This document shows, piece after piece, positions 1 through 64,000 of a DNA stretch of 64,000 nt (position 1 is the first letter of the stretch; each line of letters starts with the position of its first letter). A program made the translations under genes and the position numbers. The notes under the pieces were generated by a model. That model was not told the origin of the DNA. It was given only the letters and a program-made list of their open reading frames with translations, and ran no database searches. Source of the stretch: Marinomonas balearica (GTDB lineage: Bacteria; Pseudomonadota; Gammaproteobacteria; Pseudomonadales; Marinomonadaceae); NCBI RefSeq assembly GCF_004362145.1, contig NZ_SNXC01000015.1, positions 252,991 to 316,990 on the forward strand. Direction: 5' to 3'.

Positions 1-21
1 CAGACTGCGCTATACTCCGAA

Positions 22-97
22 TGGCTCCCTGAACTGGACTCGAACCAGTGACCCAATGATTAACAGTCATTTGCTCTACCAACTGAGCTATCAGGGA
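22..97 (-). tRNA. tRNA-Asn (GTT)
   Basis: Read on the minus strand this is a full 76-nt cloverleaf. The acceptor TCCCTGA pairs with TCAGGGA, followed by discriminator G and an encoded CCA. The anticodon loop is CTGTTAA, giving anticodon GTT (Asn), and the T-loop reads GGTTCGAGTCC. It lies 58 nt downstream of tRNA-Ser on the same strand and probably shares its transcript. Confidence 0.96.
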
Positions 98-155
98 ACA
101 ACTAATTTTTTCTCACAACCTCTTTTCTGAGAAAAGGATCTTCCAAGAAGGAAGA

Positions 156-246
156 TGGCGGAGGAGGAGAGATTCGAACTCTCGGTAGGCTATTAACCTA
201 CGCCAGTTTTCAAGACTGGTGCATTAAACCGCTCTGCCACCCCTCC
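156..246 (-). tRNA. tRNA-Ser (TGA)
   Basis: A 91-nt class II tRNA on the minus strand. The acceptor GGAGGGG pairs with CTCCTCC, the anticodon loop is CTTGAAA (anticodon TGA, Ser), and a long variable arm GTAGGTTAATAGCCTAC separates the anticodon stem from the T-arm. CCA is encoded. The long variable arm and the anticodon together make serine secure. Confidence 0.96.
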
Positions 247-262
247 GTTGCGAGCGAGGTGT

Positions 263-290
263 ATATTACGGATTTGAAATTTCAGTGCAA
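263..290 (-). promoter_or_regulatory. sigma70-like promoter of the tRNA-Ser/tRNA-Asn unit
   Basis: On the minus strand a TTGCAC -35 box (285-290) and a TAATAT -10 box (263-268) are separated by 16 nt. They lie just upstream of tRNA-Ser and are followed by a GC-rich discriminator. Position and spacing fit a stable-RNA promoter; the boxes were identified by eye only. Confidence 0.6.
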
Positions 291-348
291 CACTTTTTTT
301 AAAAAAATTTAACTTTTTTGCATTGCAGCCAAAAAAACACGTCCGAAG

Positions 349-1422
349 TTAATTTTGAATGTAGTTTTCGTCGGCAGAAGGTCGAATCCAAACGTTTGAA
401 AACCAATGGTAGTGTTTAGCACTCTTATCTGGCATCGTGCAGTTGATACGACCTCTTCCCGCTGTAAATGCTTTTGGCGCGCTTGCAACGACATGATGTG
501 CATCAATCCAACTTAGTTTGGCTTTTCCCTGACCGGATACATAGCAGGTTAGGTCTTTTAGCCGATAGTTACCTTCTTTAAAAGTCAGACTAATGGATAC
601 CGGTTCGTTATCTGCATAGATGCCTCCATTATCATAGGAAACTAAGGGCATTGGTTGAGATGCTAGCTTTGTTTTAAGAGGGCCTAATTTCGCGTAATGG
701 CCAGCGGCAGGAAATCTAGGAAGGTTCGCGAAGTTAGAGTCCGCATTAACAACGCCAGATTGCTGTCCAAACCCAACGATTCCTTCGGATGTTAACCATT
801 GCTGTATTACGTCATTTGATTCGCCATAAGGGTATGCGATCATTTTTGGGCTTGAACCAAGATGCATTACCAGTGCTTCTTCTACACTTGATACCTCTCT
901 TTTCATTCGTACTAACCATTCTTCGTCTGTTTCATTCTCTATTTTTCTGAGCATGTATGGATGACTGAATGTGTGGTTTGCGAAGACGCCTCCGAACTCT
1001 GACATTTCTTTCATTTGAGTCCAGGTCAGAAAATGTCGATTTTTTTGTTCTATTTGCAGTGTGTTAATAAAGACAGTAAACGGGAACTGATGTGACTTTA
1101 ATATAGGGAAGCCGTTTTCATAAATGTTTCTGTACGCATCATCAAAGGTAATAGCTACGGACTTTTCTGGCAGGGCAGTGCCAGCTTTAATCTTATCAAG
1201 AGCCGACTTTAGGTCGATTACGTTGAAGTTCTCTTCCTTTAAATAGTTCATGTGCTCTGTGAACTGCTCAGGCGTTAGACTTGTTGAGAACGGAGTGGCT
1301 TGTGAAACGTGGTGATATTGCAGTATCGGCAAATAATTTTGTGCGTAGGACATAAAGGGTGCTAATACGGCGAATAAAACTAGAATGCTTCGTAATGTGG
1401 ATCGACTTGAAAAAATGAACAT
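349..1422 (-). CDS. secreted polysaccharide deacetylase (NodB-like, CE4)
   Basis: A 357-residue protein with a signal peptide (hydrophobic residues about 11-25, cleavage near SYA-Q). It is followed by YHH near 36-38 and the NodB signature TFDD at 92-95, where the first Asp is the usual catalytic base and the second a metal ligand. HTFSHP at 150-155 gives the two metal-binding histidines. This indicates a metal-dependent de-N/O-acetylase acting on an extracytoplasmic polysaccharide. About 100 C-terminal residues beyond the barrel form a beta-rich extension that I do not recognise. It is a single gene, with tRNA genes downstream and a 308-bp gap upstream. The substrate (chitin, PNAG or peptidoglycan) cannot be decided from sequence. 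Confidence 0.87.
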   Translation of the reverse strand: MFIFSSRSTLRSILVLFAVLAPFMSYAQNYLPILQYHHVSQATPFSTSLTPEQFTEHMNYLKEENFNVIDLKSALDKIKAGTALPEKSVAITFDDAYRNIYENGFPILKSHQFPFTVFINTLQIEQKNRHFLTWTQMKEMSEFGGVFANHTFSHPYMLRKIENETDEEWLVRMKREVSSVEEALVMHLGSSPKMIAYPYGESNDVIQQWLTSEGIVGFGQQSGVVNADSNFANLPRFPAAGHYAKLGPLKTKLASQPMPLVSYDNGGIYADNEPVSISLTFKEGNYRLKDLTCYVSGQGKAKLSWIDAHHVVASAPKAFTAGRGRINCTMPDKSAKHYHWFSNVWIRPSADENYIQN

Positions 1423-1730
1423 AAATTGGCTATCTCTGATGGTGACTTGCGTTCAGCATTGTCTCATTAGATTGTGAGATGGGAAATACATTCGTGATCT
1501 TTTCGACTTCTCCCTCTGGGGGGAAATTGGGTGCTACACTGGTTATCTAGGCGAGCCGCGGCTAAGGGCGCTTTGGGGCGGTCTGGACAAGTTAATCTCG
1601 GTTTTGTTAGATCCGTTGTAATAGGAGCAATGGGCTTTAGGGTCATAAACGAAGGTTAGAGCTTGATCTGTTTGCCGGATGGACCGTTTTTTAATCTGTT
1701 GGCAATACTAAAGGGTGATAGGAGATCAAA
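1423..1730. other. divergent intergenic region, deacetylase / tdh
   Basis: This 308-bp gap must hold the divergent promoters for the deacetylase and tdh. I see no convincing ORF, tRNA or long inverted repeat. The only clear signal is the AGGAG Shine-Dalgarno (1720-1724) six bases before the tdh ATG. A short GC-rich patch (1550-1590) stands out from its AT-rich surroundings but has no fold that I can defend. Confidence 0.5.
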
Positions 1731-2765
1731 ATGAGATCACTGGCAAAGTTATTTGATGAACCTGGAATTTGGTTAACGGATACGGATATTCCTGCGTACG
1801 GGCACAATGATGTGGTAATAAAGGTACGTAAAACAGCGATTTGCGGTACAGATATACATATTTATAACTGGGATGATTGGGCTCGAGCCACTATTCCAGT
1901 GCCCATGACAGTTGGTCATGAATTTGTGGGTGAAATTGTTCGTAAAGGACGAGACGTGACTGATTTTTCGGTGGGCGATCGAGTTTCAGGTGAAGGTCAT
2001 ATTACCTGTGGGCGATGTCGAAATTGCAGAGCAGGCAGAAGACACCTTTGCCCCGAAACTCGTGGCGTTGGTGTTAACCGAGAAGGTGCATTCGCTGAGT
2101 TTTTAGTCATTCCATCCAGTAATGCATTCAGTATTCCTGATGATATTAGTGACGAACTGGCTGCGATTTTCGATCCGTTTGGCAATGCTGTTCATACGGC
2201 ATTGTCGTTTGATTTGGTAGGCGAAGATGTCTTGATAACGGGAGCTGGCCCGATTGGAGCGATGGCCGCTGCGGTTGCTCGCTTTGTAGGTGCTCGGAAT
2301 GTGGTTATTACAGATGTAAATGACTACCGCTTGGCGTTGGCAAAACAATTAGGAGCAACACGCACGGTTAATGTTGCAAGAGAGTCTTTAGAAGACGTGA
2401 TGTCTGATATTGGAATGGTCGAGGGTTTTGGTGTCGGTCTAGAGATGTCGGGCAATGGAAGTGCTTTTGAGCTTATGCTTGAAAGCATGTCTCACGGAGG
2501 GAAGATCGCAATGCTGGGTATTCTAGGGAAAGAATCTCCGATAGATTGGAATAAAGTGATATTTAAAGGTCTGTTGATCAAGGGAATATACGGCAGAGAG
2601 ATGTATGAAACTTGGTTTAAGATGGTCGCTATGCTTCAGTCTGGTTTGGATATTACGCCAGTAATTACCCATAGATACGATATTCAGGATTATCAGCAAG
2701 GGTTTGATGTGATGGCATCAGGAAGGGCGGGAAAAGTCATTCTCGATTGGTCGATGGAGCTTTAG
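1731..2765 (+). CDS. tdh: L-threonine 3-dehydrogenase
   Basis: Zinc-dependent medium-chain dehydrogenase oxidising L-threonine to 2-amino-3-ketobutyrate with NAD+; cytosolic. At 344 residues it matches the family length. Visible signatures are the catalytic zinc ligands C38 and H63-E64 (VGHEF), the structural-zinc cysteines C93, C96, C99 and C107, and the Rossmann loop GAGPIG at 171-176. A strong SD (GGAG) precedes the ATG. In many bacteria tdh is paired with kbl, which would complete conversion to glycine. No kbl is adjacent here, so the partner must be elsewhere or aminoketobutyrate must take another route. Confidence 0.95.
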
Positions 2766-2788
2766 CCAGAATTTTGGAATATAGGAAT

Positions 2789-2831
2789 AAGCAATATGAA
2801 TTCGTGCATTATACGATTATTCATATTGCTT
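2789..2831. terminator. inverted repeat between convergent tdh and tex
   Basis: Thirteen bases at 2789-2801 (AAGCAATATGAAT) pair perfectly with 2819-2831, and the TCGT/ACGA bases inside can extend the stem. The element sits between the 3' ends of two convergent genes. The stem is AT-rich and lacks a long T-run, so a bidirectional terminator is likely but not certain. Confidence 0.5.
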
Positions 2832-2884
2832 TATTGAGAAGCCTAATGACGATTAAAGGGTACAGAGAAATCAATTTGTGCTTT

Positions 2885-5056
2885 TTAGGAAAGTACACGT
2901 TTAAGGCTGATTCTACGTCGTTCTTTATCGATGTGTATCACCTCAACTTTTAGAGTTTCCCCTATTCTCACTATTTTCCTAGGGTCTTTAACAAATTGAT
3001 TTGATAACTCTGAAATGTGTATTAGGCCGTCTTGGTGTACACCAATATCAACAAATGCACCGAAAGCTGTTACGTTTGTTATTACACCTTCAAGAACCAT
3101 GTTTAAATTTAAATCTTCAATTTCTTTTATGTGGGGAGAAAATTCTGCATATTTAAATGTTGGCCGTGGATCTCTAAAAGGATGAGATAATTCAGAAATA
3201 ACATTTTCAAATAAATAATATTCCTCTCCTGCATATCTGTCTTTGTAGCGCGCTTTAATTGTATTTATTGTTTCGGTGTTTCCTACTATTTGATGGATAG
3301 GGAGATTCATCTCTTCTGCAAGTCTATAAACGATTGAATAAGACTCTGGGTGCACTGCTGTTTTATCTAAATACTCATCGCCATCATCAATTCTTAAAAA
3401 GCCTGCACTAAGTTGAAATGCTTTGCTCCCAATACCTTTGATATTTAGAAGTTGTTTTCTGTTTTTAAACCTTCCATTGGACCGTCGTTGTGAGACTATA
3501 TTTTGAGCCGTTTTTGACGTTAATCCCGATATATACTGCAATAATGATTCTGATGCTAGATTTAGGTCTACGCCAACCGCGTTTACACAGTCTTCGACTG
3601 TATTCGCTAACCCTTGGTTTAAATCCGCTTCTTTGAGGTCGTGTTGGTATTGTCCAACACCGATTGCTTTTGGCGGTATTTTTACTAATTCTGATAGGGG
3701 ATCTTGGAACCGTCTCGCGATAGAAATAGCGCCTCGTAGGGATACATCAATGTTTGGGAATTCATTTGATGCAATTTCTGAAGCGGAATAAATAGACGCC
3801 CCCGCTTCAGAAATAACAATTACCTTGCACTTGAGCTGGTGCTTTTGGATCATTTCTCTAGCGAAATGCTCAGTTTCTTTAGATGCCGTGCCATTTCCTA
3901 TTACAATCCACTGGGTTGTGTAACGTTTTAATATCTTGACTAAGATGGCTTCACTTTCGCTAATGTGTGTTTTCGGAGGAGTAGGGTAGACGACTCCCGT
4001 GCATTTCAAGGTTCCTCCAGCATCTAATGCTGCGTATTTGACGCCATTTTTATAGCCTGGGTCGAGTGCTAGCACTGAGGTCGAGCCGGCAGGTGCTGCC
4101 ATAAGAAGATCTTTGAGGTTATTTGCAAAAACGTCTATGGCACTTTGCTCTGCGCATTCTTTCAATATTACGCGAACTTTTCGCTCTGCGTAACCTAGCA
4201 ATTTTTGGTCCCAGCTGAGTCTTAACCAATATCGCTTACTTTCTTTTTGACATAGAATTTCGGATCCGTTGAAGTCGATTGTTAAAGGAGTGCCCATCAA
4301 AAATAAGGGAACCCCTGAAGAATCTATGTCTTTTTCTACAATTAATGAAATTTTAAGACTCTTTTCTTTTTCTCCTCTAAATAAGGCCAGTAGCCTATGG
4401 TGTGAGATATGTGTAATTTTTTCTCTGAGGTTCCAGTAATCTCGATATTTCTCAGACTTCTCTTTCTTTCCTTTGACCACTTTTGACTGGAGCTCTCCGA
4501 AACGTTTTAAGTGTTCTGTGCATTTCTTTATAAGCGTTAGATTGTGGGTTAATTTCTCGAGAATAATATCGTACGCTCCGTCTAACGCTTCCTTGTCTGA
4601 TAAATCACTCAATCCGTTTTCTGATAGCCAGGTTGAGGCAACTTTTAGATGACGCACATCCGTTCCTTCTGTAGACCAAATCTTTTTAGCCAACCCTAAT
4701 AATCCACGGCTTTCAGCAATTTTCGCTTTGCTTTTTTTAGAGCTTTTATAGGGGCGATAAAGATCTTCCAATTCAGTGAGAGATTTTGCTTCTTTTATAG
4801 AGATTATTAATTCGTTTGATGAAGTTTTGTTAATGGACAAAGCATTGATAATTGTATTACGACGTGCGTCTAGTTTTAGTAAATACAGGTAACGGTTGTG
4901 AAATTGTCTCAGAATGACATCATTCATTCCTTCTGTTTGATCCTTTCTGTATCGGGCTATAAAAGGGACGCTCATTCCTTCTTCGAAGAAGGAGATTAAT
5001 GTTCTTACAGTCTTTAGAGAATAGTTAAATTCATCTCTTAGTGTTTCTTTAAGCAT
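2885..5056 (-). CDS. divergent Tex-family S1 RNA-binding protein
   Basis: Tex is a nucleic-acid-binding transcription accessory factor. The 723 residues show the family layout: an N-terminal helical region with PFIARYRKDQTEG near 31-43, a YqgF/RNase-H-like domain beginning ALDPGYKNGVK, the VGQYQHD...VEDCVNAVGVD block, helix-hairpin-helix repeats (NRKQLLNIKGIGSKAF), and a C-terminal S1 domain (GVITNVTAFGAFVDIG) that ends the protein. Typical proteobacterial Tex is about 770 residues with a basic tail. Here the tail is missing and the N-terminal half is clearly divergent and AT-rich, so this may be a second, acquired paralogue. The SD AGGGG supports the ATG at 5056. Confidence 0.87.
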   Translation of the reverse strand: MLKETLRDEFNYSLKTVRTLISFFEEGMSVPFIARYRKDQTEGMNDVILRQFHNRYLYLLKLDARRNTIINALSINKTSSNELIISIKEAKSLTELEDLYRPYKSSKKSKAKIAESRGLLGLAKKIWSTEGTDVRHLKVASTWLSENGLSDLSDKEALDGAYDIILEKLTHNLTLIKKCTEHLKRFGELQSKVVKGKKEKSEKYRDYWNLREKITHISHHRLLALFRGEKEKSLKISLIVEKDIDSSGVPLFLMGTPLTIDFNGSEILCQKESKRYWLRLSWDQKLLGYAERKVRVILKECAEQSAIDVFANNLKDLLMAAPAGSTSVLALDPGYKNGVKYAALDAGGTLKCTGVVYPTPPKTHISESEAILVKILKRYTTQWIVIGNGTASKETEHFAREMIQKHQLKCKVIVISEAGASIYSASEIASNEFPNIDVSLRGAISIARRFQDPLSELVKIPPKAIGVGQYQHDLKEADLNQGLANTVEDCVNAVGVDLNLASESLLQYISGLTSKTAQNIVSQRRSNGRFKNRKQLLNIKGIGSKAFQLSAGFLRIDDGDEYLDKTAVHPESYSIVYRLAEEMNLPIHQIVGNTETINTIKARYKDRYAGEEYYLFENVISELSHPFRDPRPTFKYAEFSPHIKEIEDLNLNMVLEGVITNVTAFGAFVDIGVHQDGLIHISELSNQFVKDPRKIVRIGETLKVEVIHIDKERRRISLKRVLS

Positions 5057-5265
5057 GCTACCCCTATTCTTTCCTTATTTTTTGAAATGATTAAACAATT
5101 ATTAGATCGCCATTAGAAAAAAAAATGATTAAACTACATAAGAGATTAAAATAGATGGAATATCTCTTTAGCTCCTACTATAACAATAGTGAAGGCTAAA
5201 TTTATAATTTAGGGAATCGAGAAAATCCACAGTAGTAAAATTAGAATTTAAAATAGAGGTAAAAT

Positions 5266-5658
5266 ATGGGGTTGTTAGAAGAACTAGCGGGAAATAAAGC
5301 CAAAGCACGTGCCGCTGCCAAAGAGCTGAATGTTGCTCAACTTGAAAATTTGATTGCTGGTTTCAACAGTGCCTTAGAGAAAGTAAAGGAAGAAGAATCT
5401 GTACGTCTTGCTGCCGAAGCTGAAAAAGCACGCCAAGCGGAAGAGATTGCTAAAATCATAGAAAAGAGCGGTTTAACGCTTGATGAAATTGCAGCTCTAA
5501 GTGCACCACGTACAACAACGAAAGGCCGTTCTGTACAGCCAAAGTATCGTATAGTTGTTGAAGGTGAGACTCATGAATGGACAGGGCGTGGTCGCACACC
5601 AAAAGTCTTTCAAGAGTATTTTGATGCTGGAAACTCTCGCGAAAGCTGTGAGATCTGA
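5266..5658 (+). CDS. H-NS family nucleoid-associated protein
   Basis: A 130-residue protein. The N-terminal two thirds is Ala/Glu/Lys-rich helix suited to oligomerisation (about residues 1-70). The C-terminus carries the H-NS DNA-binding signature HEWTGRGRTPKVFQEYFDAG (about 103-122) and ends CEI. H-NS-type proteins bind curved AT-rich DNA and silence horizontally acquired genes. The SD AGAGG lies 6 nt before the ATG, and a strong bidirectional terminator follows. The gene is monocistronic and divergent from tex. The AT-rich polysaccharide island in this same window is the sort of target such a protein would bind; that is inference. Confidence 0.88.
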   Translation: MGLLEELAGNKAKARAAAKELNVAQLENLIAGFNSALEKVKEEESVRLAAEAEKARQAEEIAKIIEKSGLTLDEIAALSAPRTTTKGRSVQPKYRIVVEGETHEWTGRGRTPKVFQEYFDAGNSRESCEI

Positions 5659-5686
5659 TAGTAAGTACTAATTTTTTAGTGCGTGT

Positions 5687-5718
5687 AAAAAAAACCGACT
5701 TAATAGTCGGTTTTTTTT
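5687..5718. terminator. bidirectional intrinsic terminator (hns-like / trmB)
   Basis: ACCGACT and AGTCGGT form a GC-containing stem with a TAAT loop, flanked by A-tracts on one side and an eight-base T-tract on the other. It lies between convergent genes, so it can serve the H-NS-like gene and trmB. Confidence 0.92.
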
Positions 5719-5741
5719 AATTGAAAATGGCTCAACATACA

Positions 5742-6437
5742 TTAGTTCTTTGAGTAAATCAGATCCCATACTCCGTGTCCTAGTTTTTCGCCGCGTTGCT
5801 CAAACTTTGTTAATGGACGCCATTCAGGTCTCGGATGGAAACTACCTTTCCCTGAAATGTTTTCGTAGTTAGTTTGCGCATCCATTACTTCCATCATGTG
5901 CTCTGCATAAGGTTCCCAGTCGGTTGCCATATGGAAAAGTCCATTCGGTTTTAATGTGTCTGCAACTTGGTTCGCAAAGAGCGCTTGTACTATTCGACGT
6001 TTATTATGTTTCTTTTTATGCCAAGGATCAGGAAAGAAAAGCTGGAAGGTTGACGCTTGTTCTTTTGGAAGACATTGAGCCATGACTTCAATGGCATCAT
6101 GGCAATAAACCCGAATATTAGAAATACCTGCTTCCGCCGCAAGCATCATTAATTTAGCGACGCCTGGTGGATGAACTTCAATCCCAATAAAATCTCTTTC
6201 AGGTGCTTTTTTTGCCATTTCTACCAGAGAGGCACCCATACCAAAGCCAACTTCTAGCGTGATATCTGAATCTCGGCCGAATACTTCCTTATATTCAATT
6301 GCGCCATCTTCAAAATTCAATCCATAAGTTTGCCAGTTGTTGTCGTAGGCTTTTTGTTGGCCTTCTGTCATACGACCGCCACGAACAACAAAGCTTTTGA
6401 TAGTTCGCATTTTTAAGTCTTTACTTTCGTCTTGCAT
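5742..6437 (-). CDS. trmB: tRNA (guanine-N7-)-methyltransferase
   Basis: SAM-dependent methylation of G46 in tRNA. Visible are the SAM-binding motif LEVGFGMG, the family block FFPDPWHKKKHNKRRI, the MATDWEPYAEHM segment, and a C-terminus ending LGHGVWDLIY that matches E. coli TrmB. The reading frame is open back to an ATG at 6515. The first 26 residues from there resemble nothing in the family, so I prefer the ATG at 6437 (231 residues; family usually 230-240). Neither start has a good SD. It is downstream of the DUF423 gene on the same strand, probably in one operon. Confidence 0.93.
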   Translation of the reverse strand: MQDESKDLKMRTIKSFVVRGGRMTEGQQKAYDNNWQTYGLNFEDGAIEYKEVFGRDSDITLEVGFGMGASLVEMAKKAPERDFIGIEVHPPGVAKLMMLAAEAGISNIRVYCHDAIEVMAQCLPKEQASTFQLFFPDPWHKKKHNKRRIVQALFANQVADTLKPNGLFHMATDWEPYAEHMMEVMDAQTNYENISGKGSFHPRPEWRPLTKFEQRGEKLGHGVWDLIYSKN

Positions 6438-6538
6438 AAATTGGTTTTGCCAAATCTGATCAATGGATATAGCGTGTATCCTACCGAAATTATAATCATT
6501 AGATAAGTGATACATGCGGTCTGGAAGAAAAAAATTGC

Positions 6539-6931
6539 TTAAGGCCTTGGTGCGATGTTTCTGTAGGCAAAAGCTGCCAAAAGCATCCAGCCTATTAGAT
6601 AGAGTGTGCCGCCAACGGGAGTAATTATTCCGAGTGTTTTTATGTTAGTTATCGCCAGCGCATAAAGACTGCCTGAGAAGAGAACATTACCCGCGATAAA
6701 AAAGAATGAAGGATGCTTTAGTGCCTTAACCGGTTTTATAATCAGTAAACTGCATAGTCCGGACAAAGTATGGAACATCATATACAGCGTCCCAGTTTGC
6801 CACCACCCCAGCGCAGCTTCGGTAAGAGTGCCTTTTAGAGCGTGGGCGCCAAATGCACCTGCTAAAACGGACGTGAATCCCATTAAAGACAGCGTAATTA
6901 CTAAATAGTGGTATATACGGGGTGAGTTCAT
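6539..6931 (-). CDS. DUF423 family small membrane protein (YgdD-like)
   Basis: A 130-residue integral membrane protein with four predicted hydrophobic segments. It has the family's N-terminal AGAFGAHALKG motif near residues 25-35 and a W(Q)TGTLYMMFH segment. Function is unknown. It lies 30 nt downstream of the WD40 lipoprotein gene and upstream of trmB, all on the minus strand. No clear SD precedes the ATG, so it may depend on read-through or coupling from upstream. Confidence 0.86.
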   Translation of the reverse strand: MNSPRIYHYLVITLSLMGFTSVLAGAFGAHALKGTLTEAALGWWQTGTLYMMFHTLSGLCSLLIIKPVKALKHPSFFFIAGNVLFSGSLYALAITNIKTLGIITPVGGTLYLIGWMLLAAFAYRNIAPRP

Positions 6932-6961
6932 TGATTGGAAAGGAATCCGATTGGGTAATTT

Positions 6962-7942
6962 CTATTGAAGAGTATTTAGGTAACCGTTACTGCCAATTGC
7001 GTAATATCGCGCATCAGTTCCAAAGGCTAGTGCTAAGACGCTTGCCGCAGTGGGGCGAAGTACATCTTTTAAATAAAGATCCCATTCCCTTTCTATCTTC
7101 CCTGTCGCGGTATTTGCGAGTTTTACTCGTCTATTAACTGAACCAAGAAGAAGTTGGCGATTATCTTGTGAAAATTGGACTTTGCTTATTGTTGAGTTGC
7201 GCTCTTTCAATGCACCTGTATCTATATTCGAAAACTCGATGCCTGTTACCGTTTGCCAAACTTTTGCCTCACCTAACTGTGCAGCGCCGAAGACATAAGA
7301 CCCGTCATCAGAAATAGCAACACTTGCGATGTTGTTAGAAAGTGTCCATTGCTTTTTTACTTGGCCGGAGTTTAGGTCCCAAAGTGTTACGTTGTTTAGG
7401 TCGTCGCCCGTTACCGCGAGTTTTCCGTCAGGTGTGACATCAACAGAGCGAACAACTGCATTTGTGCGCAGTGTTTGTAGAATCCCGCCATTTTTCACAT
7501 CGAAATATCGGGCAGTTTGATCATTCATACCCACTAATGCAAAATCGCCATTTTGAGTGAGTTTTATATCGCGAATGTCCCCTGGTGTATTCCAGTATCC
7601 TGCAGATTGACCATTTTGAGTATTCCATAACACGAGAGTTCGTGCACCACCTGTAAGAGCGAAGCGACCAGAAGGGTCAATATCCACGGAGATGAGCGGC
7701 GTAGCAGTACCCTGAGCATGGTTCCAGTTATAAAGGCGTTGACTGGGCGCAAGTGACCAATAACTACCCCCATGCTGAATGGAGCCAATTAGGGCATTTT
7801 TTGCATTGGGGCTTAATGCCGCTGAATACAGCCCTTGGATTGCCAGTTTTTCTTGGTTGCTAGGGCTATCAGCTGAGCAGCCAAATAATGTCAGACTTAA
7901 GGCAACAAGAAGTGCTTTAGGCCGTTTTTTCACTGTGAGCAT
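6962..7942 (-). CDS. WD40-repeat lipoprotein
   Basis: A 326-residue protein beginning with a lipoprotein signal: basic KKRPK, then a hydrophobic stretch and the lipobox LFGC near residue 22. After that come repeated WD40-type blades (SVDIDPSGRFALTGG, DIKLTQNGDFALVG, VTPDGKLAVTGDD, AISDDGSYVFGA), so a beta-propeller anchored in the envelope is likely. The frame extends to a TTG at 7957, but the ATG at 7942 is the better start. It overlaps the 3' end of rsd by 26 nt, suggesting coupled translation. Binding partner unknown. Confidence 0.82.
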   Translation of the reverse strand: MLTVKKRPKALLVALSLTLFGCSADSPSNQEKLAIQGLYSAALSPNAKNALIGSIQHGGSYWSLAPSQRLYNWNHAQGTATPLISVDIDPSGRFALTGGARTLVLWNTQNGQSAGYWNTPGDIRDIKLTQNGDFALVGMNDQTARYFDVKNGGILQTLRTNAVVRSVDVTPDGKLAVTGDDLNNVTLWDLNSGQVKKQWTLSNNIASVAISDDGSYVFGAAQLGEAKVWQTVTGIEFSNIDTGALKERNSTISKVQFSQDNRQLLLGSVNRRVKLANTATGKIEREWDLYLKDVLRPTAASVLALAFGTDARYYAIGSNGYLNTLQ

Positions 7943-8387
7943 GGTGTAATCGTTCAATTAATTTATCTTCAAGACCGAAGCGTTCTGCCATTACGACACT
8001 TACTGTCTGAATAGAAAAAGGTAACTCTTCTAACTGAGCATTACAGTGATCTTTCGTATCGTATTTGTCGTTAAACTCAATTGCTACTTCGGTTGTACTG
8101 TCGATTTCAGGCATAAGCGCTTTAAAGAGTTCAAGAGCTCCAGTGTCATTGAAGTCTTTTGCTTCAAGAGCGAGCTGTTCATAAACACCAAAATGTCCTA
8201 CAGACACATAGTCAACCAGCATTTCACACAAGCGTTGAATTTTTGGCGTATCGGTTGGGGTATATTCACCTCGTTCTTTGGTAGTGACTAATGCTTCGAT
8301 TAATTGTTGGCGTTGAAGTAACCAACGGTCAATAATTTCATGCACGCCGCCCCACCTTTCTTGAGCAGATTTACAACGTTCCAACAT
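7917..8387 (-). CDS. rsd: Rsd/AlgQ family anti-sigma70 factor
   Basis: A 156-residue all-helical protein matching Rsd/AlgQ: ERWGGVHEIIDRWLLQRQQLI at the N-terminus (W and DRWL are the conserved contacts) and CEMLVDYVSVGHFGVYEQL in the middle (the LVDY.S.GHF block). Rsd binds sigma70 region 4 and shifts RNA polymerase toward alternative sigma factors in stationary phase; AlgQ in pseudomonads also influences alginate synthesis. A GGGGAT SD lies before the ATG at 8387. Confidence 0.9.
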   Translation of the reverse strand: MLERCKSAQERWGGVHEIIDRWLLQRQQLIEALVTTKERGEYTPTDTPKIQRLCEMLVDYVSVGHFGVYEQLALEAKDFNDTGALELFKALMPEIDSTTEVAIEFNDKYDTKDHCNAQLEELPFSIQTVSVVMAERFGLEDKLIERLHHAHSEKTA

Positions 8388-8464
8388 AACTTTATCCCCG
8401 TTTTCATTATTAGTATCAAAACATCATACTATTATGTTTTTAGAATATTCCCTTAGAAATCACG

Positions 8465-8486
8465 GTGCAACCTATTTAGGTTGCAC
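8465..8486. terminator. hairpin downstream of dsbB
   Basis: GTGCAACCTA pairs perfectly with TAGGTTGCAC around a two-base TT centre. It lies 28 nt beyond the dsbB stop and upstream of rsd, in the dsbB direction. The T-run after it is short, so termination may be partial. Confidence 0.6.
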
Positions 8487-8514
8487 TTATTGTAATGTTT
8501 GGAAACCGCTGTTG

Positions 8515-9009
8515 TTAATTTTGATTTGAGAACTTGATTGAAATCACGAGGTTCGCAACGACAATTGACGTGAAAGCAACAAGAGTCCAACCAGGTATGC
8601 TTAAACCTAGAAAAGTCCACAACGTATCTCCACATTCTCCGGTGCCCATTACCATTGCTTGCATGATTTCTTGCCATGGGAACACTTCAAACATGTAACT
8701 TAACCCCGGTAAACACGCAGGTAATTCATCGAAGGGAAGGCTTTGTAGGTAAAGGTGGCGTATGGACAATCCTGCGCCAATAGCTGCGAAGGTGATGATA
8801 GTCGGTAGGTAGAATTTTCGCCCTGCTTTATGTAAAGCTGAAAGCGTTGCTGCTATTGCAACAATGAAAAACATGATTCGTTGTAGCATACACAATGGGC
8901 ACGGCTCTAGTCCCATGGCATATTCCATATAAAATGCGACACCAAGTAGAGACAATGATGTGACGGCAATTAACAAATGAAAGTTACGTACAGTAATGAA
9001 GTGGCGCAT
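8515..9009 (-). CDS. dsbB: disulfide bond formation protein DsbB
   Basis: An inner-membrane quinone reductase that reoxidises DsbA. The 164 residues have four transmembrane helices. The first periplasmic loop carries the redox pair CPLC (C37, C40) followed by QR, and the second loop carries C99 and C126, the pair that exchanges with DsbA. These are all the expected catalytic cysteines. AAGGA lies 10 nt ahead of the ATG. It is divergent from the FliL-like gene. Confidence 0.95.
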   Translation of the reverse strand: MRHFITVRNFHLLIAVTSLSLLGVAFYMEYAMGLEPCPLCMLQRIMFFIVAIAATLSALHKAGRKFYLPTIITFAAIGAGLSIRHLYLQSLPFDELPACLPGLSYMFEVFPWQEIMQAMVMGTGECGDTLWTFLGLSIPGWTLVAFTSIVVANLVISIKFSNQN

Positions 9010-9246
9010 TAAGGCGATGTCCTTGTATGGTGATCTCTTTTATAGGCTTCGAATATGCTAACTGTTAGCTTATACTATGAAAAGCTAGGATTATGAAAAT
9101 CACTGACTTTTGCGAATTTTGCGTTAGCGTGTCTTGAGACCGCGAGCGAGCGAGAAAGTGCCCCATTTTTATTGTCCAATTCAAAAACTATATTTCGTCC
9201 ATATAACGAGGCATAACCCAACTATTATGTCTACGCGAGGAGTGCT

Positions 9247-9687
9247 ATGAGTATACTGACCCGAATGATTAAAGGCTGTAGGATAAAACTATGCTTAATG
9301 GTGTTTGGCTGCTCGCTGTTTGCATCATTAGCATCCGTTGTTCATGCTGAAGACGAAGCTGGGGCTCCGATGCCTGTATATATCGAGCTGACGCCTGATT
9401 TTATCGTTAACTACTCTGCGAGTGGTGGCAAACTAAAATATATAAAGACTAAAATAAGTTTGCGTTCTAGTTCTGATATGGCAGGTGCGATAGAAGGGAA
9501 TATGCCGCTTGTTCGTGATGCTATTGTGATGTTTTTGAGTTCAAGAAGCCAAGAGCAAGTTTCCGGGGCGCTTGCCCGTGAGGAAACGAGGGGAGAAGCT
9601 GCCGTTGCAGTCAACGAGGCACTAAAAAATGAAACAGGGTTAGAACCCGTCAAAGACGTTTTATTTGCGAGCTTCGTAACACAGTAG
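9247..9687 (+). CDS. FliL-like flagellar basal-body-associated protein
   Basis: A 146-residue protein with an N-terminal signal/anchor (hydrophobic residues about 14-32, ending VVHAE). The FliL-type domain reads YIELTPDFIVNY, KYIKTKISLRS, then PLVRDAIVMFLSSRS and a C-terminal EPVKDVLFASFVTQ, matching the family's ending of a strand that finishes F.TQ. FliL proteins surround stators and support torque. This copy is outside any flagellar operon, like the stand-alone FliL-like genes known in gammaproteobacteria, so a flagellar role is inferred. The SD AGGAG is strong. Confidence 0.78.
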   Translation: MSILTRMIKGCRIKLCLMVFGCSLFASLASVVHAEDEAGAPMPVYIELTPDFIVNYSASGGKLKYIKTKISLRSSSDMAGAIEGNMPLVRDAIVMFLSSRSQEQVSGALAREETRGEAAVAVNEALKNETGLEPVKDVLFASFVTQ

Positions 9688-9703
9688 CAGTTCTTCTTTT
9701 AGC

Positions 9704-9736
9704 GAGTGCGAATGTTTTTGGATAAACTTCGCACTC
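9704..9736. terminator. inverted repeat between fliL-like gene and yggX
   Basis: GAGTGCGAA at 9704-9712 pairs perfectly with TTCGCACTC at 9728-9736 around a 15-nt loop. It lies between two convergent genes. There is no T-run, so it is a possible bidirectional terminator only. Confidence 0.45.
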
Positions 9737-9768
9737 CTATTGTTGTATATCGCTTGAGCTGTACCGAT

Positions 9769-10050
9769 CTAGAGCTCTTGAATATCATCAGGACTTACAT
9801 AGCCCTGAAGTTGATCTGTCTTTTCATTATTAAAAAACTTTTCCATTTGTTCTATTAAGTAGCTTCGTGTAGCGGGCTCCATCAGATTTAAATGCTTTTC
9901 ATTAATGATCATTGTCTGAAGCGATTGCCATTCAATCCAAGCTTGTTTTGACACACTTTCGAGTATTTCCTGGCCTTTTTTGCCCGGCAGAGGCGCGCGC
10001 TGCAAACCTTCTAATTCTTTTTGATACTTTTTACAAAAGACCGTAGTCAT
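9769..10050 (-). CDS. yggX: YggX family Fe(2+)-trafficking protein
   Basis: A small cytosolic protein linked to iron handling and protection of Fe-S clusters from oxidation. The start is the ATG at 10050, giving [16 protein letters not shown] with the conserved Cys6, as in E. coli YggX. The open frame reaches a TTG at 10062, but that would place the GGAG Shine-Dalgarno inside the coding region. The block [20 protein letters not shown] is diagnostic, and the 93 residues fit the family. In many genomes yggX follows mutY; here mutY is not adjacent. Confidence 0.93.
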
Positions 10051-10277
10051 CAGTTTCTCCAAATTAAATTTTTATACCAGTGTAACAGACTCTCAAGGCT
10101 TTTTTTGCGTGAAAGGCAAAGGACGAAAGGTTGAAATAATTATAACTTTTAAAAATGAGTCGCTTTAACTAATATTTATTATTGAAACATCGTTTCCAAA
10201 ATAAAAATACATTGCATCATTTATTTTTGGTTCTGATTTTGGTCGAAATAAATGATAAAAACGAAGTGGAGAAAGGA

Positions 10278-11816
10278 ATGAACCGGTATCACTATTTAAT
10301 GAGAAGTACAGCGATTGCTTCTGGTCTATTAATTGGAGCTGAGGTGAATGCGGCTAAGGATCTGTCTTGGGAAAAAGCGGACCTTCATGAAGTTGCGATT
10401 ATGATGAGCGAGCCTATGATGCGAGTCGATGGAAGCTATCATGAGTTGTTAGATGCTTACTATCTTAAACCTGTGTATGGGGCGAATAACACCGTAATGG
10501 CGCCATTGGAGGATATTTTAGATGAGCTTAATGGTTTTTACGTCACGAATGGCAACCAAGTTAAAATCGAACTGAATGGGCGTATCGTGGAAATGTCGCT
10601 TGGTTCCCAAATTGCTTTGGTCAATGAAAATACGGTAGAAATGCCCATCACACCTCAGAAATTTGATGATGCCCTGTATCTTCCATTTAAATTTGTGTTT
10701 GAGCAACTAGGCGCAAAATACAGTTGGAACAAAAAAAGGGAGCGAGCAGTTGCCACTTTGTTGCGTCCTAAAGGATCCATGTTTAAGTCTGAAAAAGGTC
10801 CTATCTCGCTAAAAACGATCTATAAAAAAGACGATGGGTGGTTTGTAAGCGCTGAAGCCAAACAGGTAGCTGAAGCGATGTTAAGAAACCAAAATACAGA
10901 TGGAGGTTGGTTTAAAGTCGGAAGCTCTGCGAGCCTAGCGCAGGTTTATAACCGCGATACGTTTCCAATGTATCGACAAAAGTCGACGATCGACAATGAT
11001 GCAACCTATGTCCAAATTACCACACTCGCTAAGGTTTATGGACATACACAAGATGAACGTTACAAAGAGAGTGCTTTAAGAGGAATCGAATATCTGATTA
11101 ATGGTCAGCTGAACAACGGTGGTTGGCCTCAATTCTTCCCGGAAACACGAGGCTATCATAAACACATTACCTTTAATGATGATGCCATATCCAACACTCT
11201 TACAGTATTAAGAGACGTTGCTAGCCAAAAAGGCGGTTATAAGTTTATTTCAGATACAATGGCGAGTGCGGCAAAAGAGGCCGTTGAAAAGGGCATTGCA
11301 TTAATACTGGACCGACAGGTGGTCGTAAATGGTAAAAAGACAGGTTGGTGTGCCCAATATCATTATCAAACACTAGAATGTGAAAAAGGCCGCTCGTATG
11401 AGCTGGCAGCCATCAGTGGTGGTGAAAGCGTTAAAGTGGTGAAGTTCCTAATGTCAATTGAAAACCCTTCTCAAGATGTTATTAATGCGGTCCACGATGC
11501 CGTCGCATTCTTACAAAGCCAAAGCATAAAAGATAAAAAATTGGTAAAAGTGAAGGATCCAACGCTTGAGTTTGGGGTTGATCGCGTTGTGATTGATAAG
11601 AAAGGCGCTGTTTCTTGGCCTCGTTTCATTGACAGCACAACGCTTGAGCCATTGTTCTCAAATCGACAAGGTGACCGTTTGAATCGTTTTGATGATATAA
11701 GCTATGAGCGAAGCGTGAAATACAGTTGGTTAGTTACCTCTCCAAATAAACTCATCAATGAACTTTACCCTAAATGGCAAAAGAACTATGCCTCTACAAT
11801 GCATGTGAGTTTATAG
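10278..11816 (+). CDS. secreted pectate lyase, PL10 family, with N-terminal stalk-like domain
   Basis: A 512-residue protein from the ATG at 10278, which has a good SD (GGAG and AGGA just upstream); the frame reaches back to a weak TTG at 10182. A signal peptide ends near VNAA. Residues about 40-165 resemble the copper-amine-oxidase-N/stalk fold (PLEDILDELNG, LYLPFKFVFEQLGAKYSW). The rest is a PL10 alpha/alpha-toroid lyase with NTDGGWFKVG, DNDATYVQITTLAKVYG, NGGWPQFFP and HITFNDDAISNTL, the blocks expected around the catalytic cleft. It would cleave polygalacturonate by beta-elimination outside the cytoplasm, pointing to use of plant or algal pectin. No other pectin genes are adjacent. Confidence 0.88.
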   Translation: MNRYHYLMRSTAIASGLLIGAEVNAAKDLSWEKADLHEVAIMMSEPMMRVDGSYHELLDAYYLKPVYGANNTVMAPLEDILDELNGFYVTNGNQVKIELNGRIVEMSLGSQIALVNENTVEMPITPQKFDDALYLPFKFVFEQLGAKYSWNKKRERAVATLLRPKGSMFKSEKGPISLKTIYKKDDGWFVSAEAKQVAEAMLRNQNTDGGWFKVGSSASLAQVYNRDTFPMYRQKSTIDNDATYVQITTLAKVYGHTQDERYKESALRGIEYLINGQLNNGGWPQFFPETRGYHKHITFNDDAISNTLTVLRDVASQKGGYKFISDTMASAAKEAVEKGIALILDRQVVVNGKKTGWCAQYHYQTLECEKGRSYELAAISGGESVKVVKFLMSIENPSQDVINAVHDAVAFLQSQSIKDKKLVKVKDPTLEFGVDRVVIDKKGAVSWPRFIDSTTLEPLFSNRQGDRLNRFDDISYERSVKYSWLVTSPNKLINELYPKWQKNYASTMHVSL

Positions 11817-11827
11817 CTCCAGTTGAA

Positions 11828-11861
11828 AAATGAGAGAGAAGAATGGTTCCCTCTCTCATTT
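11828..11861 (+). terminator. terminator of the pectate lyase gene
   Basis: AAATGAGAGAG and CTCTCTCATTT pair perfectly (11 bp) around a 12-nt loop, beginning 12 nt after the stop codon. A short T stretch follows. Position supports a transcription end for the lyase. Confidence 0.65.
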
Positions 11862-12030
11862 CATCTGTCACTATTCCTCGTACTTCATGAATACAAATGC
11901 TGTACCACTCAATACTTACTTCGCTTGTCATACATACACGCACATGTTCGAGTGGTATTATTTGGTTAAAGGTTAACCATTTTTACTGGTGATCGTGCAA
12001 GTAAACTAATTGGATTCAGTGAGGGATAGA

Positions 12031-12666
12031 ATGAAAATTGCGGTTTTAGGCTCAACCGGATTTGTTGGACAAGCGGTCTTAGAGCGAGCATTAGCCGCAG
12101 GGTTCGACGTAAAAGTGCTGGTAAGAACGCCTGAAAAATTGAAAAACAGAGCAAGTAATCTTGAAGTGATTCAAGGCACACTCGAAGACGCGGATAAAGT
12201 AGCGGAAACATTGGAAGGTTGTGTTGCAGTGGTGAGTGCTGCTGGAGGTGTGAAAGGGTCAGACCAATACAAAGCGTTTGAAACTATTACTCATATTCTG
12301 GTTGCTGAGATGAAGAAAGCAGGGATCAAAAAACTGGTTAGCATTAACGGCTCTGGCACTATTTTACCTAATGAATATGTTGGTATTAAGCGTAAAATCT
12401 TAAGCACAATGGTCGGCATCTTCCTTAAGCATATGAAAGACGCCAAGGTCGCTGAAATGGATATTTTGCTAAAAGAAAAAGAAATTGATTGGGTCAGTGT
12501 CAGAGCCAATTTAATATTAAAGAAACCGCTTGTTGGTCATGTTTTGGCGGATGATCAAAAGATGCCAGGAAACTCGATTACATTGCCTGATCTGGCCAAG
12601 TTTATGGTTGATCAGGTAAATAGCGATACTTGGGTTCATAAAGCGCCATTTGTTTCGATCGCCTAG
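12031..12666 (+). CDS. NAD(P)-binding NmrA/SDR-like oxidoreductase
   Basis: A 211-residue Rossmann protein starting at the ATG at 12031 (SD GAGGGA just upstream; a TTG at 12010 in frame is unlikely). The dinucleotide loop GSTGFVGQAV lies at residues 7-16. Further blocks are VLVRTPEKL, VIQGTLEDADKVAETLEGCVAVVSAAGG and KKLVSINGSGT, as in the NAD(P)H-binding family of atypical short-chain reductases (YwnB/YtfG-like). The substrate is unknown. It stands alone between the pectate lyase gene and the hut cluster. Confidence 0.8.
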   Translation: MKIAVLGSTGFVGQAVLERALAAGFDVKVLVRTPEKLKNRASNLEVIQGTLEDADKVAETLEGCVAVVSAAGGVKGSDQYKAFETITHILVAEMKKAGIKKLVSINGSGTILPNEYVGIKRKILSTMVGIFLKHMKDAKVAEMDILLKEKEIDWVSVRANLILKKPLVGHVLADDQKMPGNSITLPDLAKFMVDQVNSDTWVHKAPFVSIA

Positions 12667-12748
12667 AAAATCACAGTACGGAGTTTCTCTGGCGACTTGT
12701 ATGTTAGACGCCAGTTTCTAAGTTGAGTGACTGAAGCAGTATGTTCTC

Positions 12749-13600
12749 CTATTTATTCAGGCTTACTGCCAAGCAACTCTCAATCAACTCTTTGAGCTGC
12801 TGTTTTATAAACGGTAGCTTGTCTTCGTCTAATAGGTAGTGCCCCTCTTTTTGAGCCTTTTCATTTAGGTAGGTCGCCTGAGAAAGTTCCAATTGAATGG
12901 CATGAACCCCAGTATTTGGCTGACCAAATTGACGGGTGATGTAGCCTCCTTTGAAGCGTCCATTGAGTACTTGAGTGTAATTGGGTCGTAGTACTTGGGT
13001 GACGACATTAGCAATCAAATCAGCGCAGGATTGCCCTTCGTTAGTGCCCCAATTAAAGTCCGGTAATACTCCATCAAACAGCATAGGAACTTCTGCAGCA
13101 ATACTGTGGGCGTCGAATAGAATAGCGTAACCGAACTTCTCTTTTAGACGCTTCAGTTCTTGCTCAATGGTGTTGTGATATGGTTTCCAGATTAGCTCTT
13201 TGTATGTGGATTTTTGCGAATCATCTGGCGCTTTATTTGGCTCAAAAACCGGAGCGTCTTCAAATAGAATGTCAGGGAAGAGCCCAGTCGTTTTGGTTTG
13301 ATAGAGTGGTTTATCGTCGTACGGGCGGTTTAAATCGATGACATAGCGTGAATAATTCGCTTTGATGCAACCGACTCCTAACGTTTCCAAAAAGTCGTAT
13401 AACTCGGGGATATACCAATCGGTGTCGGGAAGTTTTCGTGCTTGTTCTGTTAAGCCGGCTTCGACTTCAGATGTTAGCGCTAGGCCAGAGTGAGGCATAC
13501 TGACTAAGATTGGAGTGTCGCTTTGGTGGAATTCAAATGCAGGTACATTAAGATTCGGCTGCTGACCTTTTTGTATTATTTGATCGTTTTTTGATGTCAT
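12749..13600 (-). CDS. hutG: N-formylglutamate deformylase
   Basis: The last step of the five-step histidine pathway: N-formyl-L-glutamate to glutamate plus formate. 283 residues from the ATG at 13600 (the frame extends to a TTG at 13615; GGAA precedes the ATG). Metal-binding motifs of the amidohydrolase family are visible: SMPHSG near 33-38, LFDAHSIAAEVP in the middle and IQLELSQATYL toward the end. It is the last gene of the hutU-hutH-hutI-hutG run, 36 nt after hutI. Its product type matches HutF in the same cluster, because HutF makes N-formylglutamate. Confidence 0.92.
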   Translation of the reverse strand: MTSKNDQIIQKGQQPNLNVPAFEFHQSDTPILVSMPHSGLALTSEVEAGLTEQARKLPDTDWYIPELYDFLETLGVGCIKANYSRYVIDLNRPYDDKPLYQTKTTGLFPDILFEDAPVFEPNKAPDDSQKSTYKELIWKPYHNTIEQELKRLKEKFGYAILFDAHSIAAEVPMLFDGVLPDFNWGTNEGQSCADLIANVVTQVLRPNYTQVLNGRFKGGYITRQFGQPNTGVHAIQLELSQATYLNEKAQKEGHYLLDEDKLPFIKQQLKELIESCLAVSLNK

Positions 13601-13636
13601 AGTCTGTCGTTCCAAAATGGATAGGATGCGTCAATG

Positions 13637-14866
13637 TTAGCTGATAATACCGTTATAAACTCGATGCTTAACAAGATTTCCACCTAGCCAATAACTTAGC
13701 TCCGCGGGTGATTCTATCTGCCAATGGACGAAGTTTGCCTGTTTTCCTATTTCTATCGATCCAACTTGATTGTCTATACCGAGTGCTTTTGCCGCATGGA
13801 TCGTCACGCCAGCCAGTGCTTCTTCAGGCGTCATAGCGAATAACGTGCATGCCATGTTCATCATAAGACGTAGAGACAATGCAGGCGATGTACCAGGGTT
13901 TGCGTCAGTCGCGATCGCCATCGGTACGTTGTGTTTACGAAACCAATCAATCGGCGGCTTTTTGGTTTCTTTTAATACATAGAACGCGCCCGGAAGAATG
14001 ACAGCAACGGTTTCTGATGCGGCCATTGCGATAACATCTTCCTCTGTGGCGTATTCAAGATGGTCCGCAGAGAGTGCTCTATATTTGGCGGCGAGGCTTG
14101 AGCCTCCAAGTGACGAGAGCTGTTCTGCGTGGAGCTTAACAGGTAAACCTAATGACTCTGCGCATTCAAAATAGCGTGTTACTTGAGCAGGAGAAAAACC
14201 AATGCCTTCACAAAAAGCATCGACAGCATCGGCCAAACCGAGTTTTGCAACTTCCGGTAATACTTCTTCGCATAGATAATCTATGTATTCGTCTGCATTG
14301 TCTTTAAATTCAGGAGGAAGTGCGTGTGCTGCGAGACAGGTGGTTTTCACATCCACAGCGTTTGAGCTTGCTAGCGATCTTGCTGCTTGAAGCATAGCGA
14401 CTTCACTTGATGTATTCAGGCCATAACCTGATTTAATCTCTACGCTGGTGACACCATCGGCCATTAAACTTTCTAATCGGCGTTGAGCCGATTGAGTCAG
14501 TTGCGACAGGGTTGCGTTTCGCGTGTCTCTGACAGAAGAAACGATACCGCCGCCGGCTTTGGCAATGTCTTCATAGTTTGCGCCGTTTAGGCGCATTTCA
14601 AACTCGTTCGCTCTGTTACCACCAAAAACGATGTGGGTATGGCAATCCACGAGACCGGGCGTAATCCATCCACCTTTTAGATCCATTTCTTGATCGGCTT
14701 GGTAATTTGGTAAATCAGAGCGCTCGCCAACCCAATCAATCTTGCCATCCAATACCGCCATCGCTGCGTCTTCGATTACAGAGTATTGACCGTTTTGCAT
14801 GGTAGCGATGTTCATCCCATACCAAAGGCTGTCGCAATGACGTGAGTGGAGGGTGTTTGCAGGCAT
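13637..14866 (-). CDS. hutI: imidazolonepropionase
   Basis: Hydrolyses 4-imidazolone-5-propionate to N-formimino-L-glutamate. 409 residues from the ATG at 14866. A GTG at 14911 would add 15 residues that lie inside the intergenic hairpin, so I reject it. Metal and catalytic motifs are seen: [11 protein letters not shown] (HxH), [19 protein letters not shown] and the metal-binding Asp in [11 protein letters not shown]. It is the third gene in the hutUHIG run. A strong intergenic hairpin separates it from hutH, which may set its expression level relative to hutUH. Confidence 0.95.
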
Positions 14867-14898
14867 CTTGTGTTTCACTTCTTTGTTTTGATGATCTG

Positions 14899-14938
14899 TC
14901 CTTCCCGGCACTCCAACGTTACGGAGTACCGGGAAGGA
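14899..14938 (-). repeat. strong intergenic hairpin between hutH and hutI
   Basis: TCCTTCCCGG (14899-14908) pairs with CCGGGAAGGA (14929-14938) over 10 bp. After one mismatch the stem continues with ACTCC/GGAGT around an 8-nt loop. The stem is unusually GC-rich for this region and no T-run follows in the operon direction. It looks like an intra-operon attenuator, RNA-processing/stability element or REP-like unit rather than a full terminator. Confidence 0.7.
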
Positions 14939-14966
14939 ATTCGTGCGTATAAATACCGAGCAGTTG

Positions 14967-16499
14967 TTAAAGGCTTGGCAATAATCCTGCTGGCATTGTG
15001 TCGTTGTGTGCGGCTTCTTGGATCAAGTGGGATGCTTTTTCGATATCCATCGCAAAGTAACGATCTTTGTCATAAAAAGGAACGCGGGTTCGCAATGTTG
15101 CTTTCGCTTGTTCAAGCGTGTCAGATGTTTTTAATGGCGCGCGGAAGTCTAATCCTTGTGCCGCAGCCAAGAGCTCTACCGCCAATATACCGCGTGTATT
15201 TTCTGCCATGTCTTTCAATCGACGTGCAGCGAAGGTCGCCATAGAAACGTGATCTTCCTGATTTGCAGACGTCGGTAAGCTATCGACCGATGCAGGGTGT
15301 GCGAAGGTTTTGTTCTCACTCGCCAACGCCGCCGATGTTACTTGAGCAATCATGAAACCAGAGTTTACGCCGCCATTGTCTACTAAAAATGGCGGCAGTT
15401 TGCTTAGATTGCTGTCGATCAACAGAGCCATACGACGTTCTGATAGACTGCCGATTTCTGCAATGGCAATGGCCAGATTGTCGGCAACCATTGCGACAGG
15501 TTCCGCGTGGAAGTTACCTCCAGAAATGATGTCTCCATCCTCTGCGAATACTAATGGGTTATCGGATACGGAGTTTGCTTCTACGCACAGTACTTTGGCA
15601 GCATTTCTGATTTGCTCAAGACATGCTCCCATGACTTGTGGCTGACAACGCAGCGAGTATGGATCTTGAACCTTTTCGCAGCCTACATGAGAACCGCCAA
15701 TGTCGCTGGTTTCGCCTAAAAGGTGGCGATATGCCGCGGCAACATCAATTTGTGTTTGATGACCACGAACCTGATGGATACGATCGTCAAACGGACGTCG
15801 GCTACCTAACGCCGCTTCGACGGACAAAGAACCACAGGTGATCGCAGTGGCAAACAGGTCTTCAGCTTCAAATAAACCTTCTAACGCAAAGGCCGTCGAC
15901 GCTTGGGTGCCATTTAATAATGCGAGCCCTTCTTTTGGTGCAAGCGTTATTGGCTCTAAGCCTGCAACCGCAAGTGCTGCCTGACCCGAAATAATTTCGC
16001 CTTTATAACGTGCTTGCCCTTCTCCGAGTAAAACGGCACTCATGTGAGCAAGTGGTGCAAGGTCACCGGATGCGCCGACTGAGCCTTTTTGAGGGATGCA
16101 AGGGTAGACTTCTTTGTTTATTAAGGTAATCAGCGCTTGAATAACATACAGACGAATGCCGGAGAAACCACGCGCAAGGCTGTTTACTTTTAATGCCATG
16201 ACCATTTTCACGGTTGCGTCGTCCATTAGCTTTCCTATGCCTGCCGCATGAGAAAGAACAATACTACGTTGCAGTTCTTCGAGATCTTCTTCAGCGATGC
16301 GAGTATTAGCCAATAAACCGAACCCTGTATTAATGCCATAAACGGTGCGGTCTTCGCGAATGATATCATTGACGACTTTTGTGCTGGCTTCAATGGCCGA
16401 AAATGCGTCCTCGTCTAGAGTGATTTTTACATCGTTACGACTGATTTGACGTAAGTCGGAAAGAGTCAATTGGCCGGGTTTTAAAGTGAATTCAAACAT
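14967..16499 (-). CDS. hutH: histidine ammonia-lyase
   Basis: Deaminates L-histidine to trans-urocanate, the entry step. 510 residues, the normal length. The MIO prosthetic group forms from Ala143-Ser144-Gly145, seen in [15 protein letters not shown]. Further family blocks are YGINTGFG (Tyr54 region), [22 protein letters not shown] and NQEDHVSMA. It follows hutU by 20 nt on the same strand. Confidence 0.97.
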
Positions 16500-16519
16500 A
16501 ATTAGTCTCTAACCGTTTA

Positions 16520-18190
16520 TTATTTAGTCAACATTGGTAAATGTAGGCCTTTTTCTTTCGCGCAATCGATCGCGATGTCGTAGCCTGCATCGGCGTGGCG
16601 CATAACGCCCGTCGCGGGATCGTTATTCAAAACGCGGGCAATGCGCTCAGCTGCTTCATCTGTACCGTCACATACAATGACCACTCCAGAGTGTTGAGAG
16701 AAGCCCATGCCCACTCCGCCACCGTGGTGAAGCGATACCCATGTCGCGCCTGATGCTGTGTTTAGCAACGCATTAAGTAAAGGCCAGTCCGACACTGCAT
16801 CAGAACCGTCTTTCATGCCTTCGGTTTCTCTGTTCGGGCTGGATACCGAGCCGGAATCCAAATGGTCGCGCCCAATTACGACAGGAGCCGACAACTCTCC
16901 AGTGCGCACCATTTCATTAAACGCTAAACCAAGCTTTGCGCGTAACCCAAGTCCAACCCAGCAAATACGAGCTGGCAACCCTTGAAACTGAATACGCTCA
17001 CGTGCCATTTCTAACCAGTTGTGAAGATGAGTATCGTCTGGAATAAGCTCTTTTACTTTAGCATCTGTTTTGTAAATGTCGTCCGGATCGCCGGAGAGTG
17101 CCGCCCAGCGGAACGGTCCAATGCCTCGGCAGAAGAGTGGGCGAATGTACGCTGGGACAAAGCCCGGGAAGTCGAATGCGTTTTCAACCCCTTCTTCCAT
17201 AGCCATTTGACGAATGTTATTGCCGTAATCGAAGGTTGGAACGCCCATTTGTTGGAAAGCCAGCATGGCTTCTACATGTTTGGCCATGGTTTTTTTCGCA
17301 GCGGTCACCGTTGATGCTGGGTCATTCAGGGCGCTTTCTCTGTATTCGTCCCAGCTCATACCGTGTGGAAGGTAGCCATTTAATGGATCATGAGCCGAGG
17401 TTTGGTCAGTGACCATATCAGGACGAACGCCGCGTTTAACCAATTCCGGCAATACGTCGGCTGCATTGCCACATAAAGCAATCGAAACGGCTTTGCCTTC
17501 ACTTGTATAGCGTTTAAGGCGTTCAAGAGCATCGTCTATGCTTGTCGCTTGTTCGTCTACATAGCCTGTTCGTAGACGAAAATCGATACGGCTTTGCTGA
17601 CATTCTATGTTTAGGGAACATGCGCCTGCCAATGTCGCTGCTAATGGCTGCGCGCCGCCCATACCACCAAGGCCCGCTGTTAAAATCCAACGTCCCGTTA
17701 AGCTGCCATCGTAGTGTTGGCGACCTGCTTCAACAAACGTTTCATAGGTACCTTGAACAATGCCTTGGCTGCCGATGTAAATCCAAGAGCCAGCAGTCAT
17801 CTGACCGTACATTGCTAAGCCTTTTGCGTCTAACTCGTTAAAGTGTTCCCAGTTTGCCCAATGCGGCACTAGGTTCGAGTTAGCAATGAGTACCCGAGGT
17901 GCGTTTTCATGCGTTTTGAATACGCCGACAGGTTTGCCGGATTGAACTAAAAGCGTTTCGTCTGTTTCGAGTTCTTTAAGGCTATCAACGATTTTATCGT
18001 AGCATTCCCAGTCGCGAGCCGCGCGACCGATCCCACCGTAAACGACTAACTCTTCTGGGTTTTCCGCAACGTCAGGATCTAGGTTGTTCATTAGCATGCG
18101 AAGTGGCGCTTCAGTTAACCAGCTTTTTGTATTGAGTTCTGTGCCGCGAGGCGCTCGAACTTCACCTTTACGATAACGATTTTGAGTCAT
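16520..18190 (-). CDS. hutU: urocanate hydratase
   Basis: NAD+-dependent hydration of urocanate to imidazolonepropionate. The start is the ATG at 18190 with AGAGGTAG upstream, giving 556 residues as in other urocanases; the frame runs back to 18235 but those bases include the HutC operator. Motifs are [11 protein letters not shown], the NAD-binding region, [32 protein letters not shown], and [13 protein letters not shown] [16 protein letters not shown]. It is first in the hutUHIG run and directly behind the operator at 18224-18235. Confidence 0.97.
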
Positions 18191-18223
18191 GATGGGACTA
18201 CCTCTAAACTTAAATATATAAAC

Positions 18224-18235
18224 ATGTATATACAA
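18224..18235. promoter_or_regulatory. HutC-type operator upstream of hutU
   Basis: ATGTATATACAA matches the perfect palindrome TTGTATATACAA near hutF at 11 of 12 positions. It lies 33 bp before the hutU ATG, where it would block transcription of hutUHIG. HutC in pseudomonads binds this kind of TGTAtaTACA site and is released by urocanate; applying that here is inference. Confidence 0.8.
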
Positions 18236-18372
18236 CTTAATTTAAACATAATGGGATTTTTCAAATCGTGCAAGCACTTTTTGAGTTCCGATGTGTGTTT
18301 CGTTTTATATGTGTTAGAGGTCTTGTGTCTTGTTCTGGGTTAATTCTTTCATATAAGAGGGTGCGATTTACC

Positions 18373-19128
18373 CTAGTTAGAAAAATGTCCAAAGAGCTGA
18401 AATCGACTGCCGGGATGCAATAATCGAGCGGTCGTAACGATTTGGTCTGATGACCAAGTACGGCGTTTAATTTGCAAACAGGGCTCGGTGGCCTCTATTT
18501 TCAGAAGCTCGCATTCTTCTTGAGTGGGTACTACAGCCTCGACGAGATGTTCGCCTTCTGTCATAGGAGCAGCCTTCATAAGATAGACATACGGTGTTTG
18601 TTTTGTGTAATCCTGACTTCCATACTCTGGGGCTAAGTGAGCATTCACTACGCGCTCTTCTAATTGAATGGGTAGGTCGTTTTCAAAGTGTAGGATTACG
18701 GAGCAAAATATCTCTTGAGTGGTTCGTATACCTAGGTTTACAGCCTCTTCCATAGTGGCTTTACGACGTTCAAGAAGGAGTTGTTCAGCGCGGTAAGTTC
18801 CACCTCTTGAAGCCACTTCTTCAGAAATATTATGCACTTCAAATAAGGCTGAGTGCGCTTTTTGCGGAGCAACAAATGTGCCTAATCCTTGTTGACGCGT
18901 TAGGATCCCTTCCGCCGTCAACTCTCTTAGTGCGCGATTGACGGTCATTCGGCTGACGCCAATTGCTGCCACCATTTCAGCTTCGGAAGGCACTCTTTGA
19001 TTTGCTTGCCACTCTCCTGAAGCAATTTTATGTGCAATGGCTTGTTTTAGGCGTGCGTAAATGGGTTGAGGCGTATCTGGAATATGAGCAAATAAATCAT
19101 TTAGTAACGGGTTGATGGTTTTAGACAC
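18373..19128 (-). CDS. hutC: histidine utilization repressor HutC (GntR family)
   Basis: 251 residues from a GTG at 19128, chosen because CAAGGA lies 7 nt upstream; the TTG at 19164 has no such site. The N-terminal winged helix reads RVPSEAEMVAAIGVSRMTVNRALREL and the wing TRQQGLGTFV. A UTRA effector domain follows from about residue 85, with the family's QLEERVVNAHLAPEY segment, which in HutC proteins responds to urocanate. It is transcribed away from hutF, sharing the intergenic region that holds the palindrome at 19201-19212, so autoregulation is likely. Confidence 0.93.
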   Translation of the reverse strand: MSKTINPLLNDLFAHIPDTPQPIYARLKQAIAHKIASGEWQANQRVPSEAEMVAAIGVSRMTVNRALRELTAEGILTRQQGLGTFVAPQKAHSALFEVHNISEEVASRGGTYRAEQLLLERRKATMEEAVNLGIRTTQEIFCSVILHFENDLPIQLEERVVNAHLAPEYGSQDYTKQTPYVYLMKAAPMTEGEHLVEAVVPTQEECELLKIEATEPCLQIKRRTWSSDQIVTTARLLHPGSRFQLFGHFSN

Positions 19129-19200
19129 GCTGTATCCTTGTAAGCCGTTTTCAGGGGAGAGCAAATTATACCCTTTACACTTTTATTTAAAAAGTTTAAC

Positions 19201-19212
19201 TTGTATATACAA
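19201..19212. promoter_or_regulatory. HutC operator in the hutC/hutF divergent region
   Basis: TTGTATATACAA is a perfect 12-bp palindrome, 25 bp upstream of the hutF ATG and 72 bp from the hutC GTG. It repeats the site before hutU almost exactly, and no other copy was seen in the window. This predicts coordinated repression of hutF, hutC and hutUHIG. Confidence 0.85.
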
Positions 19213-19237
19213 ATAAGGTTTGATTCAGGATAAATCC

Positions 19238-20620
19238 ATGACACAGTTTTTTGCAAAAAGAGCGTATGTTTCAGTATGCAATACTCATGCTGTTTATCAA
19301 TGGAAAAATGATGTTGTTTTCACGGTAGAGCAGGGGCAGATTTCGGCAATTGAGACGGATGCAGAGAGAACCAGTGAGATGCAGGTTTTGGATGGCCCGG
19401 TATTGCCTACTGTTTCTAATGTGCACTCCCATGCTTTTCAGCGCCTGATGGCGGGAATGGCTGAAGTTGCACTGAATCCAGAAGACAGTTTTTGGAGTTG
19501 GCGCGATGTCATGTATAAAACGGTTTCGAGTTTATTACCTGAAGAAATGGAAGTTATCGCCAGTAAACTTTACATCGAGCTGCTAAAAGGCGGTTTTACG
19601 CAGGTGGGTGAGTTTCATTACGTTCATAACCAGCCTGACGGCAATGCTTATCCAGAAAGTACATGTTTAGGCGATGCCATTCTTAGAGCGGGAGATCGAA
19701 CTAAGATGGGCGTGACATTGTTGCCAGCGCTATATCAATATGCTGGCTTTGGTGAGCAGCCACCCAATGATGGTCAAGTGCGTTTTACTCAATCGACAAA
19801 TGACTATATTGAGCAATATCGTGCCTACCAGCAGCGCATACACAAATCAGACAGACATCATTTAGGAATATGCTTTCACTCTTTGCGAGCGACTAATTTT
19901 AACGAGATGAAGCAAGTGCTTGACTCTCTAGAGTGTGGACAGCCAATTCATATCCACATTGCTGAACAAACTAAAGAAGTTGAAGACTGTTTAACCTACT
20001 CGGAACATCGCCCTGTCGAATGGTTGTTGTCCGAGTTTGACCTCAACGCTCAGTGGTGTTTGATTCACGCGACGCACCTTAACCACAGTGAAGTGGAAGG
20101 TATCGCGAAAAGCGGAGCCAGTGTGGGAATATGTACGACAACGGAAGCGAACCTAGGAGACGGTTTCTTTCCCGCAATTGAATACGAAGCGGCGGGTGGT
20201 GTGTGGGGAGTCGGGTCTGACAGCCATGTTAGTACTTCATTGCAAGAGGAGTTGCGTTGGTTGGAATACGGACAACGCCTACAACATCAAAAACGTAATC
20301 GATTGTATGGAGAGAGGCAGCCCTATATTGCGGATCATTTGTTTGCTATGTCGAAGCGAGGTGGCGATCAAGCGTGTGGAGTGCAGACTGGCCTTTCGAT
20401 AGGGGCTAGAGCGGACTTCATGGTGTGGTCGACAGCGGAGCCATTTGTAAGTGCAAGTCAGTCTAAGGACTTGTTGAATCGCTGGCTGTTTGGGCTTAGC
20501 TCAAATGTTATTAAAGATGTCTATGTTGCTGGAGAATGTGTCATCGATAATTACCAGCATGAGCTTGATGGCCGTATAAATGACGCATTCAACGAGATTG
20601 TTGCTAAGCGTTTTGGGTAA
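19238..20620 (+). CDS. hutF: formimidoylglutamate deiminase
   Basis: Converts N-formimino-L-glutamate to N-formyl-L-glutamate and ammonia, the fourth step of the five-step route used by pseudomonads. 460 residues from the ATG at 19238 (SD AGGA; a TTG at 19220 is in frame but unlikely). Amidohydrolase motifs are NVHSHAFQRLMAGMAE near residues 58-73, HIHIAEQTKEVEDC with the conserved His pair, IHATHL, and GVGSDSHVSTSLQEELRWLE holding the metal Asp. It is divergent from hutC with an operator between them. Confidence 0.95.
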   Translation: MTQFFAKRAYVSVCNTHAVYQWKNDVVFTVEQGQISAIETDAERTSEMQVLDGPVLPTVSNVHSHAFQRLMAGMAEVALNPEDSFWSWRDVMYKTVSSLLPEEMEVIASKLYIELLKGGFTQVGEFHYVHNQPDGNAYPESTCLGDAILRAGDRTKMGVTLLPALYQYAGFGEQPPNDGQVRFTQSTNDYIEQYRAYQQRIHKSDRHHLGICFHSLRATNFNEMKQVLDSLECGQPIHIHIAEQTKEVEDCLTYSEHRPVEWLLSEFDLNAQWCLIHATHLNHSEVEGIAKSGASVGICTTTEANLGDGFFPAIEYEAAGGVWGVGSDSHVSTSLQEELRWLEYGQRLQHQKRNRLYGERQPYIADHLFAMSKRGGDQACGVQTGLSIGARADFMVWSTAEPFVSASQSKDLLNRWLFGLSSNVIKDVYVAGECVIDNYQHELDGRINDAFNEIVAKRFG

Positions 20621-20726
20621 ATTTCTTTCATGGTGTCGCTAGCATTTAAAAACCTTCCTGCATTAATATTGTATCTTTACGGCATGAAGACGAGAACAAA
20701 GTTCTAGTTAGAAAATAAGGAAGGCT

Positions 20727-20951
20727 ATGCGAGAGTCATTAAGGGAAAAAGTGATACAAGTATGTGAGAAGAAAATCGCACAAAAAGGAGAGGCAGTAGG
20801 CGTGTCATTTTATGCATTCTTTGCGAATAAGAATGACGACCCTGAGTTGTTAATGGAAGCGGCGACTTGGTGGATTCAGACTCATAAGTTGGACCACTTC
20901 GAAAAGGCGAAAAAAATTCCAGCGCTTGTGGGCGAAAGGGAGCAACCGTAG
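20727..20951 (+). CDS. small conserved protein, DUF6500-like
   Basis: A 74-residue cytosolic protein with no signal peptide or membrane segment. The sequence SFYAFFANKNDDPELLMEAATWWI resembles a family I recall as DUF6500; its function is unknown. AAGGA lies upstream of the ATG. The stop codon abuts the ATG of the NIPSNAP gene (TAG-ATG), so the two are translationally coupled. Confidence 0.7.
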   Translation: MRESLREKVIQVCEKKIAQKGEAVGVSFYAFFANKNDDPELLMEAATWWIQTHKLDHFEKAKKIPALVGEREQP

Positions 20952-21257
20952 ATGATTACTTGTTATGTAAAGTATATCGTTGATCCATATAAACTGGACG
21001 AGTTTGAAACCTATGCAAAACTGTGGATACCGCTTGTGAATAAATTTGGCGGTCATCACAGTGGCTATTTTCTTCCGTCTGAAGGTGCAAGCAACATCGC
21101 TTTGGCGCTGTTTAGCTTCCCAAGCCTCGCGGAGTACGAACGATACCGTACGGACTCAATGCAAGATGCGCAGTGCATTGCCGCATTTGAATACGCTGAA
21201 AATACAAAATGTATTATCAGCTATGAGCGCAGCTTCTTCAGGCCAGTTTTTGAGTAA
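20952..21257 (+). CDS. NIPSNAP family protein
   Basis: A 101-residue dimeric alpha-beta-barrel-type protein (ferredoxin-like fold). Diagnostic blocks are YVKYIVDPYKLDEFETYAKLWIPLVNKFGG at the start, followed by ALFSFPSLAEYERYR. NIPSNAP-family proteins of this size are common in proteobacteria and are mostly of unknown role. It begins immediately after the DUF6500-like stop. The gene is convergent with the acetyltransferase gene, with only 5 bp between them. Confidence 0.82.
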   Translation: MITCYVKYIVDPYKLDEFETYAKLWIPLVNKFGGHHSGYFLPSEGASNIALALFSFPSLAEYERYRTDSMQDAQCIAAFEYAENTKCIISYERSFFRPVFE

Positions 21258-21262
21258 TGAAC

Positions 21263-23707
21263 TCAATCCAATTTTTTGAGTTTGTTTGTTGAGTTTTCAA
21301 TCAGCTCATCGGTTAGTTTTACAGTAGCAATCACCTGACTGTAATCATCTGGGTCTCGTTGTATGTTAAAGCCTAAGCGTTTACAAAACTCGATCATGTG
21401 AACGTTTTCTAAGAGCACGATACCTTTCATAATGCGTAAGCCTTTATCGTTAGCAATGATAAAGAGCTTTCTCATTAGGTAGGAAGCGAGGCCAAGTCCT
21501 TGAAAATCATCGCCGATTACAACGGCAAATTCACAACTCTTATCGTCAAAGTTATCAATGTATCGGGCGGCACCGATTAGCTCGCTGTCGTTATTTTGCT
21601 CTATTACTGCTAGGAGAGCCATCTCGCGGTCATAATCAATGTGAGTCATGTTGGCTAACATTTTAGGCGTGAGTTCTGATATGTTGGCAATAAACCGGAA
21701 GTAGCGACTTTCGTGCGATAGGTTTTTAACGAACTCGGCCATCATCCATGCATCTCGGGGTAAGACTGGGCGTACTGTCGTTGTCAGTATTTCATTTAGT
21801 TTTATCTTTGAAATCCACTGTCGAGGATAAGGTTGAATGGCAAGATGCTCGTAGCGACGTAAGTTAGGCCGCGATGAGATCGAAGCACTGGATTTAGTGC
21901 TAATACTGCCATCTTTATGAATGTACACGTCCATTAGATGCAGTTCTAATATTTCGGGCAACTCGCATACCATGCTGGAGAGGTTACGCAGTAAGGCTTC
22001 CAGCTCAAAGCATTCTGTATTGGGTAAAGCGCGGTTAATTAGATCTTTCGCCAGTATGGTATTTAAAGGCGGTAAACCGACGGCTTCAACGTATTTGGAA
22101 GATTGATGGCTACCGCCAAAAGACAGCGCGATAGCAGGTCCAAAGGTTGTGTCTTGAAACACTCGTAAACTAATAGGTGAATTCAGCAGGCCAGACTGCG
22201 GGCCCGTTTCGACCATTATGTGGAATAAAGAAAATATAGGCTCTAAATCTAGATGATTTAGTTCCGAAATACCTTGATCTAGTTTGCCCTGTAATTGTTT
22301 ACGGGCTTGATTAACATCAATCTGAAAACGGAATGCATGGCTGTCAGGAGATTGTTTTGCGAGCTGTTGGTTGCGCTGGAATAACTCCAAAAACTGATAA
22401 CCTTCAATAGCGGTTTCTGGCGTTCTAAACGTCGGAATACCCGCCTCATTAATACGAGTGCGAAGATCTACAATGCCTCCGCCACCCATCAGACAGACCA
22501 TGACTAGCTTACGTTGTTTTTTGTGTAATTGAACGACCTGTTCCTGTAACGACTGTAAATCGATTAGTGCGGTTGGACTCAGCATTAGTAGTACCGCACC
22601 ACACTGATTATCAGTAAGTGCAGTAGTCGCTAGGTTTATGAAAAGATCTGTTGGGCAACTTGCCCAAACGGTGGTGACTGAACCCACGCTGCCTCGACTG
22701 TCCATCACGCTTTCAAGTTGCGCCTGCAATTTTTGAGATGGAGCAAGCAAATTAATATTCAGCTCGTTTGCTTTTTGAGCTGCGAGCTCACCAGGGCCAG
22801 CCCCGTTGCCTATGATCATCAATGCACCTTCCTGTATTCGTCGAGCATTGGTCATTACTGACGCCGCTGCGACTAAATCGTTGAGGCGGCGGCCTCGAAC
22901 GGCACCTGTTCTGCTAAGTGCGGCATCAAGTACTCTGTCATCAGCGCCTAAAGAGTGTTCTGTCACGATTGCTACGGGCTTTGAGCGACTGGTTGAGCGC
23001 AGACTGCTGAGAAACCGTGTTGGATTCCCTATGTTTTGGACATACATAAGGATGGATTGAGTCTGAAAATCATTTGAGAGGTAATCCATAACCTGATGCG
23101 GCATTACATCGATGGGTGTTCCCGTCGCCACTACGTGAGAAAAGCCGATACCCTGCCACGCCGCCCAATCGACTATGGCACTGGCGATGGTTCCTGATTG
23201 AGATAACAGCGCGAGACGACCCGCAATGGGATTCGTTAGACCCAGCCATGCGTTTAAACCTTTCGACGGTGAACAAATGCCGAAACTGTTGGGCCCTAAG
23301 AGGCGCATATTGTATTGTCGCAGTAAAGCTTGAAGGTGCTCTGGTGAATCAGGAATCCAAGTTAACACCAATAGCGTGCTGATGCCGGCTTCATGGCATT
23401 GTTTGATAATGGTTTCTATTGATTTATCTTGTCGACCACACAGAACAGCTAATGTGTCTGAGGGCATCGGAAGCGTCTGCTGTATTAGCAATGATTCTAG
23501 CGAGTCGGTATGTGAATATTGGCTTAGGTGATCCTCATGAGGACGACAGCCGACTAACATAATGGATTTGAATACTTTCAGGGTATAGGTAGACGGTCCA
23601 CATAAATTAGACAGTAAGGCAAGCATCAGAGGGTCGTTTGGGTCGTTTCCCGTTAATACAACGACAGAACGAGGATGGAATAATGTATGCAGAACATGTT
23701 GAGTCAT
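21263..23707 (-). CDS. Pat-type acyl-CoA-synthetase-like / GNAT protein acetyltransferase
   Basis: An 814-residue multidomain protein. Residues 1-130 form a CoA-binding Rossmann domain (FHPRSVVVLTG), and about 150-460 are succinyl-CoA-ligase-like (LSQSGTIASAIVDWA, GTPIDVMPHQVMDYL). About 480-620 is a degenerate ATP-grasp region, and about 645-795 a GNAT domain (ESRYFRFIANI, VVIGDDFQGLGLASYLMRKL with the acetyl-CoA loop, FCKRLGF). This is the layout of Pat/YfiQ, which acetylates lysines such as the one that inactivates acetyl-CoA synthetase. The ligase half is probably a regulatory sensor rather than an active ligase; that is inference. It faces a deacetylase-family gene across the upstream gap. 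Confidence 0.87.
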   Translation of the reverse strand: MTQHVLHTLFHPRSVVVLTGNDPNDPLMLALLSNLCGPSTYTLKVFKSIMLVGCRPHEDHLSQYSHTDSLESLLIQQTLPMPSDTLAVLCGRQDKSIETIIKQCHEAGISTLLVLTWIPDSPEHLQALLRQYNMRLLGPNSFGICSPSKGLNAWLGLTNPIAGRLALLSQSGTIASAIVDWAAWQGIGFSHVVATGTPIDVMPHQVMDYLSNDFQTQSILMYVQNIGNPTRFLSSLRSTSRSKPVAIVTEHSLGADDRVLDAALSRTGAVRGRRLNDLVAAASVMTNARRIQEGALMIIGNGAGPGELAAQKANELNINLLAPSQKLQAQLESVMDSRGSVGSVTTVWASCPTDLFINLATTALTDNQCGAVLLMLSPTALIDLQSLQEQVVQLHKKQRKLVMVCLMGGGGIVDLRTRINEAGIPTFRTPETAIEGYQFLELFQRNQQLAKQSPDSHAFRFQIDVNQARKQLQGKLDQGISELNHLDLEPIFSLFHIMVETGPQSGLLNSPISLRVFQDTTFGPAIALSFGGSHQSSKYVEAVGLPPLNTILAKDLINRALPNTECFELEALLRNLSSMVCELPEILELHLMDVYIHKDGSISTKSSASISSRPNLRRYEHLAIQPYPRQWISKIKLNEILTTTVRPVLPRDAWMMAEFVKNLSHESRYFRFIANISELTPKMLANMTHIDYDREMALLAVIEQNNDSELIGAARYIDNFDDKSCEFAVVIGDDFQGLGLASYLMRKLFIIANDKGLRIMKGIVLLENVHMIEFCKRLGFNIQRDPDDYSQVIATVKLTDELIENSTNKLKKLD

Positions 23708-23740
23708 AAGGTGCGTTGCTGTCCGTCTAAGTTATACGTT

Positions 23741-23880
23741 GAGACCTTTGCACGACGACTGCGCGCTCCTATACAGTGTTAAAAAGAGCCTCAAAATGCT
23801 CATTTATAGCGCATAAACTCCGCTTTTTCGTCTATTTTTGCCTTGTCTTGGCTTTGCTCGTGACTTCGTGCAAAGACCTC
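23741..23880. mobile_element. 140-bp MITE-like terminal-inverted-repeat element
   Basis: The ends are imperfect inverted repeats. The left end reads GAGACCTTTGCACGACG, and the right end, read inward, GAGGTCTTTGCACGAAG. No ORF of useful length lies inside. Length, terminal repeats and lack of coding suggest a non-autonomous transposable element, perhaps derived from an IS5-like element. I see no clear target-site duplication. It occupies nearly half of the 320-bp gap between the divergent acetyltransferase and deacetylase genes; the rest of that gap (23708-23740, 23881-24027) should contain their promoters. Confidence 0.6.
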
Positions 23881-24027
23881 ATATTGGAATATTATGCAAC
23901 GAAAACCTCTCATACACTTAATGTCAGTGAATAGACTTTAGTAGAATAGGACACCATCAAGCAAATGTGTTTTGATAAACCACAAGAGTAACGTTTAAAA
24001 AACAACAAAGTAGCTTAGAGGCGTGCC

Positions 24028-24960
24028 ATGACCACGGCTTATCTGTCCCATTATTATTGTGAAAAACACAAAATAAATTCTGAACACCCAGAATCTCCCT
24101 TTCGTTTAGGTGCAATACAGGATCGCCTAATTGCGGGTCAATTATTTGATTACTTGATGCTGGTGGATGCGACAGAGGTAAAGCGTGAGCATCTCTACAA
24201 TACGCATTGTCGTGATTACGTTGATAGTATTTTCAACAGTTCCCCTCTAGAAGGTTTTATAGAGCTTGATGCTGAAACTGTTATGACACCGCACTCTCTT
24301 AAAGCGGCATTGTATGCGGCTGGGGCAGTGGTGCAAGCGGTGGATTTGGTTATGAGCAAAGAAGTGGAGAACGCATTTTGTGCTGTGCGCCCACCTGGGC
24401 ATCATGCTGAATACGATAAAAGTATGGGCTTTTGTTTCTTTAATAACATTGCGGTTGGTGCTCAATATGCGATTAAAAATTATGGGCTTGAACGTGTTGC
24501 GATCGTGGATTTCGATGTTCATCATGGAAATGGAACAGAAGACATTTTTGAGGGGAATCATAAGGTGTTTTTCGCGTCGAGTTATCAGCATCCGTTGTAT
24601 CCATACACTGATCCTGGAGACTCTCATGATAATGTCCTACATATTCCGTTAGAGGCGGGTACAAATGGAGAAGCTTTTCGCGCTGCGATGAACGCTCAAT
24701 TATTTCCCGTGTTGGATCGTTTTCGACCGGAGCTTATTATGATTTCAGCGGGGTTTGATGCGCATAAAGAAGAGCCAATGGGGCAATTACGATTAAATGC
24801 CAGTGACTATGCTTGGATCACCGATAAATTGGTGGCATTGGCTGATGTACATTGTGATGGAAAAATCGTTTCCGTGCTTGAAGGAGGGTATCATCTAGAT
24901 GCGCTGGGTAGAGCGGCATTTAACCATATTCGTAGCCTAATGAAGCTCTGTTTAGATTGA
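24028..24960 (+). CDS. histone deacetylase family (class II-like) deacetylase
   Basis: A 310-residue zinc amidohydrolase. Visible active-site motifs are RPPGHHAE (tandem His), GFCFFNNIAVGA, VAIVDFDVHHGNGT (metal Asp and His), SAGFDAHKEEPMG (third metal Asp) and LEGGYHLDALG (Gly-Gly-Tyr loop). Bacterial members act on acetyl-lysine, acetylpolyamines or acetoin-related substrates. Divergent placement next to a Pat-type acetyltransferase makes lysine deacetylation attractive, but that is inference. The SD TTAGAGG precedes the ATG. Confidence 0.9.
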   Translation: MTTAYLSHYYCEKHKINSEHPESPFRLGAIQDRLIAGQLFDYLMLVDATEVKREHLYNTHCRDYVDSIFNSSPLEGFIELDAETVMTPHSLKAALYAAGAVVQAVDLVMSKEVENAFCAVRPPGHHAEYDKSMGFCFFNNIAVGAQYAIKNYGLERVAIVDFDVHHGNGTEDIFEGNHKVFFASSYQHPLYPYTDPGDSHDNVLHIPLEAGTNGEAFRAAMNAQLFPVLDRFRPELIMISAGFDAHKEEPMGQLRLNASDYAWITDKLVALADVHCDGKIVSVLEGGYHLDALGRAAFNHIRSLMKLCLD

Positions 24961-25060
24961 TTCAATTTGGTTGCTTTTGGTTATCGAGTCAAGCTCTTTG
25001 GTTTCGAAATATAGATTGAGTTCATCAATTTATATGTTTACTCAAAACGATGGTAATTTC

Positions 25061-25371
25061 CTAGATGCTCCCCGCCTTTTCTACGACTAAAATTCTGGCT
25101 TCGCCAATGGGAGTGGCAATATGCTCTGTACCAATGGAAGCAAAGAATAAATCGCCGAGATTAAGATAAACTTTATACTTTTCATTTCCCTCCTTATATT
25201 GCATCTCCACTTTACCATCTAATACAACAAATACTTCTTCTCCATCATTGATGTGCCACTTATAGGGTTCATTAGTCCAATGAAGTCGGGTCGAGATGCC
25301 GTTCATGTGAGCGAATCAAGTGCTTCCCATGCTTTGTCAGCTTTGAAATCCTTTGAGCGAATGAGTTTCAT
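25061..25371 (-). pseudogene. frameshifted cupin protein gene
   Basis: The 3' part (25061-25306) encodes a cupin: LHWTNEPYKWHINDGEEVFVVLDGKVEM, then IGTEHIATPIGEARILVVEKAGS. The normal start of this family is in another frame, at the ATG at 25371 with an AAAGGAAAG SD. It reads MKLIRSKDFKADKAWEALD and stops after three more codons. Inserting one base near 25312-25315 joins the two as ...EALD-[F]-AHMNGI.... So this is either a single-base deletion that killed the gene or a sequencing error. The ATG at 25306 has no SD of its own. The intact product would be about 103 residues, single cupin, ligand unknown. Confidence 0.75.
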
Positions 25372-25386
25372 GTTATGTTCTTTCCT

Positions 25387-25417
25387 TTGTCAGATTGTCA
25401 GATTGTCAGATTGTCAG
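25387..25417. repeat. 8-bp tandem repeat upstream of the cupin gene
   Basis: The unit CAGATTGT occurs three times in a row, preceded by TTGT and followed by CAG, so the array spans about 31 bp. It begins 16 bp upstream of the cupin ATG, where a change in copy number would alter promoter spacing. Confidence 0.85.
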
Positions 25418-25511
25418 TGGATCTCAAAAGTAACGTCTTGGGATATCGATGACAAATTTACGGACGGCAAAGGGTCAATTTGCAACATGAACCGACCACC
25501 CTCCATGTTAA

Positions 25512-25874
25512 TCAGTCAAATTGTAATAAAATAAGCGTGTACGTATAAATAATTGCGCAAAGTAGCAATAAAACTAAGGCAATAGAGTTGAGCTGAGGAG
25601 GTTGCTTTTTATGAAGTGCTTTTACTAAAGAGAAAGCCCCATGGCTGCTTAACAAAGGCAAGCTTGTATACATTATCAAAATTCCAGAAATAAAAGCGGC
25701 ATTTCCCCAAAAGTCGCCTAAATGCTGCATCCCATACCAACATGTATTCCACACTGCGCCGAATAAAGTCAGCACAGCTAATTTTTGCTGATAATCAGCA
25801 AGTCGCGCTTGCATTGGATTTTTGACAGACATAACTAAAATTAGAATCATGCAAACGGTTACAACGATACCCAT
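25512..25874 (-). CDS. small four-helix membrane protein, unknown function
   Basis: 120 residues with four clear hydrophobic segments: 1-16, about 32-49, about 58-76 and about 96-117. It has a strong AGGAG SD ahead of the ATG at 25874. I recognise no family signature; the only marked features are the Trp/Cys-rich NTCWYGMQHLGDFWGNAAF segment and a basic loop HKKQPPQ before the last helix. Monocistronic; neighbours give no hint. Confidence 0.65.
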   Translation of the reverse strand: MGIVVTVCMILILVMSVKNPMQARLADYQQKLAVLTLFGAVWNTCWYGMQHLGDFWGNAAFISGILIMYTSLPLLSSHGAFSLVKALHKKQPPQLNSIALVLLLLCAIIYTYTLILLQFD

Positions 25875-26027
25875 CTATATTCTCCTGAAAACGTGTGCTC
25901 AAGCGTGGTCTTTAGCTCTTTGACGGGCTGAGGTCTGTATTTATTACACTAGTCAGTGAAGAAGTTTTGGGGAGGATGTGCTTATCTGAAAGGGTGGACG
26001 ACAAAACCTGTCTGCTACCTACCAAAT

Positions 26028-26067
26028 AGTTCAATAGGCGTAATAGTGTTCTTACGCCTATTGAACT
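26028..26067. terminator. perfect 16-bp inverted repeat downstream of wzz-like gene
   Basis: AGTTCAATAGGCGTAA pairs with TTACGCCTATTGAACT without a mismatch, around an 8-nt loop. It begins 20 nt past the stop of the chain-length gene, in its direction of transcription. There is little T-tract. It is a probable terminator; the long perfect stem could also be a protein-binding or IS-derived palindrome. Confidence 0.65.
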
Positions 26068-26087
26068 TTCGAGAATACAGGAAAAAA

Positions 26088-28070
26088 TTAATCTTTTGTA
26101 TTGATTGCCTGGTAAGCCAAGTGCCCGAACATGCTAAAAATGATAACAACAAATAATCCAGCGACAAAAATTAAAATATTGCGTTTACTAACAAGCTCTA
26201 CGTTATTTACTTGTGGCTCATCGATGTATCGGAAGAGATCATTCACAACACCATATTGACTGCTGTCTATTTTATCAATGATACGTTGAGCAATTGTCGC
26301 GTAATCTGCCATAGATTTTTGTATATCATTTAGTGATGGCGCTTGTGTTAATTCTATATTTTGTAAATACACATCATTTGGTTGTTTGTAGTTAGATTCT
26401 AGGAATACCTTCTCTATTTCTTCAGCATAGCGTAGTCGGTTTGATATTCGTTGAGAAACTTGTGCAAAAGAGCCAAGTTTTGCGAATGCTGTTGGAAACT
26501 TTTCCTGTATTTCGTTGATGTATTCGTTTTTCAGAGTCTCATCAACTTTGTCTTTTTGTGCCTCCGTAAATAAGCTTAAATACTCTCTCAATTCGTTTAT
26601 TTGTTTTTCAATAACGATTGCTTGTTGTTCTAGGTGAATAGTGTTTTTGTTTAGATCTTGGCGATATTCCATATCGCCACCTTTCTCACTCATTGCGATA
26701 ATCTTATCCAAAAACGCATCGCCCAGTTGAGGGATAAGAGTAGTTGTTTGTCCCAATGAACTATTGCTTGTTCCACTGTTTTGAGGTACCGAGGATTGGC
26801 CTGCTCCACCTGAAATATAGCGACTTTCAGCCGTTTGGATTGCTAGCACTTGTTGGTTCAGGGCATCGCGATCTCGTTCAAGTTCTCTAATTCTAAAGTT
26901 GTAGTAAAGAGGGACGCGAGATGTGTTTTTGCTGATTCCCAGTTCAAGCAATGGAGCTCTTAATTGCTGAAGGTCATATGTTTCCATATCGGCAATCAAA
27001 CGACTTAGGTCTTGAAGCGTTAATCCTGATTTAGGGTCTGTCGCAAGAGACGCGAAAGGTTCGCCTTCAAGAGTTGAAAGATTATTTCTTATCAGTTGGA
27101 TTCGTTGTGATAGCACGTCAACAGCGACAAGGTAATCAAGATTTTGGACTAGAGATATATCAAACAGTCTTGGAGAGAAAAGGCCTTTATTTAAACTGAG
27201 AGGTCCTTCATGGTCATAAGTCCAAGGCGAAGGTGCTTGAACCAGTTGCTGCTCCAAGTTTTCTAAAAGTATTTGTAGGTCGTTGACGGTGAGGTTGGTT
27301 TTTTCATCTCTGGCCGTAGTCGCGCTAGAAAGTGTCGCAATTTCAGATAGGTCCAGCTTAAGTTTTTGAAAGTAGTTCCACAGGGTGGTCAGCTGTTGAA
27401 GAGGTGATTGACTCTCAGAGAGAACAGTATTAATCACATTTGGTGAAAGCAATGAAATTTCGTGCTTCGTTACTCCACGTACAAAGATGGCTTGTTGTGC
27501 CCAGAGTTTTGGGATTTTATTAACGACTTCTACTGCTTGAGCTTGTGTTAGGTAGTTGTTGCTATTACTGAAATCAATTCTTGCAGACGCAACTAACGCA
27601 TTTTTAAGTTCTTTGGCCATGTTGTTGCGAGCATCAGACTTATCTTCATCTGACCGGTTTTTATCGTTAATAACTGCACTATATTTTTGAATAATGAATT
27701 CACGCTCAGGCGAGTAAGGGTATATCTTTAACTCGCTTGCCAATTCATTTAGTGTTATTCCTGTTTGAACTAGGTTGAGTTCATCGTAGGCTGCGTTAAT
27801 TATGCTGGGTGCTAATATGTCTTCCAATCTAAAAGTATCACCATTAGGGTACTTTCCTTCTTCAATACCCTTGAACGTAAAACCGATTAATTGCGAGTAA
27901 GAAGGTATGCTTATAGCTGCCTTTATTGCCAAAACTGCGCTAAAAAGAGCGATAAAAAAGATAGAAAAAAGTAATACGCTAAACCGAGTGCTCCAAATGC
28001 GCTTTAGTAATTTTGTTAAATCAATTTCATCGGAGTGATGGCTGTCTTGGTTGAAAACTGCTTTATCCAT
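26088..28070 (-). CDS. long Wzz-like polysaccharide chain-length determinant
   Basis: 660 residues. An N-terminal cytosolic segment DEIDLTKLLKRIWSTRF leads into transmembrane helix 1 (about 32-50), a long periplasmic part with several helical/coiled-coil stretches, and a C-terminal transmembrane helix (about 633-652). This is the topology of polysaccharide co-polymerases. It is roughly twice the length of classical Wzz (about 330) and has no C-terminal tyrosine-kinase domain, so it fits the larger PCP types. It is divergent from glmU and 4 kb from the glycan operon, so control of chain length of that glycan is likely. Low sequence signal otherwise. Confidence 0.72.
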   Translation of the reverse strand: MDKAVFNQDSHHSDEIDLTKLLKRIWSTRFSVLLFSIFFIALFSAVLAIKAAISIPSYSQLIGFTFKGIEEGKYPNGDTFRLEDILAPSIINAAYDELNLVQTGITLNELASELKIYPYSPEREFIIQKYSAVINDKNRSDEDKSDARNNMAKELKNALVASARIDFSNSNNYLTQAQAVEVVNKIPKLWAQQAIFVRGVTKHEISLLSPNVINTVLSESQSPLQQLTTLWNYFQKLKLDLSEIATLSSATTARDEKTNLTVNDLQILLENLEQQLVQAPSPWTYDHEGPLSLNKGLFSPRLFDISLVQNLDYLVAVDVLSQRIQLIRNNLSTLEGEPFASLATDPKSGLTLQDLSRLIADMETYDLQQLRAPLLELGISKNTSRVPLYYNFRIRELERDRDALNQQVLAIQTAESRYISGGAGQSSVPQNSGTSNSSLGQTTTLIPQLGDAFLDKIIAMSEKGGDMEYRQDLNKNTIHLEQQAIVIEKQINELREYLSLFTEAQKDKVDETLKNEYINEIQEKFPTAFAKLGSFAQVSQRISNRLRYAEEIEKVFLESNYKQPNDVYLQNIELTQAPSLNDIQKSMADYATIAQRIIDKIDSSQYGVVNDLFRYIDEPQVNNVELVSKRNILIFVAGLFVVIIFSMFGHLAYQAINTKD

Positions 28071-28205
28071 TAATCGTGCTCGCCTGTTAATAACGTGTAG
28101 GATTTAAATGATGCTGTTTCCCTAGCATAAAGGATATTTGTGATAGTTCAATATAAGTAAGTATTTTTCGTATAAAGAAACAAATATCTCTGTATTTTTT
28201 GGGTT

Positions 28206-28228
28206 CTTGTCATTTTTTTAATGACAAG
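28206..28228. promoter_or_regulatory. hairpin in the glmU / wzz-like divergent region
   Basis: CTTGTCATT and AATGACAAG pair perfectly around a five-T loop, 64 bp upstream of the glmU ATG and within the 222-bp divergent region. It could be an operator or a leader hairpin of glmUS mRNA. No known riboswitch fold was recognised. Confidence 0.45.
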
Positions 28229-28292
28229 TGAAATTGCTGTGTTGTGACGTAACTTATAATCTATGAATAATTAATATATTTGTTAGGACTCT

Positions 28293-29675
28293 ATGGACTC
28301 CGATTTTATGGCTCAAGATATTGTTGTATTAGCGGCTGGCAAAGGCAGTCGCATGAAATCAAATGCTCCAAAGGTGCTTCACAAAGTTGCTGGTAAGCCT
28401 ATGATTCATCATGTGCTTAATTTAGCTTCTCGCTTATCTGATTCGAAGTTGCACCTTGTTGTAGGTCATCACGGAGAATTGGTCGAAAAATCTTGTCAAG
28501 GTTTTAATGCCAATATTGTGTGGCAGGATAACCCTCAAGGTACGGGTGATGCATTACGCCGATCATCTGATTCATTGTCTGAGCGCGGATCAACATTAAC
28601 TCTGTATGGAGATGTTCCGCTTATTCAACAAGCAACATTAGCTAGAATGGTTGCTTTGTCTTCATCCAATGTCGTGGTTTTGTTAACTATTGAGCTAGAT
28701 GATCCTTCAGGATATGGACGTATTGTTAGGGATGATTCTGGAAAGGTTACGGCAATTGTTGAACAAAAAGATGCAAACGATGAACAGCTTAATATTAGTG
28801 AAGTTAATACAGGAATACTGTTGGCCCCTAATGCTCATCTAAAGCGTTGGTTAAGCAAGCTTACCAACAATAACGCTCAAAATGAATATTACCTCACTGA
28901 TATTATTGAAATGGCGGCAAATGAAGGTGTTGAAATAGTGACAGCCCACCCTGAGTTTGATTGGGAGGTGTCAGGAGTAAATGATCGTGTACAGCTTGCA
29001 ACGCTTGAGAGAGTTTGGCAGCGGTTTCAAGCTGAAACAGTTATGAAAAATGGCGCGACGTTAATGGATCCGGCTCGAATTGACATCCGAGGTGAGTTAA
29101 CTACAGATCAAGATTGTGTGATTGATATCAATTGTGTTTTCGAAGGTGATGTGAATTTAGGTAAAGGTGTTCATGTCGGCCCTAATTGCATACTTAAAAA
29201 CTGTTCTATTGCAGATGGTGTTGTTTTAAAAGCTAATACTATGATTGAAGATTCTGTTGTAGGTGAGTACTGCGAGATAGGTCCATTTGCTCGTCTTCGA
29301 CCTGGAACCAATTTAGCTAAAAAGGCAAAAATCGGAAATTTTGTCGAAACGAAAAAGGCTGTGATTGGAGAAGGGAGTAAGGTCAATCATTTAAGTTATA
29401 TTGGCGATGCTCACCTTGGATCTGCTGTGAACGTGGGTGCAGGTACAATTACCTGCAATTACGACGGCGTCAATAAATTTGAAACTCTGATCGGGGATCA
29501 CGTCTTTGTAGGCTCAAATACTTCTTTTGTTGCCCCAGTTGAAGTGCAAAGTGGAGCTACGGTTGCTGCGGGCTCAACGATTACAAAATCCGTTTCGAAA
29601 GATCAGTTAGCATTTGGTCGAGCAAAACAAATGAATATAGATGGTTGGGCGCGCCCGACGAAAAAGGAAAAGTAA
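28293..29675 (+). CDS. glmU: bifunctional GlcN-1-P acetyltransferase / GlcNAc-1-P uridyltransferase
   Basis: Makes UDP-GlcNAc for peptidoglycan, LPS and surface glycans. 460 residues. The N-terminal pyrophosphorylase has the loop LAAGKGSRMKSNAPKVLHKV (residues 13-32), QGTGDALR and YGDVPL. The C-terminal half is a left-handed beta-helix of hexapeptide repeats, with the acetyltransferase motif GNFVETKKAVIGEGSKVNHLSYIGD and NYDGVNK. Start at the ATG at 28293 (AGGA 5 nt upstream); an ATG five codons on is possible. glmS follows after one base, so they form an operon. Confidence 0.97.
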   Translation: MDSDFMAQDIVVLAAGKGSRMKSNAPKVLHKVAGKPMIHHVLNLASRLSDSKLHLVVGHHGELVEKSCQGFNANIVWQDNPQGTGDALRRSSDSLSERGSTLTLYGDVPLIQQATLARMVALSSSNVVVLLTIELDDPSGYGRIVRDDSGKVTAIVEQKDANDEQLNISEVNTGILLAPNAHLKRWLSKLTNNNAQNEYYLTDIIEMAANEGVEIVTAHPEFDWEVSGVNDRVQLATLERVWQRFQAETVMKNGATLMDPARIDIRGELTTDQDCVIDINCVFEGDVNLGKGVHVGPNCILKNCSIADGVVLKANTMIEDSVVGEYCEIGPFARLRPGTNLAKKAKIGNFVETKKAVIGEGSKVNHLSYIGDAHLGSAVNVGAGTITCNYDGVNKFETLIGDHVFVGSNTSFVAPVEVQSGATVAAGSTITKSVSKDQLAFGRAKQMNIDGWARPTKKEK

Positions 29676-29676
29676 C

Positions 29677-31506
29677 ATGTGTGGAATTGTTGGCGCGATT
29701 GCGCAGCGCAATGTGGCAAAAATTTTATTAGAAGGCCTGTCTCGCCTTGAATATCGTGGTTACGATTCATCAGGTGTTGCCATTAACAATGAGGTCGGAG
29801 TGCGAGCGCACCGTGCTGTCGGTAAAGTGCAGGCATTAAAAGATAAGTTTGAAGCGACCCCACTTGATGGGAAAATAGGCATTGCACACACGCGATGGGC
29901 AACACACGGTAAGCCAACTGAAAATAACGCTCATCCTCATTTTTCAGGTGATGACCTTGCAATCGTTCACAATGGAATTATTGAAAATCACGATAAGCTG
30001 CGTAATCAACTAAAGACGCAGGGCTATGTTTTTAAATCTGAGACAGATACCGAAGTCATTGTACATTTGATACATCAAGAATTACAAAGTGAACCTGATT
30101 TTCTTCAAGCTGTGAAAAATGCTTTGAAATATCTGGAAGGCGCATTCGCCATTGCTGTTACGTTGAATGATCAGAATCATCGGCTTGTCGCCGCGCGTAA
30201 GGGAAGCCCACTCGTAGTTGGTATCGGTATTGAAGAAAACTTTGTTGCTTCGGATCAACTTGCTCTTTTGCATGTAACAGATCAATTCGTCTTTTTAGAA
30301 GAAGGTGATGTAGTGGAAGTGACTCGTGACGGTGTTACCATTTTTGATTCTCAAGATGTGATTCAAGAGCGTCCGGTTCACGTTTTCAATCACAACGTCG
30401 ATGCGACTGATAAAGGTGAATTTCGTCATTACATGATGAAAGAAATCTACGAGCAGCCAAAAGTGATCGCTGCGTGCTTAGAAGGGCGTATCAGTGAGAA
30501 TAAGGTTCTGACTGATTGTTTCGGGGCGGATTCAAGTTTTCTGAAAAATGTCGAGAATGTCCATATCGTAGCGTGTGGGACAAGCTATCATGCAGGAATG
30601 GTGGCAAAATATTGGATCGAGGATTTAGCTAACCTGCCTTGTACAGTAGAAGTTGCGAGTGAATATCGCTACCGCAAAGTGGCAGTGCCTAAAAATACGC
30701 TCTTCTTGACTTTGTCTCAGTCGGGCGAGACCGCCGATACGCTCGCAGCGCTGCGTAAGGCGAAAGAGTTAGATTACTTGACTTCATTAGCGATATGTAA
30801 CGTCCCTTCTTCAACGTTAGTACGTGAATCAGCGTTAACGCTTCTTACCAATGCCGGAGCTGAAATCGGTGTTGCGTCTACTAAAGCCTTTACTACTCAG
30901 CTGACTGCTCTACTAATAACCGCGATTGCTATTGCGAGTGAGAAGGGTGCTTTGTCAGCTATTAAAGAAGCTGAGTTGGTTAATTCTATGCACTCTTTGC
31001 CAGCTCACATCGATGAAGCTTTAAAGCAAGATGTTGCAATTAAAAAGGTATCAGAGAGATTTGCGAATAAGCACAACGCCTTGTTCCTTGGACGTGGGCC
31101 GATGTTCCCAATTGCGCTAGAGGGGGCATTAAAGTTGAAAGAAATTTCTTATATTCATGCAGAGGCTTATCCAGCCGGAGAACTTAAACATGGGCCTTTA
31201 GCTTTAGTTGATGAGGATATGCCGATTATTTCGATAGTGCCTCACAATAGCATGCTTGATAAGTTGAAGTCTAATCTACAAGAAGTTGCGGCACGTGGCG
31301 GTGAATTGTATGTGTTTGCGGACAAAGATGCAGAGCTTCAAAATGCAGAGGGCGTGATATTTACTGAAGTGCTAAAGGTAGATGAAATTTTAGAGCCAAT
31401 TGTCCATGTTGTTCCCTTACAGCTGTTGTCTTATCATGTTGCAGTTGTTAAAGGGACTGATGTAGATCAGCCAAGGAATTTAGCAAAGTCGGTGACAGTG
31501 GAATGA
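29677..31506 (+). CDS. glmS: glucosamine--fructose-6-phosphate aminotransferase (isomerizing)
   Basis: Forms glucosamine-6-phosphate from fructose-6-P and glutamine. 609 residues starting MCGIVGAIAQ, so Cys2 becomes the N-terminal nucleophile of the class II amidotransferase after Met removal. The in-frame upstream codons belong to the end of glmU. The glutaminase half has GYDSSGVAI, HTRWATHG and HNGIIENH. Two SIS domains follow (CGTSYHAG, LSQSGETADTLAALR; FLGRGPMFPIALEGALKLKEISYIHAEAYPAGELKHGP), ending LAKSVTVE. An AAAAGGAAAAG SD lies within the glmU end. No glmS ribozyme is expected or seen. Confidence 0.97.
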   Translation: MCGIVGAIAQRNVAKILLEGLSRLEYRGYDSSGVAINNEVGVRAHRAVGKVQALKDKFEATPLDGKIGIAHTRWATHGKPTENNAHPHFSGDDLAIVHNGIIENHDKLRNQLKTQGYVFKSETDTEVIVHLIHQELQSEPDFLQAVKNALKYLEGAFAIAVTLNDQNHRLVAARKGSPLVVGIGIEENFVASDQLALLHVTDQFVFLEEGDVVEVTRDGVTIFDSQDVIQERPVHVFNHNVDATDKGEFRHYMMKEIYEQPKVIAACLEGRISENKVLTDCFGADSSFLKNVENVHIVACGTSYHAGMVAKYWIEDLANLPCTVEVASEYRYRKVAVPKNTLFLTLSQSGETADTLAALRKAKELDYLTSLAICNVPSSTLVRESALTLLTNAGAEIGVASTKAFTTQLTALLITAIAIASEKGALSAIKEAELVNSMHSLPAHIDEALKQDVAIKKVSERFANKHNALFLGRGPMFPIALEGALKLKEISYIHAEAYPAGELKHGPLALVDEDMPIISIVPHNSMLDKLKSNLQEVAARGGELYVFADKDAELQNAEGVIFTEVLKVDEILEPIVHVVPLQLLSYHVAVVKGTDVDQPRNLAKSVTVE

Positions 31507-32066
31507 ACCTAAACAGCGCTACACATTTGCTATAGAGTTTAAGCTTTAGGGTGTTAGTTTGGTGCTCGATCAAGTCCATAGCTTTACTGTGACTTGGAGG
31601 AAACGTGTCGCAATGTTGGGTCGAGCTCTACGAGTTTACTAATTTATTGTAACAATCACCCGCGCTGTCTACTACAGCTCTTCCATTCACACCTATTAGC
31701 TATTTAGGAGCCTACCTCCAAACAAAATAGACGTGTGTTCTAACTAAGTGTTTTGATGTTAACCTGCATAACTCTTATTATGATTAACGATCTTACATCG
31801 GAAAATCTGCTATTTATTGATTGGGGTTTGGGAGGGCTGCCGTATTCAGTTTACACAAATGATAGTCTGCATTATTATTGCTTATCTTGTGAACGCTCGC
31901 TTTGTTAAGGATCTTGCATATGACCCTTTTAGTGGTATCTCGAATTTTCTATTTCGAATTTTTTGTTCGCTCTATTGCTACGCTTGCTAATTATGTTGCC
32001 TTGTTACCTGTTCGTACCTTATTTGACATTTATAATCCCAATCAAAGTGATTCCAATATTTTAAGG
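31507..32066. other. long non-coding leader before the glycan operon
   Basis: 560 bp between glmS and the broken regulator. A frame is open from about 31902 but shows no protein-like signal before residue 50. I searched by eye for a JUMPstart/ops element (GGCGGTAG) and found none. No strong terminator follows glmS directly. The region probably contains the promoter and an untranslated leader for the AT-rich polysaccharide operon. Confidence 0.5.
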
Positions 32067-32385
32067 CTCGACGCTATAATAGAAGATTATCGCTACAAAA
32101 TCCTAAAGGTCCTGAGTCAGGTCCGCACATCTGCCAGCGTGAGCTCGCTCGCCGTTTCAACATCAGCCTGGGCAAAACCAGTTTCCACCTCGAAGCTCTG
32201 ATTAGCGCCGAAAAGCTTCAAAAAACAACAAAAAAGGGTACTTATACCTGTTTACCCTGAGTAGTATTGAAGAAAAATCGGCACTGACAAAACGGTTTTT
32301 AGAACGAAAGATTAGAGAAAATGAAGAGCTGACGGCCGAGATAGCTAAATTAAGTATCGAAGCATCAGAACAAAGACGGTTGTAG
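32067..32385 (+). pseudogene. broken EPS-associated MarR-family transcriptional regulator
   Basis: Three frames together reconstruct the family. First, DYRYKILKVLSQ (about 32085-32118). Then, after a one-base loss near 32119, PHICQRELARRFNISLGKT and HLEALI, the helix-turn-helix. Then, after a slip in the A-runs at about 32219-32236, GYLYLFTLSSIEEKSALT followed by KRFLERKIRENEELTAEIAK, ending at the TAG at 32383-32385. This corresponds to the small (about 110 aa) MarR-type regulator normally found first in exopolysaccharide loci, with its winged helix and C-terminal coiled coil. The 5' end is unclear. It lies 41 bp before the cytidylyltransferase gene in the same direction. Either a genuine decay product or the result of homopolymer sequencing errors. 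Confidence 0.8.
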
Positions 32386-32426
32386 AGAATTTCTCAACGT
32401 AACTAATACAAGATTGGTAGTTTAAA

Positions 32427-33116
32427 ATGAGAACAGTTGCATTTATCCCCGCAAGAGGTGGGTCAAAAGGAATACCTGGCAAGAACATCAAAGACATTGC
32501 AGGAAAGCCTTTAATAGTATGGAGTATTGAGCGAGCTAAAAACTCCAAGTTGGTCGATAAGGTAATTGTTTCAACGGATAGCGAAGAGATTGCAAAAATT
32601 GCCAAAGAAAATGGTGCGGAGGTTCCCTTTTTAAGGCCGGAAGATATTTCAGGAGACACAGCGACTACCGAGAGCGCAATGTTGCATTATTGTGACTGGT
32701 TAGAAAAAAATAACGAGCTATATGATAATCTTCTTTTAGTTCAGGTAACATCACCTATTCGAGCTGAAACAAGATTTGATGATGCGATTAACTATTTTAA
32801 AAATAATCAACTTGATAGTTTGCTTTCTGTTTGCCCTTCCCACCGTTTTTTTTGGCGTGATTTAGAAAATCCTGTTGCATCATATGATTTTAAAAATAGA
32901 CCGAGAAGACAGGATTTAAAACAGAGTGAAATACCTTATATGGAAACCGGGTCATTCTATATAACGAAAATAGAAAAGTTAAGAAAACATAAAAATCGAC
33001 TATGTGGGAAAGTGGGCATGTTTGTAACACCAGAAGAAGAATCATATGAAATTGATTCTCTAGTTGATTTTAAATTCTGTGAAAGCATGTTAACGAATTC
33101 TATAGGAACTAAATAA
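32427..33116 (+). CDS. acylneuraminate (nonulosonate) cytidylyltransferase
   Basis: Activates a nonulosonic acid with CTP to the CMP-sugar; cytosolic. 229 residues with the diagnostic N-terminal loop IPARGGSKGIPGKNI (residues 7-21), then GKPLIVWSIERA, VIVSTDSEEIAKIA and LLLVQVTSPIR. The family resembles NeuA/PseF/LegF; substrate cannot be told apart by eye. The stop overlaps the start of the synthase gene (TAATG), so the two are coupled. Strongly AT-rich codon use marks the beginning of the acquired block. Confidence 0.9.
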   Translation: MRTVAFIPARGGSKGIPGKNIKDIAGKPLIVWSIERAKNSKLVDKVIVSTDSEEIAKIAKENGAEVPFLRPEDISGDTATTESAMLHYCDWLEKNNELYDNLLLVQVTSPIRAETRFDDAINYFKNNQLDSLLSVCPSHRFFWRDLENPVASYDFKNRPRRQDLKQSEIPYMETGSFYITKIEKLRKHKNRLCGKVGMFVTPEEESYEIDSLVDFKFCESMLTNSIGTK

Positions 33117-35389
33117 TGCTGATAGTAAAAGACATTCAGAAGTTTATGGTTTTTTCTGAAGATTCATTAGGCGATGTATTAAAGAAAATTAACGAAAACA
33201 AAGCACGTGTAGTGTTTGTTGTTACGGAGCATACAGTACTTTTAGGTAGCATTTCCGATGGAGATGTTAGGCGTTGGATGACTCAGAGTGAAACTATCAG
33301 TCTAGATGTTCCTGCTAAAGAAGTAATGAATGAGTCTTGTAAAACTTTCTTGCTAGGAGAAGACAAAAAGAATCTTGGAGCTTACTTTAAAGATGGAGTC
33401 GAATGTGTCCCTGTAGTCGATAGTTCTAATCATCTTGTACAACTGCTTTTTCAGAAAAATGATGGTTTTTTCATTGGGGAGCATGAAGTATCAGAAAGCT
33501 CGCGTTCTTTTATTATCGCTGAAATTGGCAACAACCATCAGGGTGACATTAATTTAGCAAAGCAACTAGTTGATCATGCAGTAGAGGCTGGAGTGGATTG
33601 TGCTAAGTTTCAGATGAGAAATGTAAAGCAGCTTTATGCGAATCAAGGTGACAGTGATGATGATTCTGCTGACTTAGGCGCTCAGTACACTATGGATCTT
33701 TTATCCCGCTTCCAATTGAGCAATGAGGAACTTTGCGAAGTCTTTGACTACTGTAAAGAAAAAGGCGTCATGCCATTATGTACTCCTTGGGATAAAGACT
33801 CTCTTGATGCTCTAGAAGAGTACGGAATGCCTGCTTATAAGGTCGCTTCAGCAGACTTCACCAACTTTGAACTCTTGGAAGCAATAACAAAAACAGGTAA
33901 GCCATTTCTGTGTTCAACAGGGATGTCTAGCGAGTCAGAAATAAAAAGTACAGTTACTTTTCTCGATAATTTAGGTGCAGATTATATTTTACTGCACTGT
34001 AACTCAACTTACCCAACGCCATTTAAAGATGTAAATCTTAAATACATGACACGTCTTAAGAAAATCACTGGAAAGCTAGTAGGTTATTCTGGACATGAAC
34101 GTGGAACTTGTATTCCTGTTGCCGCAGTGGCCTTGGGAGCAACTGTAATCGAAAAGCACCTTACTACAGACAAAAGTTTAGAGGGAACTGACCATAAAGT
34201 TTCATTGTTGCCTGACGAACTGAAATCAATGGTGGAGCAGATTCGTAGTCTGGAGGAAAGCTTAGGGTCAGATTTAGCTCCTAGAGAAATAACTCAAGGT
34301 GAGCTTTTAAATAGAGAAAATCTTGCCAAAAGTTTATTTGCTGCTTGTGAAATTAAAAAAGGTGAAAAAATAACTAGATCAAAAATAATGGTCAAAGCTC
34401 CAGGGCAAGGCTTACAACCTAATCGAATTGATGATTTAGTTGGTAAGATCGCTCACAGAGATATCGAACTTGATACATGTTTTTTTGACTCAGATATAAA
34501 TGGAGTTGTAGAGAAGAAACCGGAATATAATTTTAGTAGACCTTTTGGAGTTCCTGTTCGCTATCATGACTTAAGGAAAATTGTAGCAGATACAAATTTA
34601 GATTTTGTAGAATTCCATCTTTCATATAAAGACTTAGATGTAGATCTGTCAAAGTATTTTTCAGGTGAAGAAAGAATCGGGTTTGCTGTTCATAGTCCAG
34701 AACTCTTTTCTGGTGATCACATATTAGACCTATGTTCAGAAGACGAAGCATATAGAGAGCATTCAATTGCTGAGCTGAAACGAGTCGTTGAGATAACTCG
34801 AGATCTTAAAAAGTTCTTCCCAAAAACAGCGTGTCCAGTAATTGTTGTGAATGCTGGCGGATGGGACAGTAAAGGTTTTACTGATCAATCATTGAAAGAA
34901 CTTAAGTACCAAAAAATATCTGATGCTTTAAAACAGATTGATTTAATTGGTGTTCAAATTGCAATTCAAACAATGCCTCCGTTTCCATGGCACTTTGGTG
35001 GACAGTCATACCATAACCTATTTGTAGATGCGGATGAGATAGTAGACTTCTGTACTAGTAATCCAGATATAAAAATATGTTTAGATGTTTCACATTCAAT
35101 GATGTCCTGTAATTATTACGGTTGGGATCTTATTGAATTTGTTCGCAAGGTTTCTCCTTATAATGTCCACATGCATATCGTAGATGCAAAAGGTGTTGAT
35201 GGTGAGGGAGTCGAAATTGGAGAAGGCGATGTGGATTTTGAGGCATTGTCAAATCTATTAAACTCTTTAAACCCTGGCACTCAGTTTATTCCTGAAGTAT
35301 GGCAGGGACATAAGAACGGAGGCGAGGGGTTTTGGGTTGCGCTCGAATTTCTTCAAGAGGTGATGAATGAAGACTCTAGTACTTTATAA
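33116..35389 (+). CDS. CBS / NeuB-type nonulosonate synthase / SAF / TIM-barrel fusion
   Basis: 757 residues with four parts. Residues about 1-120 form a CBS pair (VVFVVTEHTVLLGSISDGDVRRWM). About 130-385 is a NeuB synthase domain with AEIGNNHQGDI at 135-145, KFQMRNV, LHCNSTYPTP and GYSGHERG at 323-330 (metal-binding His in each of the last two) and EKHLT. About 400-455 is a SAF/antifreeze-like domain (NRENLAKSLFAACEIKKGEKIT). About 475-757 is a xylose-isomerase-like TIM barrel (CLDVSHS, HMHIVDAKG, GEGDVDF). The core would condense PEP with a hexosamine-type sugar to a nonulosonate. NeuB alone is about 350 residues, so both flanking parts are additions. The barrel may perform an isomerase or epimerase step on the precursor; that is inference. 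Confidence 0.88.
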   Translation: MLIVKDIQKFMVFSEDSLGDVLKKINENKARVVFVVTEHTVLLGSISDGDVRRWMTQSETISLDVPAKEVMNESCKTFLLGEDKKNLGAYFKDGVECVPVVDSSNHLVQLLFQKNDGFFIGEHEVSESSRSFIIAEIGNNHQGDINLAKQLVDHAVEAGVDCAKFQMRNVKQLYANQGDSDDDSADLGAQYTMDLLSRFQLSNEELCEVFDYCKEKGVMPLCTPWDKDSLDALEEYGMPAYKVASADFTNFELLEAITKTGKPFLCSTGMSSESEIKSTVTFLDNLGADYILLHCNSTYPTPFKDVNLKYMTRLKKITGKLVGYSGHERGTCIPVAAVALGATVIEKHLTTDKSLEGTDHKVSLLPDELKSMVEQIRSLEESLGSDLAPREITQGELLNRENLAKSLFAACEIKKGEKITRSKIMVKAPGQGLQPNRIDDLVGKIAHRDIELDTCFFDSDINGVVEKKPEYNFSRPFGVPVRYHDLRKIVADTNLDFVEFHLSYKDLDVDLSKYFSGEERIGFAVHSPELFSGDHILDLCSEDEAYREHSIAELKRVVEITRDLKKFFPKTACPVIVVNAGGWDSKGFTDQSLKELKYQKISDALKQIDLIGVQIAIQTMPPFPWHFGGQSYHNLFVDADEIVDFCTSNPDIKICLDVSHSMMSCNYYGWDLIEFVRKVSPYNVHMHIVDAKGVDGEGVEIGEGDVDFEALSNLLNSLNPGTQFIPEVWQGHKNGGEGFWVALEFLQEVMNEDSSTL

Positions 35390-36296
35390 TAATTCTTATA
35401 GTAGAGACTTGAGTCTAGATTATCTTAAATCTAATGTCATGGAAGGTGAAGATTTAGTAGTAAATATTGGTATGACACCTCATGTAGATAGTCCGTATTG
35501 TAGTATCTACAAAAAAGGGGTTTTGAGTAGAGTTTCTTTAATAAAGAAGTTGAAGCGAATATCTGATCAATTCGATGTTTTAATTGTGCCAAATAGAAAT
35601 AGCATTGTCTCGAATGTTTTAATTAGTGCTTTTAAAGAGAAGACTGTTATTCAAGTGACTGAAGGAACACTAAATTATCACCAGAGACCTGAAGAGTCAC
35701 TCTATAAAGAGTGGTTTAAGAAAATACTATTACTATTTTATTTTGAGAAATACTATCGTGTGCAAGGAGATCCACTAGATCATATTGCTAGTAAAGATGG
35801 CGGTATTATTTGTAGGTCTGAGGTTGGTTTAGTTACTAATAATAAAAATATAATTAAGGTTAATAATTTAAAGGTCGAAAATAAAAAGAAGAATAATTTT
35901 CTTTATATTGTCGGTCAACATATCATTGAGAAGTCAAGTGATTTTGTGGGTTTGTCAAATATAAAATGCTGGATGGAAAGAAATAGTCTGTGTTTTGATG
36001 AGATCTTTTATATAAAGCATCCAAGATCTAAATTCGATGTGGAATATAGATATCTTACAGAGGGGATTGATTGTAAAGTTATAGACAACAAAACTAGTGC
36101 CTATGATATATGTACTCAAGTTCCACCATCACATGTTATTGCTCTTGGTGGATCTACTTTATTTCTTGAGTTATCCGATTTTATAGATATAAAGCGAACC
36201 GCCTTGGGTATAGATTTTTTGATCTCTAAAGGATTTTCTCAATACAGGCAGCTTAGGGATTTCCACGAAAATATTGGAGTAAATATCTATGAATGA
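35367..36296 (+). CDS. putative sialyltransferase-like glycosyltransferase
   Basis: 309 residues, no membrane segment or signal. Three short motifs occur in the order seen in bacterial GT-B sialyltransferases: an acidic-Gly motif TEG at 98-100, an HP motif IKHPR at 217-221, and GGST at 261-264. Together with the cytidylyltransferase and synthase just upstream, this suggests transfer of the CMP-nonulosonate to the repeat unit. Overall similarity to any named family is not obvious to me, so the assignment rests on motifs and context. The start overlaps the synthase gene by 23 nt, with AAGAGG as SD. Confidence 0.5.
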   Translation: MKTLVLYNNSYSRDLSLDYLKSNVMEGEDLVVNIGMTPHVDSPYCSIYKKGVLSRVSLIKKLKRISDQFDVLIVPNRNSIVSNVLISAFKEKTVIQVTEGTLNYHQRPEESLYKEWFKKILLLFYFEKYYRVQGDPLDHIASKDGGIICRSEVGLVTNNKNIIKVNNLKVENKKKNNFLYIVGQHIIEKSSDFVGLSNIKCWMERNSLCFDEIFYIKHPRSKFDVEYRYLTEGIDCKVIDNKTSAYDICTQVPPSHVIALGGSTLFLELSDFIDIKRTALGIDFLISKGFSQYRQLRDFHENIGVNIYE

Positions 36297-37080
36297 TTTC
36301 TTTAATGAAATGCAAGAATCTAGCTATTTTATGGAGGTTGATGGGGTTGATGAAAAAACTTCTCACAGCCTTCGTAAAAGGTTACGAAAGCATCTTCTTA
36401 ATTCAGGTGTAAGCATTGATGGAGGAGCATTACAGCCTGACTTATTTTCTTATGTAGAAAATGTATATGAAGCATTTTCTTCTTCTAAAGTTTTAAAAGA
36501 ATTGCTAAAAGATCATGATGTTATTTTCTGTCGACATGCAGATGCTCATTTAAACAAGGGAACTGGCTGGCATAAGGATCGTCCGGAAGATCGTTTTTTT
36601 AACGAAGATTATAATATTTATAAAATAGGAATATATTTGCAAGATCACACTTTAAAAAAATATAAGGATCGGGCTTTAAGTATTTTAAGTGGTTCTCATA
36701 AATATAAGGAATTGTTCTCTGAAAGCTGTAATGTGAAAGTAATTAACCCAAAAGCTCAAGATATATTATTCTTCGATTTAAGAGCTACTCATAAAGGAGA
36801 GGAGCTTAGTAAAGTTGAGAAGGTGATGAATAAATTTGGGGTGTTAAGTTGGTTGGATTATATATACGGCAGAGGTCTAAGAAAAAAAGAGGAGAAGTTA
36901 GCCGTGTTCTTTTCAGTTTGTATCTTTAAAAAAGGAGATAAAAAATTTAAATTTTTAAAAGATCATATGGCTGAGGTTAGTGAGCGTCAAAATAAACAGA
37001 ATAAGTCGGAAGGAAGTGATTCAGTCTTAGAGAAGAATATAAAAGGTCTTAAGGAAATTGGATTTAAATTTTATGAATAA
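36289..37080 (+). CDS. putative Fe(II)/2-oxoglutarate oxygenase (phytanoyl-CoA dioxygenase-like)
   Basis: 263 residues, cytosolic. The iron facial triad can be proposed as H95-x-D97 (GTGWHKDRPEDR) and distal H168 (FFDLRATHKG). The strand IYKIGIYLQDH and the LSGSHKYK turn are typical of PhyH-like double-stranded beta-helix proteins. No Arg is evident 9-11 residues after the distal His, where 2-oxoglutarate is usually held, so function is not certain. It overlaps the sialyltransferase-like gene by 8 nt and the next gene by 8 nt, placing it firmly in the operon. Possible roles are hydroxylation of the nonulosonate or of its substituent. Confidence 0.6.
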   Translation: MNDFFNEMQESSYFMEVDGVDEKTSHSLRKRLRKHLLNSGVSIDGGALQPDLFSYVENVYEAFSSSKVLKELLKDHDVIFCRHADAHLNKGTGWHKDRPEDRFFNEDYNIYKIGIYLQDHTLKKYKDRALSILSGSHKYKELFSESCNVKVINPKAQDILFFDLRATHKGEELSKVEKVMNKFGVLSWLDYIYGRGLRKKEEKLAVFFSVCIFKKGDKKFKFLKDHMAEVSERQNKQNKSEGSDSVLEKNIKGLKEIGFKFYE

Positions 37081-38278
37081 GAAAGTCTACCTCGTAAATG
37101 ACACCTCTGATGACTTGAATTGGGGCTGTAATGCAACAAGCTTGGCGTTAAAAGAAATTCTAAGAGATAAAGGTCACATTGTTGTTGGTGAGCCTTTACT
37201 CAAGAAAGCTAGTGGCGCAGAAACTGGTGGTTTTAAAAAATATATAAAAAAAATTGCGCATTATATATCCTCTAGGAGTAAGTTTTTAAATGGTCTTGTA
37301 TTTTCTCTCATAAAGGCATATAAAAAGAATAAACATGATTATATACCTTATAGCGTGGAAGAATTATTTGCAAATGAAGGGATTCCTAGCGAGTTAAAGG
37401 AGGAAGAGCATTTTATTTCTGACAGTGATGTAGTTCTAATTAATGGAGAAGGCAGTATTTATGATTCTCAAAGAAAAGGCTTTTTTCTACTTACATTAGC
37501 TCACTATTCAAAAAGTATAATGGGTAAGCCTACTTTTATGGTGAATCATACATGCTCCTTGACTGATAGGAGTATGAGGAATTTTGTGGATAAAATATAT
37601 CCAAAATTGGACGGTGTCCTTTTTAGAGAAGAAGTTAGTCAGAATGAATATAAAGCTTTAAATCAGGCTGATACTTTTGAAGTTGTTCCAGATGCCGCGT
37701 ATTATTATTTTAGGAAAGTAAAAATAAAGTCGCAGTACCTTGATTCAAAAAAAATAAAAAAAATATGCCTTGGTGGTTCATCCTTTTTCGGCAGAATTGA
37801 TCGGTATTATAAAGATCCAGTCGCTTCCTATATTGATCTTATAAAAAAGCTTAGAGGAAAAGGATATAGTATTGTTTTTGCTTGTGCCGATGAAGTGGAT
37901 GAGGCTATATATCTAAGAATAAAGGAAGCTATTCGTGATTTAGATTCTATTCCTCTACAAACACCTACGAATGATATTCTTGATTCTTTATCTGGTTGTG
38001 ATCTACATATTAGCGGAAGGTGGCATCCTGCTATATTAGCTGCTTGTGTTAATGTTCCTACCATTTCATTAAGTGCGAATACTTTCAAAACAAAAGCATT
38101 TCAAAAACAAGTGGGATTAAATATTCCTATTATAGATGCTTCTAATTTTTCTGCTGAGTTGATTATTTCAGAAATAGAATCACTAAATATTGATTTAGAA
38201 GTTTTTCAAGAATCAGTTTCTAAACTCAGTAAATTGTCGGTTCGAAATATAAGTGTATTGGATGAAATTCTACAATAA
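37073..38278 (+). CDS. polysaccharide pyruvyl transferase family protein
   Basis: 401 residues from the ATG at 37073, which overlaps the oxygenase stop; the TTG at 37058 is less likely. Family features: an N-terminal NWGCNATSLALKEIL (residues 14-28), LINGEGSIYD in the middle, LFREEVSQNEYKAL and VPDAAYYYF. The C-terminal half has SGRWHPAILAACVNVPTISLSANTFKTKAF, where RxHxxIxxxxxxxP is the usual signature. Such enzymes add ketal pyruvate from PEP to sugars of surface glycans, though some members are glycosyltransferase-like. Target sugar unknown. Confidence 0.8.
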   Translation: MNKKVYLVNDTSDDLNWGCNATSLALKEILRDKGHIVVGEPLLKKASGAETGGFKKYIKKIAHYISSRSKFLNGLVFSLIKAYKKNKHDYIPYSVEELFANEGIPSELKEEEHFISDSDVVLINGEGSIYDSQRKGFFLLTLAHYSKSIMGKPTFMVNHTCSLTDRSMRNFVDKIYPKLDGVLFREEVSQNEYKALNQADTFEVVPDAAYYYFRKVKIKSQYLDSKKIKKICLGGSSFFGRIDRYYKDPVASYIDLIKKLRGKGYSIVFACADEVDEAIYLRIKEAIRDLDSIPLQTPTNDILDSLSGCDLHISGRWHPAILAACVNVPTISLSANTFKTKAFQKQVGLNIPIIDASNFSAELIISEIESLNIDLEVFQESVSKLSKLSVRNISVLDEILQ

Positions 38279-39389
38279 CTTTATTAGATTTTTTTTATAT
38301 GCAGGAGCGTCCTCTGGAAATAGGGGGCTGCACCTTGTTGTTGGGTTGATTCTTCCTCTATTTTATAATGATGATGATTTAATAAAAACTTGGTACCTAT
38401 ACCTATCTCTTGGTCCTCTCTTCTATTATATTTTTGATGTGGGATTTAGTCGTATAGCATTTAGGGAGGCTTTCTCCAAAGATTTGTCAGAAGCTAATTT
38501 ATGTTTTCATTTTTGGGCGTGTTTAGCTGTTACAATTCTTGTTATATTGTTTGGAGTTGTTTTTGGAGGCGGTGTTATAATATTTGCCTTGATATATGGT
38601 CTACTTGAGAGTATTGCTAATAGCTTTTACAATTATTATCGAGGTATTGGAAAAGAAAAATTATCTTTTCTAATTAAGTATTCCCAGTCTATTTCTTGTT
38701 TTGTTTTTTTTATGGCTTTGTTTTTATATGAACAGCCTGAGTATATTTACATATTTTCATTATTGTCTTATCTCTTGACTTTTTTTATTATTTTATTTGT
38801 TTGTGATTTTAGGTTTTCGATAAATTATGGTTTAAATAGATACAGATTTTCAGTTTTTTTAAATGATTCGGTATGGTGGGCCCGTTCAACGAGTATTCCT
38901 CTAATAATTGGGGTTTTGTTCTCAGATAAAATAGTAATAGAACTAAGTCATACGTTAGTTCTTCTTCAGTCATTATTCGTAATAAACTCCGCATTAGATG
39001 GTGTTTTCTCAAGAGAACTATATAGCAGATATAGATCTAACGTTAGTGCGGTTCCAATTTTAATTTTCTGGGCTTTTGCGTTGTTTATTGTAATGTTCTG
39101 TTGTGTAGTTATAGGGTTGTTTGTTTTTGAGATGGATTTTTTATATGTTTTTCTTTGCTCTTTATATTGCTACCTTGTATCTATATCTTTGATTTTATCT
39201 AAAAAGTTATTTTTTTATAGAGAGACTGGGAAGGTGTTTTTTTCATCATTCATTGGGGTTATTTTAATTTTTATAATTTCTTTGTATGGGGTTTTATATA
39301 AAATTGAGGTTTGGTCTTTCTTGGTTGGCTTGATTGTTTCTTCGTCTTTTAGTGTGTTCTTTATTATTTTTTTTAGGGGTAGGAGGTGA
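38262..39389 (+). CDS. Wzx-like flippase / polytopic membrane protein
   Basis: 375 residues, about 10-11 hydrophobic helices with short charged loops, very rich in Phe, Ile, Leu and Val. It starts at the ATG at 38262 (a GTG three codons upstream is possible), overlapping the pyruvyltransferase gene by 17 nt. No conserved motif is readable, as is usual for Wzx. Its place directly before the Wzy-like gene in a glycan operon makes it the best candidate for the lipid-linked repeat-unit flippase. It is somewhat short for Wzx (usually 400-480). Extreme AT-rich codon use. Confidence 0.6.
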   Translation: MKFYNNFIRFFLYAGASSGNRGLHLVVGLILPLFYNDDDLIKTWYLYLSLGPLFYYIFDVGFSRIAFREAFSKDLSEANLCFHFWACLAVTILVILFGVVFGGGVIIFALIYGLLESIANSFYNYYRGIGKEKLSFLIKYSQSISCFVFFMALFLYEQPEYIYIFSLLSYLLTFFIILFVCDFRFSINYGLNRYRFSVFLNDSVWWARSTSIPLIIGVLFSDKIVIELSHTLVLLQSLFVINSALDGVFSRELYSRYRSNVSAVPILIFWAFALFIVMFCCVVIGLFVFEMDFLYVFLCSLYCYLVSISLILSKKLFFYRETGKVFFSSFIGVILIFIISLYGVLYKIEVWSFLVGLIVSSSFSVFFIIFFRGRR

Positions 39390-40582
39390 ACTATTTTTTC
39401 GTTTCCTGCTCTTTTTTGTTCACTTTTTTAGTGTTACTTATTTGTTGGTTCTTATTAGATAAAAGAGTCAGGTTTTTTTACACAATAATAATGTATTCTT
39501 TATTGAGTAAGCTAGCTTCAATATTCTACTTGTCAAATATTGAAGTGTTTATGATTGAACCTGGAGAAATGTCTAGTATTGATTTTTCATATGTCTATGT
39601 TTCTTTATTTCTTGTTGTGTTCTTCTTTTTTTCGGGTGGGTTGACTAGATTTTTTATTCCTTTTTTCGAAAGGAATAATTTTAATGGTTTGTTATATGAG
39701 AAGAAATTCTTTTTGTTTTTCCTGGTTTTTTCAATATTTTTTTACGTTTTAAATATTTTGTATTCTGCTGGCTCGATACCTGTAGATAGGTTTTATTTTT
39801 GGAAGATGGATTCATTTGTTCCAGAAGAATATATGGTTTTTGGGGTGCTAATGATATATTTTCCTGCCCTAGTTTCAGTTTTGTTTAATAGGAAGTCTAC
39901 AGTATTTTTTTATATGTCGTTGTATTTTTTTTACTTGTATATTTCTGGTCAAAAGTTTCATGGGTTTTTAGTTCCGTTCGCACTTTTCATTGCAGTTTTT
40001 AAAGTTCATTGTTGTTTTAATAGGAAAGAAAAAATATTTTTTTTACTGGCTTCGGTGTTAGTTGTTTTAATTGCAGCATACGACGTTTCCAAAAGAGGGA
40101 TTGCAAAAGGCTTTGAAGGTTTTTTAGACCCGATATTATATAGGTTTTTTGCCCTACAGGGCGCAGCTTTTAAAAGTTTATATCAAGAGTGCTTTAATGG
40201 CATAGAGTGCTCTGGGTTAAATTTTATGTCTTCAATGTCAGATGTTGTTATTGCTGTCTTGAATAAAGGTGGAGTTGATGCATATTTAGAAAAAGGTGTT
40301 AATCTATCGGTAGGCATTTTTCACTTGCCTTTTACAGATGGTTTTTTGGGTGTGATCTCTGTAGTTTTCTTTGCAATTATCAGTTCTGCTTTTTTAAGTT
40401 ATTTTTATGTTTCAGTTAGTCGGCGATCGTTGCTAGATATATTTTTTTGTTCATATGGATTCATATGGATGATTTCAATTGCTGCGCAAGGCTCAATCGC
40501 TTACTCTCTAAAAAAATTATTGATGTTATTTGTTATTCTCTTAGGTCTATTTTTTGTTAGAAAAATTTCAAGTAGGTGTTAA
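39386..40582 (+). CDS. Wzy-like O-antigen/capsule polymerase
   Basis: 398 residues starting at a GTG that overlaps the preceding stop (GTGA), with TAGGGG as SD. About 11 transmembrane segments with a larger periplasmic loop toward the C-terminus ([23 protein letters not shown]), the usual polymerase topology. No sequence motif is conserved enough for certainty. The call rests on topology, length and position between the Wzx-like gene and rfbB. Strongly AT-rich, like its three upstream neighbours. Confidence 0.6.
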
Positions 40583-40584
40583 CT

Positions 40585-41652
40585 ATGAATTTTTTAATAA
40601 CTGGCGGTGCCGGTTTTATTGGTAGCGCTGTAGTGCGCCATTTACTTTCATATACAGGTCATAGTGTTGTTAACCTTGATAAATTAACTTACGCGGGGAA
40701 TCTCGACTCTATCCCTGACCACTTAAAGTCTGATCGCTATAGCTTTGAGCAGGTTGATATCTGCGATAGTGCCGAGCTAGATCGCGTGTTCGCTACTCAT
40801 CAGCCTGACGTAGTGATGCATTTGGCGGCGGAAAGTCATGTGGATCGTTCTATTGATGGTCCTGGTGACTTCATCCAAACAAATATTGTCGGAACTTACA
40901 TCCTGTTGGAGGCTGCTCGTAAATATTGGGTGACATTAGAGAGCGAAAAGAAATCTGTTTTCCGCTTTCATCACATTTCTACCGATGAAGTATATGGTGA
41001 TCTTCCTCATCCTGACGAGGTTTATGGCGATTTGCCGTTATTCACAGAGACGACTTCATATGCTCCAAGTTCCCCTTATTCAGCCTCTAAAGCAAGCTCA
41101 GATCATTTGGTGCGTGCTTGGTTACGTACTTATGGCTTCCCAACAGTAGTGACCAACTGTTCTAACAATTATGGCCCATATCATTTCCCTGAGAAGTTAA
41201 TTCCCCATATGATTTTGAATGCACTAGCAGGTAAGTCGCTACCTGTTTATGGAGATGGCTCTCAGATTCGTGATTGGCTATATGTTGAAGATCATGCTCG
41301 CGCCCTAGTAAAAGTAGCTACTGAAGGTAAGGTTGGCGAAACTTATAATATTGGCGGCCACAATGAGAAGCGCAATATCGACGTGGTTAAGACATTGTGC
41401 GGACTGCTAGAAGAGTTTGTGCCTAACAAACCCGAAGGTGTTGAGCTGTATGCCGATCTGATTACCTATGTAATAGATCGTCCAGGCCACGATGTACGTT
41501 ATGCTATTGACTCAACTAAGATTGCCGATGAACTCGGTTGGACGCCAGAAGAAACTTTTGAGTCAGGGATGCGTAAAACAGTACAATGGTATTTGGAAAA
41601 CGAAGTTTGGTGGGAACGCGTTGTCAGTGGTTCATATAAACGAGAGCTTTAG
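40585..41652 (+). CDS. rfbB: dTDP-glucose 4,6-dehydratase
   Basis: Second enzyme of dTDP-L-rhamnose synthesis. 355 residues from the ATG at 40585 (AGGT upstream; a GTG at 40576 is in frame but less likely). Motifs are [12 protein letters not shown] at the N-terminus, [27 protein letters not shown], the catalytic YSASKAS (YxxxK) and [14 protein letters not shown]. Odd detail: the segment after the catalytic loop repeats DEVYGDLP, replacing the usual VENSE-type stretch. Codon use is markedly less AT-rich than the four genes before it. First of the four rhamnose genes, separated from rfbA by an acyltransferase gene. Confidence 0.96.
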
Positions 41653-41672
41653 ATGGAGAAGTTAAAAGCGTT

Positions 41673-43589
41673 ATGAAGAACAAAATATATTATAGGCCTG
41701 AAGTGGATGGTTTACGGGCTGTCGCAATTCTATTCGTTTTAATCTATCACGCAGGCTTCTCTTATAATGGGGAGGCTATCCTTAAGGGGGGATATATAGG
41801 TGTAGATGTCTTTCTAGTTATTTCAGGCTACTTGATATCCTCTATATTAATTAGAGAGGTTAAGGATGGTGAATTTAGCTTGTTGAAATTCTATGAAAGA
41901 CGTTTTCGAAGAATATTTCCTGCATTAATCTTTGTTTTATTAACAACGGTTGTTGTTTTTTATTTTGTTCTTCCTCCTAAGGCGTTAAAAGAGTTCTCTC
42001 TATCTGCCTTATCTACACTTTTCTTTTCTGCAAACTTCTTTTTTTATTTTGAAGATAGTTACATGGCAGAAGCTAGTCAACTTAAGCCATTGTTGCATAT
42101 GTGGAGTTTAGCGATTGAAGAGCAATATTATATATTTTTCCCTTTTTTGATATTGTTGCTTACCAATAAAAGAAAGCTTGTATTTTTAGGTTCTATATTT
42201 TTATTGTTTTTTATGTCTTTGCTTTTTTCTACGCATATGGCAACTGCTAACTCAGAAGCAAATTTCTTTCTTCTACCATCTAGGGTTTGGGAGTTTCTTG
42301 TTGGTACAGTTATTGCGTTTAACACTTCGTATCTGATTTTTAAAAAGAAGTCATATATATATGATATAGTCTCTTTAATTGGCCTTTCCTTAATTTTTTC
42401 ATCTGCGATTTTTTTTGATTTTCAGACTAAGCATCCCTCTTTCTATACCCTGTTTCCAGTTTTGGGTTCTGCTTTGATTATATTATTTTCGAATAATTCG
42501 ATTTTATTTAATCGTTTTATCTCAAGTAAATTGTTGGTTTTTATAGGGCTGATTTCCTATTCTCTATATCTTTGGCATGTTCCTGTTTTGGTTTTTGGTA
42601 GGTATTTAGGCTATCTTGATAATAATTTAAATAAATTTACATTTTTGTTTTTTTCGTTTTTTCTTTCGTTGTTCACCTTTTATTTTGTTGAAAGTGTATT
42701 TAGGAGCAAGAAAAATTTTACGATGAAAAAACTTTATTTGATATTTTTACCTACATCGTTTTTGCTATTTATTTTTCTAGTATTTTTTGTTTTTACAGGA
42801 GGTGCAAACTATCGATATTCTAATATAGACTTTGATGCGGCAAAGCTATCAAGCGAAAGAAGAGATTACGTAAAGAAAAATAAAAGTAAGGTTTTTCAAG
42901 ATAATGGCTTGAAAAATATAGTAATTGTTGGCGACTCCATGTCAGAGGGTTTGTTTATTTCCCTGAAATCTTCTGATTGGGGTAAAGGTAAATTTAATGT
43001 TCAGCCTTTACCATTTGATGATACTTGTTTTATGGCTTGGTATAATTTTGATAGATTTGAGAATTTAGTTGAGGCATCTCCTTATATATATAGGAGGTGT
43101 GATGTTAATAAACTCAATCGTCTAAAATCGCATTCTTTGATTGAGAATGCAGATATTATTATAGTTTCGGCTGCATGGACAAATTTTAGCACATCATTAC
43201 TACCCGGATTTATTGACTATTTGCATCGTGAATACTTACCTGATCGTGTGATTTTGATTCAGAGGCAGGTTTTTAAAGGAAAAATTGAGGATATGCTTAT
43301 AGAGTATGCCTCGAAAGAAGTTGACTTGAGTGTTGGTGAATTTTTATATAAAAATCGAAAGCCAGACCAAGTAGTAGTAGATCGTCTTAAAAAAATATCT
43401 ATAGAAGAAAATGCCGAATTTATTGATTTATCTGGTCTTGTATGCAATGTATCTGATGGTTGCATATATAAGGCTGAAGATGAATCATTATATATCGATC
43501 ATATACATTGGAGTGTTAAAGGCGCTGAACTTGTTGGGGAGAAAATTATAGATGAGGATGTCTTACTCTCAGATTATATCGATAGGTAA
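41673..43589 (+). CDS. OafA-type membrane O-acyltransferase with SGNH domain
   Basis: 638 residues. The N-terminal part is an acyltransferase-3 membrane domain with about 10-11 helices, including RPEVDGLRAVAILFVLIYHA and the SLAIEEQYYIFFP segment. A C-terminal SGNH-hydrolase-like domain begins around residue 415 with IVGDSMSEG (nucleophile Ser) and ends with IDHIHWSVKGAE (catalytic Asp-x-x-His). Such OafA-like enzymes move acyl, often acetyl, groups onto O-antigen sugars in the periplasm. The AT-rich gene is inserted between the more GC-rich rfbB and rfbA, as if acquired separately. Confidence 0.88.
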   Translation: MKNKIYYRPEVDGLRAVAILFVLIYHAGFSYNGEAILKGGYIGVDVFLVISGYLISSILIREVKDGEFSLLKFYERRFRRIFPALIFVLLTTVVVFYFVLPPKALKEFSLSALSTLFFSANFFFYFEDSYMAEASQLKPLLHMWSLAIEEQYYIFFPFLILLLTNKRKLVFLGSIFLLFFMSLLFSTHMATANSEANFFLLPSRVWEFLVGTVIAFNTSYLIFKKKSYIYDIVSLIGLSLIFSSAIFFDFQTKHPSFYTLFPVLGSALIILFSNNSILFNRFISSKLLVFIGLISYSLYLWHVPVLVFGRYLGYLDNNLNKFTFLFFSFFLSLFTFYFVESVFRSKKNFTMKKLYLIFLPTSFLLFIFLVFFVFTGGANYRYSNIDFDAAKLSSERRDYVKKNKSKVFQDNGLKNIVIVGDSMSEGLFISLKSSDWGKGKFNVQPLPFDDTCFMAWYNFDRFENLVEASPYIYRRCDVNKLNRLKSHSLIENADIIIVSAAWTNFSTSLLPGFIDYLHREYLPDRVILIQRQVFKGKIEDMLIEYASKEVDLSVGEFLYKNRKPDQVVVDRLKKISIEENAEFIDLSGLVCNVSDGCIYKAEDESLYIDHIHWSVKGAELVGEKIIDEDVLLSDYIDR

Positions 43590-43628
43590 TTATATTAAAA
43601 AGTATTAAGTTGATTTTTGGGCATTCAA

Positions 43629-44516
43629 ATGAATATATCAAAGCGTAAAGGAATTATTTTAGCTGGAGGAAGCGGCACCCGCCTGCATCCGCTGACATTG
43701 GCGACTTCTAAACAGCTCATGCCAGTCTATGACAAACCCATGATTTACTATCCGTTATCGGTGCTAATGTTATCTGGCATTAGGGAAATCCTGATTATTA
43801 CTACGCCAGAAGATCAGTCTAGCTTCCAATATCTTTTGGGAGACGGCAGTCAGTTTGGTGTAGAGTTAAGTTATGAAGTGCAGCCTTCGCCAGATGGCTT
43901 GGCGCAAGCATTTGTCATTGGTGAGACGTTTATTGGTGATAGTGATGTTGCGTTAGTGCTTGGGGATAACATTTTCTTTGGGCAGCATTTTTCGGACAAG
44001 CTAAAAACAGCGGCAGCTCAAGTATCCGGTGCAACCGTGTTTGGTTACCATGTACATGATCCAGAGCGATTCGGGGTGGTGGATTTTGATGCGACGGGTA
44101 AGGCCATTAGTATCGAAGAAAAGCCCGCTAATCCTAAGTCTAACTACGCAGTAACTGGACTGTATTTTTACGATAACGATGTCGTAGACATTGCAAAAGC
44201 TATTAAGCCATCGGAGCGTGGTGAATTAGAGATTACCGATGTGAACTTGGCCTATTTAGAGCGTGGTGACTTGCAAGTGTCATTACTGGGGCGCGGATTT
44301 GCTTGGCTAGATACTGGCACTCACGATTCTTTGTTAGAGGCTGGTCAGTTCGTTCAAACCGTAGAGCATCGTCAGGGCTTGAAGATCGCTTGCTTGGAAG
44401 AGATTGCATACCGACACGGTTGGATTACTACTGAAGAATTGAAAGGTGTTGGCTCTTCGATGAAGAAAACTGGCTATGGGCAGTATCTACTTAAAGTGGC
44501 AGATGGATATCAGTAG
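43629..44516 (+). CDS. rfbA: glucose-1-phosphate thymidylyltransferase
   Basis: First enzyme of dTDP-L-rhamnose synthesis: Glc-1-P plus dTTP to dTDP-glucose. 295 residues from the ATG at 43629 (a TTG at 43617 is in frame). Motifs are [42 protein letters not shown] and [20 protein letters not shown]. It lies 24 nt before rfbC. Codon use matches rfbB, rfbC and rfbD rather than the acyltransferase gene just upstream. Confidence 0.97.
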
Positions 44517-44540
44517 CTCTAAGATTGAAGGATAATTATT

Positions 44541-45074
44541 ATGAATATTATTAAAACATCGATTGCCGATGCTGTGATCATAGAGCCTAAGGTCTTTGGA
44601 GATGAGCGTGGTTTTTTTCTTGAGACATTTCAGGCCGAACGTTACGCTGACGTAGTAGGCATCGATCTTCCATTCGTCCAAGACAATCATTCCCGCTCTT
44701 GTAAGAATGTATTACGCGGGTTGCATTTTCAAAAGTCCAAGCCACAAGGAAAGCTTGTACGTGTGGTTCGAGGAGAAGTGTTTGATGTCGCCGTCGATAT
44801 TCGTAAAGGCTCGTCGACCTATGGTCAGTGGGCTGGTGTCTGTTTGAGCGAAAACAATAAGCGTCAGTTTTGGGTGCCGCCAGGCTTGGCCCATGGATTT
44901 GTTGTCTTATCTGAGGTTGCTGACTTTGAGTACAAGTGCACGGATTACTATGACCCGTCTGATGAAGGGGCGTTAATTTGGGATGACCCTGATGTGGGAA
45001 TCAAGTGGCCTGAAGGTATTGAGCCTATTCTGTCTACTAAAGACCAATTGGCGTTACGGTTAAAAGATATTTAG
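44541..45074 (+). CDS. rfbC: dTDP-4-dehydrorhamnose 3,5-epimerase
   Basis: Third step of dTDP-L-rhamnose synthesis. 177 residues, one cupin fold. Visible: FGDERGFFLETFQAERY, FVQDNHSRSCKNVLRGLHFQ with the catalytic His, GEVFDVAVDIRKGSSTYGQW, and WVPPGLAHGFVVLSEVADFEYKCTDYY with the catalytic Tyr region. AAGGA precedes the ATG. Tightly spaced between rfbA and rfbD. Confidence 0.96.
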   Translation: MNIIKTSIADAVIIEPKVFGDERGFFLETFQAERYADVVGIDLPFVQDNHSRSCKNVLRGLHFQKSKPQGKLVRVVRGEVFDVAVDIRKGSSTYGQWAGVCLSENNKRQFWVPPGLAHGFVVLSEVADFEYKCTDYYDPSDEGALIWDDPDVGIKWPEGIEPILSTKDQLALRLKDI

Positions 45075-45093
45075 AAGAGCGTAGTAGCAAACC

Positions 45094-45966
45094 ATGCGAA
45101 TTTTATTAACAGGTAAGAATGGTCAATTAGGTCGTTGCTTTCTTGATGTAGCAAGCTCTGAACATGAGATATATGACTTCGGCTCTGATCAATTGAATAT
45201 CTCAGATCCGAGCCAAGTTGCTGAGCGTATCGCTCAGGTTAAGCCTGATATCATCGTTAATGCAGCGGCTTATACCGCTGTTGATAAAGCAGAAGAAGAA
45301 AGTGAGCGTGCCTATGCAGTTAATGAATTAGGCGTGAAATATCTAGCAGAGCAGGCAGTTTTGCTAGATATCCCTGTTATTCATGTATCAACAGACTATG
45401 TTTTTGATGGAAAGGCTGTTATGCCTTACCTGCCTAGCGATCAAACGAATCCACGAGGTGTTTATGGTGCGTCGAAGTTAGCAGGTGAGAAGGCTTTGGC
45501 TGTTGTAACGACAAAATATATCGTGTTACGTACTGCATGGGTGTTCAGTGAATATGGTAACAACTTTGTGAAGAGCATGATTCGTTTGGCGAAAGAGCGA
45601 GATTCTCTTAATGTGGTGGCGGATCAGTATGGTTGTCCTACCTATGCTGGAGATCTCGCGGTTGCGATTAAAGAGCTTTGTGAGCAATACCAATCGCAAA
45701 ACGAGCTTCCATGGGGGATTTATCATTATTGTGGTGATACACCCGCTAGCTGGCATGGTTTTGCACGTACGATATTTGCTTTAGCAAAAGAGCGTGGCGT
45801 GATTGACAATATTCCGAAGTTGAGTGCAATTAGTTCAGATCAATATCCGACGCCTGCTAAACGGCCTGAATATTCTGTGTTGAATCTAGAGAGCCTTCAT
45901 AAGTTAGGGGTTCAAAAAAGTCAGTGGATAGATTCTTTGAACCAAGTATTGATAAGGTTGATGTAA
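45094..45966 (+). CDS. rfbD: dTDP-4-dehydrorhamnose reductase
   Basis: Final step giving dTDP-L-rhamnose, NAD(P)H-dependent. 290 residues. Rossmann loop LLTGKNGQLGRCF, NAAAYTAVDKAEEE, HVSTDYVFDG, catalytic YGASKLAGE (YxxxK), and VLRTAWVFSEYGNNFVKSM. The stop overlaps the start of the GT2 gene (TAATG), so the rhamnose genes and that transferase are coupled, suggesting that the transferase uses dTDP-rhamnose. Confidence 0.96.
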   Translation: MRILLTGKNGQLGRCFLDVASSEHEIYDFGSDQLNISDPSQVAERIAQVKPDIIVNAAAYTAVDKAEEESERAYAVNELGVKYLAEQAVLLDIPVIHVSTDYVFDGKAVMPYLPSDQTNPRGVYGASKLAGEKALAVVTTKYIVLRTAWVFSEYGNNFVKSMIRLAKERDSLNVVADQYGCPTYAGDLAVAIKELCEQYQSQNELPWGIYHYCGDTPASWHGFARTIFALAKERGVIDNIPKLSAISSDQYPTPAKRPEYSVLNLESLHKLGVQKSQWIDSLNQVLIRLM

Positions 45967-46883
45967 TGAGTTTGACAGTGATTATCCCTACCTATAATGG
46001 TGGATGTTTGTGGAAAGAGTCTGCTAAAGCAATCTCAACCCAGTTAATGAATATTGATCAAATCAAAGTTATTGATTCTAGTTCAAAAGACGATACTAGA
46101 GAGGTTGCTAAGAGCTTTGGTTTTGACGTTTATGTGATCGATCAAAAGGATTTTGATCATGGTGGAACGCGATCTATAGCTTTAGAGGGGGTCGCTACTG
46201 ACTTAGTTGTTTTTCTTACGCAAGATGCCTTGTTGAATTCAAATGATGCGATTTCTAAACTGATTGCAATTTTTGATGAGGCAGATGATATTGTATGCGC
46301 ATACGGTAGGCAGCTGCCACATATAGATGCGAACCCTCTCGCTCAACATGCTAGATATAATAGCTATAAAGAACAAGGCTACGTTACAGGGTTAGATGAT
46401 CACTTTCCAATGGGGTTTCGAAAAGCATTTATATCTAATTCATTTGCTGCATATAGAACCGATTTTCTTAGATCAATTGGAGCGTTTCCAAAGCACTTGA
46501 TTTTAGGTGAGGATGCTTATGTTGCAGCGAAAGCATTGAGCGCTGGAAAGCGTGTTGCGTATGTAGCAGAGTCTCATGTTCTTCACTCTCACAACTATTC
46601 TACTTTCGAAGAGTTTAAACGCTATTTTGATATTGGCGTTTTTCATACCACTCAATCTTGGATGGTTAAACAGTTGGGAGGCGTTGAAGGGGAAGGTGTC
46701 AAGTTCGCACTAGATCAAATCAAGTATGTCATCAAACAGAATAAGTATCCTTGGGTGTTCAAATCTATATTTGCTTCTTTGGCGAAGTATTTAGGATATA
46801 AGCTTGGAAAAAAACACAAAATTCTTGGACCAAAGATTTCAAGGAAACTATCGATGTATAAAAGTTACTGGAATAGAGTTTGA
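45966..46883 (+). CDS. GT2 family glycosyltransferase, probable rhamnosyltransferase
   Basis: 305 residues from the ATG at 45966, inside the rfbD stop (TAATG); the frame upstream belongs to rfbD. A GT-A fold begins SLTVIIPTYNGG and continues DQIKVIDSSSKDDTREVAKSFG and the nucleotide-sugar aspartates in VVFLTQDALLNS. The DHGGTR and GEDAYVAAKAL motifs match the RfbF/RfbN-type rhamnosyltransferases. Coupling to rfbD supports a dTDP-rhamnose donor. It is the last gene of the plus-strand operon, convergent with wcaJ. Confidence 0.85.
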   Translation: MSLTVIIPTYNGGCLWKESAKAISTQLMNIDQIKVIDSSSKDDTREVAKSFGFDVYVIDQKDFDHGGTRSIALEGVATDLVVFLTQDALLNSNDAISKLIAIFDEADDIVCAYGRQLPHIDANPLAQHARYNSYKEQGYVTGLDDHFPMGFRKAFISNSFAAYRTDFLRSIGAFPKHLILGEDAYVAAKALSAGKRVAYVAESHVLHSHNYSTFEEFKRYFDIGVFHTTQSWMVKQLGGVEGEGVKFALDQIKYVIKQNKYPWVFKSIFASLAKYLGYKLGKKHKILGPKISRKLSMYKSYWNRV

Positions 46884-46897
46884 ATAAGGGGGCTGCG

Positions 46898-48298
46898 TTA
46901 AGCGGCATTCTTATGCACAAATCCTTTCCAAAAAGTCAAAAACACAATTTTAATATCCAGCCAGAGTGACCAGTTTTCTATATAGTGAAGATCAAATTCA
47001 ATGCGTTTTTCTAAATCCGTATCACCTCGCCATCCATTGATTTGTGCCCAGCCAGTGATGCCAGCTTTTACCATGTGTTTTTGCATATAACCTGGTATCT
47101 CATGTTTAAACTGATCAACAAACACAGTTCGTTCTGGTCTTGGACCCACAATTGACATGTCACCTTTTAAAACATTGATAAATTGCGGAAGTTCATCAAG
47201 GCTTGTCTTTCTGATAAATGCGCCAATTGGCGTCACAGACATTGTGGTTGCTCCCCCCCATTTCACCCCATCCTTCTCACTGTCTACGGACATAGAGCGA
47301 AACTTCAGCATGTTAAATGCTTTGCCGTTCCAGCTTACTCGTTCTTGCTTGTAAAATACAGGCCCTGGCGAAGTCAGTTTTACAGCTAATGCAAGGATTA
47401 GCATTATGGGGCTAATACAAAGCAAAATAATCGAAGCTAGTACTTTGTCTTCGATAGATTTGATAAAGCGGTTTTTGCCTTCCATCATAGGGGATGTAGT
47501 GACGTTGATGATAGGCATTCCAGCGACTTCAGTCATCGACTGATTTAACAGTCTAAAGCCAAACAAGTCTGGTACCATTCGGATGATGGCGGCACTTGAA
47601 TGTAGTGCTTTTTGCACATCTTGCATTGTTTCAGCCTCGCTCATAGGTAAGGCTATCCAGACTTGGTTGATTTGATATTCTGTTACCAAACGATCTAAAT
47701 CCTTAATATCACCAACTACTGGCACACTTTTAGGTAAGGCTGTTTTGATCTTGGCTTGTTTATCCGTCACGAACCCTGAAACTGTTAACCCAATGTTTGG
47801 ATTAAGAATTAGTTTGGCGGCAACCTGCTGACCTAGTTCGCCATCGCCCACAATCAAAATTCGACGAGCGTTAAATCCTTTGCCCCTTAGAAACCCTAGA
47901 ACTTTTCTCAATGAATATCGCGCAGTAACAATGAGGATAAGTGAGCTTGTAAACCAAGCGAACGTCCATTCCCGAGAGTATGAGTCTGAAGATTGCGTTA
48001 GGAATGCGCTGAATATTAATAATCCAAATGTGATGATGTTGGCAATAATCACCGTTTTAAGCTCTGAGAGGAAGGCTGTCCCTCGCCATCCGCGATAGGC
48101 TCCAAGGGACGCAAAAGTGACCTCGGCTATCAACATTCCGAGTAAAAGGGCATTTTTATAGCCCCGTGGTAGATCGTAGCTGTTTTGAAACCACCAGAAA
48201 CATGCTAACCCCGATGTAATAATGGCGATGGCATCCATAACTCGTAATGTTAGTCCAATTGATGCACTGTGTTCTTTTAATGCTTGACCAGCTTTCAT
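46898..48298 (-). CDS. wcaJ: undecaprenyl-phosphate glucose phosphotransferase (WcaJ-like)
   Basis: Starts lipid-linked repeat units by moving a sugar-1-phosphate, typically glucose, to undecaprenyl phosphate at the inner membrane. 466 residues: four N-terminal helices (about 13-120), a CoA-binding-like cytosolic domain (ILIVGDGELGQQV near 147), a fifth hydrophobic segment (about 280-300), and the catalytic domain with VFYKQERVSWNGKAFNMLKFRSM, TSLDELPQFINVLKGDMSIVGPRPE and GITGWAQINGWRGDTDLEKR. Last gene of the manC-manB-wcaJ run on the minus strand. The WcaJ subfamily length and layout are typical. Confidence 0.92.
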   Translation of the reverse strand: MKAGQALKEHSASIGLTLRVMDAIAIITSGLACFWWFQNSYDLPRGYKNALLLGMLIAEVTFASLGAYRGWRGTAFLSELKTVIIANIITFGLLIFSAFLTQSSDSYSREWTFAWFTSSLILIVTARYSLRKVLGFLRGKGFNARRILIVGDGELGQQVAAKLILNPNIGLTVSGFVTDKQAKIKTALPKSVPVVGDIKDLDRLVTEYQINQVWIALPMSEAETMQDVQKALHSSAAIIRMVPDLFGFRLLNQSMTEVAGMPIINVTTSPMMEGKNRFIKSIEDKVLASIILLCISPIMLILALAVKLTSPGPVFYKQERVSWNGKAFNMLKFRSMSVDSEKDGVKWGGATTMSVTPIGAFIRKTSLDELPQFINVLKGDMSIVGPRPERTVFVDQFKHEIPGYMQKHMVKAGITGWAQINGWRGDTDLEKRIEFDLHYIENWSLWLDIKIVFLTFWKGFVHKNAA

Positions 48299-48342
48299 TT
48301 TATAGTCCTAGAATCGGTAATACAGATGTTTAAACGACTCGA

Positions 48343-49788
48343 TCAAAGAGCTTTTAGTTTTTCGATTACACCAATTACGATTGAATCAGACAGCATTTGG
48401 TCGTCTGACTCGCTATAGCATCTTAATTCCGGTGCGTTACCTGACGGGCGGAGGTGGATTACTGTATCGTTTGATAAAATCATTCGGAGCCCGTCTATTT
48501 CATTGAATTGTTTGATGGCTACTTTGCTTGAATCGTCAAAGATGCTTAAGAGGTTATTTTGTTCGCTTAAATCTTCTTTGAGGCATGATATATAGTGTTT
48601 GCTTTTTTCACTCGGGATATCTTTAATTCTATCGCTTGCTGTGAAGCGCATGGGTAGGCTATTCACCAGTTCACTGATGGCTTTGTTTGCCTTAAACGCC
48701 ACAGCGAGTATCGCAAAAATAGGCAGAACTGAATCCCTAGTAGGGAGCGCTTCAAGTCTCTCGTTGTTTACATAAAATGCATTGCCAGTTAAAACACCGC
48801 CATTTGCTTCGTAGCCGACGACAGATGTACTTTGGTTCTCTGAAGAGAGTTGCTCCATCCCTTCGATGACATAAGGAGAGCCGATGCGAGTACGAAGTGT
48901 TACAAGCTTAGGATTAGATAACTCTAGAGCTGTATTGGCATTAATCGGGCAGCTGACATGTGTTGCTTTGAGGTATTGGGATACTAGAATTCCAACGATG
49001 TCACCTCGTAGCCATTTACCGTCTTCGTCACTGATAAGAGGTCGGTCACCATCCCCATCGGTGGATACGATGGCAGCTAGGTCATACTCTGCAGACCAAG
49101 ATAACGCTTTTTGTTGATCTTCTTTTGATACCGCTTCGGTATCAATCGGAATAAAGGTGTCAGTGCGCTCTAAAGAAACTACATCTGCCCCAAAGTGGCT
49201 AAGTAAATCTTTAATGGTATCTCTAGCAACACTTGAGTGTTCGTACACCCCAATGCGTTTTCCTTTCAAAAAACCATCTGGGAAAATAGATGCATATCGT
49301 TTTTTGAATGTTTCTAGTGCTTTATAATGGATAGTTACTTCATGAGCTGAACGCCCCTGCAAAGGATTATCTATAGCAATAGAATATGAGAGTATTGCTT
49401 GTTCGTGGGCTTTAGTAATTTCACCATGTGGGGTATAGAATTTAAAACCATTACGGTCAAAAGGGATATGACTGCCAGTTACCATGATACCTGGAATTTG
49501 CTGTGTCATGGCAAAATACGCTAGTGCTGGCGTTGGTAGCTCGCCACAGTAAATAACCTCTACATTCAGGTCTTCTGCTGCTAAGATCATTGCGTTAGCA
49601 ATAGAAGGGCTGCTCGGTCTAAGGTCAATACCGATAGCGACGGTTTGTGCACTAGGGCATACCTGTGTTAGAAATGCTCTAGCATAAGCGTAGTTAATTT
49701 GAGGCGTTAAGCTAGTGTCTAGGGCTCTTACTCCACTGGTGCCGAAACTTACATCTGCCTCGTTGCTGAGTTCTTTCAATGTTTTCAT
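48343..49788 (-). CDS. manB: phosphomannomutase (ManB/CpsG-like)
   Basis: Interconverts mannose-6-P and mannose-1-P for GDP-mannose. 481 residues from the ATG at 49788 (the frame extends two codons to a TTG at 49794). AGGA lies 11 nt upstream. Active-site motifs are MVTGSHIPFDRNGFKFY (phosphoserine), STDGDGDRPLISDEDG (metal loop), GYEANGGVLTG (sugar loop) and LRPSGNAPELR (phosphate loop). The TGSHIP form is the manB variant seen beside manC in many polysaccharide loci. It lies 18 nt after manC. Confidence 0.93.
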   Translation of the reverse strand: MKTLKELSNEADVSFGTSGVRALDTSLTPQINYAYARAFLTQVCPSAQTVAIGIDLRPSSPSIANAMILAAEDLNVEVIYCGELPTPALAYFAMTQQIPGIMVTGSHIPFDRNGFKFYTPHGEITKAHEQAILSYSIAIDNPLQGRSAHEVTIHYKALETFKKRYASIFPDGFLKGKRIGVYEHSSVARDTIKDLLSHFGADVVSLERTDTFIPIDTEAVSKEDQQKALSWSAEYDLAAIVSTDGDGDRPLISDEDGKWLRGDIVGILVSQYLKATHVSCPINANTALELSNPKLVTLRTRIGSPYVIEGMEQLSSENQSTSVVGYEANGGVLTGNAFYVNNERLEALPTRDSVLPIFAILAVAFKANKAISELVNSLPMRFTASDRIKDIPSEKSKHYISCLKEDLSEQNNLLSIFDDSSKVAIKQFNEIDGLRMILSNDTVIHLRPSGNAPELRCYSESDDQMLSDSIVIGVIEKLKAL

Positions 49789-49806
49789 ATACAAACTGTC
49801 CTGTGG

Positions 49807-51195
49807 CTATCGGCCATAGCGATCATTGAAACGAACAATATCATCCTCACCTAGGTAACTACCTGACTGAACTTCGATAAGTTCGAGAGGGATTTTACCT
49901 GGGTTTTCTAAAGCATGGATCTCACCAATTGGGATGTAAGTGGACTCATTTTCTGTTAGCAAAATCTCTTTGTCACCATTCTGGACTTTTGCTGTACCTG
50001 AGACGACTACCCAATGCTCCGCACGATGATGATGCATTTGGACGCTTAGTTTTTCACCGGGTTTCACCATGATTCGTTTAACTTGGTGGCGGTTACCTGA
50101 ATCTACCGTTTGATAGGTTCCCCATGGCCTGTGAACAGTAGTATGAAATGCGTGCTCTTTACGACCTTCTTTTTGGATGCGTTTAACAATTTTTTTGACA
50201 TGTTGAGCATTGTTTTTATCAATGACTAATACCGCGTCAGCGGTTTCAATAATGGCGAGATTGCTTACTCCAACTGCCGCCACTAGTCGAGACCTAGCAT
50301 TGATTAGAGTATTATTAGTGTCTTCTGCCATTACATCGCCGATCAAGACGTTTTGGTCGCTATCTTTTTCTGAGAAGTCATACAGTGCATCCCATGCGCC
50401 TATGTCACTCCAATCTCCCGAATAAGGGACTACTTTTGCTTTCTTCGTTAGTTCCATTACTGCGTAATCAATAGACTCTTCGGGACATTCGGAAAAAATT
50501 GTAGTGTCTACTCTGACAAAGTCCAGATCTTGTGACCTTTTCTCGTATGCTTTTGATACTGCTTGATATATGTCTTCACGGTGTGTTTTTAGTTCTGTTA
50601 AGAATGTGCGTGCTTTAAATAAAAACATGCCGCTATTCCACAAATAATCACCAGATGCCAGGTATTCTGTTGCTTTATCAGAATCAGGCTTCTCTACGAA
50701 TCGCTCCACATCAAAGTTTTGACCTGCTTTTATATAGCCGTAGCCTGTCTCTGGGCGTGTGGGCTGTATTCCAAAGGTCACCAGTTTGTTTTCTTTCGCT
50801 AGCGAAGTGGCTTGCAAAATTGCTTCTTCGAATGCATTAGTGTCGTTAATGACATGGTCTGCAGGTAAAACTAGAAGCATTGTGTCATCTGAGTTGACTT
50901 CTAGTGCTGCTAGGGTTATGGCGGGGGCGGTGTTGCGGCCAATAGGTTCGAGAACAATACGAGCGTCTTTGATACCAAGTTCTTGAAGTTGTTGTGCGAT
51001 TAGAAATCTGTGATCTTCGTTGCAAACTACAACCGGTTCTGAGACATCTAAGTGTTGGGTACGTTGTGCTGTTTGCTGTAATAAGGACAAATGATCGTGA
51101 GTAAGGTTTAAGCATTGCTTTGGAAAGTGCTCACGAGATAGCGGCCATAAACGACTACCCACGCCACCAGAAAGAATTACAGGTATGATCTTCAT
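49807..51195 (-). CDS. manC: mannose-1-P guanylyltransferase / mannose-6-P isomerase
   Basis: Bifunctional type II PMI enzyme making GDP-mannose and interconverting mannose-6-P and fructose-6-P. 462 residues. The N-terminal nucleotidyltransferase has ILSGGVGSRLWPLSRE (residues 7-22), VLPADHVI and RFVEKPD. The C-terminal cupin isomerase has HRPWGTYQTVDSG, KRIMVKPGEKLSVQMHHHRAEHW and ESTYIPIGEIHALENPGKIPLELIEVQSG. AAGGA SD. First gene of the manC-manB-wcaJ run. Confidence 0.96.
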   Translation of the reverse strand: MKIIPVILSGGVGSRLWPLSREHFPKQCLNLTHDHLSLLQQTAQRTQHLDVSEPVVVCNEDHRFLIAQQLQELGIKDARIVLEPIGRNTAPAITLAALEVNSDDTMLLVLPADHVINDTNAFEEAILQATSLAKENKLVTFGIQPTRPETGYGYIKAGQNFDVERFVEKPDSDKATEYLASGDYLWNSGMFLFKARTFLTELKTHREDIYQAVSKAYEKRSQDLDFVRVDTTIFSECPEESIDYAVMELTKKAKVVPYSGDWSDIGAWDALYDFSEKDSDQNVLIGDVMAEDTNNTLINARSRLVAAVGVSNLAIIETADAVLVIDKNNAQHVKKIVKRIQKEGRKEHAFHTTVHRPWGTYQTVDSGNRHQVKRIMVKPGEKLSVQMHHHRAEHWVVVSGTAKVQNGDKEILLTENESTYIPIGEIHALENPGKIPLELIEVQSGSYLGEDDIVRFNDRYGR

Positions 51196-51369
51196 TATAA
51201 GTCCTTTAGTACATAAATCGGAAAAGAGTTGTATCTTAAAGAAAAAGCTTAAGGTTGAAGAGTGATACTACTCTGCGAATAAGTGCTCCAGCTTATCAAA
51301 AAATAGCCAGATTAGAAATTCATTTAAATAGCCTATAAAATACTTCGATCTTAAATGGAGTGTTTCGCA

Positions 51370-52599
51370 ATGATGTGGTTTGATCGAGGTTTGTGGTGGC
51401 TAGCTGGTTTGAGTTTGATGTTATCTTTAGTTGTTCCTAATGGCTACAGTATTGGCATGGCCATGTTGTTTTTAGCCAGTTTATTTGCCTTTTTTCTTAA
51501 GGTTACCCCTTCCCTTACTAAACAAGATAGAGCTCTTTTTTTTGTCTTAGTTACCTACTTTCTGCTTATGGTGTTATTTGTTTACTTAGATGGTTGGCAT
51601 GTCAGAGAGTTAGATCGGCCTTCAAGATTTTTGTTTGTTCTCCCTGTCATGCTTTTGTTGTTAGGCCGCAATGGTCAGCGCATAGCGCTTTGGGTGGGGG
51701 TAATTATAGGCGCTTATGGTGCTTTTGGCGTTGCTGTATATGAGCGATTTTTATTGAATTATGATAGAGCGCAAGGTGGCGAGCACTCAATTATGTTTGG
51801 TGATACTTCTATGCTATTGGGTTTATTGTCTGCCGTTGCGACACTATTTTTCTTGTCTAGGCGACAATTCTTATTTTCAATACTAGCATTATTTGCCAGC
51901 ATTGCTGGCATTATGGGGTCTTTGTTATCGGGCTCTCGGGGAGGGTGGGTAGCTTTGCCGCTAATTATGTTTTTTATTCTTTGGCAAAGCCGCGAACTTC
52001 TTGGAAAGAAGCTATTGTCAATGATTTGTATTGCTGGAATTGTCAGCATCACAGCCGTTCTAAATATACCTAACTTAAATGTATCCAAACGCCTTTATGA
52101 TGCCGTACATAATGTTCAAGCTTATATTGATGGAAACCCAGATTCATCTGTTGGCCTGAGGTTTGAGATGTGGAAAGCGAATTTGTATTTGTTTACAACT
52201 GCACCAGTATTAGGTGTGGGAGAATACCGTGGTATGGAGCTAAAAAAGCAATTAGCGGATGAAGGAAAGATGGCGCGACCTGCCGCTCAATTCTCTCACG
52301 CCCATAATGAATATATTGATGCTTTGGGTCTACGTGGGATTGTCGGCTTTCTCGCATTAATGGCAGTTTATCTTGTTCCGCTTCGCTTATTCCTAGCAAA
52401 GATGCGTGAATACAAAGATAACTGGAATGTAAAAGCTTACGCTATGGCCGGGGCTTTAGTTCCGATGAGTTATATGGATTTTGCGTTAACACAATCGATG
52501 TTTAGTCACAATATCGGTGTAATGATGTATGTATTTCCAATAGTCTTTTTCTGGGCAGCTACAAGGTGGGCTGAGCGAGAAGAGAAAGGAGAGGTTTAG
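51370..52599 (+). CDS. O-antigen ligase family membrane protein (WaaL-like)
   Basis: 409 residues from the ATG at 51370, which has TGGAGTG 8 nt upstream; an ATG five codons earlier (51355) would put that SD in the coding region. About 11-12 transmembrane helices, with the large periplasmic loop of the Wzy_C/O-antigen ligase family near the C-terminal third. That loop contains GLRFEMWKANLYLF, GVGEYRG and AQFSHAHNEYIDALGLRGIVG; the H-x-HNEY motif is typical. Likely transfers undecaprenyl-linked polysaccharide to lipid A-core. A strong terminator follows. Confidence 0.85.
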   Translation: MMWFDRGLWWLAGLSLMLSLVVPNGYSIGMAMLFLASLFAFFLKVTPSLTKQDRALFFVLVTYFLLMVLFVYLDGWHVRELDRPSRFLFVLPVMLLLLGRNGQRIALWVGVIIGAYGAFGVAVYERFLLNYDRAQGGEHSIMFGDTSMLLGLLSAVATLFFLSRRQFLFSILALFASIAGIMGSLLSGSRGGWVALPLIMFFILWQSRELLGKKLLSMICIAGIVSITAVLNIPNLNVSKRLYDAVHNVQAYIDGNPDSSVGLRFEMWKANLYLFTTAPVLGVGEYRGMELKKQLADEGKMARPAAQFSHAHNEYIDALGLRGIVGFLALMAVYLVPLRLFLAKMREYKDNWNVKAYAMAGALVPMSYMDFALTQSMFSHNIGVMMYVFPIVFFWAATRWAEREEKGEV

Positions 52600-52603
52600 A
52601 TTC

Positions 52604-52634
52604 AAAAGAGTAGGAGGTCGTCTCCTACTCTTTT
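52604..52634. terminator. bidirectional terminator between ligase gene and galE
   Basis: AAAAGAGTAGGAG and CTCCTACTCTTTT pair perfectly (13 bp) around a five-base loop, just past the ligase stop and just before the galE stop on the other strand. A- and T-tracts on either side serve both directions. Confidence 0.9.
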
Positions 52635-52643
52635 ATGTCCAGG

Positions 52644-53666
52644 CTAAGAACTATAACCGTTGGGGTTATTACTTTGCCAGTTCCACGAGTCGCGACACAT
52701 TGCATTGAGGTCCAGTTCTACTGACCAGTCTAGGTTGTCTTTCGCTTTATTTGCATCCGCATAGAATTCTGCAATATCTCCAGCGCGGCGCGGTACAATC
52801 TCGTAAGCGATAGTTTGACCGCTCGCTTTTTCAAATGCTTTCACTACATCTAAGACACTGTAACCTTTTCCTGCGCCGAGGTTATAAGCTTCAATGGAAG
52901 GGGTTGTTTGTAGGTTTAATTTTTCCAATGCTTTGATATGGCCTCTAGCAAGGTCAACAACATGGATATAATCTCTGACACCAGTTCCGTCTTGCGTTGG
53001 ATAATCTCCTCCAAAAATGCTTAGCTTTTGTCTTTTACCGACAGCAACTTGAGTGATGAAGGGCATTAAGTTATTTGGGATACCGTTTGGGTCTTCTCCA
53101 ATTCGTCCACTTGGATGTGCTCCCACAGGGTTAAAGTAACGTAATAACGATATGTTCCAGCGCGGGTCGGCATTAAAATTATCTTGTAAAAATTGCTCTA
53201 TCATTACTTTTGTACGGCCATAGGGACTCGTTGAAGATAGAGGAAAGTGCTCAATATATGGAATAGGGTTATCTTCACCATAGACTGTTGCTGATGAGCT
53301 AAATACAAAATTAAAGACGTTAGCTTCTTGCATGCACTCAAGTAACATGAGTGTACCAGTTAAGTTGTTATGATAGTAAGTGAGTGGTATTTTTGTAGAT
53401 TCTCCAACAGCCTTTAAGCCAGCGAAGTGGATCACACTATCTATGTTATGTTTGGAAAACACTTTTTTAATGTCTGACTTGTTCAAAAGGTCATACGGGT
53501 AGAACGTTAAAGATTTCCCAGTAATTTGTTGAACTCGTTCAAGCGATACCTGATTTGAGTTAATTAGATTATCAACGACTATGACCTCATAGTTTCTTTC
53601 TAGTAGTTCTACGCATGTATGGCTACCAATAAAGCCTGCTCCACCTGTCACTAGTATTGTCTGCAT
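52644..53666 (-). CDS. galE: UDP-glucose 4-epimerase
   Basis: NAD+-dependent UDP-Glc/UDP-Gal interconversion. 340 residues from the ATG at 53666, with AAGGAG 7 nt upstream; a TTG one codon earlier is too near the SD. Motifs: [43 protein letters not shown], catalytic YGRTKVMIE (YxxxK), [18 protein letters not shown] and [14 protein letters not shown]. Supplies UDP-galactose (or GalNAc) to the neighbouring glycan locus. Confidence 0.96.
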
Positions 53667-53758
53667 CAATTGACTCCTTTTAAATATAGAAGATCATAAC
53701 ATAGCGCCTCTTAACGTGGCAGTCCCTGAAACTAGCGTCATTTAGACGAGAATAAAAC

Positions 53759-53788
53759 AAAAACCGGCCTCAAATGAGGCCGGTTTTT
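53759..53788. terminator. terminator downstream of fkpA-like gene
   Basis: AAACCGGCCTCA and TGAGGCCGGTTT form a 12-bp GC-rich stem with an AAA-flanked short loop, bounded by A-runs and T-runs. It sits 41 nt past the isomerase stop on the minus strand and ends that transcript. Confidence 0.9.
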
Positions 53789-53828
53789 GACGTTTGAACG
53801 TTTTATTTATAGAGCGTTCTATCGCTTC

Positions 53829-54554
53829 TTACTCTGCTTTCGTTTCTTCTGCAGGAATTTCCGCTTTTTCGATATCTAATAGTTCAACAACAAACTTAAG
53901 TGCAGAGTTTGCTGGAATTGGTCCTGTGCCACCTGGGCCGTATGCAAGGTCAGAAGGGATGTAAAGTTCGTATTTAGAACCTACAGACATAAGTTGTAAG
54001 CCTTCTGTCCAGCCCGGGATAACTTGGTTAAGAGGGAAAGAGATTGGCTCGCCACGTTTGTAAGAGCTGTCGAACTCAGTGCCGTCGATTAGCGTGCCTG
54101 CATAGTGTACTTTTACAGTGTCTTCTGCGGCTGGTTTATCACCATCGCCTTGAGTAACGACTTTATACAGTAGCCCAGATTCTGTTTTCTCAACACCTTC
54201 TTCAGCTTCTTTTTCAGCTAACCAAGCGTCAGACTTTGCTTTTTGTTCTTCAGCTAATTGTGCTTGTTCTGCTTGAACTTGAGCCATTTTTTCTTGTTGG
54301 AATGCTTGGATAACTTGTTGAACTTCTTCTTGGCTCATTTGAGGTTCATTGTCTTGGAAGATGTCTTTGAATCCAGCAATAAATGCATCAATATCGATAT
54401 CCGTTTCATTGAAGGTTTGAGCAACATTACCACCTACTGCTGCGCCGATTCCGTATCCCAACTTTTGTTCTTTGCTGGTTAGGTCAGTTGTAGTTTCTGC
54501 GTTTGCAAAAGAAACGGACGACATAACAAGTGCTGCAATAATCGTTTTTTTCAT
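53829..54554 (-). CDS. periplasmic FKBP-type peptidyl-prolyl isomerase (FkpA/Mip-like)
   Basis: 241 residues. Signal peptide MKKTIIAALVMSSVSFANA. An N-terminal dimerisation domain follows (QKLGYGIGAAVGGNVAQ, then FIAGFKDIF) and a long Gln/Glu/Ala-rich linker helix (about 75-118). The FKBP domain (about 125-232) has VKVHYAGTLIDGTEFDSSYKRGEP, FPLNQVIPGWTEGLQLM and YELYIPSDLAYGPGG. This is the V-shaped dimeric chaperone layout of FkpA and Mip, assisting folding in the periplasm. It ends in an acidic Ala/Glu tail. Confidence 0.93.
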   Translation of the reverse strand: MKKTIIAALVMSSVSFANAETTTDLTSKEQKLGYGIGAAVGGNVAQTFNETDIDIDAFIAGFKDIFQDNEPQMSQEEVQQVIQAFQQEKMAQVQAEQAQLAEEQKAKSDAWLAEKEAEEGVEKTESGLLYKVVTQGDGDKPAAEDTVKVHYAGTLIDGTEFDSSYKRGEPISFPLNQVIPGWTEGLQLMSVGSKYELYIPSDLAYGPGGTGPIPANSALKFVVELLDIEKAEIPAEETKAE

Positions 54555-54964
54555 AAAATAGTTCCATGACTTATGTGGATGTTACTTCAATATTCGAAGC
54601 ATCGTAGGGTTTTTAGTTGGGGCGAATTGTTGAATTTCAACAGTATTACTAAAAGAGGTCGTAGAGAAGTTTAGTAATTTGCCTTGTGCTTTCGTATCGT
54701 AATTAGACAACGTTTTATCGCAATTTGATGACATTTTTTTGAAAAAGCCTCTAATTGGATAATCACTTACCAAAGTGACGCCTTCACCTGTACACATTTG
54801 AGTCTCAACGAATTAAAAGCACAAGGCATGATTTGGATTTTGGGTCAGGAATATTGCTTTCGCAACGGCCTTTACAATAAGGTGACGGAATTTATCAAAT
54901 CGACTTTTTCTTTTCCAAAAATTTCAACATTGTACTTGGAACTACTTGAGTGAATAGAAATACA
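54555..54964. other. intergenic region, fkpA-like / yfcL
   Basis: 410 bp on the upstream side of the isomerase gene. It contains only the doubtful 71-codon frame at 54582-54797. The stretch 54798-54964 should hold the promoter for the isomerase gene and the 3' flank of yfcL; I see no hairpin or RNA gene there. Confidence 0.4.
54582..54797 (-). CDS. possible small protein upstream of fkpA-like gene
   Basis: 71 residues if started at the ATG at 54797. The composition is protein-like (Ser/Thr/Lys-rich, two Cys, KNPTMLRILK end), the frame is open for five codons before the ATG, and it lies 27 nt from the isomerase gene on the same strand. There is no clear SD, no signal peptide in this frame and no family I recognise. 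It may be a remnant of a longer secreted protein. The rest of the 410-bp gap (54798-54964) shows nothing convincing. Confidence 0.3.
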   Translation of the reverse strand: MCTGEGVTLVSDYPIRGFFKKMSSNCDKTLSNYDTKAQGKLLNFSTTSFSNTVEIQQFAPTKNPTMLRILK

Positions 54965-55243
54965 TTAGTCTGCTGATGGCGTATTCGTTACTTTTTCCCA
55001 TAAAAGATTAACCGCGTTTTTATCTTGATCCGTTAAGTTTTCCGCGGAAATGGTGGCTTGCAACTCGTCGTAAAAGTATTGATCAAACGTAACGCAAGCA
55101 TCGCCTTCAACACTGCTGTGGAGACCAAGAAGCCCCATGATGTAGGCACAGTAGAAAAGTTCGTCGCTATCTTGAGTTGCGTGTTCGATAGCGCGAAGTT
55201 GCTCTGTCAGTTGGTCGGCACGTTCTGAGAAGTGGGTTGTCAT
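54965..55243 (-). CDS. yfcL: YfcL family protein
   Basis: 92-residue cytosolic helical protein. The DSDELFYCAYIMGLLGLHSSVEGD block and the ending NLTDQDKNAVNLLWEKV correspond to E. coli YfcL (DDELFASGYLRGHL, LSPRDQALVTDMWENL). Function unknown. It lies downstream of mqo but beyond a strong terminator, so it is probably expressed separately. Confidence 0.8.
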   Translation of the reverse strand: MTTHFSERADQLTEQLRAIEHATQDSDELFYCAYIMGLLGLHSSVEGDACVTFDQYFYDELQATISAENLTDQDKNAVNLLWEKVTNTPSAD

Positions 55244-55302
55244 AATGAAGCTCGTATATTGTTTGATTGTGCAGTTTGATGCGTGTTTAGAAGAGTTTTA
55301 AT

Positions 55303-55336
55303 ATAAAAAAGCCGAGAGTGTTCTCGGCTTTTTTAT
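55303..55336 (-). terminator. intrinsic terminator of mqo
   Basis: AAGCCGAGA and TCTCGGCTT pair around a GTGT loop, extended by six A:T pairs and ending in a six-T run. It lies 14 nt past the mqo stop on the minus strand. Confidence 0.93.
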
Positions 55337-55349
55337 TAATTAAGGTAGC

Positions 55350-56840
55350 TTAAGTTTGAGGTTGCTCTGGGGCTAATTGAAGTGTATTTAGTGTCTGTTT
55401 TCTCACTTCAAGCAGTAGATCGCTATTTTCAATCAAGGATTGTCCATAAGAAGGAACCATTTCTTTCATCTTAGTTTGCCATTCTGAACCAGAAATACGC
55501 TCTTTAAAGCAGCTTTCTAAGATCTTAATCATGGTGTTAACCGTGGTTGATGCACCAGGCGATGCGCCAAGAAGAGCGGCTAGTGTGCCATCTTCAGAGG
55601 TGATTGCTTCAGTACCGAATTCCAGTTTACCACCGCCATCGGTTTTCTTGATGATTTGAACACGTTGTCCGGCATATGCCAGTTTCCAGTCTTCATTTTT
55701 TGCTTCAGGGAAGAACGTGCGCAAAGAGTCACAACGGTCGCTGTGCGATTGCTTAACTTCGCTGACTAGGTATTTAGTCAGGTCCATATTGTTCTTTCCG
55801 ACGCTTAACATCGGGATTAAATTGTCTGCTTGGACACTTTTAAACAGGTCTAGCTTAGAGCCATTTTTCAGGAACTTCGTAGTGAATCCGGCAAATGGGC
55901 CAAATAGAATGGCACGTTTTCCGTCGATAATTCGAGTGTCTAAGTGTGGAACGGACATTGGGGGAGCGCCAATTGGTGCAGCGCCGTATACTTTGGCATA
56001 GTGTTGTTCTACTAGTTCTGGTTTCTCGCAGACAAGCCATTGGCCACTGACAGGGAAGCCACCGTATCCTTTGGCTTCTTTAATACCAGACTTTTGCAAA
56101 AGTGGTAATGCGCCACCACCAGCCCCTAAGAAGACAAACTTTGCGTTTACTTTGTTGTTTTTACCATTTTGGTTGAACTCAACATCCCACGATCCATCTT
56201 TTTGTTGCTTCAGATCGGAAACATTTGCATTCAGTTCAACATTAAAATCGCTCAGAGACGTAAGGTGTTTAGTCATATTACGAGCGATAGCGCCGAAGTT
56301 AACATCTGAGCCGTGTTCGATTCGAGTCGCAGCTAGCTTTTCGGTATTGGTGCGTTGACGCATAATCAGTGGCATCCACTCAGTAAGAGTATCGATGTCT
56401 TCTGAATATTTCATTTCTTTAAAGGCTGGATGGGCGCTCATTGCTTCGTAACGAGATTTCAGCGCTTTAACGTTATCTTCACCCCAAACAAAACTCAAAT
56501 GAGGAACGCGATTTATAAACTCTTTGGGGGAGGGTAGAAGGCCTTTATTGACCAAATACGACCAGAATTGAAGGCTTACTTCAAACGCAGTATTGATGTT
56601 GACTGCCTTGTCAATATTCATCGTTCCGTCTGCGTTTTCCGATGTATAGTTGAGCTCGCAATATGCCGCGTGTCCAGTTCCTGCGTTATTCCAACCATCG
56701 GTACTTTCTTGAGCAATGTTACCTAATCGCTCAAGCATGGTAATTGAAATCGTAGGGTCAAGCTCTTTTAATAGCACTCCAAGGGTAGTACTCATCGCAC
56801 CCGCCCCGACCAATAATACATCTACAGAATTTGTGGTCAT
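55350..56840 (-). CDS. mqo: malate:quinone oxidoreductase
   Basis: FAD-dependent, membrane-associated oxidation of malate to oxaloacetate, feeding electrons to quinone. 496 residues from the ATG at 56840; a TTG at 56864 is in frame but unlikely. The FAD-binding N-terminus reads VDVLLVGAGAMSTTLGVLL. Family blocks: TMLERLGNIAQESTDGWNNAGTGHA, FLGAGGGALPLLQKSGI, GGFPVSGQWLVC, HLDTRIIDGKRAILFGPFAGF and LLGASPGASTTV. Monocistronic, with its own terminator. Suggests malate oxidation by the quinone route. Confidence 0.95.
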   Translation of the reverse strand: MTTNSVDVLLVGAGAMSTTLGVLLKELDPTISITMLERLGNIAQESTDGWNNAGTGHAAYCELNYTSENADGTMNIDKAVNINTAFEVSLQFWSYLVNKGLLPSPKEFINRVPHLSFVWGEDNVKALKSRYEAMSAHPAFKEMKYSEDIDTLTEWMPLIMRQRTNTEKLAATRIEHGSDVNFGAIARNMTKHLTSLSDFNVELNANVSDLKQQKDGSWDVEFNQNGKNNKVNAKFVFLGAGGGALPLLQKSGIKEAKGYGGFPVSGQWLVCEKPELVEQHYAKVYGAAPIGAPPMSVPHLDTRIIDGKRAILFGPFAGFTTKFLKNGSKLDLFKSVQADNLIPMLSVGKNNMDLTKYLVSEVKQSHSDRCDSLRTFFPEAKNEDWKLAYAGQRVQIIKKTDGGGKLEFGTEAITSEDGTLAALLGASPGASTTVNTMIKILESCFKERISGSEWQTKMKEMVPSYGQSLIENSDLLLEVRKQTLNTLQLAPEQPQT

Positions 56841-57255
56841 TACATTTCGCCGTGTTGTAGCCAATAATTTCTATGAGAGGAAGCACAAAGGGGCTTTTGG
56901 CAAAGAGATAATTTTATATCTCCCCTATAAATGCTTTCTCTCCTCAGAACGTCAATTTCTTATAAAGTTAATTACTTAATGGATTTAGAAACTAAGTTTA
57001 TAAGACTCTGATAGGGGTAGTCGAAGCTTTAAATTAAGCTTCTGAATTGATTATACGGATTTTAACGCTAATGTCTTGGGACGAAAGTACAACTTTTTAT
57101 GAAAAAAGGGTTCCAAAAGTCCCCAAACTTGATTATTTCGTGATTTTTGGCTCGATTTTGAAAACTTAGCCTGAAAATTGCTGCTAATATTTAAGTATAG
57201 GGAAGATAAATAGTCGAAATTGTTTGCCGAAATGTTTCTCAAAACAGGAGTTCAC
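56841..57255. other. divergent regulatory region, mqo / CBS protein
   Basis: 415 bp of AT-rich DNA. The clearest structure is GAAGCTTTAAATTAAGCTTC at 57023-57042, a 20-bp near-palindrome with seven perfect bases on each side, placed about 180 bp upstream of mqo; it could be an operator. The downstream end has the AGGAG SD for the CBS gene. No convincing ORF or RNA gene. Confidence 0.5.
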
Positions 57256-57663
57256 ATGTTAGTGCAAGATGTCATGGTTAAAGAGGTCGTGTGTGTTGAA
57301 ATGGATGCTCGGTTGCCAGAGGTCAAAACAATTCTGCAAAATCGAGGATTTCATCATCTACCCGTACTAGAAGACGGACGATTAGTCGGTATTATTTCGG
57401 ACCGCGACATATTGAGGCTAGTGAGCCCATTTATAGGAAAAGTGAATGAGCAAGCGAGAGATCTGGATACGCTCAACCGTGCTGCTCATCAGATTATGAC
57501 GCGCCAGCCTATTACAGTGAAAGGGGATGCTGAAATCAAAGATGTCGTAAATTGGATGCTAAAAGTGGGTATTTCTTGCGTGCCCGTGGTGGACGACACC
57601 GAAGCCGTTGTGGGAATAGTGACTTGGCGCGACTTGATTAACCACGCCAAGTTTGAATTCTAG
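57256..57663 (+). CDS. CBS-domain pair protein
   Basis: 135 residues starting at the ATG at 57256, five bases after AGGAG; the frame runs back to 57220 without support. Two CBS motifs: VQDVMVKEVVCVEMDARLPEVK with HHLPVLEDGRLVGIISDRDIL (about 3-58), and HQIMTRQPITVKGDAEIKDVV with CVPVVDDTEAVVGIVTWRDLI (about 75-130). Together these form one Bateman module, which usually binds adenine nucleotides. No catalytic domain is attached. It overlaps the 3' end of nudC by 4 bp (convergent). Confidence 0.9.
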   Translation: MLVQDVMVKEVVCVEMDARLPEVKTILQNRGFHHLPVLEDGRLVGIISDRDILRLVSPFIGKVNEQARDLDTLNRAAHQIMTRQPITVKGDAEIKDVVNWMLKVGISCVPVVDDTEAVVGIVTWRDLINHAKFEF

Positions 57664-58484
57664 TGCTCGGTTAAGGTGTTGTAACTTTCGTTCTCTTGAA
57701 TTCTAGCGCAATGAGAATGAATAAGTTGACCTGAAATAGACGCTAAGCTGGACGTTAAAGGTAAATCGGAAATCGGGAACCAATCGGCACTTTCAATTTC
57801 CCCCTCTGCTGGTGTTATCTCGCCACTTTCGTACTCTGCATAGAATCCGACCATGAGCTGATGAGGAAATGACCAAGGTTGTGAGCCTACGTATTCTATG
57901 TTTTTAACTCGAATACCCACTTCTTCAAAGACTTCGCGGTGTACCGCTTCTTCTAAAGGTTCCCCTGCCTCAACAAAGCCTGCAATGTTACTGTACATAC
58001 CTTCTTTCATATGAGGGGAGCGAGCAAGCAAGATAGTATTTCCTTTGCGTATGGATACGATAATGCAGGGCGAAATTCTAGGATAATGCCTGAGGTTGCA
58101 TGAGCTACAGATCTTAGTGTGTTCGCTGTCATGCTTGGTTGTCATCTTTGTTCCGCAGCGGCCACAAAACTGATGATCGCGGTTCCAATGAGCAAGTTGT
58201 TGTGCGCGGCTTAATATTAAGAAGTTACTTTCGGTCTCACGTAGAAGAAGATCTCGTAATGAAATGGAATCGAGCCCCGCTGGTTTTTTTCCTAGAAGGC
58301 AGACAAAGACATCATTGTCTTGCCATGTTCCGCAGAAAACCGGACTTGTCTTGTTGTCTGGTTGGAAATCCTCAAGCGAAAATAGAAACTGATCGTCAGA
58401 GATTATTACCTGATTTTCGTACAACAATATGTACTGAGCTTGCGTGTGTGGTTTGGGGTGTTTGTCGATCCCAATGGTAAGCAT
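57660..58484 (-). CDS. nudC: NAD+/NADH pyrophosphatase (mRNA decapping) NudC
   Basis: 274 residues. Zinc ribbon FCGRCGTKM...CSSCNLRHYPRISPC in the middle. Nudix box GFVEAGEPLEEAVHREVFEEVGI, with the catalytic REVFEEVG core. Next is the NADH-specific array SQPWSFPHQLMVGF. NudC hydrolyses NADH to NMNH and AMP and removes NAD caps from RNA. The ending SYNTLTEH overlaps the CBS gene's stop on the other strand. Family length about 260. Confidence 0.95.
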   Translation of the reverse strand: MLTIGIDKHPKPHTQAQYILLYENQVIISDDQFLFSLEDFQPDNKTSPVFCGTWQDNDVFVCLLGKKPAGLDSISLRDLLLRETESNFLILSRAQQLAHWNRDHQFCGRCGTKMTTKHDSEHTKICSSCNLRHYPRISPCIIVSIRKGNTILLARSPHMKEGMYSNIAGFVEAGEPLEEAVHREVFEEVGIRVKNIEYVGSQPWSFPHQLMVGFYAEYESGEITPAEGEIESADWFPISDLPLTSSLASISGQLIHSHCARIQENESYNTLTEH

Positions 58485-58592
58485 GCGGAAACTACCTGTT
58501 GTCTGAATAGAAAAGTCCTAAACAGTATATCTTAGCCAGTAGTTTTGATAACAAAAAGAGATAATTAGAAATTACGAGAGAAAAAAGAGAAA

Positions 58593-58676
<84 letters not shown>

Positions 58677-58691
58677 ACAGCAGCGCGGCGT

Positions 58692-58720
58692 ATAATACAT
58701 ACGCCGGTTCTTGCTGTAAA
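58692..58720 (-). promoter_or_regulatory. sigma70-like promoter of tRNA-Tyr with GC-rich discriminator
   Basis: On the minus strand a TTTACA -35 box (58715-58720) and a TATTAT -10 box (58692-58697) are 17 bp apart. The discriminator is GC-rich (ACGCCGCGC), as in stringently controlled stable-RNA promoters. Confidence 0.75.
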
Positions 58721-58743
58721 GTTATTTTTTCAACAAAAACAAA

Positions 58744-59748
58744 TTAACGTGATAAAAGCTTTTCAAGTTTTGCTTTCATACGTTCTTCAGCAGACATTTT
58801 GTTGTAAATTTCGTCTTCTTGCTTCGCTTTTGGTGCTGGGCGAGAAGGCTTAGCTTTATGTTTACTTTGTGAGGAGCCGTTATTCTCTTTTCCATAAGAT
58901 TTTTTGGATTTTGGCATCGGCTTGTTTGGCGCGGCTTTCTTAGGGCGAGCAGCTTCAGGTAAAGCAGGCTCATCACTGACGGCAACGCCTTCTAGATCAA
59001 ATCTAGGCTGACCAGACAGCAAACACTTTTTATAGCGATCAGAACGTGTGTAGGCGGCAAGTGCGCGTTTCTGCTTACTTGCGTTAAACTGTTCATCAAG
59101 CTCCATGTCTTTATCAATGCCCACTTTAAGCGGCTTTGGATTGTTCCAGTCGAATGCTTTCGGGTATCGATCTTCAAGCATTTTGATTAAACGACGGTTA
59201 TTTTTTTGATTCTTTTGACGCTTTTTTTGCTCTGGTGTCAAAGTTGAAACATCCTTGGCAGCTTCCTGATCAGAAGGCGCTGTCGAATTATCTAATGTTT
59301 CAGTCGTTGTGTCGTCTGTTGTTTCCGTAGCGCGTTCTAGCTCTGGGTTTTCTGTAGTCATGAGATCTGTCTGTAAATGATTTATCTTGTTTGATAGGTC
59401 TGATTGCTCAGCCTGCTCAAGTAAATGTAGATCGAAGCTTAATTGATTCTTTGAATCGTCACTCGGGGAACCGGAGTCTTCAGGACGAATGTCTGTGCCT
59501 ATTTCTCTGATTTCTTGTTGTGGCGCTAAAAGATCTAACGAATCCTCAATGTACAACTTTAGTTGGTCTTCGGTCGAACGTTTTGTCATGCCAGACAATA
59601 AATCGAGCGAAGCACTTTGTTGTGCCGCAGAAGAAGGTGTTGAGGTAATACCTTCTTCTTTTAATTGCCGTATTTCTTCTTGGGCTAATTCAAGCTCTCG
59701 CACAAGCTCCGTTATTTTGCCTTCAAGTTTGGCGATTAATGTTTCCAT
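58744..59748 (-). CDS. ProQ/FinO-domain RNA-binding protein with N-terminal coiled coil
   Basis: 334 residues. Residues 1-30 form a short coiled coil (LIAKLEGKITELVRELELAQEEI). About 31-165 is acidic, low complexity (Asp/Glu/Ser/Thr). A ProQ/FinO fold follows at about 175-260 with RRLIKMLEDRYPKAF, NPKPLKVGIDKDM and RALAAYTRSDRYKKCLLSGQPRFDLEG. The tail is Lys/Pro-rich and basic. ProQ proteins bind structured sRNAs and mRNA 3' ends. Compared with E. coli ProQ, whose FinO domain is N-terminal, here it is central behind an acidic extension. A function as global RNA chaperone is likely; the extension's role is unknown. Confidence 0.85.
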   Translation of the reverse strand: METLIAKLEGKITELVRELELAQEEIRQLKEEGITSTPSSAAQQSASLDLLSGMTKRSTEDQLKLYIEDSLDLLAPQQEIREIGTDIRPEDSGSPSDDSKNQLSFDLHLLEQAEQSDLSNKINHLQTDLMTTENPELERATETTDDTTTETLDNSTAPSDQEAAKDVSTLTPEQKKRQKNQKNNRRLIKMLEDRYPKAFDWNNPKPLKVGIDKDMELDEQFNASKQKRALAAYTRSDRYKKCLLSGQPRFDLEGVAVSDEPALPEAARPKKAAPNKPMPKSKKSYGKENNGSSQSKHKAKPSRPAPKAKQEDEIYNKMSAEERMKAKLEKLLSR

Positions 59749-59810
59749 ATAAAAACAAACCTAATCGGTAATGTGCGCGGCCACAAATATGACATTTTGC
59801 AATTAACCGT

Positions 59811-59972
59811 TTACTTTAATGGTGTTAGAGGGACATAGGGCGTATTTGCTCTACCTGTCATCTCTTCTAAAAAATGCGCATTGGGCTCATCGAATCCAAA
59901 ATCCTCCGACACCCACCAGTCAATTCCCGCATATATCGCCAGACTTACCAGCGCTAAATAAAACATTTTCAT
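59811..59972 (-). CDS. 53-residue small protein downstream of YfaZ-like gene
   Basis: Minus-strand frame starting MKMFYLALVSLAIYAGID and ending YVPLTPLK, stop at 59811-59813. It begins five bases after the YfaZ-like stop codon. The second in-frame ATG at 59966 has AGGA five bases upstream, so the true start may be there (51 residues). A hydrophobic N-terminus (about 3-15) suggests a membrane anchor or uncleaved signal, followed by an acidic, Trp-rich stretch WWVSEDFGFDEP. I do not recognise a family. The operon position and SD support a real gene. Confidence 0.6.
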   Translation of the reverse strand: MKMFYLALVSLAIYAGIDWWVSEDFGFDEPNAHFLEEMTGRANTPYVPLTPLK

Positions 59973-59977
59973 CCTAT

Positions 59978-60448
59978 TTAGAATGTTAGCCCAACACCTA
60001 GGGTAGCGTGTCTATCATATGCGGTATCACTGCTATTATACACCTTGAAGAACACATCCATACGTGTGTTATCCGATGTAGCAATACGCAGTCCAGCTTC
60101 TGGGAAGTATGCTAGATTATCAACAAGATAGGCTCCAACACCAATATAACTCCATATTGGTTTGTTTTTTCCCCAATGGAACAAGGGAGTGGATGTGTAT
60201 AAACGTGCTCCCAGATTTATGCTGCTTTCGTAGCTGTCTCTGAGTATAAACGTTGCACCGCCATAGAGTGATAAACTTCTAGGGTAAGTGTATTCGATCG
60301 ACGTATTTAACACACCTGAAGTCGTGCCTGTTGCAGTAGAAGGTTTGCTAAAAACGTATTCATAAGTTACTAGACTTGCGAATTGCCCTGAAGCTGACAT
60401 CGCGCCTGATGCGCCAAATAACAATGCTGCTGCAACAAACTGCTTCAT
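59978..60448 (-). CDS. YfaZ-like small outer-membrane beta-barrel protein
   Basis: 156 residues. Signal peptide MKQFVAAALLFGASGAMSA, then alternating hydrophobic strands (VTYEYVFSK, TSIEYTYPRSLSLYGGATFIL, SINLGARLYTS, IWSYIGVGAYLVD, AGLRIAT, MDVFFKVY) and a C-terminal HATLGVGLTF. That C-terminus ends in Phe, the classical outer-membrane insertion signal. The family call to YfaZ is tentative; a small eight-strand barrel is the firmer statement. It starts one base after the stop of the ZapB-like gene and is followed by a small ORF, forming a three-gene operon. Confidence 0.7.
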   Translation of the reverse strand: MKQFVAAALLFGASGAMSASGQFASLVTYEYVFSKPSTATGTTSGVLNTSIEYTYPRSLSLYGGATFILRDSYESSINLGARLYTSTPLFHWGKNKPIWSYIGVGAYLVDNLAYFPEAGLRIATSDNTRMDVFFKVYNSSDTAYDRHATLGVGLTF

Positions 60449-60449
60449 A

Positions 60450-60674
60450 TTACTTATCCAACTGGTTCAAGCGGTCAAGCATTTGGTTAAGAGAAGACTC
60501 CCAACTTGTTTGCTGTTCCGATTTTTGAGTCAGGCCTGCGCGAAGTTCTTCTTTTTCTTCGGACAGTTCATAGTTTTTCATTTCAAGTTCAGATACTTTC
60601 TGACGCAGAGAGGAGATTTCTTCAACAGCGTTGTTTATTCTCTGTTCTAAGTGGTGCAGTAGTTCGTTATTCAT
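60450..60674 (-). CDS. ZapB-like coiled-coil protein (TIGR02449-like)
   Basis: 74 residues, almost wholly coiled coil: LLHHLEQRINNAVEEISSLRQKVSELEMKNYELSEEKEELRAGL with heptad leucines. This resembles the small ZapB-like/TIGR02449 family. ZapB acts at the division ring with ZapA; applying that role here is uncertain. AGGA SD before the ATG at 60674. First gene of the operon with the YfaZ-like and 53-residue ORFs. Confidence 0.7.
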   Translation of the reverse strand: MNNELLHHLEQRINNAVEEISSLRQKVSELEMKNYELSEEKEELRAGLTQKSEQQTSWESSLNQMLDRLNQLDK

Positions 60675-60740
60675 CTATATTCCTAAGCTTTGAGTCGCTT
60701 TTGTCGGTTCTTATAATATATAAAGCATGATTGTAGTGAT

Positions 60741-61958
60741 TTACCATGCGATAACAACATCTTGTTGTTGAACATTCAAAATCTTAGCATCAACGGACAG
60801 TTCTCCGATCGCAAAATTAGGCTGAACTTGAGTAATTGTCACGTTAATATTTGCATTATTGAGCTGAGTTTGCGTATTTTGCAGCTGGTTGTAAATTTCG
60901 TATCGACGATAAACACGGAATTGATCGCCTTTTTTTATGCCGGCTAACGACCCCGCCGAAAGGTGTATTAGGTTTCCTTCCGTGCGGAAAATATTCGCAA
61001 CAAAAGGTTGGCAGCGTAATTGATCGCTCGTGTCGAGAGAGCTGTCTCTAAGTACTTGAGCAACCACTTTTCCATAGTTAAGCGACCAAAATTTTCCAGA
61101 GCCAAACCTAACTTTGTCTGCTTCGTCAGTATCCCATTCGCCCGATTCATCATAATGATGTTCAAAGATCAGAGCACCACTAAAACCGTCATAAACGTAG
61201 AGATCTAACACCATTTTACGTTGTTGATCTTCTTTTTTAGCCCAACTTAACAAGTTGTTGATTGGTGTTTTTTGGTTTGGGTGTTTAGGGTAGGTTTCAC
61301 CAATATCTCGAATGACACCGCTGATGACGTATTGCACGCCAAGATCCTCGCCTAAGCGAGTGATGTTTGTTAGCGAACCATCGTAGTTTGTTGAGGTAGG
61401 CGCATTTATTAAATCTGGGTAGACAGAGATATTCGTTGCAGACAGTGCTTTTAAATACCCTTGATGATTGATTTCTTGTACGAGACTTTTTGGCAGTTCG
61501 CGGGAAATATTATATAAAGCCCCTAACCTTGCCTGTTGAGGAACTTGCAATTCAAAGCTGGTGATGGCGACGGACTTTTTATATAAATTAGAAGCACCGT
61601 TATCACACATGGATTCAGGTGTAATATCGACTTCAACCAGCAGAGAAAGAAGGTTGTCATCAACAGATTCAGACAGAATTCGAGTGTTTTGTGTTTTGCC
61701 TGCGGCTTGAAGCCTTAGTTTGCTGGAAATCTGACCATTGGTTAGTGATTCAGTGACGGATAACCTGGAACTCGCTTGCAAAGTCGCTTGTTTTATCGCT
61801 TGTTCCGTGGCTCGGTAGCGCGCATCTGTAATGTCATTATCGTAGATTATCGCATCGCCTCGCGCCTGAATCGTGGTCGCAAATACATTTGCTGCCGTGA
61901 GCATACAGGTCGTAATAATAATCGCGAAAGTGACAACTGTTTTCTGCAAAGAGCGCAT
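60741..61958 (-). CDS. flgT: flagellar assembly protein FlgT
   Basis: 405 residues. Signal peptide ending NVFA. N-terminal domain ARGDAIIYDNDITDARYRATEQAIKQA (LPP20/FlgT-N type), a middle domain KKSVAITSFELQVP, then GEDLGVQYVISGVIRDIGE and a C-terminal SH3-like domain GNLIHLSAGSLAGIKKGDQFRVYRRYE. This is the three-domain layout of Vibrio FlgT, which forms the H-ring around the LP ring of sodium-driven polar flagella. It follows flgP by 13 nt in one operon. Confidence 0.9.
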   Translation of the reverse strand: MRSLQKTVVTFAIIITTCMLTAANVFATTIQARGDAIIYDNDITDARYRATEQAIKQATLQASSRLSVTESLTNGQISSKLRLQAAGKTQNTRILSESVDDNLLSLLVEVDITPESMCDNGASNLYKKSVAITSFELQVPQQARLGALYNISRELPKSLVQEINHQGYLKALSATNISVYPDLINAPTSTNYDGSLTNITRLGEDLGVQYVISGVIRDIGETYPKHPNQKTPINNLLSWAKKEDQQRKMVLDLYVYDGFSGALIFEHHYDESGEWDTDEADKVRFGSGKFWSLNYGKVVAQVLRDSSLDTSDQLRCQPFVANIFRTEGNLIHLSAGSLAGIKKGDQFRVYRRYEIYNQLQNTQTQLNNANINVTITQVQPNFAIGELSVDAKILNVQQQDVVIAW

Positions 61959-61971
61959 ACGAACGTCCTTT

Positions 61972-62583
61972 TTACTCTACCGTATATAAGCTAGTGGCTG
62001 TGTTTGTTCCGCGGTTTTGCGTTGCACTCGATGTTTTGTAGCTAGGGCGAACTTGGCACGCAGGGTTGCTCAAGATGGAGCTTGGAGAGCTAACGCATTG
62101 TCGAAAATTTTCTTGTAACGCCATTTCTACAACCGTTTCGAATGTGCCATCTTCCAATTCCCGTTGTGAAACAACTTTCGCACCCACTAAATAAGCATCG
62201 ACATAAGTACGCAATTCATCATGCGTTGCCATCATATTGGTTATGGAGCTGGTGCCGTCAATTTTTAAACCGTAAACGCGTTCCGCTAAATTTCGATAAG
62301 CGTCCAGTTTTGAGCCGCGCAAGGACATTAATCGAGCCTGAGACTTAGACAGGTTTTTTCGGCTGATTGGAGCAGAGTAGCCTGTTGCGTTAACAATGAT
62401 AGGGTCACGAGGAATGACGTCAATGATTTCGATGTCTTTTTCTTCACCTGTAGTGATATTTGAAATACTGTTATTACAAGGTGAAACGGACGTACATTCA
62501 GGAGATAAAACAGGGCCGCCGCTGCAGGCTGATAACACAATAGAAGCGATTGCAAGAAAAGGCAGTTGTTTAAAAACAGACAT
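61972..62583 (-). CDS. flgP: FlgP-like LPP20 family flagellar lipoprotein
   Basis: 203 residues. Lipoprotein signal with lipobox LSAC (Cys20). The core VNATGYSAPISRKNLSKSQARLMSLRGSKLDAYRNLAERVYGLKIDG is the LPP20/FlgP signature. The tail is Ser/Thr/Asn-rich and contains extra cysteines. In Vibrio, FlgP with FlgO and FlgT builds the outer flagellar disk and is needed for motility. GGAG precedes the ATG, with a perfect palindrome just upstream. flgO is not in the window. Confidence 0.87.
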   Translation of the reverse strand: MSVFKQLPFLAIASIVLSACSGGPVLSPECTSVSPCNNSISNITTGEEKDIEIIDVIPRDPIIVNATGYSAPISRKNLSKSQARLMSLRGSKLDAYRNLAERVYGLKIDGTSSITNMMATHDELRTYVDAYLVGAKVVSQRELEDGTFETVVEMALQENFRQCVSSPSSILSNPACQVRPSYKTSSATQNRGTNTATSLYTVE

Positions 62584-62596
62584 GTTGTATCTCCAA

Positions 62597-62608
62597 GTAG
62601 TGCACTAC
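62597..62608. promoter_or_regulatory. 12-bp perfect palindrome upstream of flgP
   Basis: GTAGTGCACTAC lies directly upstream of the flgP Shine-Dalgarno, about 14 bp from the start codon. A regulator or an RNA hairpin in the 5' leader could use it. No second copy noticed in the window. Confidence 0.4.
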
Positions 62609-62712
62609 GATGTTTGAAATCATGTTTTTCATAAATTGGTCAATTTTCGCCGACAGAGATTACCTTATCATGCGTTATATACTTCAAGCACATAGAACGC
62701 GTTTGGGGTTTC

Positions 62713-62904
62713 TTAATGAACTCTGTAAATTTTTAGCTTTTGTTTAGGCTTAGCCACTATTGTGGCATTTTTTTCCATCGCTGTATCAGAATTTGGCGTA
62801 GGAACCATTTCAGTTTTATTCTGATAATAGTGATTGTAAGTGCAGCCACTTAAAAATACGGCCATTGTTACGCTAATTATTGTGTTTATTGAGAAGACTC
62901 TCAC
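62713..62904 (-). CDS. small lipoprotein upstream of flgP
   Basis: 63 residues from a GTG at 62904 (AGGAG 8 nt upstream; a TTG two codons earlier is too near the SD). Lipoprotein signal with lipobox LSGC at Cys21, then a short polar tail rich in Asn, Thr and Lys ending KLKIYRVH. No family recognised. Same strand as flgP-flgT; the 129-bp gap suggests an independent promoter for flgP. A role in the flagellar envelope rings is possible but unsupported by sequence. Confidence 0.6.
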   Translation of the reverse strand: MRVFSINTIISVTMAVFLSGCTYNHYYQNKTEMVPTPNSDTAMEKNATIVAKPKQKLKIYRVH

Positions 62905-63046
62905 GCTCAATGCTCCTGAAGTATCCTAATAATGCATTATCTACTAATTTTACGGATTTTTAAGGTAGTTCTTGAAGAAGATTTGCACTTTTTGACTCAG
63001 AAATTCGTCTATTCATCGTCAACATAGGCGCATTGAGTGTATTATA

Positions 63047-63062
63047 CTGGTTGTATGTACAG
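63047..63062 (+). promoter_or_regulatory. LexA box (SOS operator) upstream of dinB
   Basis: CTGGTTGTATGTACAG fits the CTG-N10-CAG gammaproteobacterial LexA pattern, with an alternating TATG core and TA on the left flank. It ends 14 bp before the dinB ATG, where bound LexA would block transcription. Confidence 0.85.
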
Positions 63063-63076
63063 TCTTGGGGTGTTTA

Positions 63077-64000
63077 ATGCGTAAAATCATTCACATCGAT
63101 GCCGATTGCTTTTATGCGGCAGTCGAAATGCGAGACGACCCAAGTTTGTGTAATGTTCCATTAGCAATTGGCGGGCCGTCTAATTCTCGCGGAGTGCTTG
63201 CTACTGCAAATTATAAAGCGAGAGAGTTTGGTGTTCGCTCTGCCATGCCCAGCTCCGTTGCAAAACGATTATGTCCTGATCTGCTTATAATTCCGGGTAA
63301 CATGTCAAAGTATCAGGAAGTCTCTCGACAGATGCACGCCATATTTCGAGATTATACTGACATTATTGAACCTCTTTCGCTGGATGAGGCCTATTTAGAC
63401 GTTTCAGAGAGCGGCGCATTTGGCGGTAGTGCGACGCTTATTGCTCAAGAGATCAGGCAAAGAATCGAAAACGAAACCGGTATTACGGTATCGGCAGGTG
63501 TCGCGACAAATAAGTTTATAGCCAAGGTCGCAAGTGATTGGAATAAGCCTAACGGCATAAAAACAGTTTCGCCATCTGAGGTTCAGGCATTTGTGACCGA
63601 TATTCCCGTGGCTCGAGTATCAGGCGTCGGAAAGGTTGCTCAAGAAAAACTGAGCGTAATGGGCGTAGAGACCTGTGGAGACCTTAAAAATATTTCGTTT
63701 GATCAGCTATTAAAGTCTTTCGGCAGTATGGCCTATCGTCTTCAGCAGTTTTCAAAGGGAATAGACGAACGGCCGGTTCAAGTATCACGAGATCGAAAAA
63801 GCCTATCCGTTGAACATACTTTCGCTTTTGATTTAGAAGGCACTGAACAATGTATTCAGCAGCTTCCGAACATAATAGAAGAGCTCAAAATCAGAGTGAA
63901 AAAAAAGCAATGTCTTCAAAATATCCGAAAATACTACCTAAAATTGAAGTTTAGTGATTTTTCTCAGACAACCATAGAAAGGCCTATATCAGGAAAGTTA
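63077..64000 (+). CDS. dinB: DNA polymerase IV (partial, cut by window end)
   Basis: 308 codons visible from the ATG at 63077, open to the window edge; a full DinB is about 350 residues. Y-family motifs: IIHIDADCFYAAVEMRDD (catalytic Asp, steric-gate region CFYAAVE), YKAREFGVRSAMPS, and EPLSLDEAYLDVSE with the second and third catalytic acids. Then VSAGVATNKFIAKVASDWNKPNG and the helix-hairpin-helix VARVSGVGKVAQEKL. Performs error-prone and bypass synthesis. The LexA box directly upstream indicates SOS control. Not truncated biologically as far as seen. Confidence 0.96.
   Translation, partial: MRKIIHIDADCFYAAVEMRDDPSLCNVPLAIGGPSNSRGVLATANYKAREFGVRSAMPSSVAKRLCPDLLIIPGNMSKYQEVSRQMHAIFRDYTDIIEPLSLDEAYLDVSESGAFGGSATLIAQEIRQRIENETGITVSAGVATNKFIAKVASDWNKPNGIKTVSPSEVQAFVTDIPVARVSGVGKVAQEKLSVMGVETCGDLKNISFDQLLKSFGSMAYRLQQFSKGIDERPVQVSRDRKSLSVEHTFAFDLEGTEQCIQQLPNIIEELKIRVKKKQCLQNIRKYYLKLKFSDFSQTTIERPISGKL

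Follow-up and report, generated by a model that had tools for sequence, protein, structure and literature searches.

The locus considered here, from Marinomonas balearica, raises the question of whether five overlapping genes act together to make, oxidise, attach and pyruvylate a sialic-acid-like sugar, as a preliminary description had proposed. In our best reading, to which we give roughly an even chance, the genes belong to a surface-polysaccharide operon of the Wzx/Wzy type in which KDN is made and transferred, the KDN or its neighbour is oxidised, and pyruvate is added. Positions refer to the window, which is the whole stretch of 64,000 nucleotides that was analysed (genome of 3.88 Mb in 17 contigs).

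Gene layout and composition

The five genes lie on the plus strand. The g1 gene (32427-33116) encodes a CMP-nonulosonate, probably CMP-KDN, synthetase (PF02348, CTP_transf_3, 97.7 bits, above the curated cut-off), and g2 (33116-35389) encodes a fusion of CBS, NeuB, SAF and TIM domains by Pfam, a probable KDN synthase with an isomerase-like domain. These are followed by g3 (35367-36296), encoding a sialyltransferase-like protein and probable KDN transferase on the basis of predicted fold and motifs, by g4 (36289-37080), encoding a PhyH-like Fe(II)/2-oxoglutarate oxygenase on the basis of predicted fold and an HxD...H triad, and by g5 (37073-38278), encoding a polysaccharide pyruvyltransferase (PF04230, 63.9 bits against a cut-off of 25.3) whose start is the ATG at 37073, with a TTG at 37058 as the alternative. 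The consecutive overlaps measure 1, 23, 8 and 8 bases, so the five overlapping reading frames of the preliminary description were borne out. Their extent held only in part, as the overlapping run continues by 17 bases into g6 and by 4 bases from g6 into g7.

Both of the latter genes, also on the plus strand, encode membrane proteins. The product of g6 (38262-39389) has 10 hydrophobic stretches of 19 residues and no match in Pfam or NCBIfam, and judging from its place it is a probable Wzx-like flippase. The product of g7 (39386-40582) has nine such stretches and a match to the Pfam family DUF6418 that falls under the cut-off (21.4 against 25 bits), and it is a probable Wzy-like polymerase. The remaining polysaccharide genes on this strand (40588-46883) are, according to Pfam, rmlB, an acyltransferase-SGNH gene, rmlA, rmlC, rmlD and a family 2 glycosyltransferase gene, and Pfam also places a mannose-1-phosphate guanylyltransferase-type gene in the locus together with rmlABCD and the acyltransferase. 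Upstream of g1, at 28293-31506, stand genes of the glmU and glmS type, named by eye from their sequence.

The five genes had also been described as sharing one composition, and this claim failed: the G+C content is 35.8% in g1 and 37.8% in g2 and drops to 30.1-32.4% in g3 to g7 (window, 41.0%).

An ops/JUMPstart element before g1 was considered and rejected. Allowing two mismatches, 36 matches to the consensus were counted where 27.35 were expected by chance, 6 of 100 shuffles gave as many, and the sole match between glmS and g1 lies on the minus strand with two mismatches. The same interval holds, at 32070-32387, the remnant of a small regulator gene in pieces spread over three frames, which by eye resembles an intact gene of the MarR_EPS type in another locus (L050, 2919-3236) whose product scores over the TIGR04176 cut-off.

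The synthetase, the synthase fusion and their product

All four Pfam domains of g2 (CBS, NeuB, SAF and AP_endonuc_2, a xylose-isomerase-like TIM barrel) score above their curated cut-offs. Against the NCBIfam equivalog models g2 stays below the cut-offs for both NeuB (328.9 against 399.65 bits) and PseI (247.1 against 340.25 bits), as g1 does for PseF (157.3 against 205.7 bits).

Our data on the acceptor site point to KDN. Arg314 of meningococcal NeuB contacts ManNAc, and the R314A variant is inactive (PMC6795526). In the structure alignments this position is Arg in the wild-type meningococcal enzyme and Ala in chain 4ipi, and it aligns with Ala428 of g2. Arg occurs in none of the 202 fusion rows besides those of the window itself, its place being taken by Ala, Ser, Cys, Gly or Thr; over all 204 rows, which include the window gene twice and may include some other proteins twice, 192 have Ser and the remainder Ala, Cys, Gly or Thr. 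The lack of Arg suggests an acceptor without an N-acetyl group.

The closest characterised parallel is found in Serratia marcescens, whose NeuB belongs to PF03102 and carries COG1082 as an additional domain; deletion of neuB in the KL1 strain lowered sialic acid 4-fold and abolished the capsule, and the KL1 and KL2 polysaccharides contain KDN and Neu5Ac at about 20:1 (PMC9000132). The neuA-neuB pair of KL1 and KL2 resembles g1-g2 in that the synthetase adjoins a NeuB extended by a sugar isomerase/epimerase domain, and in opening the variable part of the polysaccharide locus. The passages of that report that bear on KDN tie no oxygenase to its genes, and a pyruvyltransferase appears there as an abbreviation in the legend to Fig. 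3. The likeness of g2 itself was judged through a stand-in, the S. proteamaculans fusion of locus L043, which has the same four domains and is 60% identical to g2 over 750 columns; a member of the synthetase cluster (9308-9994) lies directly before this fusion, which starts at 10001. The combination of a CMP-sugar synthetase with a CBS-NeuB-SAF-TIM fusion is therefore of a known kind, and the synthase half of the operon is not new, since this architecture has already been tied to KDN in Serratia. With Arg314 missing and the Serratia fusion so tied, the sialic-acid-like sugar of the preliminary description can be narrowed, and KDN is very probably the product of the g1/g2 pathway.

Fusions of this kind are widespread. 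Of 8000 candidates scored, at least 7664 proved to be relatives of g2 at E values up to 1e-60, and the 120 matches listed all have both NeuB and TIM domains. A pattern search of the GTDB collection gave 530 matches, of which 468 code for a g2 relative; the best 80 of these 468, hereafter the fusion loci, come from cyanobacteria, nitrifiers, rhizobia and marine Gammaproteobacteria. Within the genus, nearly full-length g2 was found in 4 of 47 other genomes, one of them reported with an internal stop codon. Of 79 loci, 66 have a member of the synthetase cluster no more than 9 kb away from the fusion, and in 49 the distance is 300 bp at most. The second commonest neighbour family reaches 21 of 79, and no common precursor pathway was found beside the fusion across these 79 loci. 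The absence of a shared precursor pathway suggests that the acceptor is produced by the fused barrel itself. The barrel may, however, have changed its chemistry: Gln618 of g2 is invariant (205 of 205 rows) where the barrel of PDB 3wqo has Glu, which renders its activity uncertain and argues against the standard epimerase mechanism.

Two further nonulosonate sets were observed. The same genome carries a separate pseudaminic set (L148, G000:C6:33500-50500) with a PseI of 487.7 bits and an adjoining PseG, both above their cut-offs, and with a protein that partly resembles the flagellin modification protein PseD. Elsewhere in the genus, in L127 (G010:C1:632000-651500), the synthetase and fusion likewise follow genes of the glmU and glmS type, and a second nonulosonate set stands downstream of the fusion in place of g3 to g7.

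The probable transferase, oxygenase and pyruvyltransferase and their possible linkage to the fusion

The g3 protein matched no family in Pfam or NCBIfam and none of the curated sialyltransferase models (GT38, GT52 and GT80). Its structural model is of low confidence (pLDDT 53.7); rows 1-14 of the VIA-align list obtained with it are sialyltransferases, and the first Foldseek match was 5wcn. The TEG, HP and GGST motifs are kept in both known sequences of the g3 type. A g3 profile gave weak matches to transferase-like genes of other fusion loci (E values of 0.014 and 0.0015 in single comparisons, probabilities of 3 and 17). Relatives of g3 and g4 are very few, and g3 has a single one besides itself; for both this relative and the best relative of g4 the longest contig given is 14692 bases, and the two likely stand on one and the same contig. 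We regard g3 as a KDN transferase with fair confidence.

The g4 protein is predicted to fold as the double-stranded beta-helix of 2-oxoglutarate oxygenases. No match to PF05721 (PhyH) was found in g4 itself at E values up to 0.1, and its sole Pfam match is below threshold and irrelevant; PF05721 is above the cut-off in the relatives from Bowmanella pacifica (L077) and Tistrella and slightly below it in those from Sphingobium (L080) and in P0003. The PhyH assignment thus follows from the scores of the relatives together with the predicted fold. HxD...H is the metal triad motif of Fe(II)/2OG oxygenases, and in g4 it corresponds to H95, D97 and H168, which are invariant in all six sequences of the g4 type. 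In 2OG oxygenases an Arg that binds 2OG follows the distal His by about 10 residues. At this position, assigned by eye, four of the six sequences, g4 included, have Lys, one has Arg, and the L080 protein has Ser. That g4 acts on KDN is a little less than evenly probable. A single KDN-specific clade of oxygenases was considered and is not supported, as the KDN-linked sequences fall into two groups that both have unlinked members and the label is no more clustered than by chance (151 of 500 shuffles scored as low).

The g5 protein is not CsaB, scoring 43.9 bits against a cut-off of 213.1. Its relatives lie directly before the synthetase in two fusion loci (L054 and L056) and directly after the fusion in a third (L100), and one adjoins the oxygenase in the Tistrella-like cluster described below; identity to g5 is 35% in L056 and 29% in the Tistrella-like cluster. 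No relative was found in the 47 other genomes of the genus at E values up to 1e-8. The chances that g5 acts on KDN appear evenly balanced. Sequence searches with g3, g4 and g5 against solved structures returned nothing usable.

An oxygenase profile (A2) was built from g4, P0002, P0003 and P0004 before any locus was inspected. Over the open reading frames of 112 loci it gave two strong matches besides the window, at 171.6 bits in L077 and 143.2 bits in L080, and both fall within the fusion loci (the best 80 of 468). The oxygenase of L077 (8451-9311) is followed by the synthetase (9324-10001) and the fusion (10001-12250); that of L080 ends at 8973, with the fusion starting at 9995 and a synthetase-like frame at 12316. 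The distance from oxygenase to fusion is thus about 0.7 and 1.0 kb, respectively, and neither genome has a second oxygenase match. The background is low. In the order, profile A2 had no match in the 389 other genomes, it matched 3 of 288 genomes in the class of L080, and a further profile (A4) matched 3 of 368 other genomes in the class sample and none of 397 in the phylum sample, the samples overlapping; the TIM part of g2 was found in 2 of 368 other genomes of the class sample. If the rate in the class is applied to the 1.45 Mb covered by the 80 fusion loci, the expected number of oxygenases, as estimated from typical genome sizes, is well below 0.1.

Viewed from the oxygenase, the linkage is less regular. 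Six genomes with an oxygenase of the g4 type were compared (G469, G607, G558, G1295, G1300 and G1368), and the fusion is present in G1295 alone. In G1368 a NeuB that lacks the barrel stands about 10 kb from the oxygenase, G1300 has a weak match to part of the NeuB domain of g2 (26% identity) on another contig than the oxygenase, and G469, G607 and G558 have no match to g2. Rhizobial plasmids carry remote relatives of g4, which in L114, L116 and L118 stand among exopolysaccharide-type genes near 11.5-12.8 kb, and no relatives of g1 or g2 were found within 12 kb of the PhyH relatives in these three loci. As a separate observation, one locus of G1300 (L136, G1300:C4:40500-60400), a genome without the fusion, has three PhyH-type matches side by side.

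The only other genome found with all five functions is G1295, a Tistrella-like alphaproteobacterium, which carries them in one cluster on the minus strand (L141); it was also the only one of three genomes searched in its order to have the oxygenase. The synthetase (14191-13529) is 46.7% identical to g1 and is followed by the fusion (13476-11158), which lies 7.6 kb from the oxygenase. Next are four genes which, judged by eye, comprise one ManC-like, one chain-length-like and two for membrane proteins; after them come a GT52/polysialyltransferase (6104-5070; PF07922 at 28.4 and PF07388 at 28.3 bits, both above cut-off), a pyruvyltransferase (5021-3657; PF04230, 45.4) and the oxygenase (3587-2628; PF05721, 26.6). 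The cluster resembles the window in bringing the five functions together, with the last three genes adjacent. It differs in its gene order, in the four genes that separate fusion from transferase, in the identity of only 29% to each of g4 and g5, and in a transferase from a Pfam family that does not match g3. Beyond this cluster only single partners were found: in 5 of the 80 fusion loci (the best 80 of 468) either an oxygenase (L077 and L080) or a pyruvyltransferase (L054, L056 and L100) stands alone beside the fusion, and the gene after the fusion varies widely, the commonest Pfam family fitting 5 of 64 members. The conserved co-occurrence that the preliminary description had suggested looking for was thus found in one other genome, and the full five-function set is rare. 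Measured against the refuting condition set in that description, that the five genes seldom stand together elsewhere, the outcome is mixed.

Proposed pathway and alternative explanations

The five genes would stand first in a surface-polysaccharide operon of the Wzx/Wzy type. The g2 enzyme would form KDN by condensing phosphoenolpyruvate with a hexose that carries no amino group, most likely mannose, and its isomerase-like TIM barrel could plausibly supply this hexose from a common sugar, so that no precursor genes would be needed. CMP-KDN would be made by g1 and the KDN transferred into the repeat unit by g3; g4 would oxidise the KDN residue or its neighbour and g5 would add a pyruvate ketal, after which g6 may flip the repeat unit and g7 polymerise it. 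The joint action proposed in the preliminary description is partly sustained, in that the classes fit and the five functions recur in L141; this recurrence is rare and the oxygenases form no single clade. A narrower version is tentative: g4 would hydroxylate or otherwise oxidise KDN itself, for instance at C3 or in the side chain, and g5 would place its ketal on that residue too, so that a module common to unrelated Proteobacteria would yield a hitherto undescribed sialic acid, both oxidised and pyruvylated. We rate it rather unlikely, the more so as only one of the six tested genomes has the fusion near the oxygenase.

The new part of the operon is predicted to be the joining of an oxygenase and a pyruvyltransferase to the known synthase half. 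Pyruvylated KDN as predicted for the window glycan has a precedent in Promicromonospora citrea, which has KDN with a 7,9-pyruvate ketal, and Cobetia marina carries a 7,8-pyruvate on Kdo; the P. citrea polymer, in contrast, belongs to a Gram-positive cell wall, and the passage describing it makes no mention of KDN oxidation (PMC6801904). A report joining KDN with an oxygenase was not found in titles and abstract beginnings among the papers listed from the open-licence PMC literature, which subscription journals mostly lie outside. The dioxygenase KdoO is 2OG-dependent and acts at C3 of Kdo. It converts distal Kdo to Ko in a surface polysaccharide (PMC5462993) and thereby resembles the putative role of g4, in which a related 3-deoxy-ulosonic acid of a surface polysaccharide would be altered. 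KdoO is absent among the matches listed for g4 by sequence and by fold, an absence that excludes nothing.

The targets of g4 and g5 are the point at which the main alternative departs. KDN may be built into the polymer while g4 and g5 act elsewhere in the repeat unit, on rhamnose, mannose, another hexose or an acyl group, a possibility that we place clearly below an even chance. The oxygenase and the fusion, each found in fewer than 1% of the class sample, are nevertheless no more than 8 kb apart in L077, L080 and L141, and relatives of g5 stand beside the synthetase or fusion in three loci, while none was found in 47 other genomes of the genus at E values up to 1e-8; both patterns argue for action on KDN. 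The alternative can call on the rmlABCD, mannose-1-phosphate guanylyltransferase-type and acyltransferase genes of the same locus, on the oxygenase relatives in exopolysaccharide clusters that have no g1 or g2 relatives, and on the fact that pyruvate ketals are common on ordinary hexoses (PMC6801904). A nonulosonate other than KDN, be it Neu5Ac, a sugar of the legionaminic or pseudaminic type or a further ulosonate, is improbable. The partial matches of g1 and g2 to the NeuB, PseI and PseF models would suit such a product, as would the little Neu5Ac that the Serratia strains also make (PMC9000132), but g2 scores below the NeuB and PseI cut-offs and lacks Arg314, the genome has its own separate PseI beside PseG, and no epimerase of the NeuC kind was found with Pfam among the 19 proteins scanned at the locus.

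Chance mosaics often arise in surface-polysaccharide loci, and the five genes could be one of these, without a joint pathway. The composition step between g2 and g3, the varied gene after the fusion, the scarcity of g3 and g4 relatives and the genome of the same genus (G010) in which the synthetase and fusion follow glmS and are then succeeded by other genes are all consistent with a mosaic; the overlapping reading frames, the likely placement of the only g3 relative and the best g4 relative on one contig, and the recurrence of the five-function set in L141 make it improbable.

Should the preferred reading of an operon that makes, attaches and tailors KDN be true, a KDN-linked oxygenase would be a new way to tailor a sialic acid. 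The thousands of fusion relatives in widely different bacteria suggest that KDN may occur on bacterial surfaces more often than the few chemical reports of it imply, and the fused TIM barrel offers a simple way to test how KDN can be made by bacteria in the absence of precursor genes.
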